A DNA stretch of 64,000 bases, taken from contig CM073321.1 in NCBI GenBank assembly GCA_037043015.1, forward strand, positions 34,698,101-34,762,100, written 5' to 3'. Of the stretch, positions 1-64,000 are shown one piece after another. Within the stretch, counting starts at the first letter, position 1. Every line of letters starts with the position of its first letter. The DNA is from Bryum argenteum (Eukaryota > Streptophyta > Bryopsida > Bryales > Bryaceae). Below the pieces are notes generated by a model, which did not search any database, had not been told where the DNA came from, and was given only the letters and a program-made list of their open reading frames with translations. The position numbers and the translations under genes are program-made.

Positions 1-82
1 CTCGAGTCGAGCTAAACTGCCACGGGAAGTTGTTCAGAATTAAAAAAGGTAGAGTTGCGATGCGGCATGAAATAATACTTAC

Positions 83-1514
83 GTCAAAATTTGCGTATTG
101 TGACACAATTCGCTTTGCTTGCACTCGTTTGTCCGCCACCCCAGCTGTTGCATGTCTGTTTAGGGGGCGCTCATAGTTCTGCCATACGGTGCGGGCGGCA
201 AGGATGTTCGATGCCCATGTCGGCTTAAACAGAGTGAAATGGTTCACTCTGTTGTAAAACACCAAAATCTAGCGGAGCTTGGCTTCATCCTTTGTCCAAA
301 CTACGAAAGCTGACCACACCCGAAAGTCCTTACGAATTGTTTACGGGACTTTGGACTCAAGCATCTGCTTCGAGGCGGCAACACTGTGTTGGCCGTTGAT
401 TATCCAGAAGTCGCAGTCCTGCATATCCTCCAGGCCGTTCGGCTTCACGTCTAACTTCGGCATTACGCAGAGCGTTTGCTTCTGCGATCTGTCAAGCATA
501 TTGATGAGGAAATTCATCAAGTCCGTCTTGCCCTTCTTCTCAAATGCCCGGATTGGCCATTGTAGAGGGGACTCAAACATCCTCATCATGTCGATCTCCA
601 TCTTCGTGTCAAGCTTAGAAAAGACGAAAGCATCCTGACAGTCTGTGAAGAACTTCTGGTAGATGAGGTTCACGTTCTTGAAGTCGATTTCCTCCATGGT
701 ATTGACGTTCTTTGGAATGGCAGTAATTGCTTTGTTCAAAGCCGTAAAAGCATCGTCTTCGGGAATGAGCATGCTCTTTTTCTTCTTCGCCTCGGCCGCC
801 TTCTTCACTGGAGCTTCTCTTTTCTTCGCACGCGAGTCAGAAGTAGTGGTGGCTGTAGCCGCAGGCCTTGTAGCATGTTGCGGACGTGAGGGGGTCCTGC
901 TTTGTGCGCCGCTCTCCGTCGCAATCAGCCCAGATTCCTCCAGTGGAGCTATTCCTTTGATGGTTAGAGTCTTCGCCAAAACGTCAACGTGTGTCAGATG
1001 CGAAATTACAGATCGCATTTCGATTGGAAGCTGCTTTGCTCGGAGATCTCTCCCTTGTTTGGTTTTTCAGGTTTTATTGAGCAGGTCTTGTTTCAATGTG
1101 GTTTTCACGTCATCAAAACTAGACGCCTCTAAACTCTCCACTAATAGCCCCAAGTTAAAGCGAGTTTGCTAGATGTCTATCAGGATCGTGTAGTTGTAAA
1201 CAAACTCCTTCTTTTTCTCCTTGAAGGTTGTGTATGTAGCAATGACTTCTTTCTCCGCTTTGTGGTCGAAGTCCGTGAGCTTTGAGTCCATGTCGATGGT
1301 CATGGGATCTGTGACATCTCCTTCGTAGGTCATGATGAGGGTGAGAAATCTTGTCCAGGGAATCCATCTCGCAGACCAGGATACAACCTTGCATGAGTCT
1401 TTGAATTCCCAGCAGTCCAACTGCTTCGTGTCGTTGTCATCGTCCTTGTCAATATCCGATGGCCTATGTTTGAAGAAGTGCTAAAGCGCCTCCTGAACTC
1501 TTGTCTTCTCGTGA
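83..1514 (-). pseudogene. ParB/sulfiredoxin-fold protein relic, internal exon with five stops
   Basis: One reading frame runs on the minus strand from an acceptor-like TTCACAG at about 1,515 to a donor-like GAC|GTAAGT at 83-82, broken by five in-frame stops near 1,480, 1,170, 1,067, 338 and 276. It starts with an acidic stretch (HRPSDIDKDDDND), then a lysine-rich linker (EAKKKKS). Near the end is FWIINGQHSVAASKQML followed by FVVWTKDEAKLR and ILVFYNRVNHF. The INGQHS segment resembles the G-[QN]-H-[RS] nucleotide/phosphate-binding motif of ParB/sulfiredoxin-fold domains, and the same layout (GNHR, then VDCILLD, then NVLIDAMNDIN) recurs in the gene at 12-16 kb. Each stop could come from CAG, CAA or CGA by one C-to-T change. 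Any methyltransferase part would lie beyond the left edge. The domain assignment is inferred from the motif only. Confidence 0.5.
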
Positions 1515-1592
1515 CTGTGAAGAGAGAGTGTGCTAGTTGATGGTAACGGTTTAGATATACATGAAGCTTAGTTCATCCTTCCGAGTACTACA

Positions 1593-2370
1593 TGCAGTTT
1601 AGCTCGACTTGAGCTAAACTGCACGCTTCAAGCTACCAGACTATCTATACTTTAGATCTAACGTCATTTCAGTATAGCCTAAACCTTCAACCTTGAACTG
1701 CGTCGTAACTAACTTGGGCAGCAGTTTAGCTCGACTCGAGCTAAACTGTATGTCACACCTGACGTAATCTACAGTTTAGCTCGAGTCGAGCTAAACTGTA
1801 GAGACATGTGTCAACTATACTTTAGCTCGAGTCGAGCTAAACTGTCGAGACATGTGTCAACTATAGTTTAGCTCGACTCGAGCTAAACTGTAGTCGGATC
1901 TATTTAGGCGTTGTATTCTTAGGAAATTTTTAGTTTGCTCTAGCTTAACTACAGTGTGTTAATTAGAGTTCAACGGTATTTCGGTCAGCGAAACCCTATA
2001 CCCTAAACCCTGAACTGCGGCGTAAATAAGAATTCTTTCTTAACATGGGCGGCAGTTTAGCTCGACTCGAGCTAAACTGTAGAGGCTTGTGTCAGTTACA
2101 GTTTAGCTCGAGTCGAGCTAAACTGTAGAGTTATGTGCGGACTACAATTTAGCTCGAGTCGAGCTAAACTGTGTAGGCATGTGTCAGCTACAGTTTAGCT
2201 CGAGTCGAGCTAAACTGTAGAGGCATTTGTCAACTACAGTTTAGCTCGACTCGAGCTAAACTGTAGCCGCTTCTATGTAGGGGGCATATTATTCTAAGGG
2301 CTTTTTCTAGTCTGCTCTAGCTAAACTACAGTGTGTTAATTGCAGTTTAGCTCGAGTCGAGCTAAACTTC
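1593..2370. repeat. Array of 12 long palindromes, CTCGAGTCGAG core with TTTAG/CTAAA arms
   Basis: Twelve near-perfect palindromes of 24-31 bp sit at about 1593, 1722, 1770, 1821, 1864, 2053, 2097, 2142, 2189, 2236 and 2341, plus a decayed copy in the spacer near 2308. Each has arms ACAGTTTAG and CTAAACTGT around an odd-length core, CTCGAGTCGAG or its complement CTCGACTCGAG. A spacer ending in CTAAACTACAGTGTGTTAATT occurs twice (about 1940 and 2320), so part of the array is a duplication of roughly 315-380 bp. A half site opens the window at 1-20. The array lies just upstream of the minus-strand relic at 83-1514, perhaps in its 5' intron. Confidence 0.9.
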
Positions 2371-4330
2371 AGAGAGGATTGATTTAGTGGGTTTCTGCTG
2401 TGATGATGATCACCTATCTGCCATTTTTCTTCCATACTCGGCGATGGACTTTTGTGATGCACTTTGCTTGGGCTTGACCTGCACAAGAATGTGATTGGTC
2501 ATTGATTGGGGAGGTCTGTGAGGAACTACGTTTGCTTGTGAGCATTTGTGGTGTATTATTCAGAGTTTAGTCAATACATATGTACTTTGAATCAGAGGTT
2601 AATGTATACTTTGTTCGAGGCGGAAGCGTGGCCTTTCTTTTAACAATATTAAGCAATCCAGCATAACATGCTGCACCTTACGTGAAATTCAAACATGTAC
2701 GAGCTTCAAGCCATAGCATCAGCATTGAGTCTTGAAAGGAAGTGTTATAAACAATGCACAACAATGAAAGCGAGAATACAAAAATACAAAAAATCATAAG
2801 AAGTCCTGGCTGACTGATTCTTACACAAACTTTCGTCTCACCTTACCTCGATATTCTTCTTCAAATACAACTATCTCCAAGTTCTCAGCAATTGAATCTC
2901 AAAACCGATCTTCAACAACTCTATTTCCCACAATTGTATCTGCACGATCTGATTCAGCATTCTCGTTAGAGGGCAAGCGGGACTTCATACACAGAACGTG
3001 AAGAAGCAAATCAAAGGCTTTAGATAGATTTCAAGTACAATAAACTTGCTAGACTTCAGGGTTAAAATGAGCTTAGAGAAGTTCCACACTTTCGACGAAC
3101 GAATGCACAAAGATTAACAAGCGATTCAACTACAAGTTCCACACTGTCGGTGCACATCGATCCTCCAAAAGCACTTAACCCTAATTTCTCAGCCACACTC
3201 AACACACCAACTGCAAATTGCTCAGCCACAGCTGAACGCACCGAGCAGTGAGCAAATCCTAATTACAAGTGCGCAACTATTTCGCTCCTGAGCTTACATT
3301 CAAAAGTAACAGTTCACAAATTTCGTTACAGTGATAAATCCAGTTCAATCAAGTGAGCAGTGAGAGTACTTGTGAAAAATCCAGTTCAATCAAGTGAGCA
3401 GTGAGGTACCCTAAACATGAGATGTGGGGCTGCCGAGACGATAACCTGCCACCAGCCGTTGCAATCACAATCACCAACCGCCTACCGATCCACAAAAGTA
3501 ACCCGCAAAACCCTACCCTAGACGAACTACGACTGAAATGCGTGCTCCCCTCAGAAATACAGTACAACATCACCAAGCCTCATTCAAAGATTGCCGCCAG
3601 AGCATAAGTGCTAAACCCTACTAAACACGTAAGAAAAAGGACGAACCTTAGTATACTGACGATAAACTTGCAGCCGCGATGAAAAAGCAGAACTGAACAA
3701 GCACCACCGGCGATGCCACGATGAACTACCAGCGCCGGCGATGGCCACGCAAAAGTACCCCCGTAGGACCTCCGCCAAGCAGGACCTCGCCGCTCGCGTT
3801 GATGACCTCGCAGGACCTCGCAGAAGCTCCGGGCGTCGCGCAGAAGTAAACCCTCCGCCACGCAAAAGTAACCTCCTCGCCGCTCTCCGCAGAAGTACTC
3901 CCTCGCCGTTCTCCTAGAATTAAACCTCTTCCGCCAGATCCTCCCCAACCTCCTCCTCGGCGCAAACCCCAACAAACTAAACTACAGTAGAGCGCCCCAA
4001 ACAAAATGGCGGCAAAAGAATTACAAACTCGAGCGCTAAACGACAAAAGAGGGAAACCGCAAAATCCAGCAAGGAATGCAAGCGCTAAACGAGGAATCAG
4101 GCATGCAATCGCAAAACAACAACCACAACGGAGTAGCGAAGGGGATAATGTGTGCGGAATAGTGCGGAGGAGATAAGGGAGTAGTGGGAGCAAATGCGCC
4201 TGTGAGTGGGGGGATGGATTCTGGCTTGTGAGTGGACGGATGGGCACCCTTCTGAAATGTCGGCGGTGGTGGGACATCGGGACTCCATCATCAGCCGCTT
4301 TTCTATGCCCATGCCAATGATCATGGGCAT
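2371..4330. other. Stretch without a supported gene; short duplications
   Basis: No gene could be supported here. A direct repeat of about 28 bp containing CAGTTCAATCAAGTGAGCAG occurs near 3,338 and 3,380. Between 3,700 and 3,960 the DNA is GC-rich, with a loose repeat of CGCAGAAGTA and CGCAAAAGTA. At 4,306-4,327 GCCCATG and CATGGGC form an inverted repeat around TGATCA, just before the DNA turns abruptly AT-rich. The open frames in this stretch have no recognisable domain. Confidence 0.6.
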
Positions 4331-5425
4331 GGCAAACTTTTTTACTCTATTGTTTATTTGTCAAAATATTGTTCCCGTTTAACTATGTTTTGAGTAATTT
4401 TTTCACTAATTCTTGGCTAAGCTTTGACTACGATTTGACTATGTTTGTGTCCAAGTTTTATCCAAATTTTGACTAAGTAAATGTCTAGGTTTTTAATGAA
4501 ATTTTTTCACTAAATTGTGACTATATTTAGTACTTTTAATTCTTAGTTTTAAACACGAAATTTAGAGAGTACATTGTTCTCTATGTTTTGTAAACAAAAA
4601 GTCTATTATTTTTAGTTTTTATCCCCTACAGTATACATGCATGTAAAACCATTTTAGAGTAAAAATAACTCTATATGAGGCTCTTCACTTTGTAATTGAT
4701 GTGTAATTTTTGATCATCAGAGTAAAACAAATATATTGTATTTGTACCACGAATTGTCTTATACATATTAATTTCTGCTTCTTCTAAAGTATGTACTATT
4801 TTCAGATGAAGGGTATTTACAAGTACAAATAGTAGTTTCTTAGTATAAATAAATATAACCAGAAGTACATACGCTAAGTTTTTAAAAGCGAGAATATTCT
4901 TCTTGTACTCACGTCACAATTGGAATAAAGTATGAAAAGATCTATGTGATTACTATCGAAAGGCAAGAGTTGCTAATAAAAATTTGATGTGATTTTTTTT
5001 TTAAATTAAAAATCAAAATGATCACTATCTATTATCACACCTATTCTATATGTCAAGAAAATAAAAATATATTAAAAAAAACAAAAAAGAGAAAGAATAT
5101 AAGTTTTCGGTAAATAGGTTAGATTGGTATTCGTCGTTAATAAACAATATCTTTTATGAATATTTCTTTGGATAATATAAGTATTAATGAAGAGATTATT
5201 TAATACACAATTAATTTGTCAATCAGTGGATATTTTATAGACTTTTTATAAATATGTTAATGTAAATAAAGAAATAAATATACATATAATAAATTGATCA
5301 ACACAAGATACAGTATCTTATAAATATAGTATTCTGAAAGATAATTGTTAATAAACAAATTATTGAATACATATAGAAATAAGGGATTGTTGATTAGACT
5401 ATTTACTATATATATTAATTTAACT

Positions 5426-5511
<86 letters not shown>

Positions 5512-7554
5512 AGTGAACTGATACGCCAATAAATACATGATCTTATGAATATAGTATATGAAAATAGTAGGTTAATAAATAGATTACTTGGAAAATTCAA
5601 TTAATATTTTTATTGACATCAAAAGACTAATAAATAGGGAATCCAATAAATATAGTATTTTGTAAATGTGTTATCTAGGTATATGACATTAATAAATACA
5701 CTATTTCATAATAGATTATTTGAAACAATGTTAGGAATAGATTATTAATACATATGTAATACACTTGTTCTTTGGGAATAAACTGATATTGAATAGAGTT
5801 ATTGCTGAGTATATTAGTTTATATATAGATTATTAAGAAATATGATATTTTTTTAATTTTTGATACTTCTATAAATAGAGTATTTGACAACAAAAGTTAA
5901 TAACTGAATTATTAATTCGAATATTATTTTAAAACTCAAAATTTGAGAATAAGAGATTCAATAATATAAATAAATAAATAGAATAGTAAAAGTTCGTACG
6001 AGTGCAAATTTGAATTTTTTTCATGTCTAATATAGGTTAATGATATTAAGTGCTGTAAAACTATAATTAAAAAACATGCTATTGCATAGAGGATTTCAAT
6101 ATAATTCTTAAACTATGAGCTATAAATATTGCCTATTGTGTAGAATTTTACAAGCTATATAAATTAAAAAAGACATATCTTAGATAGTATAATGACTATG
6201 GTTACATTTAAAAAATATGAAAGCATGTAGTAGTTTACATTGTTGCTCACATTGTTGTTTACATTGTACAACGATCATTTTACATTTATTCTTATTGCAT
6301 TTTCATTTAAAAACATTATTGTTCTTTAGTATGCGTTTTAATATATTTATAATGTAGTAGAATAAATTATTAAGGAACAGTCACGTTTAAAACATAAATA
6401 CGTCGATGAAGTTCATCACTCTCAAAGATTGTTCAAAAGTAACAATGATTTCAATACTTATATTCTAGAATCTCGATAATGTGAATCACGTAAAATATGT
6501 GCTGAAAGGAAGAAACTGTAAATGGCTCAACAAAGATTGTTTTTGTTTGTTTCCTAACAGTCATTGTGCTCATATTTTTGAATAAACGCAATACTAATGT
6601 ACATTAGAAGTACATAACCAATACCAACTAAGGCTTTAGTCTGCTAGCAATGTTTACAATCACTTGTACAGATGTACATGACGATGTATATAGAAGAAAA
6701 AAAACAGTTCAACTCAAACGCAAAATCTGTTCATTCAATAAAAAAACATTCAGCTCTTTCGCATATTTCGCAATCCTTTGTTTTGTTTGACATCGTACAA
6801 ACCCCTAGATACTGATCGCGTTTGGAGGATCAAAGCTTATAATAGTTCTTACACTATACACTATGCTTAAAGACATTGAAATGCATTTGGAGATGAGAGT
6901 TAATAGGTAATTTGAAAGTTACTGAAATTTGCATAGTAGAATTTCAACATTAAAGATCAATGAATGTATTGATTGTATCTGATAAATGCATATTTCAAAC
7001 AAAAAGATGTCCATATTTGCAATTGATTTTGAACATTTCAATACAAACTCTAATTGTAAGGTTAAACATCTACAAATCAAATTAAAACGTTCAAAAGTAA
7101 TCTTATTTTGGTAAGATTTATGTTAAAAAAACTTAAATGACATATATACCATTGAGCATGTATACAATGACATTAAGTTTAAATATAAAATTTTATGTAC
7201 ATTTAAACTTCTTTTATTAAATATTCCAAAGTGTATTTAACAAGATTTACAAATTTACTTATCAAATTGTATAAATTTTTCATCGTAGATTACTTTGAAG
7301 ATATCATTTAAAATTTAAAGTTAAAATATTTGATTTTATCAGTACTTTTTATAGCTTAAGCAATTTGATACTCTAAATAATATACTAAGATTAAATTTAC
7401 ATTGTATGAATTTACAATTTCAAAGTACATATGCCTACGGTGAAACCCCTCTAAATGTTGATTTTCGCTTAATCCGTTGTCTTGTTTTAATTTGGGAGAT
7501 AAAAATGTTCCAAATATAACGAATATGGGGTTAGAAGTAGATTATTGGCTACAA
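4331..7554. other. AT-rich gene desert
   Basis: This is very AT-rich sequence with many short A and T runs and no open frame of coding character. The only structured element is the long TA run at 5,428-5,507. The composition changes sharply at about 4,330, which suggests a separate repeat domain or element interior. Confidence 0.7.
5428..5507. repeat. (TA)n microsatellite, about 80 bp
   Basis: About 40 uninterrupted TA units. The run is self-complementary and produces a spurious tyrosine/isoleucine-rich frame. Confidence 0.97.
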
Positions 7555-7602
7555 ACCGTATATATATATCTCTATATACGTATATTTATTTAATTATCTT
7601 TT

Positions 7603-7633
<31 letters not shown>

Positions 7634-8277
7634 TTGGACTCGTATGCGCATATAGTTGAGCTTTCGTTATTCTATATTAAGATAGCACAATAAATGCTCA
7701 ATATATAATCAAATTTATGTTAATATCGAATATACTTGAATTAAGATTCTATGAAGTTAACTTCTGTACTAGTATCTATGTTTATACATACGTACTTATT
7801 TATGTATTCATATACATTTTGACTCGTATGTATATCTCTATATACGTATATTTATTTATTTATCTTTATATATATATATATATACATATTTGAACTCGTA
7901 TGAGCATATAGTTGCGCTTTCCTTATTCTATAATAAGATAGCACAATAAATGCTCAATATATATTCAAATTTTTGTTATACTAAAAAATAATTGAATAAT
8001 GATTATATGAATCTAACTTCTATACTAGTATCTATGTATATATACATATTAATTTATTTATTCATATACATTTGTACTCGTATATATATCTATATAAATG
8101 TATATATTTATTTATTTGTTTATTTATTCCGATATTTATTTGTACTCTCATGGGCATGTAATTGCGCTTTTTTCATTCTATATTAAGATAGCACAGTAAG
8201 TGCTTAATTTGTATTCATATTTGTGTTATAAACAATTATAATTGAGTAAAGATATAATGTAATTACCATCTATACTC

Positions 8278-8362
<85 letters not shown>

Positions 8363-8600
8363 GTTCCTATATATATTTGTATTCTTATGTGCATGTGATT
8401 GCGCTTTTTTCATTCTATATTAGTTTAGCACAATAAATGCTTAATTTGTTACCAAATTTATATCAACAACAATTATACTTGAATTGAAATATTATATATT
8501 TAACATAATATGTATATATATATCTATGTATATTTATATTTATTCATATGCCCATTTATTTGTGCTATTTTTATTCTATAAGTATTCTATGTTTTTTTAA
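7555..8600. repeat. Four-copy tandem repeat of about 255 bp with expanded TA runs
   Basis: The segment containing TTCTATATTAAGATAGCACA (variants include an AATAAATGCT tail) recurs near 7,670, 7,928, 8,175 and 8,417, giving spacings of about 240-260 bp. Each unit also carries an ACTCGTATG...GCATATAGTTG segment and a run of TA or TATT steps. In one unit the TA part has expanded to about 80 bp (8,278-8,359). Confidence 0.8.
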
Positions 8601-9658
8601 GGTATTTTTTATAAGTAGTTTACCACATATTTGACTCTATTGATTGTGTCTAATTAAGTAAAGATTTGTCAATGGAATGTTCTCAACTACACTAGTTACC
8701 CTAATTTTGTAATTATTATATTTTATTCAATAAATATATGAATACGAATTTGAATTTTTTTTCCACAAGCCATAGTTATGTATGAAATATTTAATTTTAT
8801 GGAGAAAAATTTAAGACACAATTGTTTGTAAAATATAAAAAATCCATATTCAAAAATGACTTTCCCCCCAAAATCAGTTTCCAACCAAAACATTTTTGCC
8901 GCCTAATATTTTCAAAATCCTGTTTTAAAAAGTGGAATCCTATTTTGGAGCCTAATGAAGACAAAGTTCATGTTGTGATAAAATGCGTCGGCTTTTTGCA
9001 CGATATCGGGCGTTCAGGATACTCTCACGATGTAGCCGTTGAGGTCGGGCTGGGGTCGGGCTAGTCAGTCTCTCAACCTTTCCTTTCATTTTCTCTCACT
9101 CTCGTCCGTGCTCTCAAGGTGCGCTTAGTTTGAAATTCTGTTGTGGTGTGTGTGTTTAAGGTTGCGTGTTTTTGTAGGAGTTTGAGTTGGTGCTGACTGC
9201 GTCCAATGTAGTTTCTCACTTACAGGTTTTAGTGTTGTGAAAAAGGCGCATGATGGATTAGTTTGATTCTGTTTCAAGTTATGACAGTTGCCTATCATGT
9301 CTTTTTCTACTTCTGTATTAGCTATTGATTGTTGTGCGTGGTTTCTTCAGTTGCGAGCCCTACTTTTCCTTTCAAAATCTGCAAATCGCACGTGAGCGTG
9401 GTTCGCAAATTGAGTGCAAGGCACAATTCCTCAGTGTTTCAACACTTACTATTAATAGCATACACACTATCTACGGGTCGCGGATAACTTTTTTGTGTCT
9501 GTAGGGATGATGTCCTGGAATATGTGTTCATTCAGTAGAGGTGGTCCACGCCGCACCTTATAGGTCACTGTATAATATCAAGTGTTAGTTGGTTTTCAGG
9601 TCTGTAAATACTGCCGATATTTTTGGGAGAATATTTAAGCATTCTGGTCCTTAGTGAA
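8601..9658 (+). other. Probable leader/promoter region of the gene starting at 10,739
   Basis: After AT-rich sequence, 8,980-9,120 becomes GC-richer and pyrimidine-rich (CTCTCAACCTTTCC, TTTTCTCTCACTC). It ends at a donor-like CTCAAG|GTGCGC near 9,115. Together with the acceptor-like TTTTTCAG just before the ATG at 10,739, this suggests a 5' leader exon and a long leader intron holding the palindrome array. That is an inference. No coding region is supported here. Confidence 0.35.
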
Positions 9659-10690
9659 CGAATTCCACTCGAGTCGAGTTGAAATTCTATCTCCGTAGTA
9701 TGCATGTAAACTTTCAACTGTACAATTTCAACTCGAGTCGAGTTAAATTGTATCTCGTCAAGTATCAGATATGGTATCAGAATTAGGAATGATATATCCA
9801 TGGGTGTTGATATTCAAGTCGAGTCGAGTTGAGATATATAATCCTCTAGTTTCAGTTGGATTATTCAGAAGAGGATGCTCCCTGTATTAAGGTGGAACTT
9901 CAATTCGAGTCGAGTTGAAATTCACAGTGTCGATATTCGTTAAGAACAGTTGATATTGTAATTCGCCCAATAATATTTAACTCGACTCGAGTTAAATATG
10001 AATTATCACATAATTGGAGATATATATGTTAAGTATCATAATTATTCACAAAATCAAGAATGCTTGGACATCATCGAGTCCTCTGGTTTATCCGTGAGAA
10101 GATAGTCTCTTTCCAAAATCCAGTATTCAACTCGAGTCAATTTGAAATTCACGGAGCGGATTTCCGGCTGCGCCACATGATATTTGATCATTCCAGTAAT
10201 ATTTAACTGGATTTGAGTTAAAATAGAAATCTCACATAAGTAGAGATATACTCAACTGTGCAATGAAGTCGCCTTAAATATTTGTGGATATTCAACTCGA
10301 CTCGAGTTAAATTCAAAAATATATTTTCGACCTAGAAGCAACTTAAGGACAATGTTAAGTGTAAATAAACTCGTATACGATATACGGCATTTATATGTTT
10401 TTGATTGGTGTCAATTTATGGGTTCTTCTTAACTCATAGAGACGCTCGTGCCACATAAAATGCCTTAAGTATCTTGAGTACCAGATTCTACGATAATGAC
10501 ACTTTTGAATATCGTAGGATTACTATTCCAAGAATTTCAACTCAAGTCGAGTTGAATCAATTCATACATCTTTTCTTTTTCATAATGATTTCCTTCTATT
10601 TCTGATTCTTGGATCGAATTAGTGGATATATAAAACTGGGGAGGTTCAGTCATTACAGTATTTAACTCAACCCGAGTTGAACCGCAACCG
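9659..10690. repeat. Array of 10 palindromes, CTCGAGTCGAG core with TTCAA/TTGAA arms
   Basis: Copies lie near 9659, 9721, 9810, 9896, 9973, 10124, 10199, 10288, 10532 and 10659. The core CTCGAGTCGAG (or CTCGACTCGAG) is the same as in the array at 1.6-2.4 kb. The arms differ: AATTTCAA pairs with TTGAAATT, and in one copy ATATTTAA pairs with TTAAATAT. Several copies have decayed cores (10124, 10199, 10532, 10659). Spacing is irregular, 60-240 bp. The array sits directly upstream of the start codon at 10,739. Confidence 0.9.
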
Positions 10691-10738
10691 ATGCTTTTGT
10701 TCTAAGCTAGCGTTTGTGATGATTTTTCAGTTTCAACC

Positions 10739-11240
10739 ATGGCTGCTTAAGATGTTCAAATGCTTGGTGATTACTCCTTTGATGAGGATGTTGTAGTGCA
10801 ACCGGAGGAGCTGAAAATGTTCCAAACTGTGAAGGTATCCCTCGGCGTCTTTGGGCTACTAAGTTCGTTACCCTTCACGGTGACTACTGTCGGCCTGTAG
10901 CGGAGGACCTATGTCACAGCATCAGTTACGATCTCGTTCTCGGTAGCAACGGTTCACTTGGGCACTCTCGAGTCGCAGTTCAGATCTCGAAGACCCTTGA
11001 TGCCACAGTAGTGCCAGATGAGTAGAGATACTCAGTCAGGGCCTGGCCGTTCGATAAAGTCTTCTATAATGGGGCTAGTCTCAGAGACCATGAGATAAGA
11101 CACGATCATAACTCTCGTGTTGCACTTCTTGCGAGACCTCAGTCATCTCGTAGCGGGCATTACAACAATACAGCTTGGAACCCGCCTCGTCAAACATCCG
11201 TCAAATCCAGAGGATTATTAACTCAGGAGTCTATCAATTC
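10739..11240 (+). pseudogene. DUF7869-like transposon protein, N-terminal half, split by the Mutator-like element
   Basis: The frame opens at ATG 10,739 (MAA, then a stop). It shifts by one base near 10,790-10,830 and continues through LWATKFVTLHGDYCRPVAED and GSLGHSRVAVQISKTLDA to LLTQESINS, where the 18.3-kb insertion begins. In-frame stops follow MAA (TAA) and VVPDE (TAG), and both fit CAA/CAG with C-to-T. The reading frame resumes exactly at 29,593 after the insertion and one TATCAATTC copy are removed. The N-terminal half has no domain I recognise; the family is assigned from the C-terminal half. The ATG lies 9 bases after an acceptor-like TTTTTCAG. Confidence 0.75.
11232..11240. repeat. 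Left 9-bp target-site duplication TATCAATTC
   Basis: Identical to 29,584-29,592. Nine bases is the usual duplication for Mutator-like elements. Confidence 0.88.
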
Positions 11241-12143
11241 GGGGAATGCACGGGTGTGAGCGGAGAGGGGTGAGCGGTAAGCGGTAATTGGCAGAATTTT
11301 TTTTTTTCATGAAAGATTAAGACCCTATTACCACTCATTGCAAAAAAATATTTAAAAGTTTATAGCCCTATTACCATGAAATGGGTGGTTCTGAATTTTT
11401 GAAATGGTCCCTTAGGCAAAAAAGTACCCAAAACCGTGGATATAGGTCCTTTATCGATTTATTTTCATGGTATTGAGGTCATAAATTATCCACATTTGCA
11501 AGTTTAAATAAAAGTTTATTAAATTATGGGCTGGCATCATCATGTGTAACGAATACAATTGAAATCATATACAAAATATAAACCGAAATTTGGGATGGCC
11601 CATATAGGTAATCAATAAGTTTAATTTATCGATATTAAGATTTAGAGACTAATTAGGGTTGACGTCATCAATCTCCTATTACACTTGTCAGAATTATATG
11701 TAAATGCTTCGGTTTATATAATCTGAAATTTAACAATACAGGTCGTCTTTTCGTGTCTCCTTATTAAGTGTACGGAAAGACATTCACGTGGCATTGTAGT
11801 GGTCCGAGTTCGATTCTCGTCGGGCTCGTTAGAGCTTGCACTGCGTTTTAACGCACCTATCCTAAGCTATACAAATACTGGACTATAGCGCCTACCAACA
11901 TTGGCAAAATTCAATTACTCCAATGGAAGATAAAAAAACCCAGACTAAAACTTTTAGTCTGCACTGAGTTTAAAACTTACACATTTAGATACATCAGTGC
12001 ATTCAAAATGGGGGTTCCCAGGCGTGTTCCATCAAAACTAGGGCTGACGTCACCATTACAGGCAACCATGAATTAGATTCCATTATATCCTACCAATTTC
12101 TAAGTGCGTAATTTAAAATCAATAAAGAGAATACAAGATGATA
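11241..12143. other. Left terminal region of the Mutator-like element
   Basis: The left terminal inverted repeat occupies about 11,241-11,290 and contains GTGAGCGG twice. The remainder, up to the 3' end of the methyltransferase gene, is non-coding, with a T run at 11,288-11,298 and no second gene that I can see. Confidence 0.7.
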
Positions 12144-15100
12144 TTACGCATCAATGAACTTTTGTGGCTTCTTTACGACCGGTTTGTCAGAGTCATAATC
12201 CGCGGAAAGGTCCGATTCTCCACTTTCTTCTTAACCGGGAGGACCATTCTTGTATTCCGCTAGTACACCATCAAAGATTTCTTCATCAGGTTCCATAGCG
12301 ATGAGGTGTCGGTTGGAGCGCGCGCAAGCAATCACAGATGCACCTAAAAACTCAGAGACACACGTTAGAAATGCGAAATGTATAAACAAATTCTAACGTA
12401 GTGATTATGGAAACATTACCTGTACTTGCGTTCCAATCGAATACAATACCTCCATCGTCCGTGAGACAATCGACGAAACATTGAATGAAGGAGGGGTCCT
12501 TCTCTCGTGAGCTTCGCCACGGCGTACCGTCCGGACGATAACGCAAGGTTTCTTTCTCAGCAAAGTTACAGAGGTGGTCTTCCTCATCAGGTACAATTGC
12601 CACACCCGCGTATGCGTGTGCCACTTGCCGAGTTTGGAACTTCGAAACATACTCTTTGCGAACATATACTTTGATATGAAAGCAGTGAGTCTGCAAAACA
12701 GAAGTATAGATACATTAATATAGATGCATAGAAGGCAATAACCATGAATTGTGAAATTGGAAACTAGAATAGGGTTCATACCTCTTTCGGTTTGGGTACG
12801 GTAGAGGCCATAGGGAGGGGATTATATCCCCACCAGTCTCGAACAAGACGAAAATCATTCGTATGGGACTCAGAATCGAGAGTACGCTCGATTCTACAAC
12901 ATTTTCGATGCATCAGAAGAATGGCTCCAACGTCTGTCAAATGATACGCGGCAAACACAAGGAGGCTCTCAAAGTAGGTTTTGTCACGCCGGTTCTAGGA
13001 TGGAATTTCTGTTGGAGACACACCCGGTACAAGCAAGTTCTCGGGAGCATCTGCAAAAATGAGATCAATCCCTGGATGCTTGGGCTCATACTCCATCGCC
13101 GAACACGGGTACTTACGGTCTTTGCCAATCTGGGAGACAAGTCAGAAATTAGCTAGTGGCTAATAGATTTACCAGCTTAAAACGTAATTAAGGAGATTAT
13201 AAGTGACAAATGTACGAAATAATACCTTCTTGATGTGCTCGACAATATCTAGGATTTGCGAATCCCATTTTGCAATCTTCGACTGATGAAACAAATCTCC
13301 ACTGTTCCCCTTCTCCAGATACATTGGCAGAGTGACTGATATTTTCGACGACGAGCTGCTACCAATGTGATTGGGTTTCGGAAGAGGGCGTCTGGCGAAT
13401 ATTGGCTGGCTGAGGCGACGTGGGGACTGCTGCGAGTTGTGGTCAACGGTGAATGATTGAGGTGGGGACCCAACATTCGTAAGTCCACCTGTAGAAAGTT
13501 GAGTCAATCTTACACCGCGTCGAATTGTATTGTTTGCGGCTCCCGCTGAAGCCTGAGTCAGATCAACATCTTCAGGCCCTACAATGTCTTCTCCGAGGGG
13601 AGCATTTTCTTCGGATTCTTGCTCAAGATCTACAACAGGCTCTGCAACAGCATTGCGTCGCTTCTTGTTCGCACGAGACTTGGGCACTGCAACTGGTGAA
13701 GAAGGAGAAGAGATAGGATCAGGTGCGACTAGTAAAATGGAGAGGTCGTCATCGTCATCGTCATCAATGTCCATTGGTGCAGAGTCAGCTGGGTTAGAAG
13801 CGAGGTTCCGAAGAAGATGCTTCTCCTCCTTGTGCACGTAGTTGTCGTCGCACTCAAGGAACCATCCACCGGTCGTCAATTGGGAGTTAGTAAACCGCTC
13901 TTGTTGGGCTGTGGAGAAAAAGCTGCGGGGATCATTCGTGACTGAAATGTCCTCGAACTCTATTGGAATGGAGAACGAAGCTAATGCTCCCTTCGCAACG
14001 AGCTCTTGTTTTAAATACCTACAAAAGTGTGAACAAATCAGATTGTATAAATTGAATAAGTTGTACCAAATTTATTAATATTGAAGAGAAAAGTAGAAAC
14101 ATACCGGAATAAAAGTCGCTTAATTGTAACTTTGCCCCCGGTAATCTTTTGAAGATCCGAGCCTTTGGGCTTGCATTAGGACCAAGATAGTTGTTGAATG
14201 CCTTCTCCCACAAGAGCAACCTCCACTTCTCCACATATTCAGATGGCTTCAAGACAACACTAGACCACTCAATGTTGAGGGTTTTGTTGTCAATCAGGTT
14301 TTGCAATTCAGCTTGAAGTGATTGCTCGAGCTGTGGAAAAAGAAAACATGTTAAAGATGAAAATACCCTATGAATTATGACTTTGAAAACACGTAATGAA
14401 AAATTAAGTTACCTGTGCCCAAAAAGATGCGCGATGCAGAAATGCCACCAGAGCTTTATCTTTCATTGGACGTTCATCTGGGAAGCGAAAAGATCGTTGA
14501 ACTTCGTCTGATGAGTTCCACCATTGGAGCCACTTTCCCTTAAAATCGAAGTGAACATTGGTAGTAGCTACCATTTGTAAGCGATCGATTGTCATATCGG
14601 GTTTCAGGTTCTTGCTGTAATGGGAATAAATCTGCACATAAAATTCGTATGTAAGAATCAAGTTCTAAAACATGATTGCGAATAGAGCCATATCAAACAT
14701 GGAAGAGGTGCTTTCTTTACCTCATTTGCAAATACTTTTCCAAGTCTGTTGTTGGCAACTGCGACCATCTTGTCGAAGTTTTTGCCACGTATTGCCTTAA
14801 TTTCTGATTTGATCGCATTATCCATGGCACTCCATACTCCGGGTCCTGTTTGTTTCTCCTTTGGGACGGTGGCGTAGTAATTCGTTTCAGCGTCATCTGA
14901 TACCTTTGCCAATCTCCTCTGTACAGCATATTAAAAGAATTAATACGGTGGACAAAACCAAATACAAAGAATCACATTACGAACACATTCCAGCCAACTT
15001 ACCGCATATAAGAACTTTACAAAAACGTCAAGTGTTACAGGATACCAAGTTTCCTTTTTTGCTTTCGCGTTCTTGCGTATTCTGTAATCCTCTGAGGATA

Positions 15101-16104
15101 TGAGATCCTTGAAATCCTCAAGTTTCAATTTTCCAAACTGCCTCATTCGCTGCAATTTAGCACACAAACCGTCTTCGACATGGTCATGTTCAGTTGACCT
15201 GCCAAACAAAATCAAATATGGGCAACATTGAAGTTCAACAGAATATAAACAAATAAATTTGGAAATTTAGGACAATTACTCACCAATTTATGTCGTTCAT
15301 AGCATCAATAAGGACGTTGCTCTCTCCCCGAGCATCAAGTAGGATACAGTCCACAGAGATGTACCACGAGGGTTCCATCTTATGATACCGCTCTATGTGT
15401 CGCATCCACGCCGTAAGACGGTGGTTGCCTTCGTACACGTAGAAGTACTTGTCACTCAGGTGTCGAAGATCCGAATCAGACTGCAGCGTCTTCTCAAACT
15501 CTTCATTAGCAGATTTCTATAGAGGATTCGTCCACACTGCATTTCCGGCATCGACCATTTTTTCTCTGCCTTTCCTATCGAAGGGAGAAACGTACATGAC
15601 TCGATCGCCCTCGCGATAGCCTTTGTTGAACTCATTCTCCAATTTTCTGACGTCTTGTTCGGAGATAGGTCGAACCTTAGGATAACAAACAAGGCGACAC
15701 AATGGAATCATCATGCGAGGTTTCTTAACAGGTTTGAAACGCAGCCTGTTGATGATCGCAATTGAATCACTCTTGTGAATCATTCGCATCTCATTTGCAC
15801 TCCAGTCTGCGTCTTTGTTTTAGAGGTGAGGGGGCATGTGAACAATCCCGACATTGAAACCTCCCGACAATGGAGTGTCTTCATCTTCAGAATGAGAGAC
15901 GTCTCCATCGTGATCGTGCGTGGGTTGAGGTTGACGGTCAATATCCACATGACTTTCCTCCAGAACTGCGTTGCTCACGTCCAGAGCATTTCTGCCACTG
16001 TCACGTAAGGGTTCATTCTCATCCAGAGATCGAGTTGGTGGAGAATGAAGCGGACGTGGTGTGGCAACGTCATCTTGGACGGATTGGTCTTGAGCTTTGT
16101 TCAT
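12144..16104 (-). pseudogene. ParB-like / N6-N4 DNA methyltransferase-like fusion protein, nine exons
   Basis: Exons (minus): 16104-15284, 15198-15003, 14918-14721, 14631-14413, 14330-14105, 14018-13226, 13129-12782, 12690-12420, 12343-12144. All junctions are GT-AG and phases agree, except that exon 5 lacks one base. The predicted product is about 1,090 residues. Residues ~220-275 carry YVYEGNHRLTAWMRHI, then VDCILLDARG and NVLIDAMNDIN, like a ParB/sulfiredoxin-fold GNHR domain. Exon 6 is an acidic, serine-rich linker (DIDDDDDDD). Exon 7 has DLIFADAPENLLV in the place of methylase motif IV (D/N-P-P-Y/F/W). Exons 8-9 give DPSFIQCFVDCL, GGIVFDWNASTG and ASVIACARSNRHLIAMEPDE, matching the order 'P...L...GDxVLDPFxGSGTT...GRxxIGxExD' of beta-class N6/N4 methylases. 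Stops at about 15,812, 15,521, 12,993 and 12,231 fit CAA/CAG with C-to-T. The DAPE and DWNASTG deviations make catalysis doubtful. Confidence 0.72.
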
Positions 16105-16248
16105 CTAACAATCCAAAAACCAAAATCCAACACAACATAAATAGAATAAGAAGATATCAAAATGACAATGAGATATTGGAAGTACTTTAAAATCTTTTTA
16201 TAATTAAGTATATGATAAACATAAATATCATATAATCGATGGATAAAA

Positions 16249-19200
16249 TTAAGGAGATGGCAACTTTCGGGCAAGTCGTGGAGAACGTCTGGGTGCAAGT
16301 CTAGCTAATTCTTTCTCTTGGATTCGACAATGTTTGGCTTCATTCTTCTTAAGTCGCCGCTTAATCGCAACACGATCGGCGTTTACGAGTGAAGTGTGAC
16401 GGACAGGGGTGAGGGAAGGCGGAGTTTCAGGAACCGAAGACAATGGTATTACTAATCGACGAGACTCCACAGAAGCTAACACTTCGTGTCTAAAAGTGCA
16501 GAGGTCGTTATCTGCATCGGATTCCTCTTCACAAACAACTTCATGTCGCTTTAACGCATCCTGCAATACAATTCAAATCCGTCAGCAACCAATTAAACGT
16601 ATATTAAACAACGAGAATCAGGTTAACGAAAACAATACAAGTACAACTATTGACGATGGTATAGTAAAATTTATCACATTAAGTCATACTTTATGGCCTA
16701 AAGCAAATTCAAGAAGCATAGGTAGTTCGTGTTCGAGCTTCAGGACGTTGCCAGAGACTCAATCCTGACGCTGAGTCTAAGGTCCCATGCCACGCTGTTG
16801 CAAGCACGAGGACCACAACCAAGAAGGAAAGAATTGGAATTTCAAAAAATTGCATGATAAAAAGTCAATCTTCAAACTTCAAAAAGAGAGGATTTTCATA
16901 CACCCCTCCTGCATTTCGTCGAGCGAAGGCGAATAAGCAGCTCCGAAATTCCCACAACAAAGGCGAGGTTGATGCCCCCGACATCATCAGAGCGCAGCAT
17001 CCAGTCGCATGTGACCAGCCTCGAGCGACCACCAGTATGGTGGCATTCTCCACACTTCCACGAGCCCAGGCAAGCAAAGGCCCGCAGCCACTCTGTTGCG
17101 AGCGAAAGGGAGCCTCGAGGTGGCCACAGCGAAGTCTGATCCCGGGCATGATGCTCACAAGGACCACAGCCAAGAAGGGAAGAATGGGAATTTCAAAAAA
17201 TTGCATGATAAAAAGTCAATTTTCAAACTTAAAAAAAAGAGGATTTGCATACGCCCCCCCAGCCTTTCGTCGACGAAAGGCTAACAAGCAGATAAGAAAT
17301 CCAAGCAATATCGGCACCACCATGGTGGCATTCTCCGCACTTCTCACGAGCACAGTCAAAGCAGGGCCCGCAGCCTCTCCGTTGCGAGCAAAAAGAAGCC
17401 TCGAGGTGGCCACAGCGAAGTTCGAACCCGGGCATGATGCTCACGAGGTCCACAACCAAGAACGGAGGAATGGGAATTTCAAAAAATTGCAAGAACAAAA
17501 GGCAATCTTTAAACTTCAAAAAAAGAGGGTTTTCATACACCCCTCCAACATTTCGTCGAGGAAAGGCTAACAAGCAGCTTAGAAATTCCCACAACAAAGG
17601 CGAGCTTGATGCCCCCGACATCATTAGAGCGCAGCATCAAGTCGCATGTGACCAGCCTCGAGCGACCACCACCATGGTGGCATTCTCCAAACTTCTACGA
17701 GCCTAGACAAGCAAGACCCGCAGCCACTCTGATGGGAGCGAAAGGGAGCCTCGAGGTGGCCACAGCGAAGTCTGATCCCGGGCATGATGCTCACAAGGAC
17801 CACAAACAACAAGGGAGGATTCAACAATTTGGAAAGGAACATGAACAAAAGCCAGATTCCATACTCAAGAACGTGAGGTTCTGTCTACGCCCCCCCAGCC
17901 TTTCGTCGACGAAAGGCTAACAAGCAGATAAGAAATCCAAGCAATATCGGCACCACCATGGTGGCATTCTCCACACTTCTCACGAGCACAGGCAAGGCAG
18001 GGCCCGCAGCCACTTCGTTGCGAGCAAAAAGGAGCCTCGAGGTGGCCACAGCGAAGTTCGAACCCGGGCATGATGCTCACGAGGTCCACAGCCAAGAACG
18101 GAGGGATGGGAATTTCAAAAAATTGCATGAACAAAAGGCAATCTTTAAACTTCAAAGAAAGAGGATTTTCATACACCCCTCCCGCATTTCGTCGAGAAAA
18201 GGCGAACAAGCAGCTCCGAAATTCCCACAACAAAGGCGAGTTTGATGCCCCCGACATCATCAGAGCGCAGCATCCAGTCGCATGTGACCAGCCTCGAGCG
18301 AGCACCACCATGGTGGCATTCTCCAAACTTCCACGAGCCCAGACAAGCAAGACCCGCAGCCACTCTGATGCGAGCGAAAGGGAGCCTCGAGGTGGCCATA
18401 GCCAAGTCTGAACCCGGTCATGATGCTCAGGAGGACCACTGCCAAATAGGGAAGATTCAAAAGTTCAAAAAGGAGCATGAACAAAAGCCAAATTCCATAC
18501 TCAAAAACGGGAGGTTATGTCTACGCCTCCTAGCATTTCGACGGTGAAAGGCTAAACAACAGCAAAATAATTTCCACAACAACGGCGAAGACGATGCCCC
18601 AACATCATCAGAGCGCAGACCTTCACTCGCATCTGGACAGTCCAAAATTCCTGTATGGTGGCATTCTACTACTGGCATTAAACTACACACCCCGCCGCGA
18701 GAGGCTAGCATGCAGGTGACTAATACGAGCATATCACACAGAATCACAAATCTACAGTCTGGCACGAAGGGCACGACCAACGCCAAAGCTAAAAAACCCA
18801 GGATGTTGAATGAGTTTCTGAGCATCACTGGCCGATGTTAGTTGGATCCTACCTCTGTGCCTCAGGAAGCACCCACGCCGACATACATATGAACACCCTG
18901 TACTTCAAATACATAATCTCTCCTACAGAAATCTAGATAGAATCCGAAGAAGAAGAACTGATTGAGTACAAGTATCGGATTGAGTAGATCATGAAGCACG
19001 GATTCTTACCTTGAAGCCCCTCGCAAACCACGCCTCCTTTTCTGCACGAGTCTTGAATTTTACTCCAGGAGCGTATTGAAGTGCGTATTCCCTGTAAAAC
19101 TCAGAAAAAAGGCTTGACGAAGAATCAGAACTCACATTCTCCAACTCCTTCTCCACGTCCTCTCCTTCGCGCCGCATTGTGATCTCCTCTTCTTGCCGCA

Positions 19201-21126
19201 TTGTGATCTCCTCTTCAACGCCCAGGTTTGCCACTGTAGCTCCTTCCTTCAAACCAAACTGAACATTGACAAGAAAGGAGTTGTTGATAGGAACAGGTAC
19301 GCCATATTAGTTCATCGAAAGCATCTTCACTATTTGCATCCTTTCTATTGTGGTAACTACATTCCAAATTCTCACTCTTTCTGTCAGGCATCTCTCCTGA
19401 CAGCTTTTCAAAACTGTCGCTTGCCAAGCCTATCTCAAGCGGATCTATCCTCATCGGCGGTTTCTCTTTCTAGGGTTTTGCGCCGGCGCACAAAGGAGGA
19501 CCTCCTGCTTCCTAATTTTCACAGGATCACTTGCCGATCGTGCCGGCATCACCTGGCTATTCTAAGGTACGCGCCGCAGGAGGAGCTCAGCGGACAGACA
19601 CGAAGCGGACGGAGAGGGAGCGGCGATGGAAGAAGGTACGCGCGGTCAAGCGGGTAACACTTGTGCAGGGTATACATGGGCCCGGGGCTGCTGCTATGGG
19701 GCGGGGCTGCTGCCATGGGGCAGGGGCTGTTGCTCTGGGGCCGGGGCTGCTGCCATGAGGCCGGGGCTGCTGCCATGGGGCCGGGGCTGCTGCCATTGAG
19801 CCGGGGCTGCTGCCATGGGGCCGGGGCTGCTGCCATGGGGCCGGGGCTGCTGCCATGGGGTCAGGGCCATACTGCAGCCATGGAGCCGGGGCTTCATACC
19901 CCGAAACCCCATGGCCGCGCTGCTGCCGGGGCCGGGGCTTTATAACCCGGTACCCAACGGCGCTGCTGCTGGGGCCGGGGGTTTATACCCTGGTCGGGGT
20001 CGGCCGGGCCAGAGGATTATACCCTGGCCGGGGGTTTATACCCTGGTGTTACTTGCCCGGGGCCTTATACCCTGGTTTTACTTACCCGGGGCTTCCTGTG
20101 CCAGGGCATTATACCTCGATACCCCGATACCTCCAATACCCCAATACCCCGATACCCCATTATTTACCGATACCAAGGATGTCTCCATGTATACCCGTGC
20201 CTACTAGGGGTTATATCCTTCAATCCTTTGTATTATCATTCTGGGCCTCTTTTGTTCAATGGACTTTACACTTGTACCGCATTAAAATCTGACATGATTT
20301 ATAATGATCAAAACTAATCCAACATATATTCAGTATTACGTCACAGTTTTTTTACTGAACCAATACTTAATAATCTACATTGGAGTACTGTGCAAACATA
20401 ATCACATATCTAATCTATGGATGTGAATGCTAAAATGTGCCGAGACTCCTTCATGACACTTAAGAAAAACGTCATGTCATTTACCTCCTCCTCTAAAACA
20501 CGATCAATGGTTTCTTCGTCTTCTTCAACATCTACCAACTTCTTCTTTTGGTCCATCCTCTCCTCGTTCTCAGAACTGTCCTTGAAATCTTTCTCCGTAC
20601 CGTCAAAACTTAAATCATCTATCTCATTGTCCTTGAGACGTTCATTGGCATCACCCTAGTAGACAAACATTCAACTCATTTAATCAAAGTGCAATAATTT
20701 AATAGCAAAATCTCAATAATACTACACTACCTGCTTCTCGGAATCCCGTGTAACCTCATCACCTCCTATGTGATAATATAGAGATTCGCTTGATGTCGAT
20801 CCACTTCTACCGCACTCCTGCTCTTCTATAAATCTATTGCATTCGTTCCCATCTTCAACAATGTCTTTCTCGTTAATCTTAATCATTGTGTCAAGATTGA
20901 TCGACCGCATTTTCAGATTCCGCCTATACTCGGGCCCAACTTCATCATCGTTCAGATCATAATCAGCAGAGCCTCCCTCATCTCCACTCGACCTAGACGC
21001 ACCCACCTTTCGCAATGCACTTCGTTTGCGCGCTTTTGTATTACTAAAACGAGTACCCCCTCTCTTCTTCTTTTTCTTAGGCACACTCTCATTAGATCTC
21101 TTAGACCCCATGCTCACCGCGTCCAT
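16249..21126 (-). CDS. Four-exon nuclear-type protein of unknown function, carried by the Mutator-like element
   Basis: Exons (minus): 21126-20731, 20655-20485, 19258-19010, 16560-16249. All three introns are GT-AG and phase 0, and the joined frame of about 375 codons has no stop. The protein starts MDAVSMGSKRSNES, then KKKKKRGG (nuclear-localisation-like). It continues acidic (DEGGSADYDLNDDEVGPEY; VDVEEDEETID), then EFYREYALQYAPGVKF, and ends basic with RRSPRLARKLPSP. I recognise no catalytic domain. Introns 2 and 3 hold large tandem arrays. The 145-bp AT-rich gap to the next ATG (16,104) ends in TTGTTAG directly before that ATG. The gap could therefore be an intron, making this the N-terminal part of the ParB-methyltransferase protein, although the TAA at 16,249 argues for two genes. 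Confidence 0.6.
16800..18560. repeat. 634-bp higher-order tandem repeat with embedded palindromes
   Basis: Two related monomers alternate. Type A (about 16,853, 17,487, 18,121) carries CGACATCATCAGAGCGCAGC. Type B (about 17,206, 17,840) carries ATCCAAGCAATATCGGCACC. A plus B is about 634 bp, present about 2.5-3 times; the segment CTCGAGGTGGCCACAGCGAA recurs in every monomer. Type B holds a perfect 22-bp palindrome (half site AGCCTTTCGTC) at 17,261-17,282 and 17,897-17,918, and a second palindrome, CCACCATGGTGG. The array lies inside intron 3 of the four-exon gene, and its open frames on both strands are by-products of the repetition. Confidence 0.85.
19680..20180. repeat. 20-bp G-rich minisatellite and degenerate derivatives
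   Basis: About nine copies of the unit GCCGGGGCTGCTGCCATGGG occupy 19,681-19,862. They are followed by looser units built on GGGGTTTATACCCTGGT (19,920-20,100) and then by ATACCCCGA-type repeats (20,110-20,165). Runs of four Gs at 20-bp intervals could form quadruplexes on the plus strand. The array lies inside intron 2 of the four-exon minus-strand gene. Confidence 0.9.
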
Positions 21127-21638
21127 AACGTCAAAACTCTAAACAACAGCACACAGATCGGACCGTCTGATGACCTTACCAGCACAAACAGAACAAACAA
21201 AAGAAAGGTCCATCTCATTGTCCTACCCCTATTTAAACAAAGTTTTCAAGCCGCCCCCTAACCTAATTTGCGCAGTTCATCCTAAATTATCGCAACAACT
21301 ATGATGGCTCATATTCTGCCAATTGTGACAGTCTCTGACATGAGATGCTAATCTATTTATTTGAATTTGCATACAAATGCTCTGACAGTGACGGCCGCCG
21401 TTACTTTTCCAATTTTGAGACCGTCAACACTTGCACATTAATGACACTAATTACAATTGCTTAATGGTATACAGTATTTACTCTCCATTATGGTAATTGT
21501 CTGATTTATTCACGCTCCTATCCTTACTTACTTCATTACCAGTTCCTACTACCAATTTTCTCTTATAAACTGCATCATACATAGACTGTATCATTTTCTC
21601 ACATCTACAGTCGATGCTCGTTGGTCCTCTCGCACATC
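21127..21638. promoter_or_regulatory. Divergent promoter region of the Mutator-like element
   Basis: This 512-bp interval separates the minus-strand gene (ATG at 21,126) from the plus-strand transposase (ATG at 21,639). A TATA-like TTATAAAC lies at about 21,563, 76 bp before the transposase ATG. On the minus strand a GTTTAAATAGG box (about 21,228-21,238) lies about 100 bp before the other ATG. Both assignments rest on sequence likeness and spacing only. Confidence 0.5.
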
Positions 21639-22550
21639 ATGGCGTCCTCATCCTCTGAACCCACAGCTGCAGACATCGTTGAGATTGTGTCACACGGAGC
21701 ACTTGTTCCAATTTGCATGTCCGTAGGGCTTCAAGGTGTCGTAGAGATCACTGCATCGTGGCTTGGCATTCGATTCGGCTACAATGCATCTTCCCTGTGG
21801 TTAGAGAGAGAAGTTCTAGAACCTGATACTAATCATCTTCAGTACTCCATGGTCGTAGATTCAATCATCCTAGAGAATAATACTACAACCTGGAAGCTTA
21901 GACCTGGAAAGTAGTGCCTCTACGGCTTGACGGAGTCCGTCATGAACGCCTCAACAGTTCTCCTGACCCCACGTAGTTCTTTTACTATCTCCACGGCTGC
22001 TCCAACTCTTGCTCGTGTCAAAGTCGAACCAGGTCTGGAAGTCACCATTGACATTTCGGATTCATCAGAAGACGAGAAGAAGTCTCCTCTGCAACCATGT
22101 CGTCTGTCCTCTGATATTCCATTGCCACCTCCTGTTAGGGATAACTATCTAAGAGTCACGCCTACTTCTTTACTTTCATCGCAAATTGTAAAACTCAAAA
22201 AAATTCTTCCATCCCTCTTCAATCTCGCTAGAATGCCAAGTAGCAAGACTCTCCTCTTAAAAATAGATTTCAAAACCATTCGCACTGTCAACGTATCTTT
22301 CTTGCTTCCGTCCTTCGATGGCGATGTACTCTTCATATTTCCGCCCACTCTTCCGTCTGCAACTCACAAGGTCGCGAGGTCCATGGAGGGGATGGATAAA
22401 CGGTACGACGGCCATGTGTGGACTAGGACGATGACTACCAACATCAGCAATACGCAAGGGTTGTCTTTCCGATACTCAAACTGTGTAGGACATCTAGAGT
22501 GCCACAACCCGAACTGCGACTTCTTGCAACAATCTGATCGAGTGGCTGGA

Positions 22551-25500
22551 CACTATAAGAAACCTGCGTTTTTAATGATGTTGTAAATGATGTCTAAAAA
22601 GACATCGTAGACATTAATTTGGATGTCTTATAGACGATAAGACATCCTAGACATGACAGATGTCTAAGCAGACGTCTAAAAAGACAGGAAAATGTCTTAA
22701 GATCGAAGATGTCTTAAGGTAATTTTGGAACGGTAAAAAGTGTGTCACGTGGGTGCCACGTAGATGACACATCAGCTTGAAGTGGACGGGCAGTGCCACA
22801 TTGGGATGAAATTCATCATGATGTGGAATTTTACATGGTCCCACGAAAGATGACATGGCGGCGCCAGAATCCCACGTGGACCCGAGAAAATCCGACGTGG
22901 CACCCGGGAAAATCTGACGTGGCACCGGGGAAAATCCGACGTGGCACCCGGGAATATCCGACGTGGCATGCGGGAAAAGTTGACGTGGACTTGGGAAAAT
23001 GACATGGCATGCCACGTCAGCATATTGCGGAGGTTTTATGCTCCTATCATGATAGTTTTAGACATCAGTTAAGACGACTTAAATGTCTTGCAAAACATCT
23101 TAGATGTTGTACAAGATGTCTCGCAAGACGTATGCAATGTCTTACAAAATATCTTAGAAGACAATTTTTATGTCTTATAGTCTTATAAGATGTTTCCAGT
23201 GCGTAGAATGATGTTTACGTTGATGTCCTTATTAAGTTTGTGATGTTTGCTCGGATGTTTGTAGCGACATCCCCTCGAACATCGATGTGAACGTTTTGTG
23301 TTAAACATGATGTTTGCAACAGTGTTATTATTGATGTTTTTTAGGCATATGAAAGGACATCTAGGATGACATTTTTAGATGTTTATATAGTCATCAGATC
23401 CGTAATCCACAGACGTCTCACATAACATCAACTGTAAACATTGTCACATCAAAAAGTATGAGTCAAACATATATTGCTTAGGTCATTAAAACCTCAGATA
23501 ACACAAACTAGAGTATTTACTAATACGCCTGTCAACAACTACGATATACTACGCACCCACAATCTGAACTCCGTAAGTCCCTCCAATTCCATCGTTGTCG
23601 ATACCCGTATGGTCATGTGCATGTCCCGCCGCTACACATATTCAATAAGCCAATATCAACTGCATTTAAAGAAGGGTTTGTAAAGGTAAATTTTTTTTGA
23701 TTTAATTCCATTTAATTGCACTACCTAGGTTGAGATGGTTTACTTCCTAACCTCAAGATATCGACACAGTTAGACATTCTTGCAAACATCTGCTTAGACA
23801 TTTCTTCAGACATCCTTCTAGACATCATTAAAAACAACGTTATAGACATCTATACATACATCTGTTCCACTCACCTACAAGCACGCATGTCGCTTCGCGG
23901 CCTCAGATCGAGCTCGCTGCCCCGACCCCTTATGTCCCACCTTTCAAAACAAAATTTCATCAACAAATTTAGACATCTTCATAGACATGCTCTAAGACAT
24001 CTTGCAGACATCATCGTAGACATCTTCTACAACAAATCAAATACTACAAGTACTAGGGTTTCCTTCACAACAAATCAAATTCTACAAGTCCTAGGGTTTC
24101 TTGTACAAGATGCTTTTGAAATCCAGTACCTCTTAAGTAGCAAATCTTAGCCACATGAAGAAGGAAACCTACTCTTGAGAGCTATTGGATTCCTACAAAT
24201 ACTATTCTCTTATTGTAGTTAACAATCATTCTGAAACTGAATAGAAACAATTTCGAAATCCTCTATACTTTAAACACAAACTCTATGGAAAAACTAAGGC
24301 AAAAATGAGCTTTGTAATTCCATTTGAAGATCTCATGACCTAACTATGGCGGCGGCAACAAACCCTAGCCACATGAAGAAGCAAACCTTAGCCTCTACAC
24401 TCCAAATACTAACTCTTTGAAAAAATGAAGGCAAAAATGAGCTTCGTGCGGCCTCTAATTCTACTTATAGGTCTCATCACCTAACTATGGCGGCGGCAGC
24501 AAACCCTAGCCGCCTCTGTTCATCCATTGAAGTCAATGAAAATCATCCCTGTAGATGGTTCTGGATGCTGTCATAGATGTCATCTTCGACATCTTCATAA
24601 ACATCATGTTAGACATTTTCATGAACGTCATCTTAGACATCCCTGCAGACATTATCATAAACATCTGATGACATTTTCAGGGTTTCAATCACAACATATT
24701 AACTATAAAAGGTCTTTTGTTTTCCCTCACAAAAAATAAAATACCAGATGCTTTAAAGTTCTTTCCACAACAAAGCACATATTGTAAGTCTTAGAGTTTC
24801 TTCCACAACAAATCAAATAATCTTTATTGATAGAGAAAGTGTGGAATTACAATCATGAGACTATTTATAGTCTTCCATGGTCATAGGCTCTCTTTTAAAC
24901 TCTTACCTACCTTTTATTTCTATCCTAACTAACTTTCCAACTAACTTTCTTAATACTAATTCTATTCTAGAATTTTGTCTCCTAAACTGTATTAAATAGC
25001 TACTTTCATAAATTCATATTTCTTGTAAATTTGCTTTAATTTGTATAATATTGGTTGTTAATGATAGAGTAATGTATAGTCTTGCCATTAGACTATAATA
25101 ATCTAATCTATAAGTAATCAATAATATTTAATTCCTTCTTGAAGTAAGCCAAAAAGCACTGTTTATTGTTTTTATGTTCTTTTTATATTTTCTTTAAGTA
25201 TTTGAGGATTACCCCAATCAGAGACCCGCGCCAATGGAGGACAAGCAGTAAGAGAAAAAGTTGATATTATTCTAAAAAGACTCTTAAGTACTGCCGCTTT
25301 TTAGTAAATGACGTCTAGGAGGATGTCGTGCAAAACATCTTCATAGACATCCAAGTAGATGTCTACGCGGACATTCATGCATGATTGTAGTTATGGTAAG
25401 TTGGACATCGTGTTAGACATCCGACTAGATGTTGAATGACTTGTCAACTGGTCGAACGTGGAGTTTTTGTTGCCATGTAGATAAAGCGCTGTAAATAACT

Positions 25501-26224
25501 TTATTAATCTCTGTCCACGTGTTTTTTGAGGATTAAATATCCACGAAATTACTTTTACTTTTTTTTTTGGCACCATTGTTATCTTATAGATATTATATTT
25601 TATATATAATATTTTTTAAATATTTAAATATTTTTAAATCATAAAAATTACATAATTATAATATTCTAATTTATTTGAATATAATAAAAATTTACAAAAT
25701 ATATTTTTTATTGAAATATAATTATATATTTTAATATTTTAAAAAAAAAAATAGACCAATGAAAAAATAGTGAGAATAGCCTGAAATTAGTATTTTCAGT
25801 ATTGCCACGTCACATAATGATTTAGCCAAAAAAAAAAAAAAAAAAAAAAAAAGAAAAAAAAACTAAAGTCTGATGTTTTTTTTTCTACTTTTGTAAACCG
25901 CTACCCATTCACCTACTCTTTTAACATTCGAAATGCTTTTTACCCCGTCCTTTGAAGAAATTTTGGTCGTTTTTACCTTCTTTGGTCCAAAATCCCTTGC
26001 CAACGTGGCAGTTTGATGTCTATCAAGATGTCTTCAAAGACATCCATGTCTTCACCAACATCTTTTTGTTTGGTGATGTCTTCATGCCCCCCCAATCCAA
26101 AATGTGTCCGTTAGACGTACAAACATCCTCCCGTCTTCGAAGACATCTTTTAAGACAGTAAGACATCACAAAATACATTAGACATTACACAAGACATCAC
26201 AAAAAACAGGGTTTTCTTATAGTG
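22551..26224. mobile_element. Non-autonomous CACTA element, 3,674 bp
   Basis: The element begins CACTATAAGAAA at 22,551 and ends TTTCTTATAGTG at 26,224. It is flanked on both sides by GGA (22,548-22,550 and 26,225-26,227), the 3-bp duplication typical of CACTA (En/Spm) elements. The termini match over about 23 bp with small differences. Both subterminal regions carry dozens of short GATGTCT/AGACATC motifs in both orientations, as is usual for CACTA transposase-binding regions. No transposase frame is visible inside. The interior holds a 22-bp ACGTGG array (22,862-22,990), a duplicated ACTAGGGTTTC-type segment (24,000-24,500) and a poly-A run at about 25,828-25,851. Confidence 0.93.
22862..22990. 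repeat. 22-bp tandem repeat rich in ACGTGG boxes
   Basis: Five to six units of the form AAAATCCGACGTGGCACCCG plus two bases, period 22. Nearby are further CACGTG and CCACGTCA boxes (22,745-22,760 and 23,013-23,021). ACGT cores are the usual targets of plant bZIP and bHLH proteins; whether they act here is unknown. Confidence 0.85.
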
Positions 26225-29100
26225 GGAGTGAACGATGTGGAGTTTGGAGGCATTACAAAAGACCCCTTCCTTGTAGGCGGATCGCCCCCGCCCACCTTGA
26301 TGTTGGTCTGTGAGCTTTGCAAACAACCTCTTGTTTGTGTTGCGCCTTGTTCTGCGAAAATCTTTTACGTGTTTGGAGAAGATTGTCAAGAGCGTGCATG
26401 TGTCCATATAGGAACACACGAACATCCTGTCAAAGTCAGAGATTATAGATGTGTACGGAAAAAAAATGATGAGTTATTAGAAGAGCATGTTGACCATAAC
26501 CCTCAAGCAACCGTTTCCAAAATAGTTATGGAAACCAGTAAAGACTTGTTAGGTAACTTACTTCTCCGTGACGAAGGTGACCCCGATACCGGCAATCTTT
26601 CTCTTCAGCAGCTCGAACCAGTCTTTGAACAATGCAAAGAGTTAAAGTCTCCCAGCATGCGCAATCGTATCTACACTTTCAAGTACTTGCGTAGGTATCG
26701 CATTCTCCATGGGATCACAAAGCTCAGAGGTCTCAACAACTGGGCATATGTGCAACGCAACATGTTCCCTGGCCAAAGCGACGAATCCGAGAAAGTCTTC
26801 ATCTTCAAGATGTCGGAGGTCGGCCCCGGTAGCGGTGTTGATCTCGTTCGCCGTATGCAGCCTGGAGGAAATCTCTCCCACGCATGGATGATGTTTGACC
26901 ATGTCAAACGCGTTACGGATTGGACCACCATGGCCTGCCACGTGTACGACTCACGTTACCAACGCATTCTAACCATTGCATGCTGTGATTTCCAGTCAGA
27001 GGACAAAGATGCTCAACTCGTCTTCTGAAAGAACCTTAATCATGTGATGGCAAGGAACGGAGTACCTAAGCCGCAGTTCCAAGGATTTATGGCTAATAGT
27101 GCCCAAGCCAATTGGAACGCTGTGCGCATCATCTACGGCTCTGGAAACCCTGCTGTCCCCATGGAAGGCCGCGAACGCACATGTTATTTCCATTGGACTC
27201 AGTCTCTTGAGAAACATACGAAACAATACATTGTGCCCAAATTGCAAGGCCAACACCGGATTCTGTGTAAGCAGTACAAGGATGCGCGCACCATGGAAGA
27301 GGCTGAGACCCGATATTGGGCTATAAGAGCGTGGTGGGCATCCTCGAAGGCGACCTCCGAAGTTGGTTTAGAACACTTAGGTCATTGGCTTGCGTACTGG
27401 CACTTCAGATACAGTCAATGGGGTGGATTTATGGAACTAGTAAGTATACAATTTCTTTGCGATATCTTTGCTTATAACATGCTCTACAGTAGCTTCTAGA
27501 ATGTTATGACAGTACGAAAGAAATTGACAGTTATTGTTTTAATAATATATATTATTAGTTGATTTTTTTTGTGAATTTATATACTTCCAATCTGTATTAA
27601 GTTCAAATCTAAATTATTAATCAAAGCCTATTACGTTTCTACATTGCAGGAAAAAAAGTATTCGGCAGAAGAACTCGCAGAGATGCCTTCATGTAATCTT
27701 GCGGAGTCAATCCACAACAAGTGGCTGCAAGCGTCTGGCAATAAGGGTAGGGATCTCTACGTCGCAGCCGTTGACGACTACGTTCGGGCCTTCCTCCAAG
27801 TGGTCGGCTACCATCAATTCAACAAAGGCGGTGCAAGTGGTTCTGGACCATCCGTAGAAGAACTTCGTCAGCGTCTTTATACTGCTCAACGTCGGGCTAA
27901 TCGATCCCGCAATCCATCTTGTCTCAACAAGGCAGTTATGGACTTCCCTGAAGCTGAAGCTTATTGTACGCGTGACGCCCACTTGGAGGGGGCAGAGATT
28001 TTTGGTTCCAGGAAACGTAAGGCTGATGTTCCCATTGGTGCTGAAGATGAATCTCATCGACCTGACACCGTGAGTTACTCACGTCCTCGAATAGGGAGAA
28101 GAGTCACACGAGCTCTTGCTGAGAATCTCAGTCATATTTACGAAGAAGATGAAGTTCAGGAGCAACCGATGGAACCCCCGCTTCTCCAAAACCCAGTATT
28201 CAGCGCGTCATTGCTATCCAAGAGACGAGAGTGAATGAGCGTCTATGGCACATTGCTCGTTTGAAGGAATCCTCATCCAAGGCTTGTTGGGGTATTATGG
28301 CTAAGACCAGGAAGAAATGCGAATCCCGCATTGTCCAAAACGGGAAGGCGACCGCAGCTCCAACTTACACCGGAGTATGGCAACGTCCTCAAGAAGGTCC
28401 AAAAAAAACTGATCAGTTTTTCTTTTGTCCAGACGACATTGAGCGTTGTGTGAAAGGCAGTCGTCGTAAATGGATTGAGCCGTTCTCTCGGAAACAAGGA
28501 CGCCCGCCTATTCCCTCTATTTGGCCCGTGAAGATTGGGACTAATCTCACACTGGATGAAATAGAAGCGTTGGAGAATGCGGGTTTTCGGCTCCCACAAA
28601 AGGAACGCCTTCCTCTCAACCGCACATTCAATACTTCTGCGCCACCGAGAGACTTGTCACATATTCCTGTGCCGGACAAGGCTGATCTGTACCCCAAATC
28701 ACGCAAGTCTAAAGTTCTTCGACGCATCTAGGCTGTGACTCCGAAGCACATGAAGAACATTGACTCAGCTCGTGCCATGGAGGCAAAAATACTCGAGGTG
28801 ACCATGATACCACAACCTGGTTTTGGATGTATCGTTGCTTTGGAGTCGAATTCAGAGTCTATCTATAAACTATCTCTAAGTGAGAACCCTGAGTGTTCTT
28901 GCCCGGTGTTCAAAAAAACCATAACTACTTTAGGACGAAAAGGCGAACCGTATAGACATTGCAAGCACCTATATTTTGTGTTGGTATTGGTATGCAAATT
29001 TGATATTGATAGAGACCTCTTCATCCACGCGCCCACCCTTAGTTTCAACGAGGTGAAAAACATTCTAGAGAGGGGAATCCTAGACCAAGTTAGAGAGTAG

Positions 29101-29583
29101 ACTACCTCAAGGTCACATTACGTAAACCAACATCCACATCTACCCATTCTACATGTTATCCTTGTAATCGTGTATTTCACACGTTATCTATTTTGATTTC
29201 AGTGTTTTAATATAATCAATAAATGTATCCGTATTTACACAAAATTATGATTTGCTATACAAACTTGGACTGTTGATTTCACAGTTATAATATACTAGTC
29301 TACTCTGTAAAATTCGTAAATGTCTCTTCATGTTTGAAGAACGTGGTTTAAGTCCACCAAATTTCAGAAAATTTAGCCTTATCTCCACTGGTTTAGGAGC
29401 ACAAAATCACGGTAATAAGTCAAGAATATTCGAATACTCTTGAGAATATTTCAGGAAAAAATAGTAAAATAATATTTTTAGAAATTTTTTTACTAAAAAT
29501 ACCAATTCAGCGCTCAAAATCCTGAAACTTGATGGCTCAACGCTCATCGCTCACCGCTCTCCGCTCACACCGTAGCTACGTCC
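29101..29583. other. Right terminal region of the Mutator-like element
   Basis: Non-coding 3' flank of the transposase, AT-rich, ending in the right terminal inverted repeat at about 29,535-29,583 (GCTCACCGCTCTCCGCTCAC). AAT-rich sequence at 29,212-29,225 may serve for polyadenylation. Confidence 0.65.
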
Positions 29584-29592
29584 TATCAATTC
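29584..29592. repeat. Right 9-bp target-site duplication TATCAATTC
   Basis: Identical to 11,232-11,240. The host frame resumes at 29,593. Confidence 0.88.
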
Positions 29593-30683
29593 TGTCTCAA
29601 GCAAAGTTTGTTGCACTAGGAACTGCGTTCAGCCCTTCTCGCAGGAGAAGATCCAATGTTTCCGAGAGCGGATGTATAGAGGAACGACCTACCAATTTAG
29701 GTTTCACATGAAGCTTGACATTCACAAGCAGATTCATCGGAATGCTGACGGGAAGAGGGTGGTCACGGTTGAGGGAATCGATGTTTGCTTGCCTGCGTGG
29801 AGACATATTGCTGGAGTGTCCAAGGCAACCTTCTATCAGTTTCAAACGTACGTGGCCGATGGCGTCATGGCGCATCCCCATGGAAATTTGTCTTTGCTTA
29901 AGCTACGTAAGCACACGTCTTAGGCAACTGCAACCCTGCGTTGCATCCTAGAGAACTCTGCGGATCACATGCCCTACCGAACGAGGACATTGAAATTTGG
30001 AGAGAAGGTTGTATCGATGATTCTTCCCGCTACGTGGAAATAGAAGAGTGCCATTCCGGAGATCAACGCGGCAAATGAAGGCTTCGGTTTGAAGATGGTC
30101 TTGCCATCTTCTCTCAGTAGAATTCGAAAGTTACACTTTCGTGAATTTGATGCCAAGAAACTTGGGGATAACTTCGCTCGGTGCTCCAAATGTGAACGGT
30201 TGTACACACTCCGTCGTGGCTCTATTTCATCGGTCGCAACAAGCTTGAGGTACACTTGGCTGCAGCCCGTGCTCATCGGGAGTTATATTATGCAAACAGG
30301 TATAGGTCAAAAACCTACTCGCATGAGTGTTTGACCACTATGCATGACAAAATGGATCATGCAAAGACCGCTTTCCATGTCTTTTCTCACAAGAGTAGGG
30401 AGCTCGATGGTCTGATGAAGCTACCAGTATCTGTCACAGGAATGATTGCTCATGGCCACGGAGATGTACGCTACGCGCATTACGGTCTAGATATCTTCGC
30501 ACACGATTCAAATTATACGGTGGGCTCTTCTGCTAAGTTGTTCCGAGATATGGGTGGAAGTATGCTAGATCGACCCACTTTGCGGCAAACTGCACTGTAC
30601 ATGCGACCTCACAAGGGTGTACTAGGGTACATATTGTACAGAGAAGAGGCGAAGGACCAGTTCGCGTGGCCGTCCGATTGAGC
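29593..30683 (+). pseudogene. DUF7869-like transposon protein, C-terminal half
   Basis: This continues the frame of 10,739-11,240 after the insertion. Motifs in order: MYRGTTYQFRFHMKLDIH; VCLPAWRHIAGVSKATFYQF; AHPHGNLSLLKLRKHT; FARCSKCERL (CxxC); and, after a one-base shift near 30,200-30,240, ELYYANRYRSKTY, MHDKMDHAKTAFHVF and LPVSVTGMIAHGHGDVRYA. This order (P.W...GVS...FY, HGN.....RK, CxxC, then D-M-D-x-K/A-T) is the pattern I associate with DUF7869-type transposon proteins of seed-free plants; the D of MHDKMDH is the likely first catalytic acid. In-frame TAG codons follow HTS (about 29,920) and TWK (about 30,041). The C-terminus degenerates after about 30,680. Confidence 0.72.
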
Positions 30684-30689
30684 TGACAT

Positions 30690-31914
30690 ATCGTTTGGGC
30701 AGGGAAACCCCAACTCCATGCTCCAATGTTCATACGCCACGACCCCTGACATGCGCTTTGAATCCTCACTGCACAACACTTTAATGCGGGGACTATAGTA
30801 AAGGCTTGCTTTGGGGGCTCATTTATGGAACGAACTGGATCCAATATGCAGAATGTGAGGTTCGTAAGGTACATTGCATGGTTGAACGAACATCATCCAT
30901 TATTCGGACTTATATCACTTGTTTGTGGGGATAAACATATGCTTCTTGAGCCCATTCTGAAATTTAATGGATGAATTTTGAATGAAAATATCAATATAAT
31001 TGTCAATACGTATGAAATTATGTGGATTTCGATCCAATTAGTGCCCCATAAATTTGCTATATATATGTGCATGTGAGTAGAGAAAATAAATTTGGTTTTT
31101 CAGTACAATTAAATCTTCGAATGGACCTCGACTTTGTATTGTGGATTAAGAAATAACAATTCTTGTAAACTGTATTATAAATTCTAGATGAAGTCCTCTC
31201 TTTGCGGAATTGCCCGTGATTGATGGATTTCGAGTTCTTTCAAATAAACTAATGTTCAAGTGTTTATAGGGATGTTTTATATAATTAAGAATGGGAATTT
31301 TTTGTCCTAAACCAAACTTGATAATAGTAGAAATTGAACATGTACATGCATATATGTTATCATACAAGTACTCCCTATTTACTTCTATAGTATATAGGAA
31401 ATGATTTTTTAGTACGTTTTATGTTTATAGTCTAGTTTGTCATTTCAAACGATGAATATTCCCAGCAATTGCTTAAAAATATCAATATTTAACATATTTT
31501 CTCAAAGATTTGTTGAGATAAAAGAAATTTATCTAAGACTTGTATTATTTGTTTGGTAATTTTTTTTTAATTTTGGAATATATATTTTCATATATTGTCA
31601 ATTTCAAATATAACCTTCATTTATTATTAAAGGGCAAGTCCTGATTTTTAAAAGTATTCAGTTCATAACTTATAGGCTACTTTAAGTTTTTTATTGTGAA
31701 CTTAGTGAATAAAGAAGGCATACGAAATTGCAACATGTGCAACATTGAAAGTTGCAAGGATTTAGGGGCATGATGAAGATTAACAAATTGTATTCCCGAA
31801 AGGAGTGAGTAGTTTTGCTCTTTTATCTCTTTGTCATGTAGTCATTGAGGTATAGATATTACGAACAGAAGCTGTATTCACACCAATCTTCGATTGTGAG
31901 GGTTGGAGTTCTTT

Positions 31915-31955
<41 letters not shown>

Positions 31956-33470
31956 CAAATTGTACATTTCAGTTGTTTAAATATGGCTTACACACCATAA
32001 CTTAATGTGACCAATACTCAACATTTGGAATTATTTCACATTAGAAATTCGACGCAATAGTCTTTTAAAGTCCATTTACAAAATACTACCCATGAAGATT
32101 AAAAAGTATAAAAATATGCCAAAAATGTTTAAGAATGTACTACAACAGGCAAAGGGCAATATTACTTTGACGGCTGGCAAAATGTTAATTGCAATTTGGG
32201 AAATATTATAGAATATGGTTTGTATTTAAAAGGATATGCATGATATTAGTAAAATGTCTCTCAAAATATGAAGGTTACCATGTAAATTTGCTTTAAGAAA
32301 GTGAAGTGTGTGTACTATATATTACGTTACACAAGCATAATTTGCAATAAGTTTCCTATATAGGTTTTCTTAAGTAACCTGTATAAAGCAAAGAAATATG
32401 TAAGACTAGCAATAAATGTATAAGGCTTTTCATAATTTTTAGTTCTTGGAAATCTGAAATAGCTCGTTCATCAACCATTTTGTATATCCACTTGGAATGA
32501 TTTTAACTGAAAGTCTTTTTTTTACACATCCTATTACCTATATTCTATATACTAATTATTTATTGTCTTTACAATAATAAAAATACATTAGAGAAATTTC
32601 AACAGAAGTATTTACATCATTTACATTTTGAGAATATTATTTACATCACTCACACTTCAAGAATAGAAATCAAATTGACCATAATTTTAAGAAAGTAGTT
32701 ACATCACTAACCTTTGCAGTAAAATATATACATGACCCACCTTCCGAGAAAAGTATTTGTATCAAGCACCTTTCGAGGAGAGTATTTGCATCACCCTTAT
32801 CTTGAGAGTTGATCTTCAATTTTGTATATAAATACTCTCATGTAGCACAACTCTCTTCTGTGTCAAAGTCTATGTTGGTCACATTTTGGATACAACAATT
32901 ATTTTGAAATAGGTTAATCCGTTTCCTGTTGTTTTTCTTTTTCTTTTTCATTGGTACTTATATTTGTAAAGAATTTCTATGCTTTTCATCTTTGTGCTTT
33001 TAGATTTTCTATGTGACGTCATCAAAATGCACGCATCTTTTCACACTAATTCATATATTGGTACTTATTTTCATTCCCTTTTGGTTTAGCAAGTTATGAG
33101 AATGTAGAAGTTTTAGGGTTTAGGGTTTAGATTTGAATCATGATAGAGTAGACATCATGCATTCTATTAATGGTGTATAAACTTGTGAATCTCAAGTTCT
33201 CCATGTGCAAATTTTTATCATCATGGGTTTAGATAATGATCATTTAAGGACACAAATTTATTATTTTTAGGAGTTAGTGTTTGTTAGGTGTATAGTCAAA
33301 TGAGGATTTTGTGAATCATGTAGAATTATAACATCTAAAAGTCAAACTAACCTATGTTAAATTATTACGTCTGAAATTTGTTTAGTAATGCGTTTGTTAT
33401 GTTAATTAGTATTGTTTTGTAATATTTGTTTAGTTTTGACCGGTTTAGCCGGTTTAGGCCTTATGGGTAC
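30690..33470. other. AT-rich intergenic stretch without a gene
   Basis: Decayed 3' sequence of the upstream gene may reach about 30,880. Beyond that the DNA is AT-rich with short frames only. Two adjacent AGGGTTTAG telomere-type units occur near 33,113-33,130. Confidence 0.65.
31917..31954. repeat. (TA)n microsatellite
   Basis: About 18 TA units. Confidence 0.95.
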
Positions 33471-33478
33471 GTGTGGGT

Positions 33479-33528
33479 GACCGGTGATCACCGGTCTAAA
33501 AGGAGCGGATGACCGGTGATCACCGGTC
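33479..33528. repeat. Two copies of a perfect 18-bp palindrome
   Basis: GACCGGTGATCACCGGTC occurs at 33,479-33,496 and again at 33,511-33,528, 32 bp apart start to start. Looser CCGGTTTAGCCGG copies precede it (33,440-33,460). The surrounding DNA turns GC-rich and leads into the ORFs at 34 kb, so the pair may belong to their promoter region. Confidence 0.85.
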
Positions 33529-34086
33529 ACCGTCTCGCAGCTTTCAGCAGGGTTTGGCGGTTTTTCCGTTTTCGAACTTTTCCCGATTGTTTTGGTCCTG
33601 TCGCGCGGCTCGTTCACGGCGTACCGCTGGCTCGTTCACGCCGACGCCGTGACGCTGCATTCCTCCGCATTGCTGTTTAATTCGCCTGTAGATACAGGGT
33701 TAGTTGGTGAGAATACTGTAAGTAGGGTGACGATGCTGTGAGAGGGGAGATAGAGCAATCAGTAACTACGGAGTGTCAAAATTTTGTTTTGAAATTTTTT
33801 TTTGGTTCGCGCGGTTGGTTTTCTTTGCTGCAGGTGTTGATCATTGTCAGGTGTTCGTAGTTCGTAGCTGTAGGGTTCGCAGGTGTTGCGAGAGAATGGT
33901 TTGAGAGGGGAGAACTTTACAATCGGAGTGTAGCATGCTGTGACGAGAGAGTGAGTATAGCATGCTCTACAAGAGACTGTGAGAAGGACAAGGTTTAGGG
34001 TCGGCTAGTTTAGGAAGAGGATGTCCTGGGGAAGACGGTAGGGTTTAGGGGTTTAGCTGTTTGTGTTTGCAAAATGTGGCCAGGAT

Positions 34087-34956
34087 ATGTCGAGTGCGAA
34101 GGTGGGGTCGGGTTCGGGTGGGTGCAGGACAAAGGCTACAGAGAAGCTGAGGCGGAAGCGGGATGGGGGGGCAGCGAAGGGTACTCAGAGAGTTTTCTCT
34201 GGCGCCCTGAAGTTGCTGGTTCCCCCTCCGGAGGCTCTCACTGTGGACGGCAACGACAGAGGGGAACTCAACCCTGGGGGAAAGCGGAAGCTGCGGTCGC
34301 AAGGCCAAGATTCTGAAGACGGCCAGTGCAGTGGCCGACGGAAGAGCTCCCAATCGCAGAAGCGGAAGGTAGCGGTTGAGGAGGACGAAGGCGACGCGTG
34401 CAGTGAGGAGGAATTCAGCAGAGACTCCGGCGAGGAAGAAGCGGAGGACCGAGCGGCTAAGACACCGAAGAGGAAGCGCTCAAGGCGGCCCGAGAAGCGC
34501 TACAAGTGCGTCGAGGATGTCGACGCCAAAATTGCTCGGCTGAAGCAACCTCCGCGTGCAATGATGGCGGAGGACTTCGAGAAGGAGTGGAAGTTGCCAC
34601 GCGGAGGGCAGAACTCGCACCACTTCTGCAACGACAAAGTGCCCCCGGAGACGCTCAAGAAATATATTGGTGCGCGGTATGGGAGCTACGGGCGCAATGG
34701 GTTTCAGTGGCCGGGGAACTGCAAGAACCCGGCGATCATTGCTAGGGTGAAAGAGCTTCACCGGATTCTCTACGGAACAGAGAAGCAGCCGTCGACATTG
34801 TTAGTGAAGTTCGCAGAGGGTGTGGTAATCGAGCATGAGAAGGGCGAGGGATCACTCGACTGGTGTAGTTTTGGGGAAGTCACAAACAAGCGACAGCGGG
34901 ACCGGCACTTGCAGGAGTTACAAAAGTTGACCGCGCTGCGTCTGCTGATAGAGTAG
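34087..34956 (+). CDS. Basic/acidic nuclear-type protein, unknown family
   Basis: A 290-codon frame starts at the in-frame ATG 34,087 (MSSAKVGSGSGG). The first half is low-complexity and charged (EEDEGDACSEEEF; TPKRKRSRRPEKRYK), suggesting a nuclear protein. The second half is more ordered: VEDVDAKIARLKQPP, EDFEKEWKLPRGGQNSH, KKYIGARYGSYGRNGFQWPG, ARVKELHRILYG, GSLDWCSFGEV. The frame goes on past the TAG at 34,954 (NIPVDVCGGEWRKLKF) to about 35,080, so that stop may be premature. I do not recognise the family. Its position upstream of the DDE gene at 36.7 kb suggests it is a first gene or exon of the same transposon. Confidence 0.5.
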   Translation: MSSAKVGSGSGGCRTKATEKLRRKRDGGAAKGTQRVFSGALKLLVPPPEALTVDGNDRGELNPGGKRKLRSQGQDSEDGQCSGRRKSSQSQKRKVAVEEDEGDACSEEEFSRDSGEEEAEDRAAKTPKRKRSRRPEKRYKCVEDVDAKIARLKQPPRAMMAEDFEKEWKLPRGGQNSHHFCNDKVPPETLKKYIGARYGSYGRNGFQWPGNCKNPAIIARVKELHRILYGTEKQPSTLLVKFAEGVVIEHEKGEGSLDWCSFGEVTNKRQRDRHLQELQKLTALRLLIE

Positions 34957-35674
34957 AACATCCCTGTCGACGTCTGTGGTGGCGAGTGGAGGAAGCTAAA
35001 GTTCAAAACGAACAGAGAAAGCAAGCAGGTGTTAGTGTTTCCGAAGCGGGTGGAGGGGGGGTCAACACGGTGCAAGAGGTGATCACAATGTCGCACCATG
35101 GCGAAACTGGCGACGCGGACGGGAATCTCGAGAGTGGGATGGCATCTGCGGTTGGGGTGCAGGGGGGGGGAGCTTGCGCAGGTACTCGGTGGTTGGAAAG
35201 CCAAGCACTTGCAGCATTACTCGGGGGATGGGGGCAAGCATCCTAGGGTGGTCCGCTAGGAACGTCACACTGTCAGTTTTTACTGACGAAGAGTTTTTTA
35301 GACGTCCTAATAGGGTTCTTTACAATCTTTTTTTATAGTTAAATTTTCCTAACACATTCCATTATACCTTGCTTTTGTGATATTCAAATCTACTATTTGA
35401 ATTAAGTGATGATTTCTAGTCTTTAAAGTTGAATTCACAAATGTGCTTTGGACTGTCACAGGTTGGGCTCCTGCATTTAGGAACTATTTAGGAATATTAT
35501 TAAGTGCTTGTTTTTGAGACAGTTTGTTTAGAATAGTTCGTAAGTGGTTAGACTATATAGATTTGCTATTGAAATTGGTAAGGGGCTAATTTTTTATTTT
35601 TGGGAAATTATTGAAGTTGCCGGAACCAGGACCTTTGGGGCGCTGGAATTTAGGAAAGGAACCCAGTATGTTTT

Positions 35675-36283
35675 TTGAATGAGGCTTGTTTTGAGGAAAA
35701 GAGCTCTCTCTCCTCTAACAGCTTGCATGGGCAAAATATTCCAACTCCTTGTCCTCATGTCGATAATGGCCATGGAACTTTAGACCTTCCTGTGAAACTG
35801 GGAGTTCCAGACGTATACGTTTCTGCCGAACTTCGAATCGCGATCGTCCGATTGGCATCATCCGTGCATGTCACGACAGGCTTCCTTTTCTTCCAAGTTC
35901 ACGATGCAACCTGTATTGTCTCCTTCGTCTACATCGACACACCTTCACCGCAATTTTACGGTTAGTTTTTGACAATTATCCCTATGGATTGTAGGAGGTC
36001 TCTCTCCCTTGATGGTGCTCAGGCGTTCATTACCGATTTCTTTCACCAACTTCGCAATGGAGAAGAATCTAGTACTAGTCAATTTGAGTTTCATCAGACT
36101 TTGGTAACCGATTTTTACCACGAACAGGCGGAATCTCTAGCAGTCTCGCAATCGCAATCTGTTTCCGAACTTAGCCTTTCCGAGAGCGAATTTGTTTTGA
36201 GCTATGAGCGAGAATCCCCAATGTCCCTTCATACTTTGTTGTTCTCTGAATGCACACACATTTCTGAAACCCCCAGAATTTAA
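35675..36283 (+). pseudogene. ORF pair in one frame split by a TAG, unknown function
   Basis: Two open stretches (35,675-35,965 and 35,969-36,283) share a frame and are separated by one TAG. The product would be about 200 residues, with DLPVKLGVPDVYVSAELRI and FLFFQVHDATCIVSFVYID in the first part and a serine/glutamate-rich end (SVSELSLSESEF). No known domain is evident. It may be an exon of the transposon gene whose transposase part starts at 36,717. Confidence 0.35.
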
Positions 36284-36716
36284 ACTTGCAAGATTTGAAT
36301 ACGAATTCGAGTTAGAGGTGGAGTCTCAAATGCGAAAGTGTTTGTGGTAGGAATCCAGAGGTGCTGAATTGTCCCTTCCTTGAAACCAGGATCAAAATTG
36401 TGTATGGTAGGACTGTTCCGGGGAGGTAGCTGTGATTGTCGGAGTGCGCCGTATTGAGTAGAAGGACAAAACAGGAGAATTCATGGAGAGATGTTGCAAG
36501 CTGATAAGTGGGTGGTGATTCTGATGCTGGACCAGCGGTTTAGGGTTTTAGGCGGAGCTTCCCAGTGCAGCGCTTCGGGGGTTTTAGGCGGAGCTTTCTA
36601 GTGTAGCGCTTCGGGCTGTCCCGAGCGCAGAACAAATTCTGCTTGTTCATAGTAGTATGTACTAGTTAATTTGTTATTGGTACCTCTGAAATCAATAAAT
36701 CCCATTTCTTATAGGC

Positions 36717-39700
36717 ATGGCCCCTCGTAGAGATGATTGTCGTGTTGGGCAGGGGACTCGTAACCGCCTAGTAGCTGAAAGAGATGCTGCTCTGATTAGG
36801 GAGAAAGCAACTTCTAGGCAAAAATTGTGTCGTCAGAGGCAGAATGCTAGATTGTTGTCTGCTTGTCGTAGTGCTGCTCGAAGTGATCGACTTGTAATTG
36901 ATATACAAAGGTCAAGTACTCGAGCTGCGGAAGATTGCGCTTTTAGATGGTTTGAGAAAACGAGTGGAAGTGGATTAGAGTATCAAAGAGCCTTGATTCC
37001 TAAGATTTTGAAACACAGCATTTAGCAAAGTGTCATGCCCAGTTACATTGATATAGAGGTAGCGCATACTACACTTGCCAATATTTCGCATGGTTGGCAG
37101 TTTATCAAAGGCTGTCACTCGAAAGACCAACAACGTTCAAGAAATGTCCTCATTCCAATGCTTTTGAGCTCCAACGGTTTTAGTGCTAGACAGATTAGCC
37201 TCCTGACTGGAATACACAGATGGAACCTGCACTCCGGTTTGGTGAGGAGGTTAGCACTAGAAGCAAAGTTTGACAAAAGCTTGTGGGCAGTTTGTGGAAG
37301 GCAAAGGCGAATTGACACTCTACCTCCCCACATTACGAAGTTGGTGGAGGAGTTTTGGACTTCTAATACAAGAATTAGTCCAAATAGGAAGGAGGTGGTT
37401 CGAAAGCGCATCGGAGTGAAGGAGTGGATAACTCATCCCACGCATCACCTTACCGAATCTCAGGTGGGTGCGGTTTGAGAAGGATTGAATTTGTTTGCTT
37501 GTAATTAATCTTTTTGATGTACAGCTACTTTCTATGATTGTAGAAAACGAAATTGTTTCTCTCAATGTATTTTTCCTTGGAGCTCCTTATCTCAAATCTT
37601 TTTGAGTGTTCGTTTTCGATGGTCTTTATTTCAGCATGTGCAGGTGTTCATTGCTTGTTTGCCTTCAAAGTATTCAATTGCTGGTTTTACTTGATTACTT
37701 CTTTTTGTGCACAGTACTAGTTTGAATCCTTTTGTAGGTTTTTTTCTATTTTCCTTGTTTCCTTTTGAAGTATTATGTAGCTGGTTTAATTCATCACTTC
37801 CTTTTTTGCACAGTAATGGTTCAATTCATTTCCTAGGTCATTTTTCTTGTTTCCCTTGCCATTGTCCTTTGCTCCTTTCCTATTTGAAGTATTCCTTTGC
37901 TGGTTTTACATGATCCCTTCTTTTTTGCATATTTCTGGTTTGATTCCTTCCGTAGGTCTTTATTCCCGTTTCCTTGAGCATGGGTCCTTTGCTCGTTTCC
38001 CATCGCAGTTTTCCTTTTGCTGATTTTTCCTTGATCCCTATCCTGATGTTAGCTCTTTTTGACATCTACTTCAATACTCCATCAGTGTCAGAGCCGTGTA
38101 GAAGGCCCGTACTTTCTTCTGAAATGATTTTTTAGTAAAAGCTCTTCACTTTAGCTTGTTTTAAGCATTATTTGCTTGAATGGGCTCGGTGTTAGGGATT
38201 AGGAAAAAAATCATTCCTTGCTGCTATCTTATTCGTGGTTGTTGGTATTTCAACTTTCTTTGTACACCCGATTCAGGGGTGAGCATACTGGGGTGGAGAT
38301 CGGTGTACGCTCCTTCGAGTCCCTGAAACCTTGGTTTGTAAAGCGAATGAAGGAGTTTAACAGTTGTTGCTGCCGCTACCATGTGCAAATAGGGGAATTG
38401 AAGGAGGCACTGAACTCTATGCGTCGAGGAAGTGTTCACAAGAATTGCAGCTGCCAGTGCAATGTCTGCCGACCAGATGGTGGAACTGGAGCTTGCATGG
38501 CATCCGAGTCTACTGTGCAGTCTGTTACTGCCCTGTGTGAATTAGTTTTGTGTTCAAAGGCGGAAGAGCAAGAATTCCATGCATTAACCTGCATTCGAGG
38601 AGATTGTCAGTTGTGTGGGACTACGAAGTTGGAGTTTTGTCCCAACGAACTCTCTGAGTCCACAAGTGCGTTGGTTTCTTGGAAGCGGTTTGAGATGGTG
38701 TTTGTTGGAAGGGGAGAAGATGGTCATGATCGCCATGCGCTTCGTTTGGAGCACAAGATGACCCCTCTGCTTTAGATGGTTGATGATTTGCGCTTGCACT
38801 TGGCAGAGTTCTTGGTCCACAATTTTGACGCAAAGTGGCAGGACCAGCAACTCAAGGTATGCATGGGAAACCTTAGTCCTGACGCCCTTGTGTCTGTTAT
38901 AGACTTTGCTGAGAATTATGCCTTCAAGTGGCAGAATGAGGTGCAGTCGCAACATTGGTTTAGTTTCCAGGTTACAATCCTAGTTCACATCACTTTCCGA
39001 GTTCATCCAGAGTGGGACGGCTTGGATCCCGATAAGAAGATACTGACAGAGTATCACTTTTACATTAGTGATGACAAATCGCATGACAATAATTTTGTCC
39101 AATACTGCTTTTGGCTTCACAAAAATTTCCTCGAAGATCAAGGCTTTCTTTTTCCTGTTGAACACATTGTCTTTTCAGATGGATGTGCAGCACAATTCAA
39201 GTGTGCAAAATCATTGTACTTTGTGGCGAGGTATCCATCGCTCACAAAATCAGATGATTTGCCGCTTGGTTGTGTAATGCAATGGAATTATTTTGGCACG
39301 GGCCATGGTAAGGGCCAGTGGGATGGAGCAGGTGCCCACGTGAAGGAGGCTCTACGAAGGGAACAAGTAAAGCCTAATGGAGTGCGTTTGCACGACTCCT
39401 GCGATGCTGTCTCTTTCCTACGTGAGGCCATGAATATCAAGTATGCAGGTTACCAGGGTGCTCGAAAATCTGTTCATCGTTACTTCTACGATGTGAAGGA
39501 GGATGAAATGAATCTGATCCACACACCGAATGCGCGTATTGTTGAAGGAACCAGATCGTTCCACCAGGTTCGAAGCGTTGGTTTGGAGGGGACTTCTCTG
39601 TTGGTCCGAGGTCTCTCTTGCTTCTGCAAGTTTTGTTTAGACGGTGGCGATGGACCGTGCGACCATGTTGGTTTTGTGACACCATTCAGGTTGATTCATT

Positions 39701-40188
39701 TGGAGCCATCCGAGCCGCAAACTCAAACACGGCGTGACAGGGCTCGGCATCAGAGTCTACAAACTCGTGTTCACCCACGAATGAGTGACCGGGAGTCACT
39801 TGCTGCCGCATTGGAGATTGGTGATCATTTTGCTGTCCTAGCAGATGATGGCTCTGGGTTCCCTGAATTTTGGGTACTTCAATGCCAGGAGCCCTTGCAT
39901 GGTGTTCAAGAAGACGTGGTGGAAGACACTTGGGGTCAGACTGTTTATCGGGGAGAGCAGATTGTCATTGGGACTTACTACAAGCAACGGGGTAGCAGTC
40001 GATCCTCTTACATCAGGGAGGACCCAAATCGACCTGCATTCATATACTCGCACTTGGTTGTGGCAACAAAATTCGACCTCCCAGTAGCTACACATCGCCA
40101 GAAAAGAGGACGAGGAGGTGTCCAAGTGTACAAACTTACCGATGAGGCTGAAGCTCATATTCATTCTCAGCTTTTAGTAGTTTCGTGA
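36717..40188 (+). pseudogene. DDE-type transposase of a seed-free-plant transposon family with an accessory C-terminal domain
   Basis: The first part, from ATG 36,717 to a donor-like CAG|GTGGGT at 37,464, has DAALIREKATSRQKL and TRISPNRKEVVRKRIG. After an intron filled with about 110-bp repeats, the second part runs from about 38,258 to 40,188: VRSFESLKPWFVKRMK, CCCRYHVQIGELK, CQCNVCRP, then the core FAENYAFKWQNEVQSQHW, HFYISDDKSHDNNFV, HIVFSDGCAAQFK and GTGHGKGQWDGAGAHVKEAL. FSDGCAAQFK and HGKG..DG.GA..K are recurrent blocks in uncharacterised RNase-H-like transposon proteins. The last 140 residues (EIGDHFAVLADDGSGFPEFW, EQIVIGTYYKQ) look like a BAH- or Tudor-like module. Stops: TAG at about 37,023 and 38,773, both possibly CAG with C-to-T. 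Intron phase was not resolved. Confidence 0.72.
37640..38050. repeat. Intronic tandem repeat, about 100-118 bp, four copies
   Basis: AGTATTC...GCTGGTTTTAC, then TTTTTTGCACAGTA, TGGTTTGATTCCTT and GTAGGT recur near 37,669, 37,769, 37,887 and 38,005 inside the intron of the DDE gene. Each unit brings its own acceptor-like TTTTGCACAG and donor-like GTAGGT, which may confuse splicing. Confidence 0.8.
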
Positions 40189-40693
40189 GAGAATACCGAT
40201 TACTGTCGGTGTAGATGTCAGATGAGCCTTATGATTGGTTTCTGCTTTTGTAGAGGCTCTTTTTTCCTGGGATTTAGTGGAGGCCTAGGATTCAAGTTTT
40301 CTTTTGAATGTTCAATTTCAGGTGGACTTTGTATTGGGTTCACATCAATTAAGCTTTGCATGACTGGCGCTGAGTATCTGAGATTGATACATACATCTGT
40401 GAATGGCTATTTGGACTATCCGAATGCTCCGAAAGAATTTCACTTTTTTTGTACATGCTTTACGAAATTCTCTTACATTGAGTGTTCCTTACATATAATA
40501 GAATCTGCTTGTGGGAAGTCCATGAATATGCAGACGATATGCCGTTCGTTCTACAGTTCTTTTATTCGATATGCATCGAATACACTGCTCCAACCAGCGG
40601 TGCAGGGCGGTGAGCAGGAAACGAAAGAGAGCGGGATGTCATTTGTGCGGGAAACCGAAGATAGCGTAAAAGTGAAGTGAGCGGGAACGGGAA

Positions 40694-40838
40694 AGGCTAT
40701 TCAAAGCACATTCGCTGCATGGTTTGACTTTTGATTCCGGAAAGGCTTTCACAGCACATTCGATGCATAGTTTGACTTTTGATTCCAGAAAGGCTATTCA
40801 GAGCACATTCGATGCATAGTTTGACTTTTAATTCTGTA
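40694..40838. repeat. About 50-bp tandem repeat, three copies
   Basis: Units with CAGAGCACATTCGATGCATA, GTTTGACTTTTGATTCC and a GAAAGGCTATT link. No gene function is implied. Confidence 0.85.
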
Positions 40839-40839
40839 A

Positions 40840-41504
40840 TTGTTTTGGATAAGGTCCTTATATATATCTTTGATGATAACCCTTCAACTCAAAAACATAG
40901 ATATTTTGATAGAGGAAATGATCATTTAATGGTTTGACTTTTCATTCCTTCTATTTTTGGAATACATCAGAGTTACTTCTATGTGTTTAAGACCGTCTAA
41001 ACCAAAAACATATCTATAAGCATGTTATAGTGTGTTTGATTTTTATATCTTTCCGTGTTCTATTTTTGGAATTATTTAATACCAAACCTCTATAGTGTGA
41101 CGGTATATGAAGGTCCAAGAATTTATTCCTTCCCAGGTGCATCTATGAAAGGCATCTTACTTTCCATATACTGTTAGAAGATTAGAATTTCATTTGGTTC
41201 TTGACGCAACCTAAATATTTGTCCTATGAACGTGTATAAATAAGATAATCTAGATTGTTGTATAATTGTTAGACCATTTTAGGTGATGTTTCAAATTTAG
41301 TTAAATTAATAGAGACCTTATCAATAAGCTACCATAGTAATTAGAAACAAAATAAAAGATACCATACAATCTTGTCAACATGGAATCCAATTTCATTGGA
41401 ATATTGCTACAATTAGCAGTGATTGTGGATTACCAATAGAATTTCAATAAAAGACCTTGCATAATCATTTCATAGAAAATAATAAATAATAATAATAAAA
41501 CCAT
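40840..41504. other. AT-rich stretch, no gene seen
   Basis: Short frames only. An AAT-rich run lies at about 41,480-41,500. Confidence 0.65.
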
Positions 41505-42020
41505 CCGGGTTTCATCCGAGCATAGGGTTTCATCTAGGTACCAGGGGATATTTCATCCGAGCACAGGGTTTCACGTAGGTACCAGTGGATGTTTCATGCG
41601 AGCACATGTTTTTACCACGGTGCCAGCGGATGTTTCATCTGAGCACAGGGTTTCACCTGGGAACCAGTGGTTGTTTCATCCACGCACAAGGCTTCAGCTG
41701 GGTACCAGCGGATTTTTCATCCACGCATAGGGCTTTACCTAGGTACCAATGGATGTTCTATTCGAGCACATGTTTTCACCTGGGTGCCAGTGGATGTTTC
41801 ATCCAAGCACAAGGTTTCACCTGGGTACCAATTGATTTTTCTACCGCGCACAGGGCTTCACCTAGGTACCAGTGGATGTTTCATCCGAGTACAGGGTTTC
41901 ATCTGTGCACCGGGTTTCACCTGGGTACCAGCGGATATTTCAGCCGAGCATTGGGTTTCATCTGGGTACAACGGATGTTTCATCCAAGTATATGGGGTTT
42001 CATCTAGGTACCATTGGATG
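41505..42020. repeat. 41-bp minisatellite, about 12 copies
   Basis: Units contain GGATGTTTCATCCGAGCACA, then GGGTTTCACCTGGGTACCAG, with a 41-bp period (for example starts at 41,546, 41,587 and 41,628). Because 41 is not a multiple of three, the repeats produce long open frames with a rotating GFHLGTSGCFI-like pattern. These are not genes. Confidence 0.9.
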
Positions 42021-42039
42021 AAATCTGAGGCAGGCTTGC

Positions 42040-43060
42040 TTCTGGCCCTTGCTGTCCCTTCTCCCGAGACGCAGCGATGGCGTCGGTTTCTCTTCTCTCA
42101 AGACGCAGCTATGGTGTCGCTGTCTCTTCTCTCGAGACGCAGCGTTGAGTGGGTGTCTCTTCTTCCGAGACACATCGATGGCGTGGGTCAAATAGGATGT
42201 TGTGTATTCGATTTGTGTGCGCCATGTGTTGCTTGCGGTCGAGAGAGCTCCGGTTTGCTTTTTGATCTCTGCAATTGTGCCCTCGCTTAGGGTTAGGAAA
42301 GTTATTGTGAGCGTTGAGGGAGCTATGGGGTTAGGAATATCTGTGGGCATTGAGGGAGCTGTGGGTGTGAGGATTGTTTGTGGGCGTTGAGGGAGCTGTG
42401 GTGTGCTTTTCATGCGCAGCGATGGCGTGGTGTCTATTCTCTCGAGACACAGCAATGAGTGGGTGTGTCTTCTTCCAAGACACAGCGATGGCGTGGGTTA
42501 AATAGGTTGTTGTGTGTTCTATTTGTGTGCGCCCTGTGTTGCTTGCGGTCGAGAGAGCTCCAGTATGCTTTTTGATCTCTGCAACTGTGCCCTCGCTTAG
42601 GGTTAGGAAAGTTTTTGTGAGCGTTGAGGGAGCTCTGGGGTTAGGAATATCTGTGGGCATTAAGGGAGCTCTGGGTGTGAGGAATGTTTGTGAGCATTGA
42701 GGGAGCTATGGGGTTAGGAATATCTGTGGGCGTTGAGGGAGCTGTGGTGTGCTTTTCATGCGCAGCGATGGCGTGGTGTCTATCTCTTTAGACAGAGCGA
42801 TGAGTGGGTATCTCTTCTTCCGAGACACAGCGATGGCATGGGTTAAGTAGGATGTTGTGTGTTCTATTTCTGTGCGCCCTGTGTTGCTTGCGGTCGAGAG
42901 AGCTCTAGTGTGCTTTTTGATCTCTGCAACTGTGCCTCCGCTTAGGGTTATGAAAGTTTCTGTGAGCGTTGAGGGAGCTCTGGGGTTAGGAATTTCTATG
43001 GGCTTTGAGGGAGCTCTGGTGTGCGGGAAGACGCAGCGATGGCGCCCTTGCTTAGGGTTA
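42040..43060. repeat. 310-345-bp tandem repeat, three copies
   Basis: The segment GTGTTGCTTGCGGTCGAGAG occurs near 42,227, 42,537 and 42,883. Each unit also has CGCAGCGATGGCGTGG and several GTGAGCGTTGAGGGAGCT sub-repeats, so the array has an inner minisatellite structure. Confidence 0.85.
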
Positions 43061-43844
43061 GAAAGGATGTGTTTGTGGCCTTTGTGTGCGCCGTTGGTGG
43101 CCAAGGCGTTGGCGCTAATGCGCTGCTGCCCTTGTGAGGGGCAGGAAGAAAAGAGTGTTGTGGGCGTGAGAATGTTTTGGTACAGGTGGAGGTCAGTATC
43201 GCGTTGTCGCGGATGGCGCAATTGCTTTGAGGATGATTCTTCAAAGGCTCAGCTCCCCGCAAGGTGCAAAAAATCTTTTCTACCCCTTTGTTTCACAACG
43301 TTCAGCTCCCTGGATTTTGATTTTCGTTCGCTACTCGCAATGTCAGTTTGAAATTCTCAGTATTTGTAATAAAACCCTAACCTCTAAATCTCAAAATCGC
43401 ACACGCCATTGCACCATTTGTTTCTTGCTGCAAGTGATGGCTCCATGCGCCTTGCTTGCAGCCCTCATTGGATTAGGATTCGGCAGCTTGAGTGCAAATG
43501 GGATCTTCCGCGTACCATCACTGAGTCCAGTTGCTTACCCGAGGATGATTCTTCGAAGGCTCAGCTTCGATGGCTCAGCTCCGATTTCAAGATTGGCAGC
43601 ACTTCTCCTACAAGTGATAGCTCAGTAGAGAGCAGGTCTCGGTGTGAAGCTCTCATGGAGCATCCCTTTCAGGACTATGTCCGAACAAGAATGGTTTCTC
43701 ATGTCCATTAAGTTGTCCGAACGCTCTTCGCATTGAGGGTCTAAGTTTCATGCATTAGTGTACATGTGTCCTTTGTACAACTTTATCTTCACCACTATGA
43801 TGCGGAATGAGTCGATTTTTTGACCCTTCGTGCCTTCTGGTTGG
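43061..43844 (+). other. Flank of the PRMT4 fragment with a 30-bp duplication
   Basis: GAGGATGATTCTTC[A/G]AAGGCTCAGCT occurs at about 43,229 and 43,541. A frame at 43,640-43,711 ends HPFQDYVRTRMVSHVH; QDYVRT is also found in PRMT4 just before the methyltransferase core, so this may be a decayed upstream exon. Otherwise nothing is supported. Confidence 0.35.
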
Positions 43845-44205
43845 GTGCCAGCTGTGATCGAGAACCATGCTGACTTTCATGGATAAGTTGTGGTCGATGT
43901 TGGGGCAGGCAGTTGCATCTTCTCACCTTTTGCAGCTCAGGTATGCTGTCTTTCTAATTGTAGATTTTGTCGATTGAGGATGCACTGGATGGGCAGTTTC
44001 ATTTTCAAGCTTAAATACTCGAATTTCTTTTTGTTGATTGTTTCTTTGAAAATTTGACATTGCTCCACTCATATACTGACTAGTTGCGGTTTTGTGTTCA
44101 ATGTATTGTGGTACTGCACATGCAGGAGCAAAACATGTATATGTCGTAGAGGCCTCACGCATGGCAGATTATGCACGCAAGCTCATTGCCGGGAATCTTC
44201 CCTTG
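43845..44205 (+). pseudogene. Fragment of arginine methyltransferase PRMT4/CARM1
   Basis: Two pieces match the SAM-binding core of plant PRMT4 (CARM1), which methylates arginines in histone H3 and other nuclear proteins. Piece 1 (43,845-43,940) reads VPAVIENHADFHG, stop, VVVDVGAGSCIFSPFAAQ (motif I, VDVGxGxG, with the last G changed to C). Piece 2 (44,122-44,200) reads AGAKHVYVVEASRMADYARK and LIAGN. Between them is an intron-like gap with a GTATGC donor side and a TGCAG near the acceptor, but the junction is not in frame. The catalytic double-E loop (SEPMG) is not found downstream. It is a broken gene copy, either a duplication relic or a fragment captured by a transposon. Confidence 0.75.
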
Positions 44206-44869
44206 AGCTACAGCATAACTGGTCGATGTCTCGGCGTCCAGTATGGTGTCATCTCTCGTCATGTGCTGCCTTTCACAGATCAAGTGGCAAGGGTGTGCGT
44301 TTTTCACATCAGATAAGTAAGTGGTATATTTTTCACATGTGTTTTTCTTTTGACTTGTAACTGGTTTGCAGAAGCATACTCATGATACGTACTGTACTGT
44401 TCATTCTTAGATTTTATCTTTATGGCGTTGGTGAAATGTCAAGGGTGTAATCATATGAGATTTTTGAATAATCTCCTAAAACAATGAGTGGAGTTAGGAT
44501 AGGTGAATCATTTCTGTGATGATAAATACTATAAGTCAATTATTGTAGTGATGATTAGATAAGAGTGTTAGGTCAGACATCTTATGTGACATGTCTTAAT
44601 TAGCTTTCTCCTCCATAAGAGGAAACAACCAGTACCACCTCCACCATATTTCTGCTTGCTTCATGTGCTCTTCATCTGCTCTTCTATCTTTGGCTGCGCA
44701 TTTCCTCATTTCCTGCAGGTATGATCATTTCCTTTCTCTCCTTTTTCTGTTATTCACTGATGACTACGGCAGGATTGAACAAGGTTGTGAAAGGACTTTC
44801 TTCCCCCCCCTTCCTTAGTTTCTATTCCTCTTCGTCTGAAAACCATTCCGCCTGCATCAAGCGAGTTAG
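44206..44869. other. Stretch without a gene
   Basis: Decayed continuation of the PRMT4-like frame to about 44,316, then unremarkable sequence. Confidence 0.5.
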
Positions 44870-45540
44870 CGCCTTAGACCAAGCTGTGATTCCTCCCTCT
44901 TCCATCGTTCCTGTAGTCTGTTTGTATCGCTTTTGCGGGAGGAAATTTCAATTTTAGTCCTACTGGACACTAGCTTCTTCCTGATTCTAAGATAGTGCCT
45001 TCACGTCATTGGAAGTCCAAGCTGTGAATCCTCCTCCCTTCCCATCGTTCTTTGGAAGTCACGCTTGTGATTCCTCCCTCGTTCCTGTAGTCTATTTGTA
45101 GTGCTCTCGCGTTAGGAAATTTCAGTTTTTGTCCTAGATTTTATATGTGCGAGGTACTGGATGCTGTAGCCTCTTCCTGCTCTACTAAGCTAATTCCGGG
45201 TCCTAGAGTTAGCGCCCTGAAGTCATAGGAAGTCCAAGCTGTGATTCCTCCCCCTTCCCATAGTTCTTTGAAAGTCGGGCTGTGATTTATAGCTCTTTCC
45301 ATCGTTCCTGTAGTCTATATGTATCCCTTTTGCGTAAGGAAGTTGCAATTTCAGTCCTAGATGTCATTCGTGCGTCCAGTACTGGTCGCAGTAGCTTGTT
45401 CCTGATTTACTAGATCAAATTCCAGGTCCTTTTGGCTGTTCCTTTGGCTGTTCCTTCGGCTGTTCTTTTTATTGTTCCTTTGTCTTTTCCTTTGGCTCCT
45501 CTTTTGGTTTGTTCCTTTGGCTGTTCCTTTGCATCTGGAG
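44870..45540. repeat. About 180-220-bp tandem repeat, three copies, then a short TGGCTGTTCCTT repeat
   Basis: CGTTCCTGTAGTCTATTTGT-type segments recur near 44,905, 45,086 and 45,303 together with GTCCAAGCTGTGATTCCTCC. From 45,428 to 45,535 a 12-bp unit TTTGGCTGTTCC is repeated with variation up to the 5' side of the next gene. Confidence 0.8.
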
Positions 45541-45588
45541 GTTTGTTCTAATGCTGCCACTAGTGTTGTCAGTGACTTATCATTTCAG

Positions 45589-47192
45589 ATGGAGACTGTG
45601 TACTACCCAGAGAAGAGGTGGTTCAAGCATGTTACGAAACTGAATGACACGGGACTCGTCCCGGGTCAAACTCTCACTGAGGCGCATGTTTCTAAGAAGG
45701 AGTGTATAGAGATGTTCCATTATGCTGGATCCAGAAGCAACAACGGTTATAGTCTCAACGCCAATTGTTCCTTTTTCCAAGAAAGGTTGCAGTGGCTGCA
45801 CATTCGAGTGCATCAGATAGATAAACCAACTAACAACGATTTTTCCCTAGCTACTGCCCAGGGTTTGATCTACGAGTACAAAACAAAGGAGGAAGTTGAT
45901 TGGGCAGAGCTTGCTCATCGCACCGTCACCCGCTACACCCGCAGCAAAGGAGTGAAGTCGGTACATCCTACTTGGGCATGGGCCTATCCTTGTGTTACCA
46001 TAGATCTAGCGACTGGAATGCGTGTGTCTAGGGATTTCAACTTCCCAATTACTCCAGGTTCAACGCCAATTCGGCTTTCAATTACTACTTCAGACGTATG
46101 TACATCTCTTACTCCCTCTCTCATTTTCTACATAGATGCTAAATTTTACACTTTGCTGAATTTTACAAGTTGGTGAATCTAGTACATGTTGATGGAAAAT
46201 CAGGTTTGCAACAGTGAGATGCCTTCAAGACGTTCTAGCCGTAGACGTATTGGTTCAGATTTCCATTCTCCTTCCAGCTACTACACTCTGAATGAGGAAG
46301 AGGACCAAAAACCGAAACGAAGGGCGACTTCCATGGGTGGATACGTTGCGTCTACATCACAGACAAGGCCTCTTTCACCTCTCCCCCTCACTGCCACATG
46401 TGACTGTGACAATGTTCAACCTGAGTCTCAGTTGACGATGGTCGATACTGCTATGTGAGATAACTTTCTCTCCCTCTTTGTGATGAATTGCTTGCTAGAT
46501 TATCCCCATGTATGTTCCTAAACCATATGTCATTTTCTTAGTCCTAGCTCTGATCCCTAAGCTTGCTTTTGGTCGTTAATGTTGGGTGAGTCAGAATGAA
46601 CACTCCCTCTTGCTGAGTACTTGCTAATTTCATTCCTTTTTGCTACCTTGTGCGCAGCCCCTCCACTTTAGTCCCTTTCAAAGGACCCATCCCCCAAGTT
46701 GTTGTGGTGGCTCTTCTCCATTTCAGGGATGACATCCAGAAGATGGGTGAGGAGCGACTGTCCAGACTTGAGGCACAGCAAGCCAAGCTTCAGGCAGAAT
46801 TTGACACTGCCAAAGCTCAAGTGTCCATTGCGAAGGCAGCTAAAACGGAGCTTAAAACTGAGCTCGTTGTCACCTCTCTAGGGAATGGTGATGATGAAAA
46901 AAGTAGAGAAATTCGTTGCTTCCAAGAAGCGGTGAAGTTTGCAGAGAGTAGAGAGGAAGCTGCATTGAAGAAAGAGAAAGAGGCATTTTGTGCACTTCAA
47001 AACATTTCCATGCAGATTGAGGAAAGTCGCAAGGCTCACAAAGTTCTGAACGAACATTTCGATGCTATAGGAGGATCAAGTAGCAATTTCTTCCGTTATG
47101 TCTGCAGGTTTCATTTGTTTTTTTGCTTGCAGGTTCCTTTAGCATGTTTGCTTTCATCGTTTTTGGAATGTTTGCTTTGCAGGTATATTTAG
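45589..47192 (+). CDS. Three-exon gene without stops, unknown function, C-terminal coiled coil
   Basis: Exons 45,589-46,095, 46,204-46,454 and 46,658 to about 47,105 (or to the stop at 47,190 if unspliced). Junctions: GAC|GTATGT to AATCAG|GTT (phase 0), and GCTAT|GTGAGA to GCGCAG|CCC (phase 2); both keep the frame. The product is over 400 residues. Exon 1: METVYYPEKRWFKHVTKLND, WAELAHRTVTRYTR, HPTWAWAYPCVTIDLATGM. Exon 2: basic PSRRSSRRRIGSDF and a serine-rich tail. Exon 3: a heptad-rich segment (RLEAQQAKLQAEFDTAKAQV, KKEKEAFCALQNISMQIEES) that should form a coiled coil. I recognise no family. Unlike its neighbours it has no premature stop, so it may be recent or under selection. The start is uncertain: the ATG directly follows TTTCAG, and an upstream exon is possible. 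Confidence 0.6.
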
Positions 47193-49345
47193 GCAGCACA
47201 CTCCTTCTGCTGAATGTAACCTTGCATGTTTCTTAGGCTGAAGACTCCTTTAGGCTGCAGGTTCAATTTGTTGAATCTAGTCTTGCAGGTTTCTTAGCAT
47301 TACCTCATTTCGCAAAATCCTTCAATTGCTTAACTCAAATCGAGAGTTCAGTGGTGGGCTTCCTTTTGTTTAGGGGGTCTCTTGCCATCTAGTGATTGGA
47401 TTGACCCTATCTAGCAATCATCGCAATAGTCAAATATTAACTAGGATATAAGTGCAAATAGCAATGAGGTGTTAGGCTACATGTTGAATTTAGTGTTTTG
47501 TGATTTGCAGGCTGAGGCTGAGGTCTTCTTTGCGAGAGGATACGGGCGCTGCAGGGTGAGCATTCCCATGTTGAATTTAGTGTTTTGTTAGTTGAGGGTG
47601 AGGACTTATTTGGGAGGAGATAAGGGCGCTGCAGGCTGAGCACGTGAGATGGGCGCTGCGAGTACAAGATTCCCTCTTTGGTTGTGGAGATGCTTGATTA
47701 TAGGATTCCTTCTTTGTTTGTGCAGATGCTTAAGACTGTAAAATTCTATGTTGAGGGATTAGTTTGTTGTAGACTTGTAGTATCTATCAGCTGAAGGAGT
47801 AAATAGTTTGAGCCTTCTCTCTAGTCTCTACTTCCAGTCATGCTTATTATGAAAGCATATTTATCTTTCAATTTCTTTGTATCTAATATGTTTATACATT
47901 TTCCTAGGAACTTTTACACACTAAGAGTTTAAGACTATTACTTTAGTTGCTCACAATTTTGCTGGAATTCGATTCCCTTGCTTTGATAAAATACATATTA
48001 CAAAGTTCAGCGAATTAGCTATTCCGCCTTGTTCATGGTGTTCATTGTGTATGAAAATACATTTCTATGGCTTCCTTGATTACTCTGGTTTATGTTGGTG
48101 CTGATAATAAAAGGTGTGGGGTGTATACGTTTTCTATGGCACCTTTGAATATTGTGTGTTTATGCTTGTGTTAATCATAACAATTTATCATTCGGAGCAT
48201 TGTATCAGGATCGAGGTAGTAGCAGGCGGCTTCTAAGCTTTTTCCCAACTGCTTGTAACATGGCATTTGCACATGTTCCATGGCTATTTTCTTAGGAACC
48301 ATATGTTATATCTTATAGGTAATAAAATATGTGTGAGGATACCTGTTCTGTTTCTGTTCATTCCATTGCATAGAAATGACTGAATTTACAGGAGTGTAGG
48401 TGTTTGCTTTTAGCATCCTTGTATGAGTGTATTGGTTTTGGCATTCTTCCTACTGTTCAAAATATGATATACTCTTGTTTATAGCAATAGCTAGTTTCAC
48501 TAATTATAAACAGTGGTTGAGCATTGACAGGATTGTTCAATATTGGCCTTCTGAATTTATGGAGAGTGACTAGACTGTTAGTAATTAGAATCCTGCATGT
48601 GGATGTTCTCAAGAATAGCACATGCTACACAGTACATGCGGAATTGGGATCGTTTTTTTTGTTTCACTTCCACTTTGGATGCCTTATTTTTGTCTCGGGA
48701 ATTTGGAATGTTGAAGTGACTCCACTTTAGTATACACAACCTAATTCGAAATATCAGGAATAAATTCTTGTATATCCAACTGGGTTTGTAATAGAAAATT
48801 AGTTCTGAAGCTATTCATGTTCCTTTCTGATCTGTTGCTTACATAAGGCCGAAAACAGGACATAAATATGCATAGTTCCGTAAATATGCACCACATGTTT
48901 GGAATAGCATTTCGTATGAATAGATACAAAACAACCTGTTTGCTGTGGGAATAAGGTATACATCACGGCATACGTGGTAGGAAAAAGTGCTGATTGAAAG
49001 CTCGTGGAATGCTGCTGCGATAAGAAGGAAGTAATCCTACAACGTAGGAAACTAAATTATCAAGTGGATTGTATGAAAACAGACAACACACTGACGCAGT
49101 TAAACCTTCAAGAACCCTGATAGCAACATCCACTGCTACGAGAACATCTCTGTATTCCTAAACTGACCAAGACAAGATTCCAAACCAGTAATCCTTTCTT
49201 TTCCCACAGTAAGTATTGTTAGTTAGGCAGACTTCGATGATCCATTGGAGGAAAACTCTACAATCATTGTCAAAGAAATACAATACAAGGTAATTATATA
49301 ACAAATGCCTCAAATGTCTAATGGAAGATAAAAAAAGCTAACGAA
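47193..49345. other. Intergenic stretch with a two-copy repeat
   Basis: A unit of about 94 bp (ATGTTGAATTTAGTGTTTTG, then GAGGATA.GGGCGCTGCAGG) is duplicated at 47,480-47,645. No coding region is supported in the remainder. Confidence 0.6.
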
Positions 49346-52300
49346 TCACTTTCGTGAACTACCTCGCTTGCTTCTTTTCGTTCCTATCTCCTTTTGGGGT
49401 TGGAGGTCTGCAAGCAATCGGAGGACTTCCTTCTTCCTGGACGTAACCACCACATCTGTCTTCCCATCTTTTCTCAAAATTCGCTTTTGAGAGTTATCAC
49501 TATCAGTGGGGTTTCGTCTCTTACACCCCTTAAGTGTTTGATTGCACTCAACGTTATTGTCTACTTTCTTTGAGAAAACTAAGCCATCTTCTTCTACATC
49601 TCCTGATAATGGTACTTCTAAACACAGACTCTCATCTGGAGTGCATGAATGAGGTGGCAGAGGAGGTGACATACTGTTTTCTAACCTTTCACCGGCAACC
49701 CCAAGACTCCCAAGGCCCACCATTTCAGGCACAAGAGTAGAATTGGCAGCTTGATCCTCCAGACGTCCACTGTTCTCCACAGGAGTTTCTCCACCAATTG
49801 TGTCTTGATTGTTACTTGATCTCTCCTCGCAACCGGTTCTTGGACTACCTGCACCTGTGAAAGAGCCCCAAAACGGATTCTAAATTAGGAATCTGGATGC
49901 AATACGGATTCTACATTAGAAAACTGGATACAACAAAAAAGCCGTACCTGCAGATAAACGCCTTGGTTTGTTCAAAACTAAGGTTGTTGGCGTACCCAGT
50001 AAAGCTTCCTCATCATCAGATGATTCTCCAGAGCTCGATTGCAACTCTGCCTCTCTACCTCCAAAAATCTCTATGCTGGCAATAAGGCTCTTTCGCCTGG
50101 AATTGTTAGACCTACTAAAGGTCTCAACATCAGGTTCAACACTGCAATTGAAGGCTGACCCTAACGCCAAAGGTGTCAACATGGACAGCATTAGCATGTC
50201 TTTTGATTCCTCAACGGTTGTTGAGCAAACAGGGCAAAAGAGGATCTCGTTTGAACACTTCTTGCAAATACCGTCATGCCCACAAGCCTGCAAAAAAATA
50301 ATACAAAAACGTTAGGGGGAGTGTAGGAAAACAGATATGTGAACATCATGATCTAACCACAACATACTGTCCCCTAGAAAAAGAAAATTCAAAGACTATA
50401 CCTCTAGAGCAAACATGGCATGGTTGGTTTGATGACAAATGGAGCAAGAGACACCATCTTCTGAATTCTGGGAATTGAAAGGCAAAACATCCGATTGTAT
50501 GTTGCCAGGGGTTTGTCTGGGAGAATCAGAGGCAAAAGTTGACTGCACATTTGCAAAATAGTAGTAGGTAACACATCAGACACCAACAATAAGTAACACA
50601 TACTTCACAACGTTGCTCGATTCCTAGGTTACGAAGCTACAGGACATCCCACGAGAAATTTGACTCCTCTCAGGACATCCCACAAGGAATTTGACTCCTC
50701 TCAGGACATCCCACAAGGAATTTGACTCCTCTCAGGACATCCCACAAGGAAATTGACTCCTCTCAGGACATCCTACAAGGAATTTGACTCCTCTCAGGAC
50801 ATCCCACAAGGAAATTGACTCCTCTCAGGACACCCACAAGGAAATTGACTCCTCTCAGTCAATTGAGTATGGAACTGTTCATTCCTCGCATTGGAAACAA
50901 GACCTCTACTCAGGAAGTACATAAATGGAACATAATAATACAAGGAATTGCTTCCTAGAAAAAGGAATACACATTTCCCTGCATTAGTCGATTCCTAGTT
51001 AGCAAACCGAATAGTATCCAATTAAATGCAGAAAGGAAAATACTAATCGAAGTAACTGTCCATTTCCTGAAATAAAACTGACTTATGGAAGTAAACAACA
51101 AAAGCCGGATCATCATTCACAAAATCGGAAACAATACCTCTACAAGGAAGGACACTACCTTAATCGAAATCATAGCAGGAGTGTTCTTCCTTCTACAAAA
51201 CAAGGTTTCTACATGCATCAGGATATTCCAAAATAAAGGAACTGAATCTGCATTTGGTAGAGAGGTCTAGGACACACTCCTTTATTGCTAGGAAGCCAAT
51301 TCCCTTGAAGTCCATTTCGAAAGGAGACTATGTTTCGAAAAAAACCAAGGGACAGAAGAATCAAACATGTTGGAAACAAAAAATAAATTCCTTTGTTTCA
51401 AGAAACAAAGGAAAAAAAAACCTCACAGGGCACCCTACAGATTACACATGTAAAGTTGACAAAGGAAACAAAAGAACAAGGACACAGAAAATCGAGTCTT
51501 ACCAGACATAGCGGCACAGTTTGGGCTACCAATTGCAGGATCGGTAGAATGAAGAGCCTTCGGTGGTTCCTGAAACCCAAACGATAACCGCCACTCTGCA
51601 TCGAACTCCTCGTGGCAGAAGTCAGCTATGCAAGTCCTAGACTTAGAGAACACCGAACTTATACAGAAAGGGTGGTAGCAGTGTCCACAAGAAGCAATAT
51701 CGTTGCAATGAAAATGCTCTCCACATGCTGGGCAGTTTTCAACATACACTAGGTTCGTTTTTTCAAAATTTGTGACCCTTTCTACGGGTGTAGGGCTAAA
51801 ACTATCAACAACACCCGACCTCAGCCTCGTAAGATACTCTGATGCAGATGCTAGGAACTTCTCGGTGCATAGCTGACTCTGAAGGAAAGACTCATATTGC
51901 TTCTGGAAAACTTGCATACCATCCGAACACCTCTCAAAGTCTGCAACGGTGGCTTATAACTTCAACCGTGTTTGTCGACTATTTCTTTCTTCACAAAGAA
52001 GTTGTTGTTGCAAATCAACAAACCGAACTTGCAAATCTTCCTCGCACGCCCCAGAAACAGAGCGAGTGGATGGGACTGAACCTTCATGTACACAATTGGT
52101 CCACTGGTCAACGTACTTCGAGGACTCCTGCAATGCTAACTTCACTCGCTCTACCTCAGCCGATGCTTCCTTAGACAAACTCTGCCTATCATCACGCATC
52201 AACTTTGCGCGTCGAAGTTCTAAGTCTTTCTCATCCCTCTCACGTTCTAAATCCTTCAAGCGTTCTTTCTGTGACAAGTAGCAATTCTGTTTGTCTACTA

Positions 52301-53037
52301 AAAGTTGGTGGACCCTCGATATAGTCTCCTCCGTGATCACACTTTGCTCTACTACGGAAAGCAATCCACCGTTAACCTTGACGCGACGTCTACTCAAGGA
52401 CGCAGACTCCATTCTAGACTTCAGACCCACTGGGCGTGCAACTGGTGGACCGACTAATGGACGAAAAGGGGGAGGTTCCCTAGAGCCTAAATTCCTCCAA
52501 ACACAAAATTCGGAAGTGAGAGCTGAGTTAGGCTCGGAAAGTTCAGTAACAGACCCTACTCCGTTTCCTGCAATTCCTACGTTATGAACCCCGTTTCCTA
52601 CACGCAAATTTTTGGGAAGCACGTCATGACCAGATCTAGATTTGACTCTCTTTAGAGGCAGTCCAAGCTGTTGGGACCTCGCCTTTCTCGTGGCAAGCAG
52701 ATTCCGTCGCTTGAAACTCGCAGCAACAGCGTAGGCCGCCCAATTAACTTTGATCTTCTTGGACTCTGCAATGACTCCCCTTGCAAACTCTAGGGAAATG
52801 GTATCATTCATAGAACGAATATCTTTCCGGAACACACGACGATACGAATCTGAAATCCAAAGCTCTGTTTCACTTGACACACGGGGAGGTAAAATCTTCC
52901 ACCCATTCTTGTCAAAACGAGTGCCAAGAAACTGCGTGATCTCTTCTACAGAAACAACATCATCGAGTGACTTAACAGCAAGTCCTTCACTACGCAATCC
53001 CTGCCGCTTCGTGAAGTACTCTAGATTGTAAACAACC
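49346..53037 (-). pseudogene. Two-RING protein gene with one premature stop
   Basis: Exons seen (minus): 53,037 to about 51,504; about 50,544-50,402; 50,290-49,947; 49,855-49,346. Exon 1 begins after TTCTTGTAG (VVYNLEYFTKRQGLRSEGLA) and has a coiled coil (LKDLERERDEKDLELRRAK). A TAA at about 51,954 is followed in the same frame by ATVADFERCSDGMQ and a RING-like finger (CPACGEHFHCNDIASCGHCY, HPFC, C...C). A classical C3HC4 RING is formed across the second junction: CSICHQTNHAMFALE joined to ACGHDGICKKC and CPVC (CTAGAG|GTATAG to TTTGCAG|GCT). The C-terminus is acidic then basic (TKRSKRGSSRK). RING proteins are typically E3 ubiquitin ligases. The TAA fits CAA with C-to-T. Exon 1 ends in phase 1 and the next starts in phase 0, so an exon may be missing. 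A 160-codon frame from ATG 51,917 could still be translated. Confidence 0.68.
50641..50857. repeat. 31-bp tandem repeat, seven copies, in a RING-gene intron
   Basis: Units of AGGACATCCCACAAGGAATT plus TGACTCCTCTC, period 31, with only one- or two-base differences between copies, so the array is young. Confidence 0.92.
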
Positions 53038-54036
53038 TACAAGAATGTAAGCAATAACAACAAATTAAATTTGCAAAGCACAAGGTAATGCAAGAAATTT
53101 TATTCAGTCCTAGAAATGTAGAAACAACAATTGCAGCCAGTCAAAGGTATGCAAAATGATTTGTAGGTTAGAATTGCAAAGCAAGTTAGGTTTGCAAAGA
53201 AATACGAAACCCTAAACCCGAGTGTAGAAGAAATTGGATAGAAAAGCAGAACCCGGTCGTTTTCTAACCCTAATTTACTCGGCACTACACATTGAAAATC
53301 CAGTGGGTTCAAAATACAACACAACTTTCCATAGGCTCTGTAATTGGAATGTCTGCTGTCTCGCAGCTCAACCTCCTAAAATTTGCCCTCGATGACCTGC
53401 AAGAAGAGCAGGCCTTTCAACCCTAGCTTTTCAACCCTAGTGTAGTAGGTACTCCGTGTTTTACAATGCAGGACTCGTCAAAGACCTGATAATCTAACTC
53501 TTACGATTCATAACATTGTGCAAAAACCAAAAGTCATCACGTTCTTGCCGATTTTCACAGCATGAACCTTCTTGCCGATTTTCACAAAATGAACACCGCC
53601 ACAAATCTACCCCAAACTAGGTGCGGGAATAGCGACCTACCGAATCCATCAAACTAAACGTCGGTGCGCAGTCGTAAGATAAGAGTGCAAGAAGAATATG
53701 CCAACACAGTGCATGATTACCTCGTGCGTGATTAGGTAATATGATTCCTGAAAACCGTTGCTCCAAACCGTTGCGCCAAAATCTGAGAGCCGATGAGACG
53801 AGGTCACGAGGTAGGCGCAGAGACGATAAGCAAGCTTCTGATCCGGAGAGAGAGTAGGGAAAAAGTGAAGAGAACAATGAGTGAATGTTGTGCATGCGAA
53901 CCCCTTTCCTGTGAACCAATCAGTTAATTTTCTATTTTCAAGGAACACTAAATTCAGAATAATACATAGAAGGTACCAGGGATGTCAATCCGGACGTCTT
54001 TTGGGTTTTTTTGGTCGGACGGACGTCCGTCCGTCC
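53038..54036. other. 5' flank of the RING gene, no gene supported
   Basis: Probable upstream sequence of the minus-strand RING gene. CTTGCCGATTTTCACA is duplicated near 53,546 and 53,571. Frames here have no domain character. A CAGGGATGTCAATCCGG sequence at about 53,977 resembles a hAT-type end, but no partner was found. Confidence 0.5.
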
Positions 54037-54160
54037 GGACGTCTGTCCAGGACCGTCCGGACGTCCGTCCAGGACCGTCCGGACGTCCGTCCAGGACCGT
54101 CCGGACGTCCGTCCAGGACCGTCCGGACGTCCGTCCAGGACCGTCCGGACGTCCGTCCGG
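54037..54160. repeat. 22-bp tandem repeat, about five and a half copies
   Basis: Unit GGACGTCCGTCCAGGACCGT plus CC, period 22, nearly identical copies. GGACGTCC is itself palindromic. The array abuts the GC-rich block at 54,236. Confidence 0.92.
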
Positions 54161-54235
54161 GGGGAAAATCGGAATTACTATGCATGTAGTAAATTTTTTA
54201 ACCGTCAGATCGTATTGAAAATCGCATCGTAGCCG

Positions 54236-54830
54236 TTCAAATAGTGTTGTGAGGGTAGGTGATTACCGTTGAATTGAATCGGGCGGCCCTGGACCGTCCG
54301 ATTGGCCTTGCCGACCGACCGGTCGACGCCGTCGGATCGTCGCTGATCGGCCGCCGGCCGTCCGATCGATCGGCGGGGTTTGGTCGGGCCGTCGGATGGG
54401 CCCGGTCGGCGTCGGCCGTCCGACGGTCGCGTCGGCGTCGGCCGACCGATCGGTCGAAGCTCTCCGTCGGCGGTCGATCGGCCGCGACCGGCCGGTCGGC
54501 GATGGCCGTCCGACGGGTCAGCCCGACGGCTCGGGTCGGACGCGCGACGGGTCGGTCGGCCCGCCGACGGATCGGTCGGGTCGGGCCGGCGATCGGTCGG
54601 GCGGCGGCCGGGCCGTCCGTCCGATCGGTCGGTCGGCCGCGTTTGTTCGGCCGGTCGGCGGCGCCGGCCGTCCGACGGTTGGCCGCTGGGCGATCGATCG
54701 CGCCGGTCCGGCGCTGCCGTCCGACGGCTCGGCCCATGGCCGATCGATCGCGCGGGTCGGGCCGGCCGCCGTCGGTCGGTCGGGCCGGTCGGCCATGCGA
54801 CCGCGGCCCTATAAGGCCGACCGGCCTCCA
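54236..54830 (+). promoter_or_regulatory. GC-rich block with CGATCGGTCGG sub-repeats, putative promoter of the kinase gene
   Basis: About 600 bp built from short CCGATCGGTCGGCCG-like words in both orientations, which produce long spurious frames. At its inner edge is a TATA-like CTATAAGG (about 54,809-54,816), followed by a pyrimidine-rich leader (CTCTCTCACTTCTTCATTCC), as expected of a plant core promoter reading rightward. A similar block with a TATA-like box in the opposite direction stands at 59,150-59,515. Confidence 0.5.
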
Positions 54831-54979
54831 CTCTCTCACTTCTTCATTCCTTCGTTATCGGTGCGGAGTAGTCAGAGGTTGGAAATTTTTAATTTTCATC
54901 CATGGCTCCTTATCCTGGAGGAGGAAAGAAGTCTTTTCATTTGTAAGGGGGAGATTTTTTTTTTTTTTTTTTTCACAAA

Positions 54980-57070
54980 GATGCCCAAACATGGGGTGGC
55001 GGTAGTGGGGGAATCGAGGCCGGAGACCAAGGGTTTATAGACATTTGGAGAAGTGGGAGCACCCATCCAATAAGTGCAAGAACTTTCTTCGGGAGAATGT
55101 AATCGTGCGATTTTATGAGGCTAATGAGTCTTCCACGTTTGTTTAGCAAATACGTGAGATACAAAGAGGAAGTCGTGGCCAAATTCAAGGACGACATGAT
55201 GGACCTCATGATGGAAGCGCTCCAAGATCCGGTGTGGAGAACGGAGACCGATAAGCGTGGTTTTACTGATTTGGATGGAGGATAGATTAATTGATGCTAT
55301 CCGGAATGTTTGTCGCCATATTGAAGAGTTATGAGAGAACCACTCGAGCGGGTGATGAGGAGTTCGGGGATGTGGTATTGAGGCGGAGGCTTTTCAAGAA
55401 GCGATGAGGCCGTATTCCAATAATGCAAACCGGGTTGGTTCCATAGGATGGTGGCGCACGGAACAAGGAAGGTTAATGGAGCTGGTTCGTACGAATAATT
55501 TGGTAGTAATTCCTATGACGGCCCGTATCATCGAGCTTGAGAAGAGGACTCTAAGGGGAGGATACGGCACGATTTCCAAAGTTCACATAAGAGGGGTTGC
55601 GGGTATTGAAGAGTTTTGGGAATTTGCTGCAAAGACTCCCATCCATGCTGTGACACGACCAGACTTGGCCAAGGTGGAGCATCAGAATGAGGCGCTTGCT
55701 GTGAGGATACAACATCCCGGTGTTATTCGTTTTATAGCCATTCAGGCAAATAAATTCCAAGGCTATACGTATTGGTGGAATGGCGGCACGATTCGAACGA
55801 TGTTGGCTCTTGATGCAAGATATGGAGATGATGTTCATGGAGAGATCGGACTCTCACCTCATTCTGATGATGAGCTTATTCGAGCTTGGCAGTTGGTCCG
55901 GTTCCGCAAAAAACGAACAGAGCTTGCTTGGGCTTTAGTGCATGGGTGATGGTCTGGTTGGGGTACCCAAAAAGGTTGTCCCATGAACAATTGCACTCTA
56001 TGCTGGTGTGACAAACATATCCATTTTTAAACTCTAATACAATAAGACTTCATTAGATGTGGTTTTAGTTGTCTATACTTATAATGTATCAAGAAAAAAA
56101 ATTAAAAATTAAGAAAAATATTTTGAAGTAATTTTATTTGATTTTTTAGTTGAAAAAGTAAGTCGTGTCCCAATAACCTAAAATCCATAGAATCAAGCAA
56201 ATGGAATATCAACCATTTTTATTTTAATATAATTTTTGGATATGACCTACATCTTCTTGTATAGAATACAAAATAATTTATTTGATAATAAAAAAATTAA
56301 TTCATTGTGCACTATAATGCCTGCAAATCCCCAAATTCAACACTTTTTCCCTCATCTATGAATGGATCCAAAAAAAATAAAAAATCTAAAAGAAAATCTA
56401 TAGGCATATATACTTTGATTTCAGTAAGGTGCATGATATTTTATTTTCTATTTTAGGGTCTTTTTACTTGATTAAAGTGACTAAATTAGACAAACTTTGG
56501 AGGCTTTCAATAAAAATAACCTAATTAGTGTGTCCAAAAAGTGATACCCCAAGCTTACCATTGCCCGCATATCATGTGTGAAGTCCACCGGTTGAACTAC
56601 CTCCACAACGATGTGTCTCCAGAGAACATACTTCTTCACTTCCCTCAAGATGAATCACGGGTGTATATTGGAGGCTATGATTGGGGGCTAAGTACGAGCA
56701 TGGATGATAAAATGAGGTCCTTGTATACGTTTACAAAACCCCAAGAGCGAATTGATACTCTACAAGCACGATATTGGGTAGATCCTCGGGTGGCGTACTT
56801 GTACAAACAGAGTGATGACATTCACATTATTCCCGTTCTTGATTGCGCTTCGGAAGAGTTTGCTACGGCACGAATAGCAGAACGCATCCTCAAGAAGAGC
56901 ATGTCGAAGGCCTACGAGAATTGCCAAAGTACAACGGGGCCTGACCGGTGGTGCAATCAAGACTTGGCAAATGCTTTTGACCAATACTTGGAGATGGTGG
57001 CTGATGCAAAGTATACGTTGACCCACGTTGTCAACCGCTTCATGGAATCATTCCATTGGCGGTGCCAAAT
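54980..57070 (+). pseudogene. Transposon-associated protein kinase, degenerate
   Basis: Upstream remains at 54,980-55,400 in shifting frames include HLEKWEHPSNKCKNFLREN, a BED-like Cys/His piece. The N-lobe lies in 55,404-55,949: LRGGYGTISKVHIRG (glycine-rich loop), WEFAAKTP, ALAVRIQHPGVIRFIAIQ, GYTYWWNGGTIRTM. After a 590-bp AT-rich gap (donor-like CATGG|GTGATG, intron or insertion) the C-lobe begins at about 56,580: LNYLHNDVSPENILLHFP (catalytic loop H-x-D-x4-N, HND in place of HRD) and VYIGGYDWGLS (DWG at the DFG position). This exact motif set is one I know from kinase-like genes spread with transposons in mosses and relatives. The frame decays after YWVDPRVAYLYKQSDD and WCNQDLANAFDQYLE. 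Activity is unlikely. Confidence 0.7.
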
Positions 57071-57194
57071 GATCATTATCGCACCAAGTATGATTAGCAA
57101 ATTAGTTATGCGCATTTCTTTTAGTTCTTCCGGCTTTATTAGATTTTTAGATTCTTCATTGAAGTTCGATGTAGATGTAGGCAAATTTTTGTAG

Positions 57195-58010
57195 TAAAGT
57201 GTATTACATGCCTTCTATATGTATCGGCTTCAAGTACATTCTTGTTTATATATACCTTGCACCAATGACTTCTTCTCCATTGTTTGTTATTTTATTTTAT
57301 TACTTCTTACCTTCAATAGAAATATCTCCAAATCTTCATGAACAATATTTGAGAATGTATAATGAATTGTGGAACTTCTTCATTACATCAACCTTGCGTA
57401 GTTGCGATATTAATGGTTTGTCCGAAGTCACCAAGCATAATATGACTTTTCTTACATATGCTTTTTTTTGAATGAATTGATGAACATATTATATGTTAGG
57501 TGAGAGTGTGAGACTGTGAAAAAAGGCTTAAAGCCAAACAGAAGAAATTATTACCACCAAGTGAACTTATAGTATAAAATACAAAGACATTGCCATAAAA
57601 TCCTTGAAATAACAAATTACATAGTATATTAATATAGAACGATATAGTCCGATATTGGATAATCCATTCATAAACAAAATATGGATTTTGTATCCTCAAA
57701 ATTGGCCCCTAGCAAGGCGAGAATGGTGTAGACATTATCCGCTGCCAAAAACTACATAACCTTCACTACAATGACACTATGTATAATGATTTGTCATTCT
57801 TAATCCGATTCTTCATCATCGTCTTTACGACTTGGCGCAGTGTAAGTAAGAAGGTGGTCCTCGAGAAGATTCTCCAAACAAGTACGTTTGCCTAAAGTTT
57901 CTTTCGGCCTCGAAACATTCAATGTATTCCTGGCGACTTAGAAGTGTGGCTTGTTGCGAGATCTTGTTGGTACCTCGCCTCTTCGTCCTCCCGGAGATAG
58001 ATAAGGTCTT
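57195..58010. other. Convergent 3' ends, no gene
   Basis: AT-rich spacer between the plus-strand kinase and the minus-strand zinc-finger gene. Nothing else is supported. Confidence 0.55.
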
Positions 58011-59022
58011 TCAAGGCATGTCGTTACTTCCGTATGCATTCTGACCATATCCATAATTTGTGTAGCCAACAATGTCTGATCTTCTATCATATTGACCTCC
58101 ATACTCGTATGTTTCCTTCGGGTGTGATGGCCTACGGTACTCGGGACTTCCGAATGTTGTACCGTATTGGTTCCCACGATTGTATGGGTTTATATGGTGA
58201 GTTGGGCTTGAGTTGCATTGAGCATTGGATCCGCTACCCTGCTCACCTCCTAAACCATGTGTACCTCCTGTATACATTGGAGATGGGTAGTTTGAACTAG
58301 ATCCACTCTACCGTACTCGCGTTCGGCTCCGCACGTGTTTTCTTTGATGAGGTGGCATATAACTCACCGGAGTACTGAATTGGTGGTTTCCATGGTAATA
58401 CCCCTCACTTCCTGTGCCAAAGGATACTGGTGCTTGACGATCGTCATGGTTTGAGTCTTGCTGAGTGCCCCCATATGCCCTTGGAGTTCCATGTTGTTGA
58501 AGTTGGGCATCCATATCAGCTGAACGTTCTGAATAAGTAGTATAACAATCGCTTGGTCCCATCCAATTTGTGGGAATGAATCGGTTTGCTGCGATCCAAT
58601 AAATGCACGTTCAAACCTATCACAGTGGTCCAGTCAATGTCCTTGTGCAGGACTATTTCAGCCCACACCATGGCCATGGTAGAATACAACATCAATTCTG
58701 GCCTTGTGTTCTTGATTCCAACTGCAATTGTGACTTCGTGATATCTGTGCGCAAAATGGTCGCTCTTGCAACTCTTCACTGGGCCTTCACGACGAGGACC
58801 ATATTTCTCTGCTTCGTGCCGCGGCCATAACTTCATGATGTGGTACATCTTCACGTACTTCTTGCACATGGTGCAATTCCAAATGTCCGCCCTCTCCTCT
58901 CGCCAACCCGGCTCTGCAACACAGTTTGGGTCACTCCATGCTTCCCAATCCATTTTTGGAGGGTCGCCCTTTGGTCGTGGAGACTTGGCCTCGCCCCTCG
59001 AACGTGAAAACTTCGGCGCCAT
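58011..59022 (-). pseudogene. Zinc-finger protein with Gly/Tyr/Asn-rich tail, frameshifted
   Basis: It starts at ATG 59,022 (MAPKFSRSRGEAKSP). A Cys/His cluster follows, IWNCTMCKKYVKMYHIMKLW, then PRHEAEKYG and SCKSDHFAHRYHEV, resembling a BED/C2H2-type DNA-binding finger. The frame shifts between about 58,640 and 58,540 and continues as GPSDCYTTYSERSADMDAQL. It runs through a low-complexity tail (GYYHGNHQFS; GTTFGSPEYRRPSHPKETYE; NYGYGQNAYGSND) to a stop at 58,011. One TAG (about 58,306) interrupts the tail and fits CAG with C-to-T. The gene converges with the kinase at 55-57 kb and starts at the other GC-rich block, so the two probably belong to one mobile unit. Confidence 0.55.
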
Positions 59023-59149
59023 TTCCAGCAGCGACAAGTATGCACAGTGTGGGCGTGGGTGACCCACGCGGACTCAGAGTAACGCAGTCGATGCAGCTTT
59101 AAAAAAAGCCGCAACGCACAGCTCGTTCACCAGAGTGAGGGACAATGAG

Positions 59150-59515
59150 CCCCTCCCCTTCTATTTATGCCGACCGGGATCGGATGCCATTGGCCAGCTG
59201 GCCTTGGCCGTCCGATCTTGGCCGGCAGCCGTCAAATCGGCGATCCGGCGGCCGGCGACCGGCCGGTACGACCGATCGGGGTCGCACGTCCGATCGGTCG
59301 ATCGGGGCCATCCGATGGCGCGGCCGATCGGTCGATCGGGGCCGCCGATCCCGGCCGACCGATCCGGCCGACCGGCGACCGGTCTGCCGACCGGCCTGGC
59401 GACCGGCGACCGGTCGGTCGACCACCCGACCGGGCCGGAGACCGACGACTGGGCCGGCGACCGACGACCGGGCCGGCGACCGACCCCGTCCCCCGGGCGA
59501 CCGGTCGGTTGATCC
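59150..59515 (-). promoter_or_regulatory. GC-rich block, putative promoter of the minus-strand zinc-finger gene
   Basis: This block of GGCCGGCGACCGG and CGATCGGTCG words ends, on the gene side, with a TATA-like CATAAATAG (complement of 59,161-59,169), about 140 bp before the ATG at 59,022. It has the same word composition as 54,236-54,830 and 61,990-62,200. Confidence 0.5.
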
Positions 59516-61985
59516 TTCCGCGTCTCCCCTTCCCCCTCCTCCTCTTCCCTCACCCAAAAACTCCCTGTTTGCACAACTTCGAACACTTCCCCGCCTTGCT
59601 TGCCTGCATTTTCAAAAGTTCCATATTTAGCCTCTTTGGTCCACGTGGCGTCTAAATAAGGACAGGGAATGTTCTGACAAGGGAATGTCGGGAATGTCTT
59701 TTAGTCATAAACGGGAATGTTTTATGACAAAGATACTATCGGCTTTAAATAAACCTATAATAAGGGACTCTTTGCAAGAGGAGGGAAGGCCAACAAATCT
59801 CCAAGCCAATTCACGTACTTTTTGAGTTATGTTGACCAATTAGCTTTAATTGAACAATTAGCTTTAATTGAACAACCAATTTAGTGGGGCCAATTTTCCG
59901 AGTCATGAAGTCCTTTGGAGTTGAAGCCCATGTCTAGAAGGGTAGCCAAGGCCATGGGGCCAATTCTTATTATTAACTAAAGTCCATGTTTTTTTTTGGT
60001 ACACATTTATTTTTTATTTTTTGTTTTCTGGAATTATTCTTCCCTAACACCTTAACAATCATGGCCACCATTTCGTCTTTTATCGTCACGGCCAAAAAAT
60101 GTTTCATATTCAATTTCAAATGTAATGATCTCGCATGTAGTGATGATCCAACGGTTGAAGATTTCACACTACTACATATGGTAGTTTACTCAAGATCCTA
60201 TGGTTGAAATTATAAAGTATATCCAAAAATATTGGACATAGCCCCTTTGAGTGAAACCACCTATTCTCGTACACTTAAGGAAAATTGAGGGAATCTATAT
60301 ACTTGGTGTGAGAAAGGAGTGCGTTACTATTTTTCACGGATAGGAAATAGAAAAATTTATCCATTCTCACTAGGAGATTTTGTCATTTCTTGGCCCCCAT
60401 TCATGACTTGCCCCGCATCTTGTGTACCCCGAGGTGGCCCTAAATCCCCTCTAATTACATTCCAAAAATTTACCTAGTCCTTGGTGAGAATATATTGATG
60501 TCTCACATTGAGAGATCCAAGTATATATGAAATGTAGGTGATCATGTGTGAGCATTTACTTTTCATAACTTTGGTCTTACTGAGTTTGTCAATATTTAGA
60601 CTTTCTATTTGGGCCTTAACATTTCCACATTGTATGGTCTATATTAATTGATGGACATTTGGAAATTACTCCGTCGTTGTGTATTCTAATTAGTAATACT
60701 TATTATAAAAAATATGGTGCATAAACAATTAATTCTATTATTCGCTATTTTTTGTTTGACAACCTTCAACTAACCTAGGAGAATATATATAATCTAGTAC
60801 ATATGATTAATTGTAGCATTATTCTTATTGTATGGATTTGAATAGTTACTTATTTCCCTCTTACCAAGGTAATTGAAATAAGTTTTCATTGTTACTATTT
60901 TTGCAATCATAAAATAAGAGAAATAAATAGGGAGACAAATAAATTTTAAAAAATATCCCACCCTCTAAGTGTTTAACATATGGCAATAATGGCATCAACT
61001 CCTAAATTTTTAAGCATATTTGATATTGTACAAGTATAGTACATTAGTACTAGGATTAGATGTTATATCAAATTGATTATTCGTATACTATGATTGATTG
61101 ATTTGGGAATAGAATATTTTGAAGAGCCATCACTTCTTCATTTACTGTATGTAATGGATACATTCTCTTGAGGATAAACTTTAAGTTCTTGGTTAAAGAT
61201 GTATGAATTACTATGTAGGCCTCTAGGGTATAGGGTTTAGGGTATAGGGTTTAGGGTTTAGGGTTTCTGGTCTTGAGGATTTGGGGTACATTTCATTTTA
61301 ATCCTAGTTTTTGTGTTGCAAAGCTTTGCAAACACAATTGTGTGTGGATGTAAAATAATGGATTACTGTATGTATGGTGTAGTTCTCAATTATATTTTAC
61401 ATGGATACAAGTTGCACTTCTCTACATCGCATAGTTAATGTGTGCAAAATAATCTATTTTGTATTTATCATTTTTGATTGAAGATGTTTTTGACATGGAA
61501 TAAATCACAAATTTATTGCAAAGAATATATAGGTACTATATTAAACATCAACATACGAATTATGATTCCAGAGTCTTCAATCTCTTAGCCTATTTTAAAC
61601 CAATATTGGAATAGAGTTACTATTGTAGGTCATGTGGCTTAGAGTTTAATTCATAGAGCCTCATAGATCATAACGTATGAGTACTGAAGTAGTGTTTGTA
61701 CGAAACATTTTTGAATTCGTGAAGATCTATATTTTTATGGAGCTCACTCGAAATGGTTATGAACCTAAAATTTAAAGTTCAAATGTATCCGTGAAAAAAG
61801 AATACTTAGCATTTCGGAAATCAACATAGGATTCCTTTTTCATTGTGTAGTAATTACTGAAAATCGAGTAACAGAAATCTTTGAGAAATAAAAAAAGGAT
61901 CCTATGCAATTTTATCTTTTTTTAGTTATGTATTTAAGGAATTTAAAAAAAAAATAAAAAAAAAAATAAAACGTATTTTGGCCCC
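59516..61985. repeat. Repeat unit 1 (with the GC block, about 2.8 kb)
   Basis: The stretch after the GC block (TTCCCCCTCCTCCTCTTCCC, then GTTTGCACAACTTCGA, CCTGCATTTTCAAAAGT, GGCGTCTAAATA) is repeated at 62,215-62,660. The later part is repeated at 63,300-63,900: CAATATTGGAATAGAGTTAC at about 61,601 and 63,298; AATGTATCCGTGAAAAA at about 61,784 and 63,778; GGATCCTATGC at about 61,897. No coding region is supported. Confidence 0.8.
61226..61267 (+). repeat. Interstitial telomere-type repeats
   Basis: Three perfect TTTAGGG units with TATAGGG variants, the usual plant telomere repeat, inside repeat unit 1. Confidence 0.9.
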
Positions 61986-64000
61986 ATTTGATTCGCCGCC
62001 ATCTAAGCGGGCGGGCGTCGCCCGGCCGGCGCCGGCCGGCCTGCGGCGTCGTCGGCCGTCGCCGGCGATCGCCCGTCGTCGTCCATCGCCAGCCGGCCGC
62101 CGGCGACCGCCCGTCGACCGCCCGGCGACCGGCGACCGGCCGGAGGACCGCGCCGACCGGCGTCGGGACCGACCACGTCCCCCGGGCGACCGGTCGGTCG
62201 GTCCTTCCGCATCCCCCCTTCCCCCTCCTCCTCTTGCCTCTCCCCAAACTCCCCGTTTGCACAACTTCGATCGCTTCCTCGCCTTGCATACCTGCATTTT
62301 CAAAAGTACTATATTTAGTCTTTATGCTCCCACGGCGTCTAAATATGGACGGGGAATTTTTCGACAAGAGAATGTCGGGAATATCTTTTTGTCCCACGCG
62401 AGAATGTTTTATGACAAAGATACTCTTGGCTTTAAATATATCCATAGTAATGGACTTTCTTGAAGGGGAGTTAAGGCGAGCAAATCTCCACGCCAATACA
62501 CTCATTTTTTGAGTTGTTGTGCCCAATTGGCTCGAATCGAAGTAAACATTTAACAATCAATATAGTGTGGTCAATTTTCTCATTTGTGAAGGCATTGAGA
62601 GTTCATGCCCTTGTTTTTAAGGAAAGCAAAGGCAAAGGGGCCAATTCTTATTATTAGTTAAAGACCATGCTTTTGATTGTACACCTTAATTTATTTTTGT
62701 TAAAATATTCCTTCTTAACCCCTAAAGATCCATGGACACCAAAGTGGAGGTTTCCTATTTCAGTGACTTATATGAAGAGGTCAAAAGTAATAATTTTTAT
62801 TAAATTTTGTCTAGGTGGTCCTTACACACCGCAAAGTGCATGTGGTAAAATTTGCATATCCAAATTCCAAATTTACAACCTACATCTATAATATTTACGT
62901 TTGAAGTCCATTAAGGGCGAGTTAAATTTAGTCTTTGTTTGAAATTCTTTTTTGAAATATGTTCATGAACAATTTACTACTTCAGTTCCAAAGTGACCCA
63001 AGTCAAAATGTTTGTCTATTTCACAAGGGTACTGTTGAAAGATTACAAAAATAATCTTCACAATTTCTAGTAATTTCCGATATAAGTCATATAACTCTTT
63101 CTTCGAGTGATTGTTTTGAAAATATAAAATTTTAAATAGGCATCTCTTCTTCATTTAGAGTATCTAGTGGATAAAATCACTCGTGGATAGGATTTGAGGT
63201 TTATGGTTTAGGATGTATGAATAACTCTTTAGGATGAGTTCCAAAATAAGTGTCCTACATTAAGATTAGGATACTCCAATTGACATTCTCAACCATGCAA
63301 TATTGGAATAGAGTTACTGTTGTAGGTCATGTGGTTAAAAGTTTGATTCATGAAGCCAATGGTCAATTAAATTACAAAAGGAAAATAGAGAAGAAAGATA
63401 TTGATTCGAAACCAAATGAATGCCTTATGTTTGAAACATCTATTAATATGTGAAGATTTACACTTTAAAGAGTCCACTCAAAATGGTTATGAACTTAAAA
63501 TTTAGAGTTAACCCCTAAACGACCACGGCCACCGATTCGGCGTTTACAGTGAAGGAAAAAATAATTTACAGTCAACTTTAAACGTTATGATCTCACATCT
63601 AGTGATGATCCAACGGTTAAAAATATTCACAGTACTATCAATGGTAGTCTACTTCAAGATCCTACGGATGAAATTATCAATAATTTCCAAAAATATTGGA
63701 CGTACCCCCAATAGTACATAGTGGTCTGTGTTGGGATTTCAAGCTCCCGAAACATTGTGGACTTTTAGGGGTTAAGATGTATCCGTGAAAAATAATATAT
63801 TGCATTTCAGAAATCAACCTAGGATTCCTAATTTCAGTGTGTAATAATCACTGAGAATCAAATAACAAAAAACTTTGCGAAATAAAAAAGGATCCTATGC
63901 TATGTAAGATCTCTGAATTTTAAATATATATATAATTTCCTAATTTTTATTTTTTTAAAAAATTGAAAAAAAATTAAAAAAAAAAACCGCAGCGGCCGCC
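61986..64000. repeat. Repeat unit 2 (truncated by the window edge)
   Basis: The unit opens with a GC block at 61,990-62,200 (CGGCGACCGGCGACCGG) and then follows unit 1 with deletions and one small insertion (63,508-63,775). It ends in A-rich sequence and CGCAGCGGCCGCC at the window edge, which resembles the start of the next GC block (compare 61,985-62,000). The units are therefore probably tandem and continue to the right. Confidence 0.78.
63508..63775. mobile_element. 268-bp MITE with TTAACCCCTAAA terminal repeats
   Basis: A 12-bp perfect inverted repeat (TTAACCCCTAAA at 63,508 and its complement ending at 63,775) bounds a segment absent at the matching place of unit 1 (near 61,780). A TA or TTA/TAA duplication is possible but cannot be told from the inverted repeat. 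Related sequence without clear ends lies at about 60,040-60,235 (GATGATCCAACGGTT, CAAAAATATTGGAC), and another left end at about 62,714. Confidence 0.7.

Follow-up and report, generated by a model that had tools for sequence, protein, structure and literature searches.

The transposon and its transposase-like gene

The window, by which we mean the whole stretch of 64,000 nucleotides of Bryum argenteum DNA analysed here, contains a complete DNA transposon of about 18,343 bp (18.3 kb), delimited on the basis of its terminal inverted repeats (TIRs), a target-site duplication (TSD) and copies elsewhere. Three genes are located inside the element, namely a nine-exon accessory gene, a small middle gene (gene B) and a divergent transposase-like gene. 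The boundaries of the element and the parts of the transposase-like gene, in window positions, are as follows.

11232–11240, unstranded: left TSD TATCAATTC, exact match at 29584–29592; a length of 9 bp agrees with where the TIRs of C2 and C7 start
11241–29583, unstranded: complete DNA transposon
11241–11285, plus strand: left TIR, with GAGCGGT-type 7-mers
21639–22547, plus strand: transposase-like gene, 5' part (tblastn with the C9-copy protein)
22551–26223, unstranded: nested CACTA-like insertion (CACTATAAGAAA.../...TTTCTTATAGTG) with a 3-bp TSD, GGA
26224–27457, plus strand: transposase-like gene, middle part, with an ADSAQANW-like region and CYFH (tblastn, C9-copy protein)
27635–29091, plus strand: transposase-like gene, 3' part, with NLAESIHNKW and a SWIM-like CSC..CKH (evidence including tblastn, C9-copy protein)
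29539–29583, minus strand: right TIR
29584–29592, unstranded: right TSD TATCAATTC, pairing with the left TSD

The left TSD reads as 10 bp, CTATCAATTC, if position 11231 is counted in.

In the window element (W), the inverted repeats are flanked by this 9–10-bp target duplication, and TIRs together with a TSD of 9–10 bp, which lies within the 8–11 bp expected of MULEs, were found in four of the six elements tested, W and C9 among them. A genome search returned at least 150 matches to exon 1 of the accessory gene. The transposase-like gene of W is disrupted by the nested CACTA-like insertion and carries an in-frame stop, ending at 27028, in its middle part; it is divergent to the nine-exon gene in 18 of the 22 nearest pairs on C1. 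In Pfam it has no transposase profile match, and SWIM is matched only at E 0.15–0.48. Its catalytic motif is presumably D/D/E with C(2)H, as known from MULEs. The TSD of 9–10 bp, the TIRs and the SWIM-like CxC..CxH are shared with MULEs as described in PMC6446971, whereas the missing Pfam transposase match and the TIRs made of 7-mer repeats set the present element apart. Additional ORFs are present in several MULEs according to the same source. The TIRs, TSD and divergent transposase-like gene bear out the transposon context proposed in the first-pass annotation, and the nine-exon gene is best explained as an accessory gene belonging to a MULE-like DNA transposon.

Gene B and its intronic dyad array

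A tandem array lies in the second intron of the middle gene, and each of its units contains one dyad of about 22 bp (AGNCTTNCGTCNACGNANGNCT).

16249–16560, minus strand: gene B, last exon, acceptor TTGCAG
16805–18650, unstranded: gene B, intron 2, tandem array whose spacing alternates between about 286 and 350 bp
17261–17282, unstranded: perfect 22-bp dyad AGCCTTTCGTCGACGAAAGGCT
17547–17568, unstranded: decayed dyad, three mismatches to the pattern
17897–17918, unstranded: perfect 22-bp dyad AGCCTTTCGTCGACGAAAGGCT
19010–19168, minus strand: gene B, exon 2, donor AAG|GTAAG, recognised from a conserved island and the donor; 5' end provisional
20722–21126, minus strand: gene B, first exon, from the ATG; 3' end provisional

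Genome-wide, the dyad pattern gave 385 strand matches (218 + 167) and its reversed control 0 + 0. Dyads lie within 1.5 kb upstream of the nine-exon gene in 20 of 30 copies and within 1.5 kb downstream in 0 of 30; ten of these 30 short loci have no dyad within 1.5 kb. In all six dyad-bearing elements where both exon 2 and the last exon of gene B were found (W, L035, L045, L046, L047 and L068), the dyads are located between these exons. Eight dyad clusters have a listed exon 1 no more than 25 kb away, and one of them sits 8.3 kb downstream of it; the six clusters fetched from those lacking a listed neighbour all fall inside the same element type. When sites were picked by their left half (24 of 33 elements), the complementary base was present at the most variable position in 24/24, a result reached in 0 of 5000 shuffles. 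Symmetry is lacking at position pairs 5/18 (54%; shuffled 43%) and 11/12 (46%), and pair 7/16 loses significance with 14 distinct site types (361/5000). The array of L037, an open and diverged copy, has no such dyad.

The position of the dyads between divergent genes would suit an operator or intronic enhancer acting on gene B or on the accessory gene, serving autoregulation only and leaving chromatin silencing unaffected. However, the array of L032 exceeds 4 kb, and with as many as 19 dyads or near-dyads it goes beyond a simple operator; we regard this explanation as improbable. It is also possible, if rather unlikely, that the accessory protein is a transposition cofactor which, seated on the internal array, would join transposase, ends and array or direct insertion. 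The divergent pairing with the transposase-like gene and the additional ORFs of several MULEs (PMC6446971) agree with such a role, but the dyads are intronic and not at the ends, and the TIRs bear other, 7-mer repeats.

The nine-exon gene and its methyltransferase-like domain

The accessory gene consists of nine minus-strand exons, spliced at GT-AG sites as claimed in the first-pass annotation.

15284–16104, minus strand: exon 1, with the putative ParB/Srx-like motif stretch; premature stops at 15820–15822 and 15517–15519
15003–15198, minus strand: exon 2
14721–14918, minus strand: exon 3
14413–14631, minus strand: exon 4
14105–14330, minus strand: exon 5, frameshifted; 226 nt against 236 nt in seven other copies (10 bp shorter)
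13226–14018, minus strand: exon 6, linker with an acidic run and LSIL (which we take to be SUMO-interaction-like) and a basic stretch
12782–13129, minus strand: exon 7, motif IV position, where ADAPEN stands in place of DPPY; one premature stop
12420–12690, minus strand: exon 8, reaching as far as motif I (DWNASTG)
12144–12343, minus strand: exon 9, remainder of the motif I/II region; one premature stop

The motifs EGNHRL, DLIFADAPEN, GGIVFDWNASTG and ARSNRHLIAMEPDE are present in the window gene as reported. The reading frame had been described as consistent in phase apart from one deleted base; instead, four premature stops and the 10-bp deletion in exon 5 were found. The gene is real and its copy in the window is dead. 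The exon model fits seven other copies, with AG/GT missing at one of 112 inner splice sites (the exon-5 acceptor of L034). Among the matches listed, exon 1 has 149 other relatives at 83–94% identity, most of them without stops. The joined exons are open in three copies, L033, L036 and L037, and code for a protein of about 1,090–1,115 aa; the L036 frame terminates on a stop and the other two extend beyond the aligned end. Across the three pairs of open copies dN/dS is 0.10–0.12, which indicates purifying selection on them. L049, considered as a possible intronless copy, was rejected, as it retains introns and has a stop.

The proposed ParB identity of exon 1 was not borne out. No ParB match was obtained for the nine-exon gene in Pfam and NCBIfam, PF02195 gave 0 matches in the genome at E <= 0.001 (its control matched in 10/14), and hhalign against six plasmid and phage ParB proteins failed. 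The sole profile match toward ParB is phrog_1033, annotated 'ParB-like', at E 0.014. An AlphaFold2 model of the candidate stretch is of low confidence (pLDDT 53, pTM 0.47), and the Foldseek search with it showed no ParB among the 50 of 203 rows listed. With the motif order and this weak PHROG match behind it, the ParB label may be read as a motif-level possibility. A ParB/parS-like system, in which the protein would load at the dyads and spread, clustering or retaining copies of the element, could draw on the arrayed dyads that adjoin the gene, the GNHR box, the strand/helix order in the low-confidence model and the phrog_1033 match. We consider it very improbable given the failed PF02195 and hhalign comparisons and the Foldseek rows listed, which had no ParB; moreover, a chromosomal transposon does not need partition.

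The methyltransferase-like nature of exons 7–9, in contrast, stands. Against three phage methyltransferases, hhalign gave a probability of 97.3 over 193 columns, and tblastn an E of 3e-4 with 92% of the domain covered; the permuted motif order and whole-domain similarity are those of beta-class amino-methyltransferases, and no profile match to an unrelated family turned up for these exons. The Pfam N6_N4_Mtase cut-off of 26.7 bits was not reached by the window gene (16.6) or the first intact copy (18.8), and the other two intact copies gave a best E of 2.1e-4. In all eight copies read, the catalytic [DNS]PP[YFW] is absent and motif IV is [DN][AVS]PE (DAPE in five, and NAPE, DVPE and DSPE); the SAM motif FxGxG is likewise absent from all eight, motif I being DW[SN][AP]STG. 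No intact paralogue with DPPY was found: searched exon by exon, the genome gave PF01555 matches only in the distant paralogues L050 and L051, which have DTPF and TASTG and lack the middle glycine. Compared with the phage and bacterial PF01555 enzymes, which it resembles in permuted motif order and domain-wide profile similarity, the present domain has lost DPPY and FxGxG, is fused to about 820 further residues, and is encoded in nine exons within a transposon of a eukaryote. To judge from the sequences, these features are best explained by a methyltransferase fold that has been kept while its catalytic and SAM-binding motifs decayed, the remaining protein being under selection.

Palindromic sites are typical methyltransferase targets, and the fold similarity, the permuted motif order and the conservation of the domain (dN/dS) would agree with a functional DNA methyltransferase by which 6mA or 4mC is placed on the dyads of the element itself. 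However, since DPPY and FxGxG are degenerate in 8/8 copies, DNA modification is unlikely, and with it the earlier suggestion that the element modifies its own DNA; the paralogues L050 and L051, though they have DTPF, also lack the middle glycine. In the bdelloid rotifer N4CMT, a change of SPPY to APPA abolishes activity (PMC8885841). We therefore rate a working enzyme as quite improbable. N4CMT, as described in that paper, is likewise a bacterial-type amino-methyltransferase domain in a eukaryote, tied to transposons and tandem repeats, but there it is a functioning gene of the host, with SPPY and a chromodomain, and it marks transposons. The present gene belongs to the transposon, and its motif is degenerate.

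Parallels with VANDAL elements and a possible anti-silencing role

VANC proteins of Arabidopsis VANDAL elements are described as binding arrayed sites and reversing silencing (PMC5735166). As in VANDAL21/Hiun, in the descriptions of PMC5735166 and PMC10398659, the present element combines a transposase with further genes, and short motifs lie in introns and noncoding regions, within tandem repeats that change fast; motif types vary between subfamilies in VANDAL elements as well. Arrayed motifs in an intron of the element are observed here, and we infer that the dyads are the protein's targets. The element differs from VANDAL in the methyltransferase-like domain of its accessory protein and in its dyad of about 22 bp, the VANC motifs being described as 8–9 bp and directional. 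DUF1985/DUF287, the VANC domain, was not matched in Pfam scans of exons 1–9, given in pieces.

The dyad array and a layout resembling that of VANDAL elements make the suggestion that the element opposes host silencing better motivated, and it seems plausible by analogy. Specifically, with a likelihood approaching an even chance, a catalytically dead methyltransferase-fold protein binds the dyads and shields the element from silencing, as VANC does. The protein would bind DNA sequence-specifically as a dimer, recognising the dyad repeated along the gene B intron; its loading on the array would keep the noncoding core of the element free of silencing marks, and the divergent genes would thereby stay expressed, as with VANC. 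Alternatively, the dyad may be bound by the protein of gene B or by the transposase. The CpG observed/expected ratio of the arrays (0.73–0.88) is not higher than that of the gene (0.94–1.00), so that no mutational footprint of protection specific to the arrays is seen.

To our knowledge, VANC is the only known transposon-encoded, sequence-specific anti-silencing protein of plants, and no published description of the present element or protein was found in the open-access literature searched. If the proposed role is true, an unrelated protein in a VANC-like layout would mean that the strategy evolves repeatedly, the retention of a methyltransferase fold without catalytic motifs in a high-copy transposon would be explained, and a DNA-binding protein with a defined dyad of about 22 bp would be usable for epigenome editing. 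It is tentatively conceivable, at somewhat less than even chances, that sequence-specific anti-silencing has arisen a second time, and independently, among plant transposons, through a prokaryote-derived methyltransferase that lost catalysis and now reads the palindromic arrays of the element, sites and protein co-diverging between subfamilies. A scan for a prokaryotic or viral donor, which detects close relatives only because it was seeded by short exact peptides, returned no relative in viral or genome contigs; the nearest relatives found are generic phage methyltransferases at 22–25% identity.

A complete transposon and its genes

Three things are observed together: a complete transposon, a conserved protein whose methyltransferase motifs are degenerate, and symmetric sites repeated in its neighbour's intron. 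We tentatively favour a reading by analogy in which the accessory protein would bind the ~22-bp dyads as a dimer and thereby protect the element from silencing. Homology between copies stops at a terminal repeat rich in 7-mers (GAGCGGT) adjoining 11241, and a mirror repeat is present at 29583, past the plus-strand transposase-like gene. An exact TATCAATTC (or CTATCAATTC) is common to both flanks, and a second complete copy of 15,147 bp with its own target site duplication (TSD) is located on contig C9. Terminal inverted repeats (TIRs) and a 9-10-bp TSD were identified in four of the six elements checked at both ends (the window copy, W, and those on C9, C2 and C7), with no TIR or TSD at the coordinates fetched for C6 and one C1 copy. 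The element carrying the accessory gene is a complete transposon. A role of the accessory protein as transposition cofactor seems somewhat unlikely.

16104-12144, minus strand: accessory gene, nine exons joined at GT-AG sites
~21126-20722, 19168-19010, 16560-16249, minus strand: exons of gene B, from conserved islands and splice signs
22551-26223: nested CACTA-like insert (TIR CACTATAAGAAA, 3-bp TSD GGA), which breaks the transposase-like gene

The nine-exon structure with GT-AG joins, proposed in the first-pass annotation from sequence alone, was borne out at 16104-12144. The accessory gene in the window is a dead copy, with premature stops in exon 1 (two), exon 7 (one) and exon 9 (one) and with exon 5 shorter by 10 bp than in the seven other modelled copies, three of which (L033, L036 and L037) are free of premature stops. 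Search of the host genome by tblastn with exon 1 listed at least 150 scored matches from 1179 first-look candidates, mostly stop-free and, with the query's self-match set aside, 83-94% identical; exon 8 gave at least 150 listed matches from 894 candidates. Contig C1 makes up 44.1 of 258.8 Mb, yet holds 63 of the best 150 exon-1 matches and 82 of the best 150 exon-8 matches, a ranking biased by the C1 origin of the query; the contig is possibly a repeat-rich or sex chromosome.

Among the matches listed, a transposase-like match lies within 25 kb for 22 of the 63 C1 copies examined, the nearest being divergent from the accessory gene in 18, same-strand in 3 and convergent in 1. Pfam scan of the transposase-like protein gave no transposase match; the protein bears a SWIM-like CxC..CxH, presumed D/D/E residues and CYFH, which we take to be the C(2)H motif. 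These features and the TSD length are similar to those of MULEs, for which a TSD of 8-11 bp is given in the part of PMC6446971 consulted. A further match (G000:C1:34773319-34773732), ~47 kb off on the opposite strand and 100% identical to that of the window over 138 aa, is on sequence grounds a recent local copy or duplication.

Conservation and degeneration of the accessory protein

Motif IV comes first and motif I last in exons 7-9, which bears out the permuted amino-methyltransferase-like order claimed earlier. A profile of these exons from three open copies aligned to three phage methyltransferases with an hhalign probability of 97.3 over 193 columns. DNA methyltransferases were matched by tblastn among 50,697 phage records (E 3e-4, 92% of the domain covered), and Pfam N6_N4_Mtase matched 3/3 open copies (best E 2.1e-4), scores for the first open copy and the window gene being under the curated cut-off. 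Five of the eight copies have DAPE as the motif IV tetrad and the remaining three have NAPE, DVPE and DSPE, respectively; motif I is DW[SN][AP]STG in 8/8. Mutation of SPPY to APPA abolishes activity of bdelloid N4CMT, according to the section of PMC8885841 consulted. Because motifs IV and I are degenerate in all eight copies and the N4CMT mutation abolishes activity, catalysis has likely been lost. An active methyltransferase, to which the profile matches would point and the degenerate motifs would not, appears distinctly unlikely.

Purifying selection on the accessory protein persists, with dN/dS of 0.10-0.12 over ~1,100 codons in three pairs of open copies; values for exon 1 (0.04) and exons 7-9 (0.09) come from one pair each with computable dS, the other pairs being dS-saturated. 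Exon 6 (14018-13226) encodes [LIV]SIL preceded by acidic residues, a pattern kept in 8/8 copies (the window and seven others), which we take to resemble a SUMO-interaction motif. The adjoining basic stretch is a candidate nuclear localisation signal. Exons 2-5 of copy L037 (window 15198-14105) weakly match phrog_6451 'primosomal protein' (E 0.0045, residues 34-188). Two loci, L050 and L051 (C4:20498341 and C7:9878472), on two chromosomes and very similar to each other, are distant paralogues of the methyltransferase half with DTPF and DLTASTGAS; no significant exon 1 match was found within the 3.2-kb stretch read.

The ParB-like domain assigned in the first-pass annotation is a possibility at the level of motif order, which the family and structure searches do not bear out. 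Exon 1 has VRPISEQDVRKLENEF, a strand, YFYVYEGNHRLTAW and a strand, presumably the order expected of ParB/Srx, and the sole match supporting the label is phrog_1033 'ParB-like partition protein' (E 0.014). ParB is absent from the Pfam and NCBIfam matches of the protein, and PF02195 has 0 matches in the host genome, its control matches being found in 10/14 genomes. Alignment by hhalign to six plasmid/phage ParB proteins, all of the SopB/P1 kind, gave a probability of 0.11 and a score of 12.3, outscored by at least 8 of 100 column-shuffled controls. Foldseek with the AlphaFold2 model of exon 1 (pLDDT 53) placed no ParB in the best 50 of 203 rows. A ParB/parS-like role for the protein and the dyads, suggested by the motif order, seems very improbable in the light of these searches.

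Symmetric sites in the intron of gene B

Gene B is small and lies on the minus strand between the divergent accessory and transposase-like genes, with the tandem array inside its second intron. Array units vary in length by copy (~190, 234, 286/350 and 400 bp), and the L034 array has no BLASTN match of at least 60 bp at E 1e-4 to those of W, C9 and L035. Despite unlike units, a single dyad is repeated in each array (AGCCTTTCGTCGACGAAAGGCT in W, CAGACTTGCGTCGACGCAAGTCTG in L034, CAGACTTTCGTCCACGAAGGTCTG in L035), that of C9 being a perfect palindrome of 34 bp. Of seven long-flank copies, chosen blind to the dyad, six carry it, the exception being L037. The L037 array (reverse-complement positions 2384-3793) instead repeats AACGGCGGCACCGCA, perhaps the switched target motif of a diverged subfamily. 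Among 30 short loci (L002-L031), four of which are the same elements as long-flank copies, the dyad occurs within 1.5 kb upstream in 20 and in the downstream 1.5 kb in none. Genome-wide, AGNCTTNCGTCNACGNANGNCTGG was counted 218+167 times on the two strands and its reversed pattern 0+0, a perfect dyad scoring on both strands so that distinct sites are fewer.

The dyad places listed, 100 of a larger genome-wide total, comprise 81 sites in 41 clusters; all are on C1 because the listing ends there. Eighteen of these clusters have a listed gene match no more than 20 kb away, against 5.3 expected; none of 2000 random draws exceeded 14. The gene lists hold the best 150 matches each. For eight listed clusters a listed exon 1 lies within 25 kb, seven being 1.4-3.2 kb upstream of exon 1 and one 8.3 kb downstream. 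Six clusters with no listed neighbour were fetched (L045-L048, L067 and L068); in all six, the accessory gene and gene B's last exon are present and the dyads lie upstream of both. Gene B's exon 2 and its last exon flank the dyads in 6/6 dyad-bearing elements with both exons found (W, L035, L045, L046, L047 and L068; L045-L047 and L068 were picked for their dyads). Plain autoregulation through the dyads would suit their intronic position between divergent genes, and we consider it unlikely.

Sites chosen via the left half alone were found in 24/33 elements. Pair 3/20, the most variable, is complementary in 24/24 (A-T 17, C-G 5, G-C 1, T-A 1; 0/5000 shuffles) and pair 7/16 in 96% (16/5000), two of the 24 sites (L011 and L014) being unlike real dyads. 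Across these 24 elements pair 5/18 is not significant (744/5000) and the central pair, 46% complementary, has no symmetry. With 14 distinct site types alone, pair 3/20 stays at 0/5000 and pair 7/16 drops to 361/5000, statistics which ignore the common ancestry of the copies.

Comparison with VANDAL elements and other repeats

In the portions of PMC5735166 and PMC10398659 consulted, Arabidopsis VANDAL21 encodes VANA, VANB and VANC, and VANC21 binds YAGTATTAY, inducing methylation loss; this motif forms fast-changing tandem repeats in the VANB and VANC introns and upstream of VANA. As far as those portions describe it, VANDAL21 resembles our element in layout, intronic arrays and subfamily-dependent motif types. 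In contrast to VANC, the accessory protein is without DUF1985 or DUF287; on this tested feature the element is not a member of VANDAL/VANC, and it may therefore work like that system by analogy at best. CpG observed/expected ratios (arrays 0.73-0.88, gene 0.94-1.00) gave no independent footprint. No published description of such an element was found in the open-access literature searched. The window also contains other repeats:

61224-61266 and 33112-33125: short runs of the plant-type telomere repeat TTTAGGG at interstitial positions; repeats of this type, together with the first-pass annotation, are the basis for calling the genome a plant's
54031-54158: 5.8 near-perfect tandem copies of a 22-bp unit, adjoining GC-rich sequence in which long ORFs arise by chance
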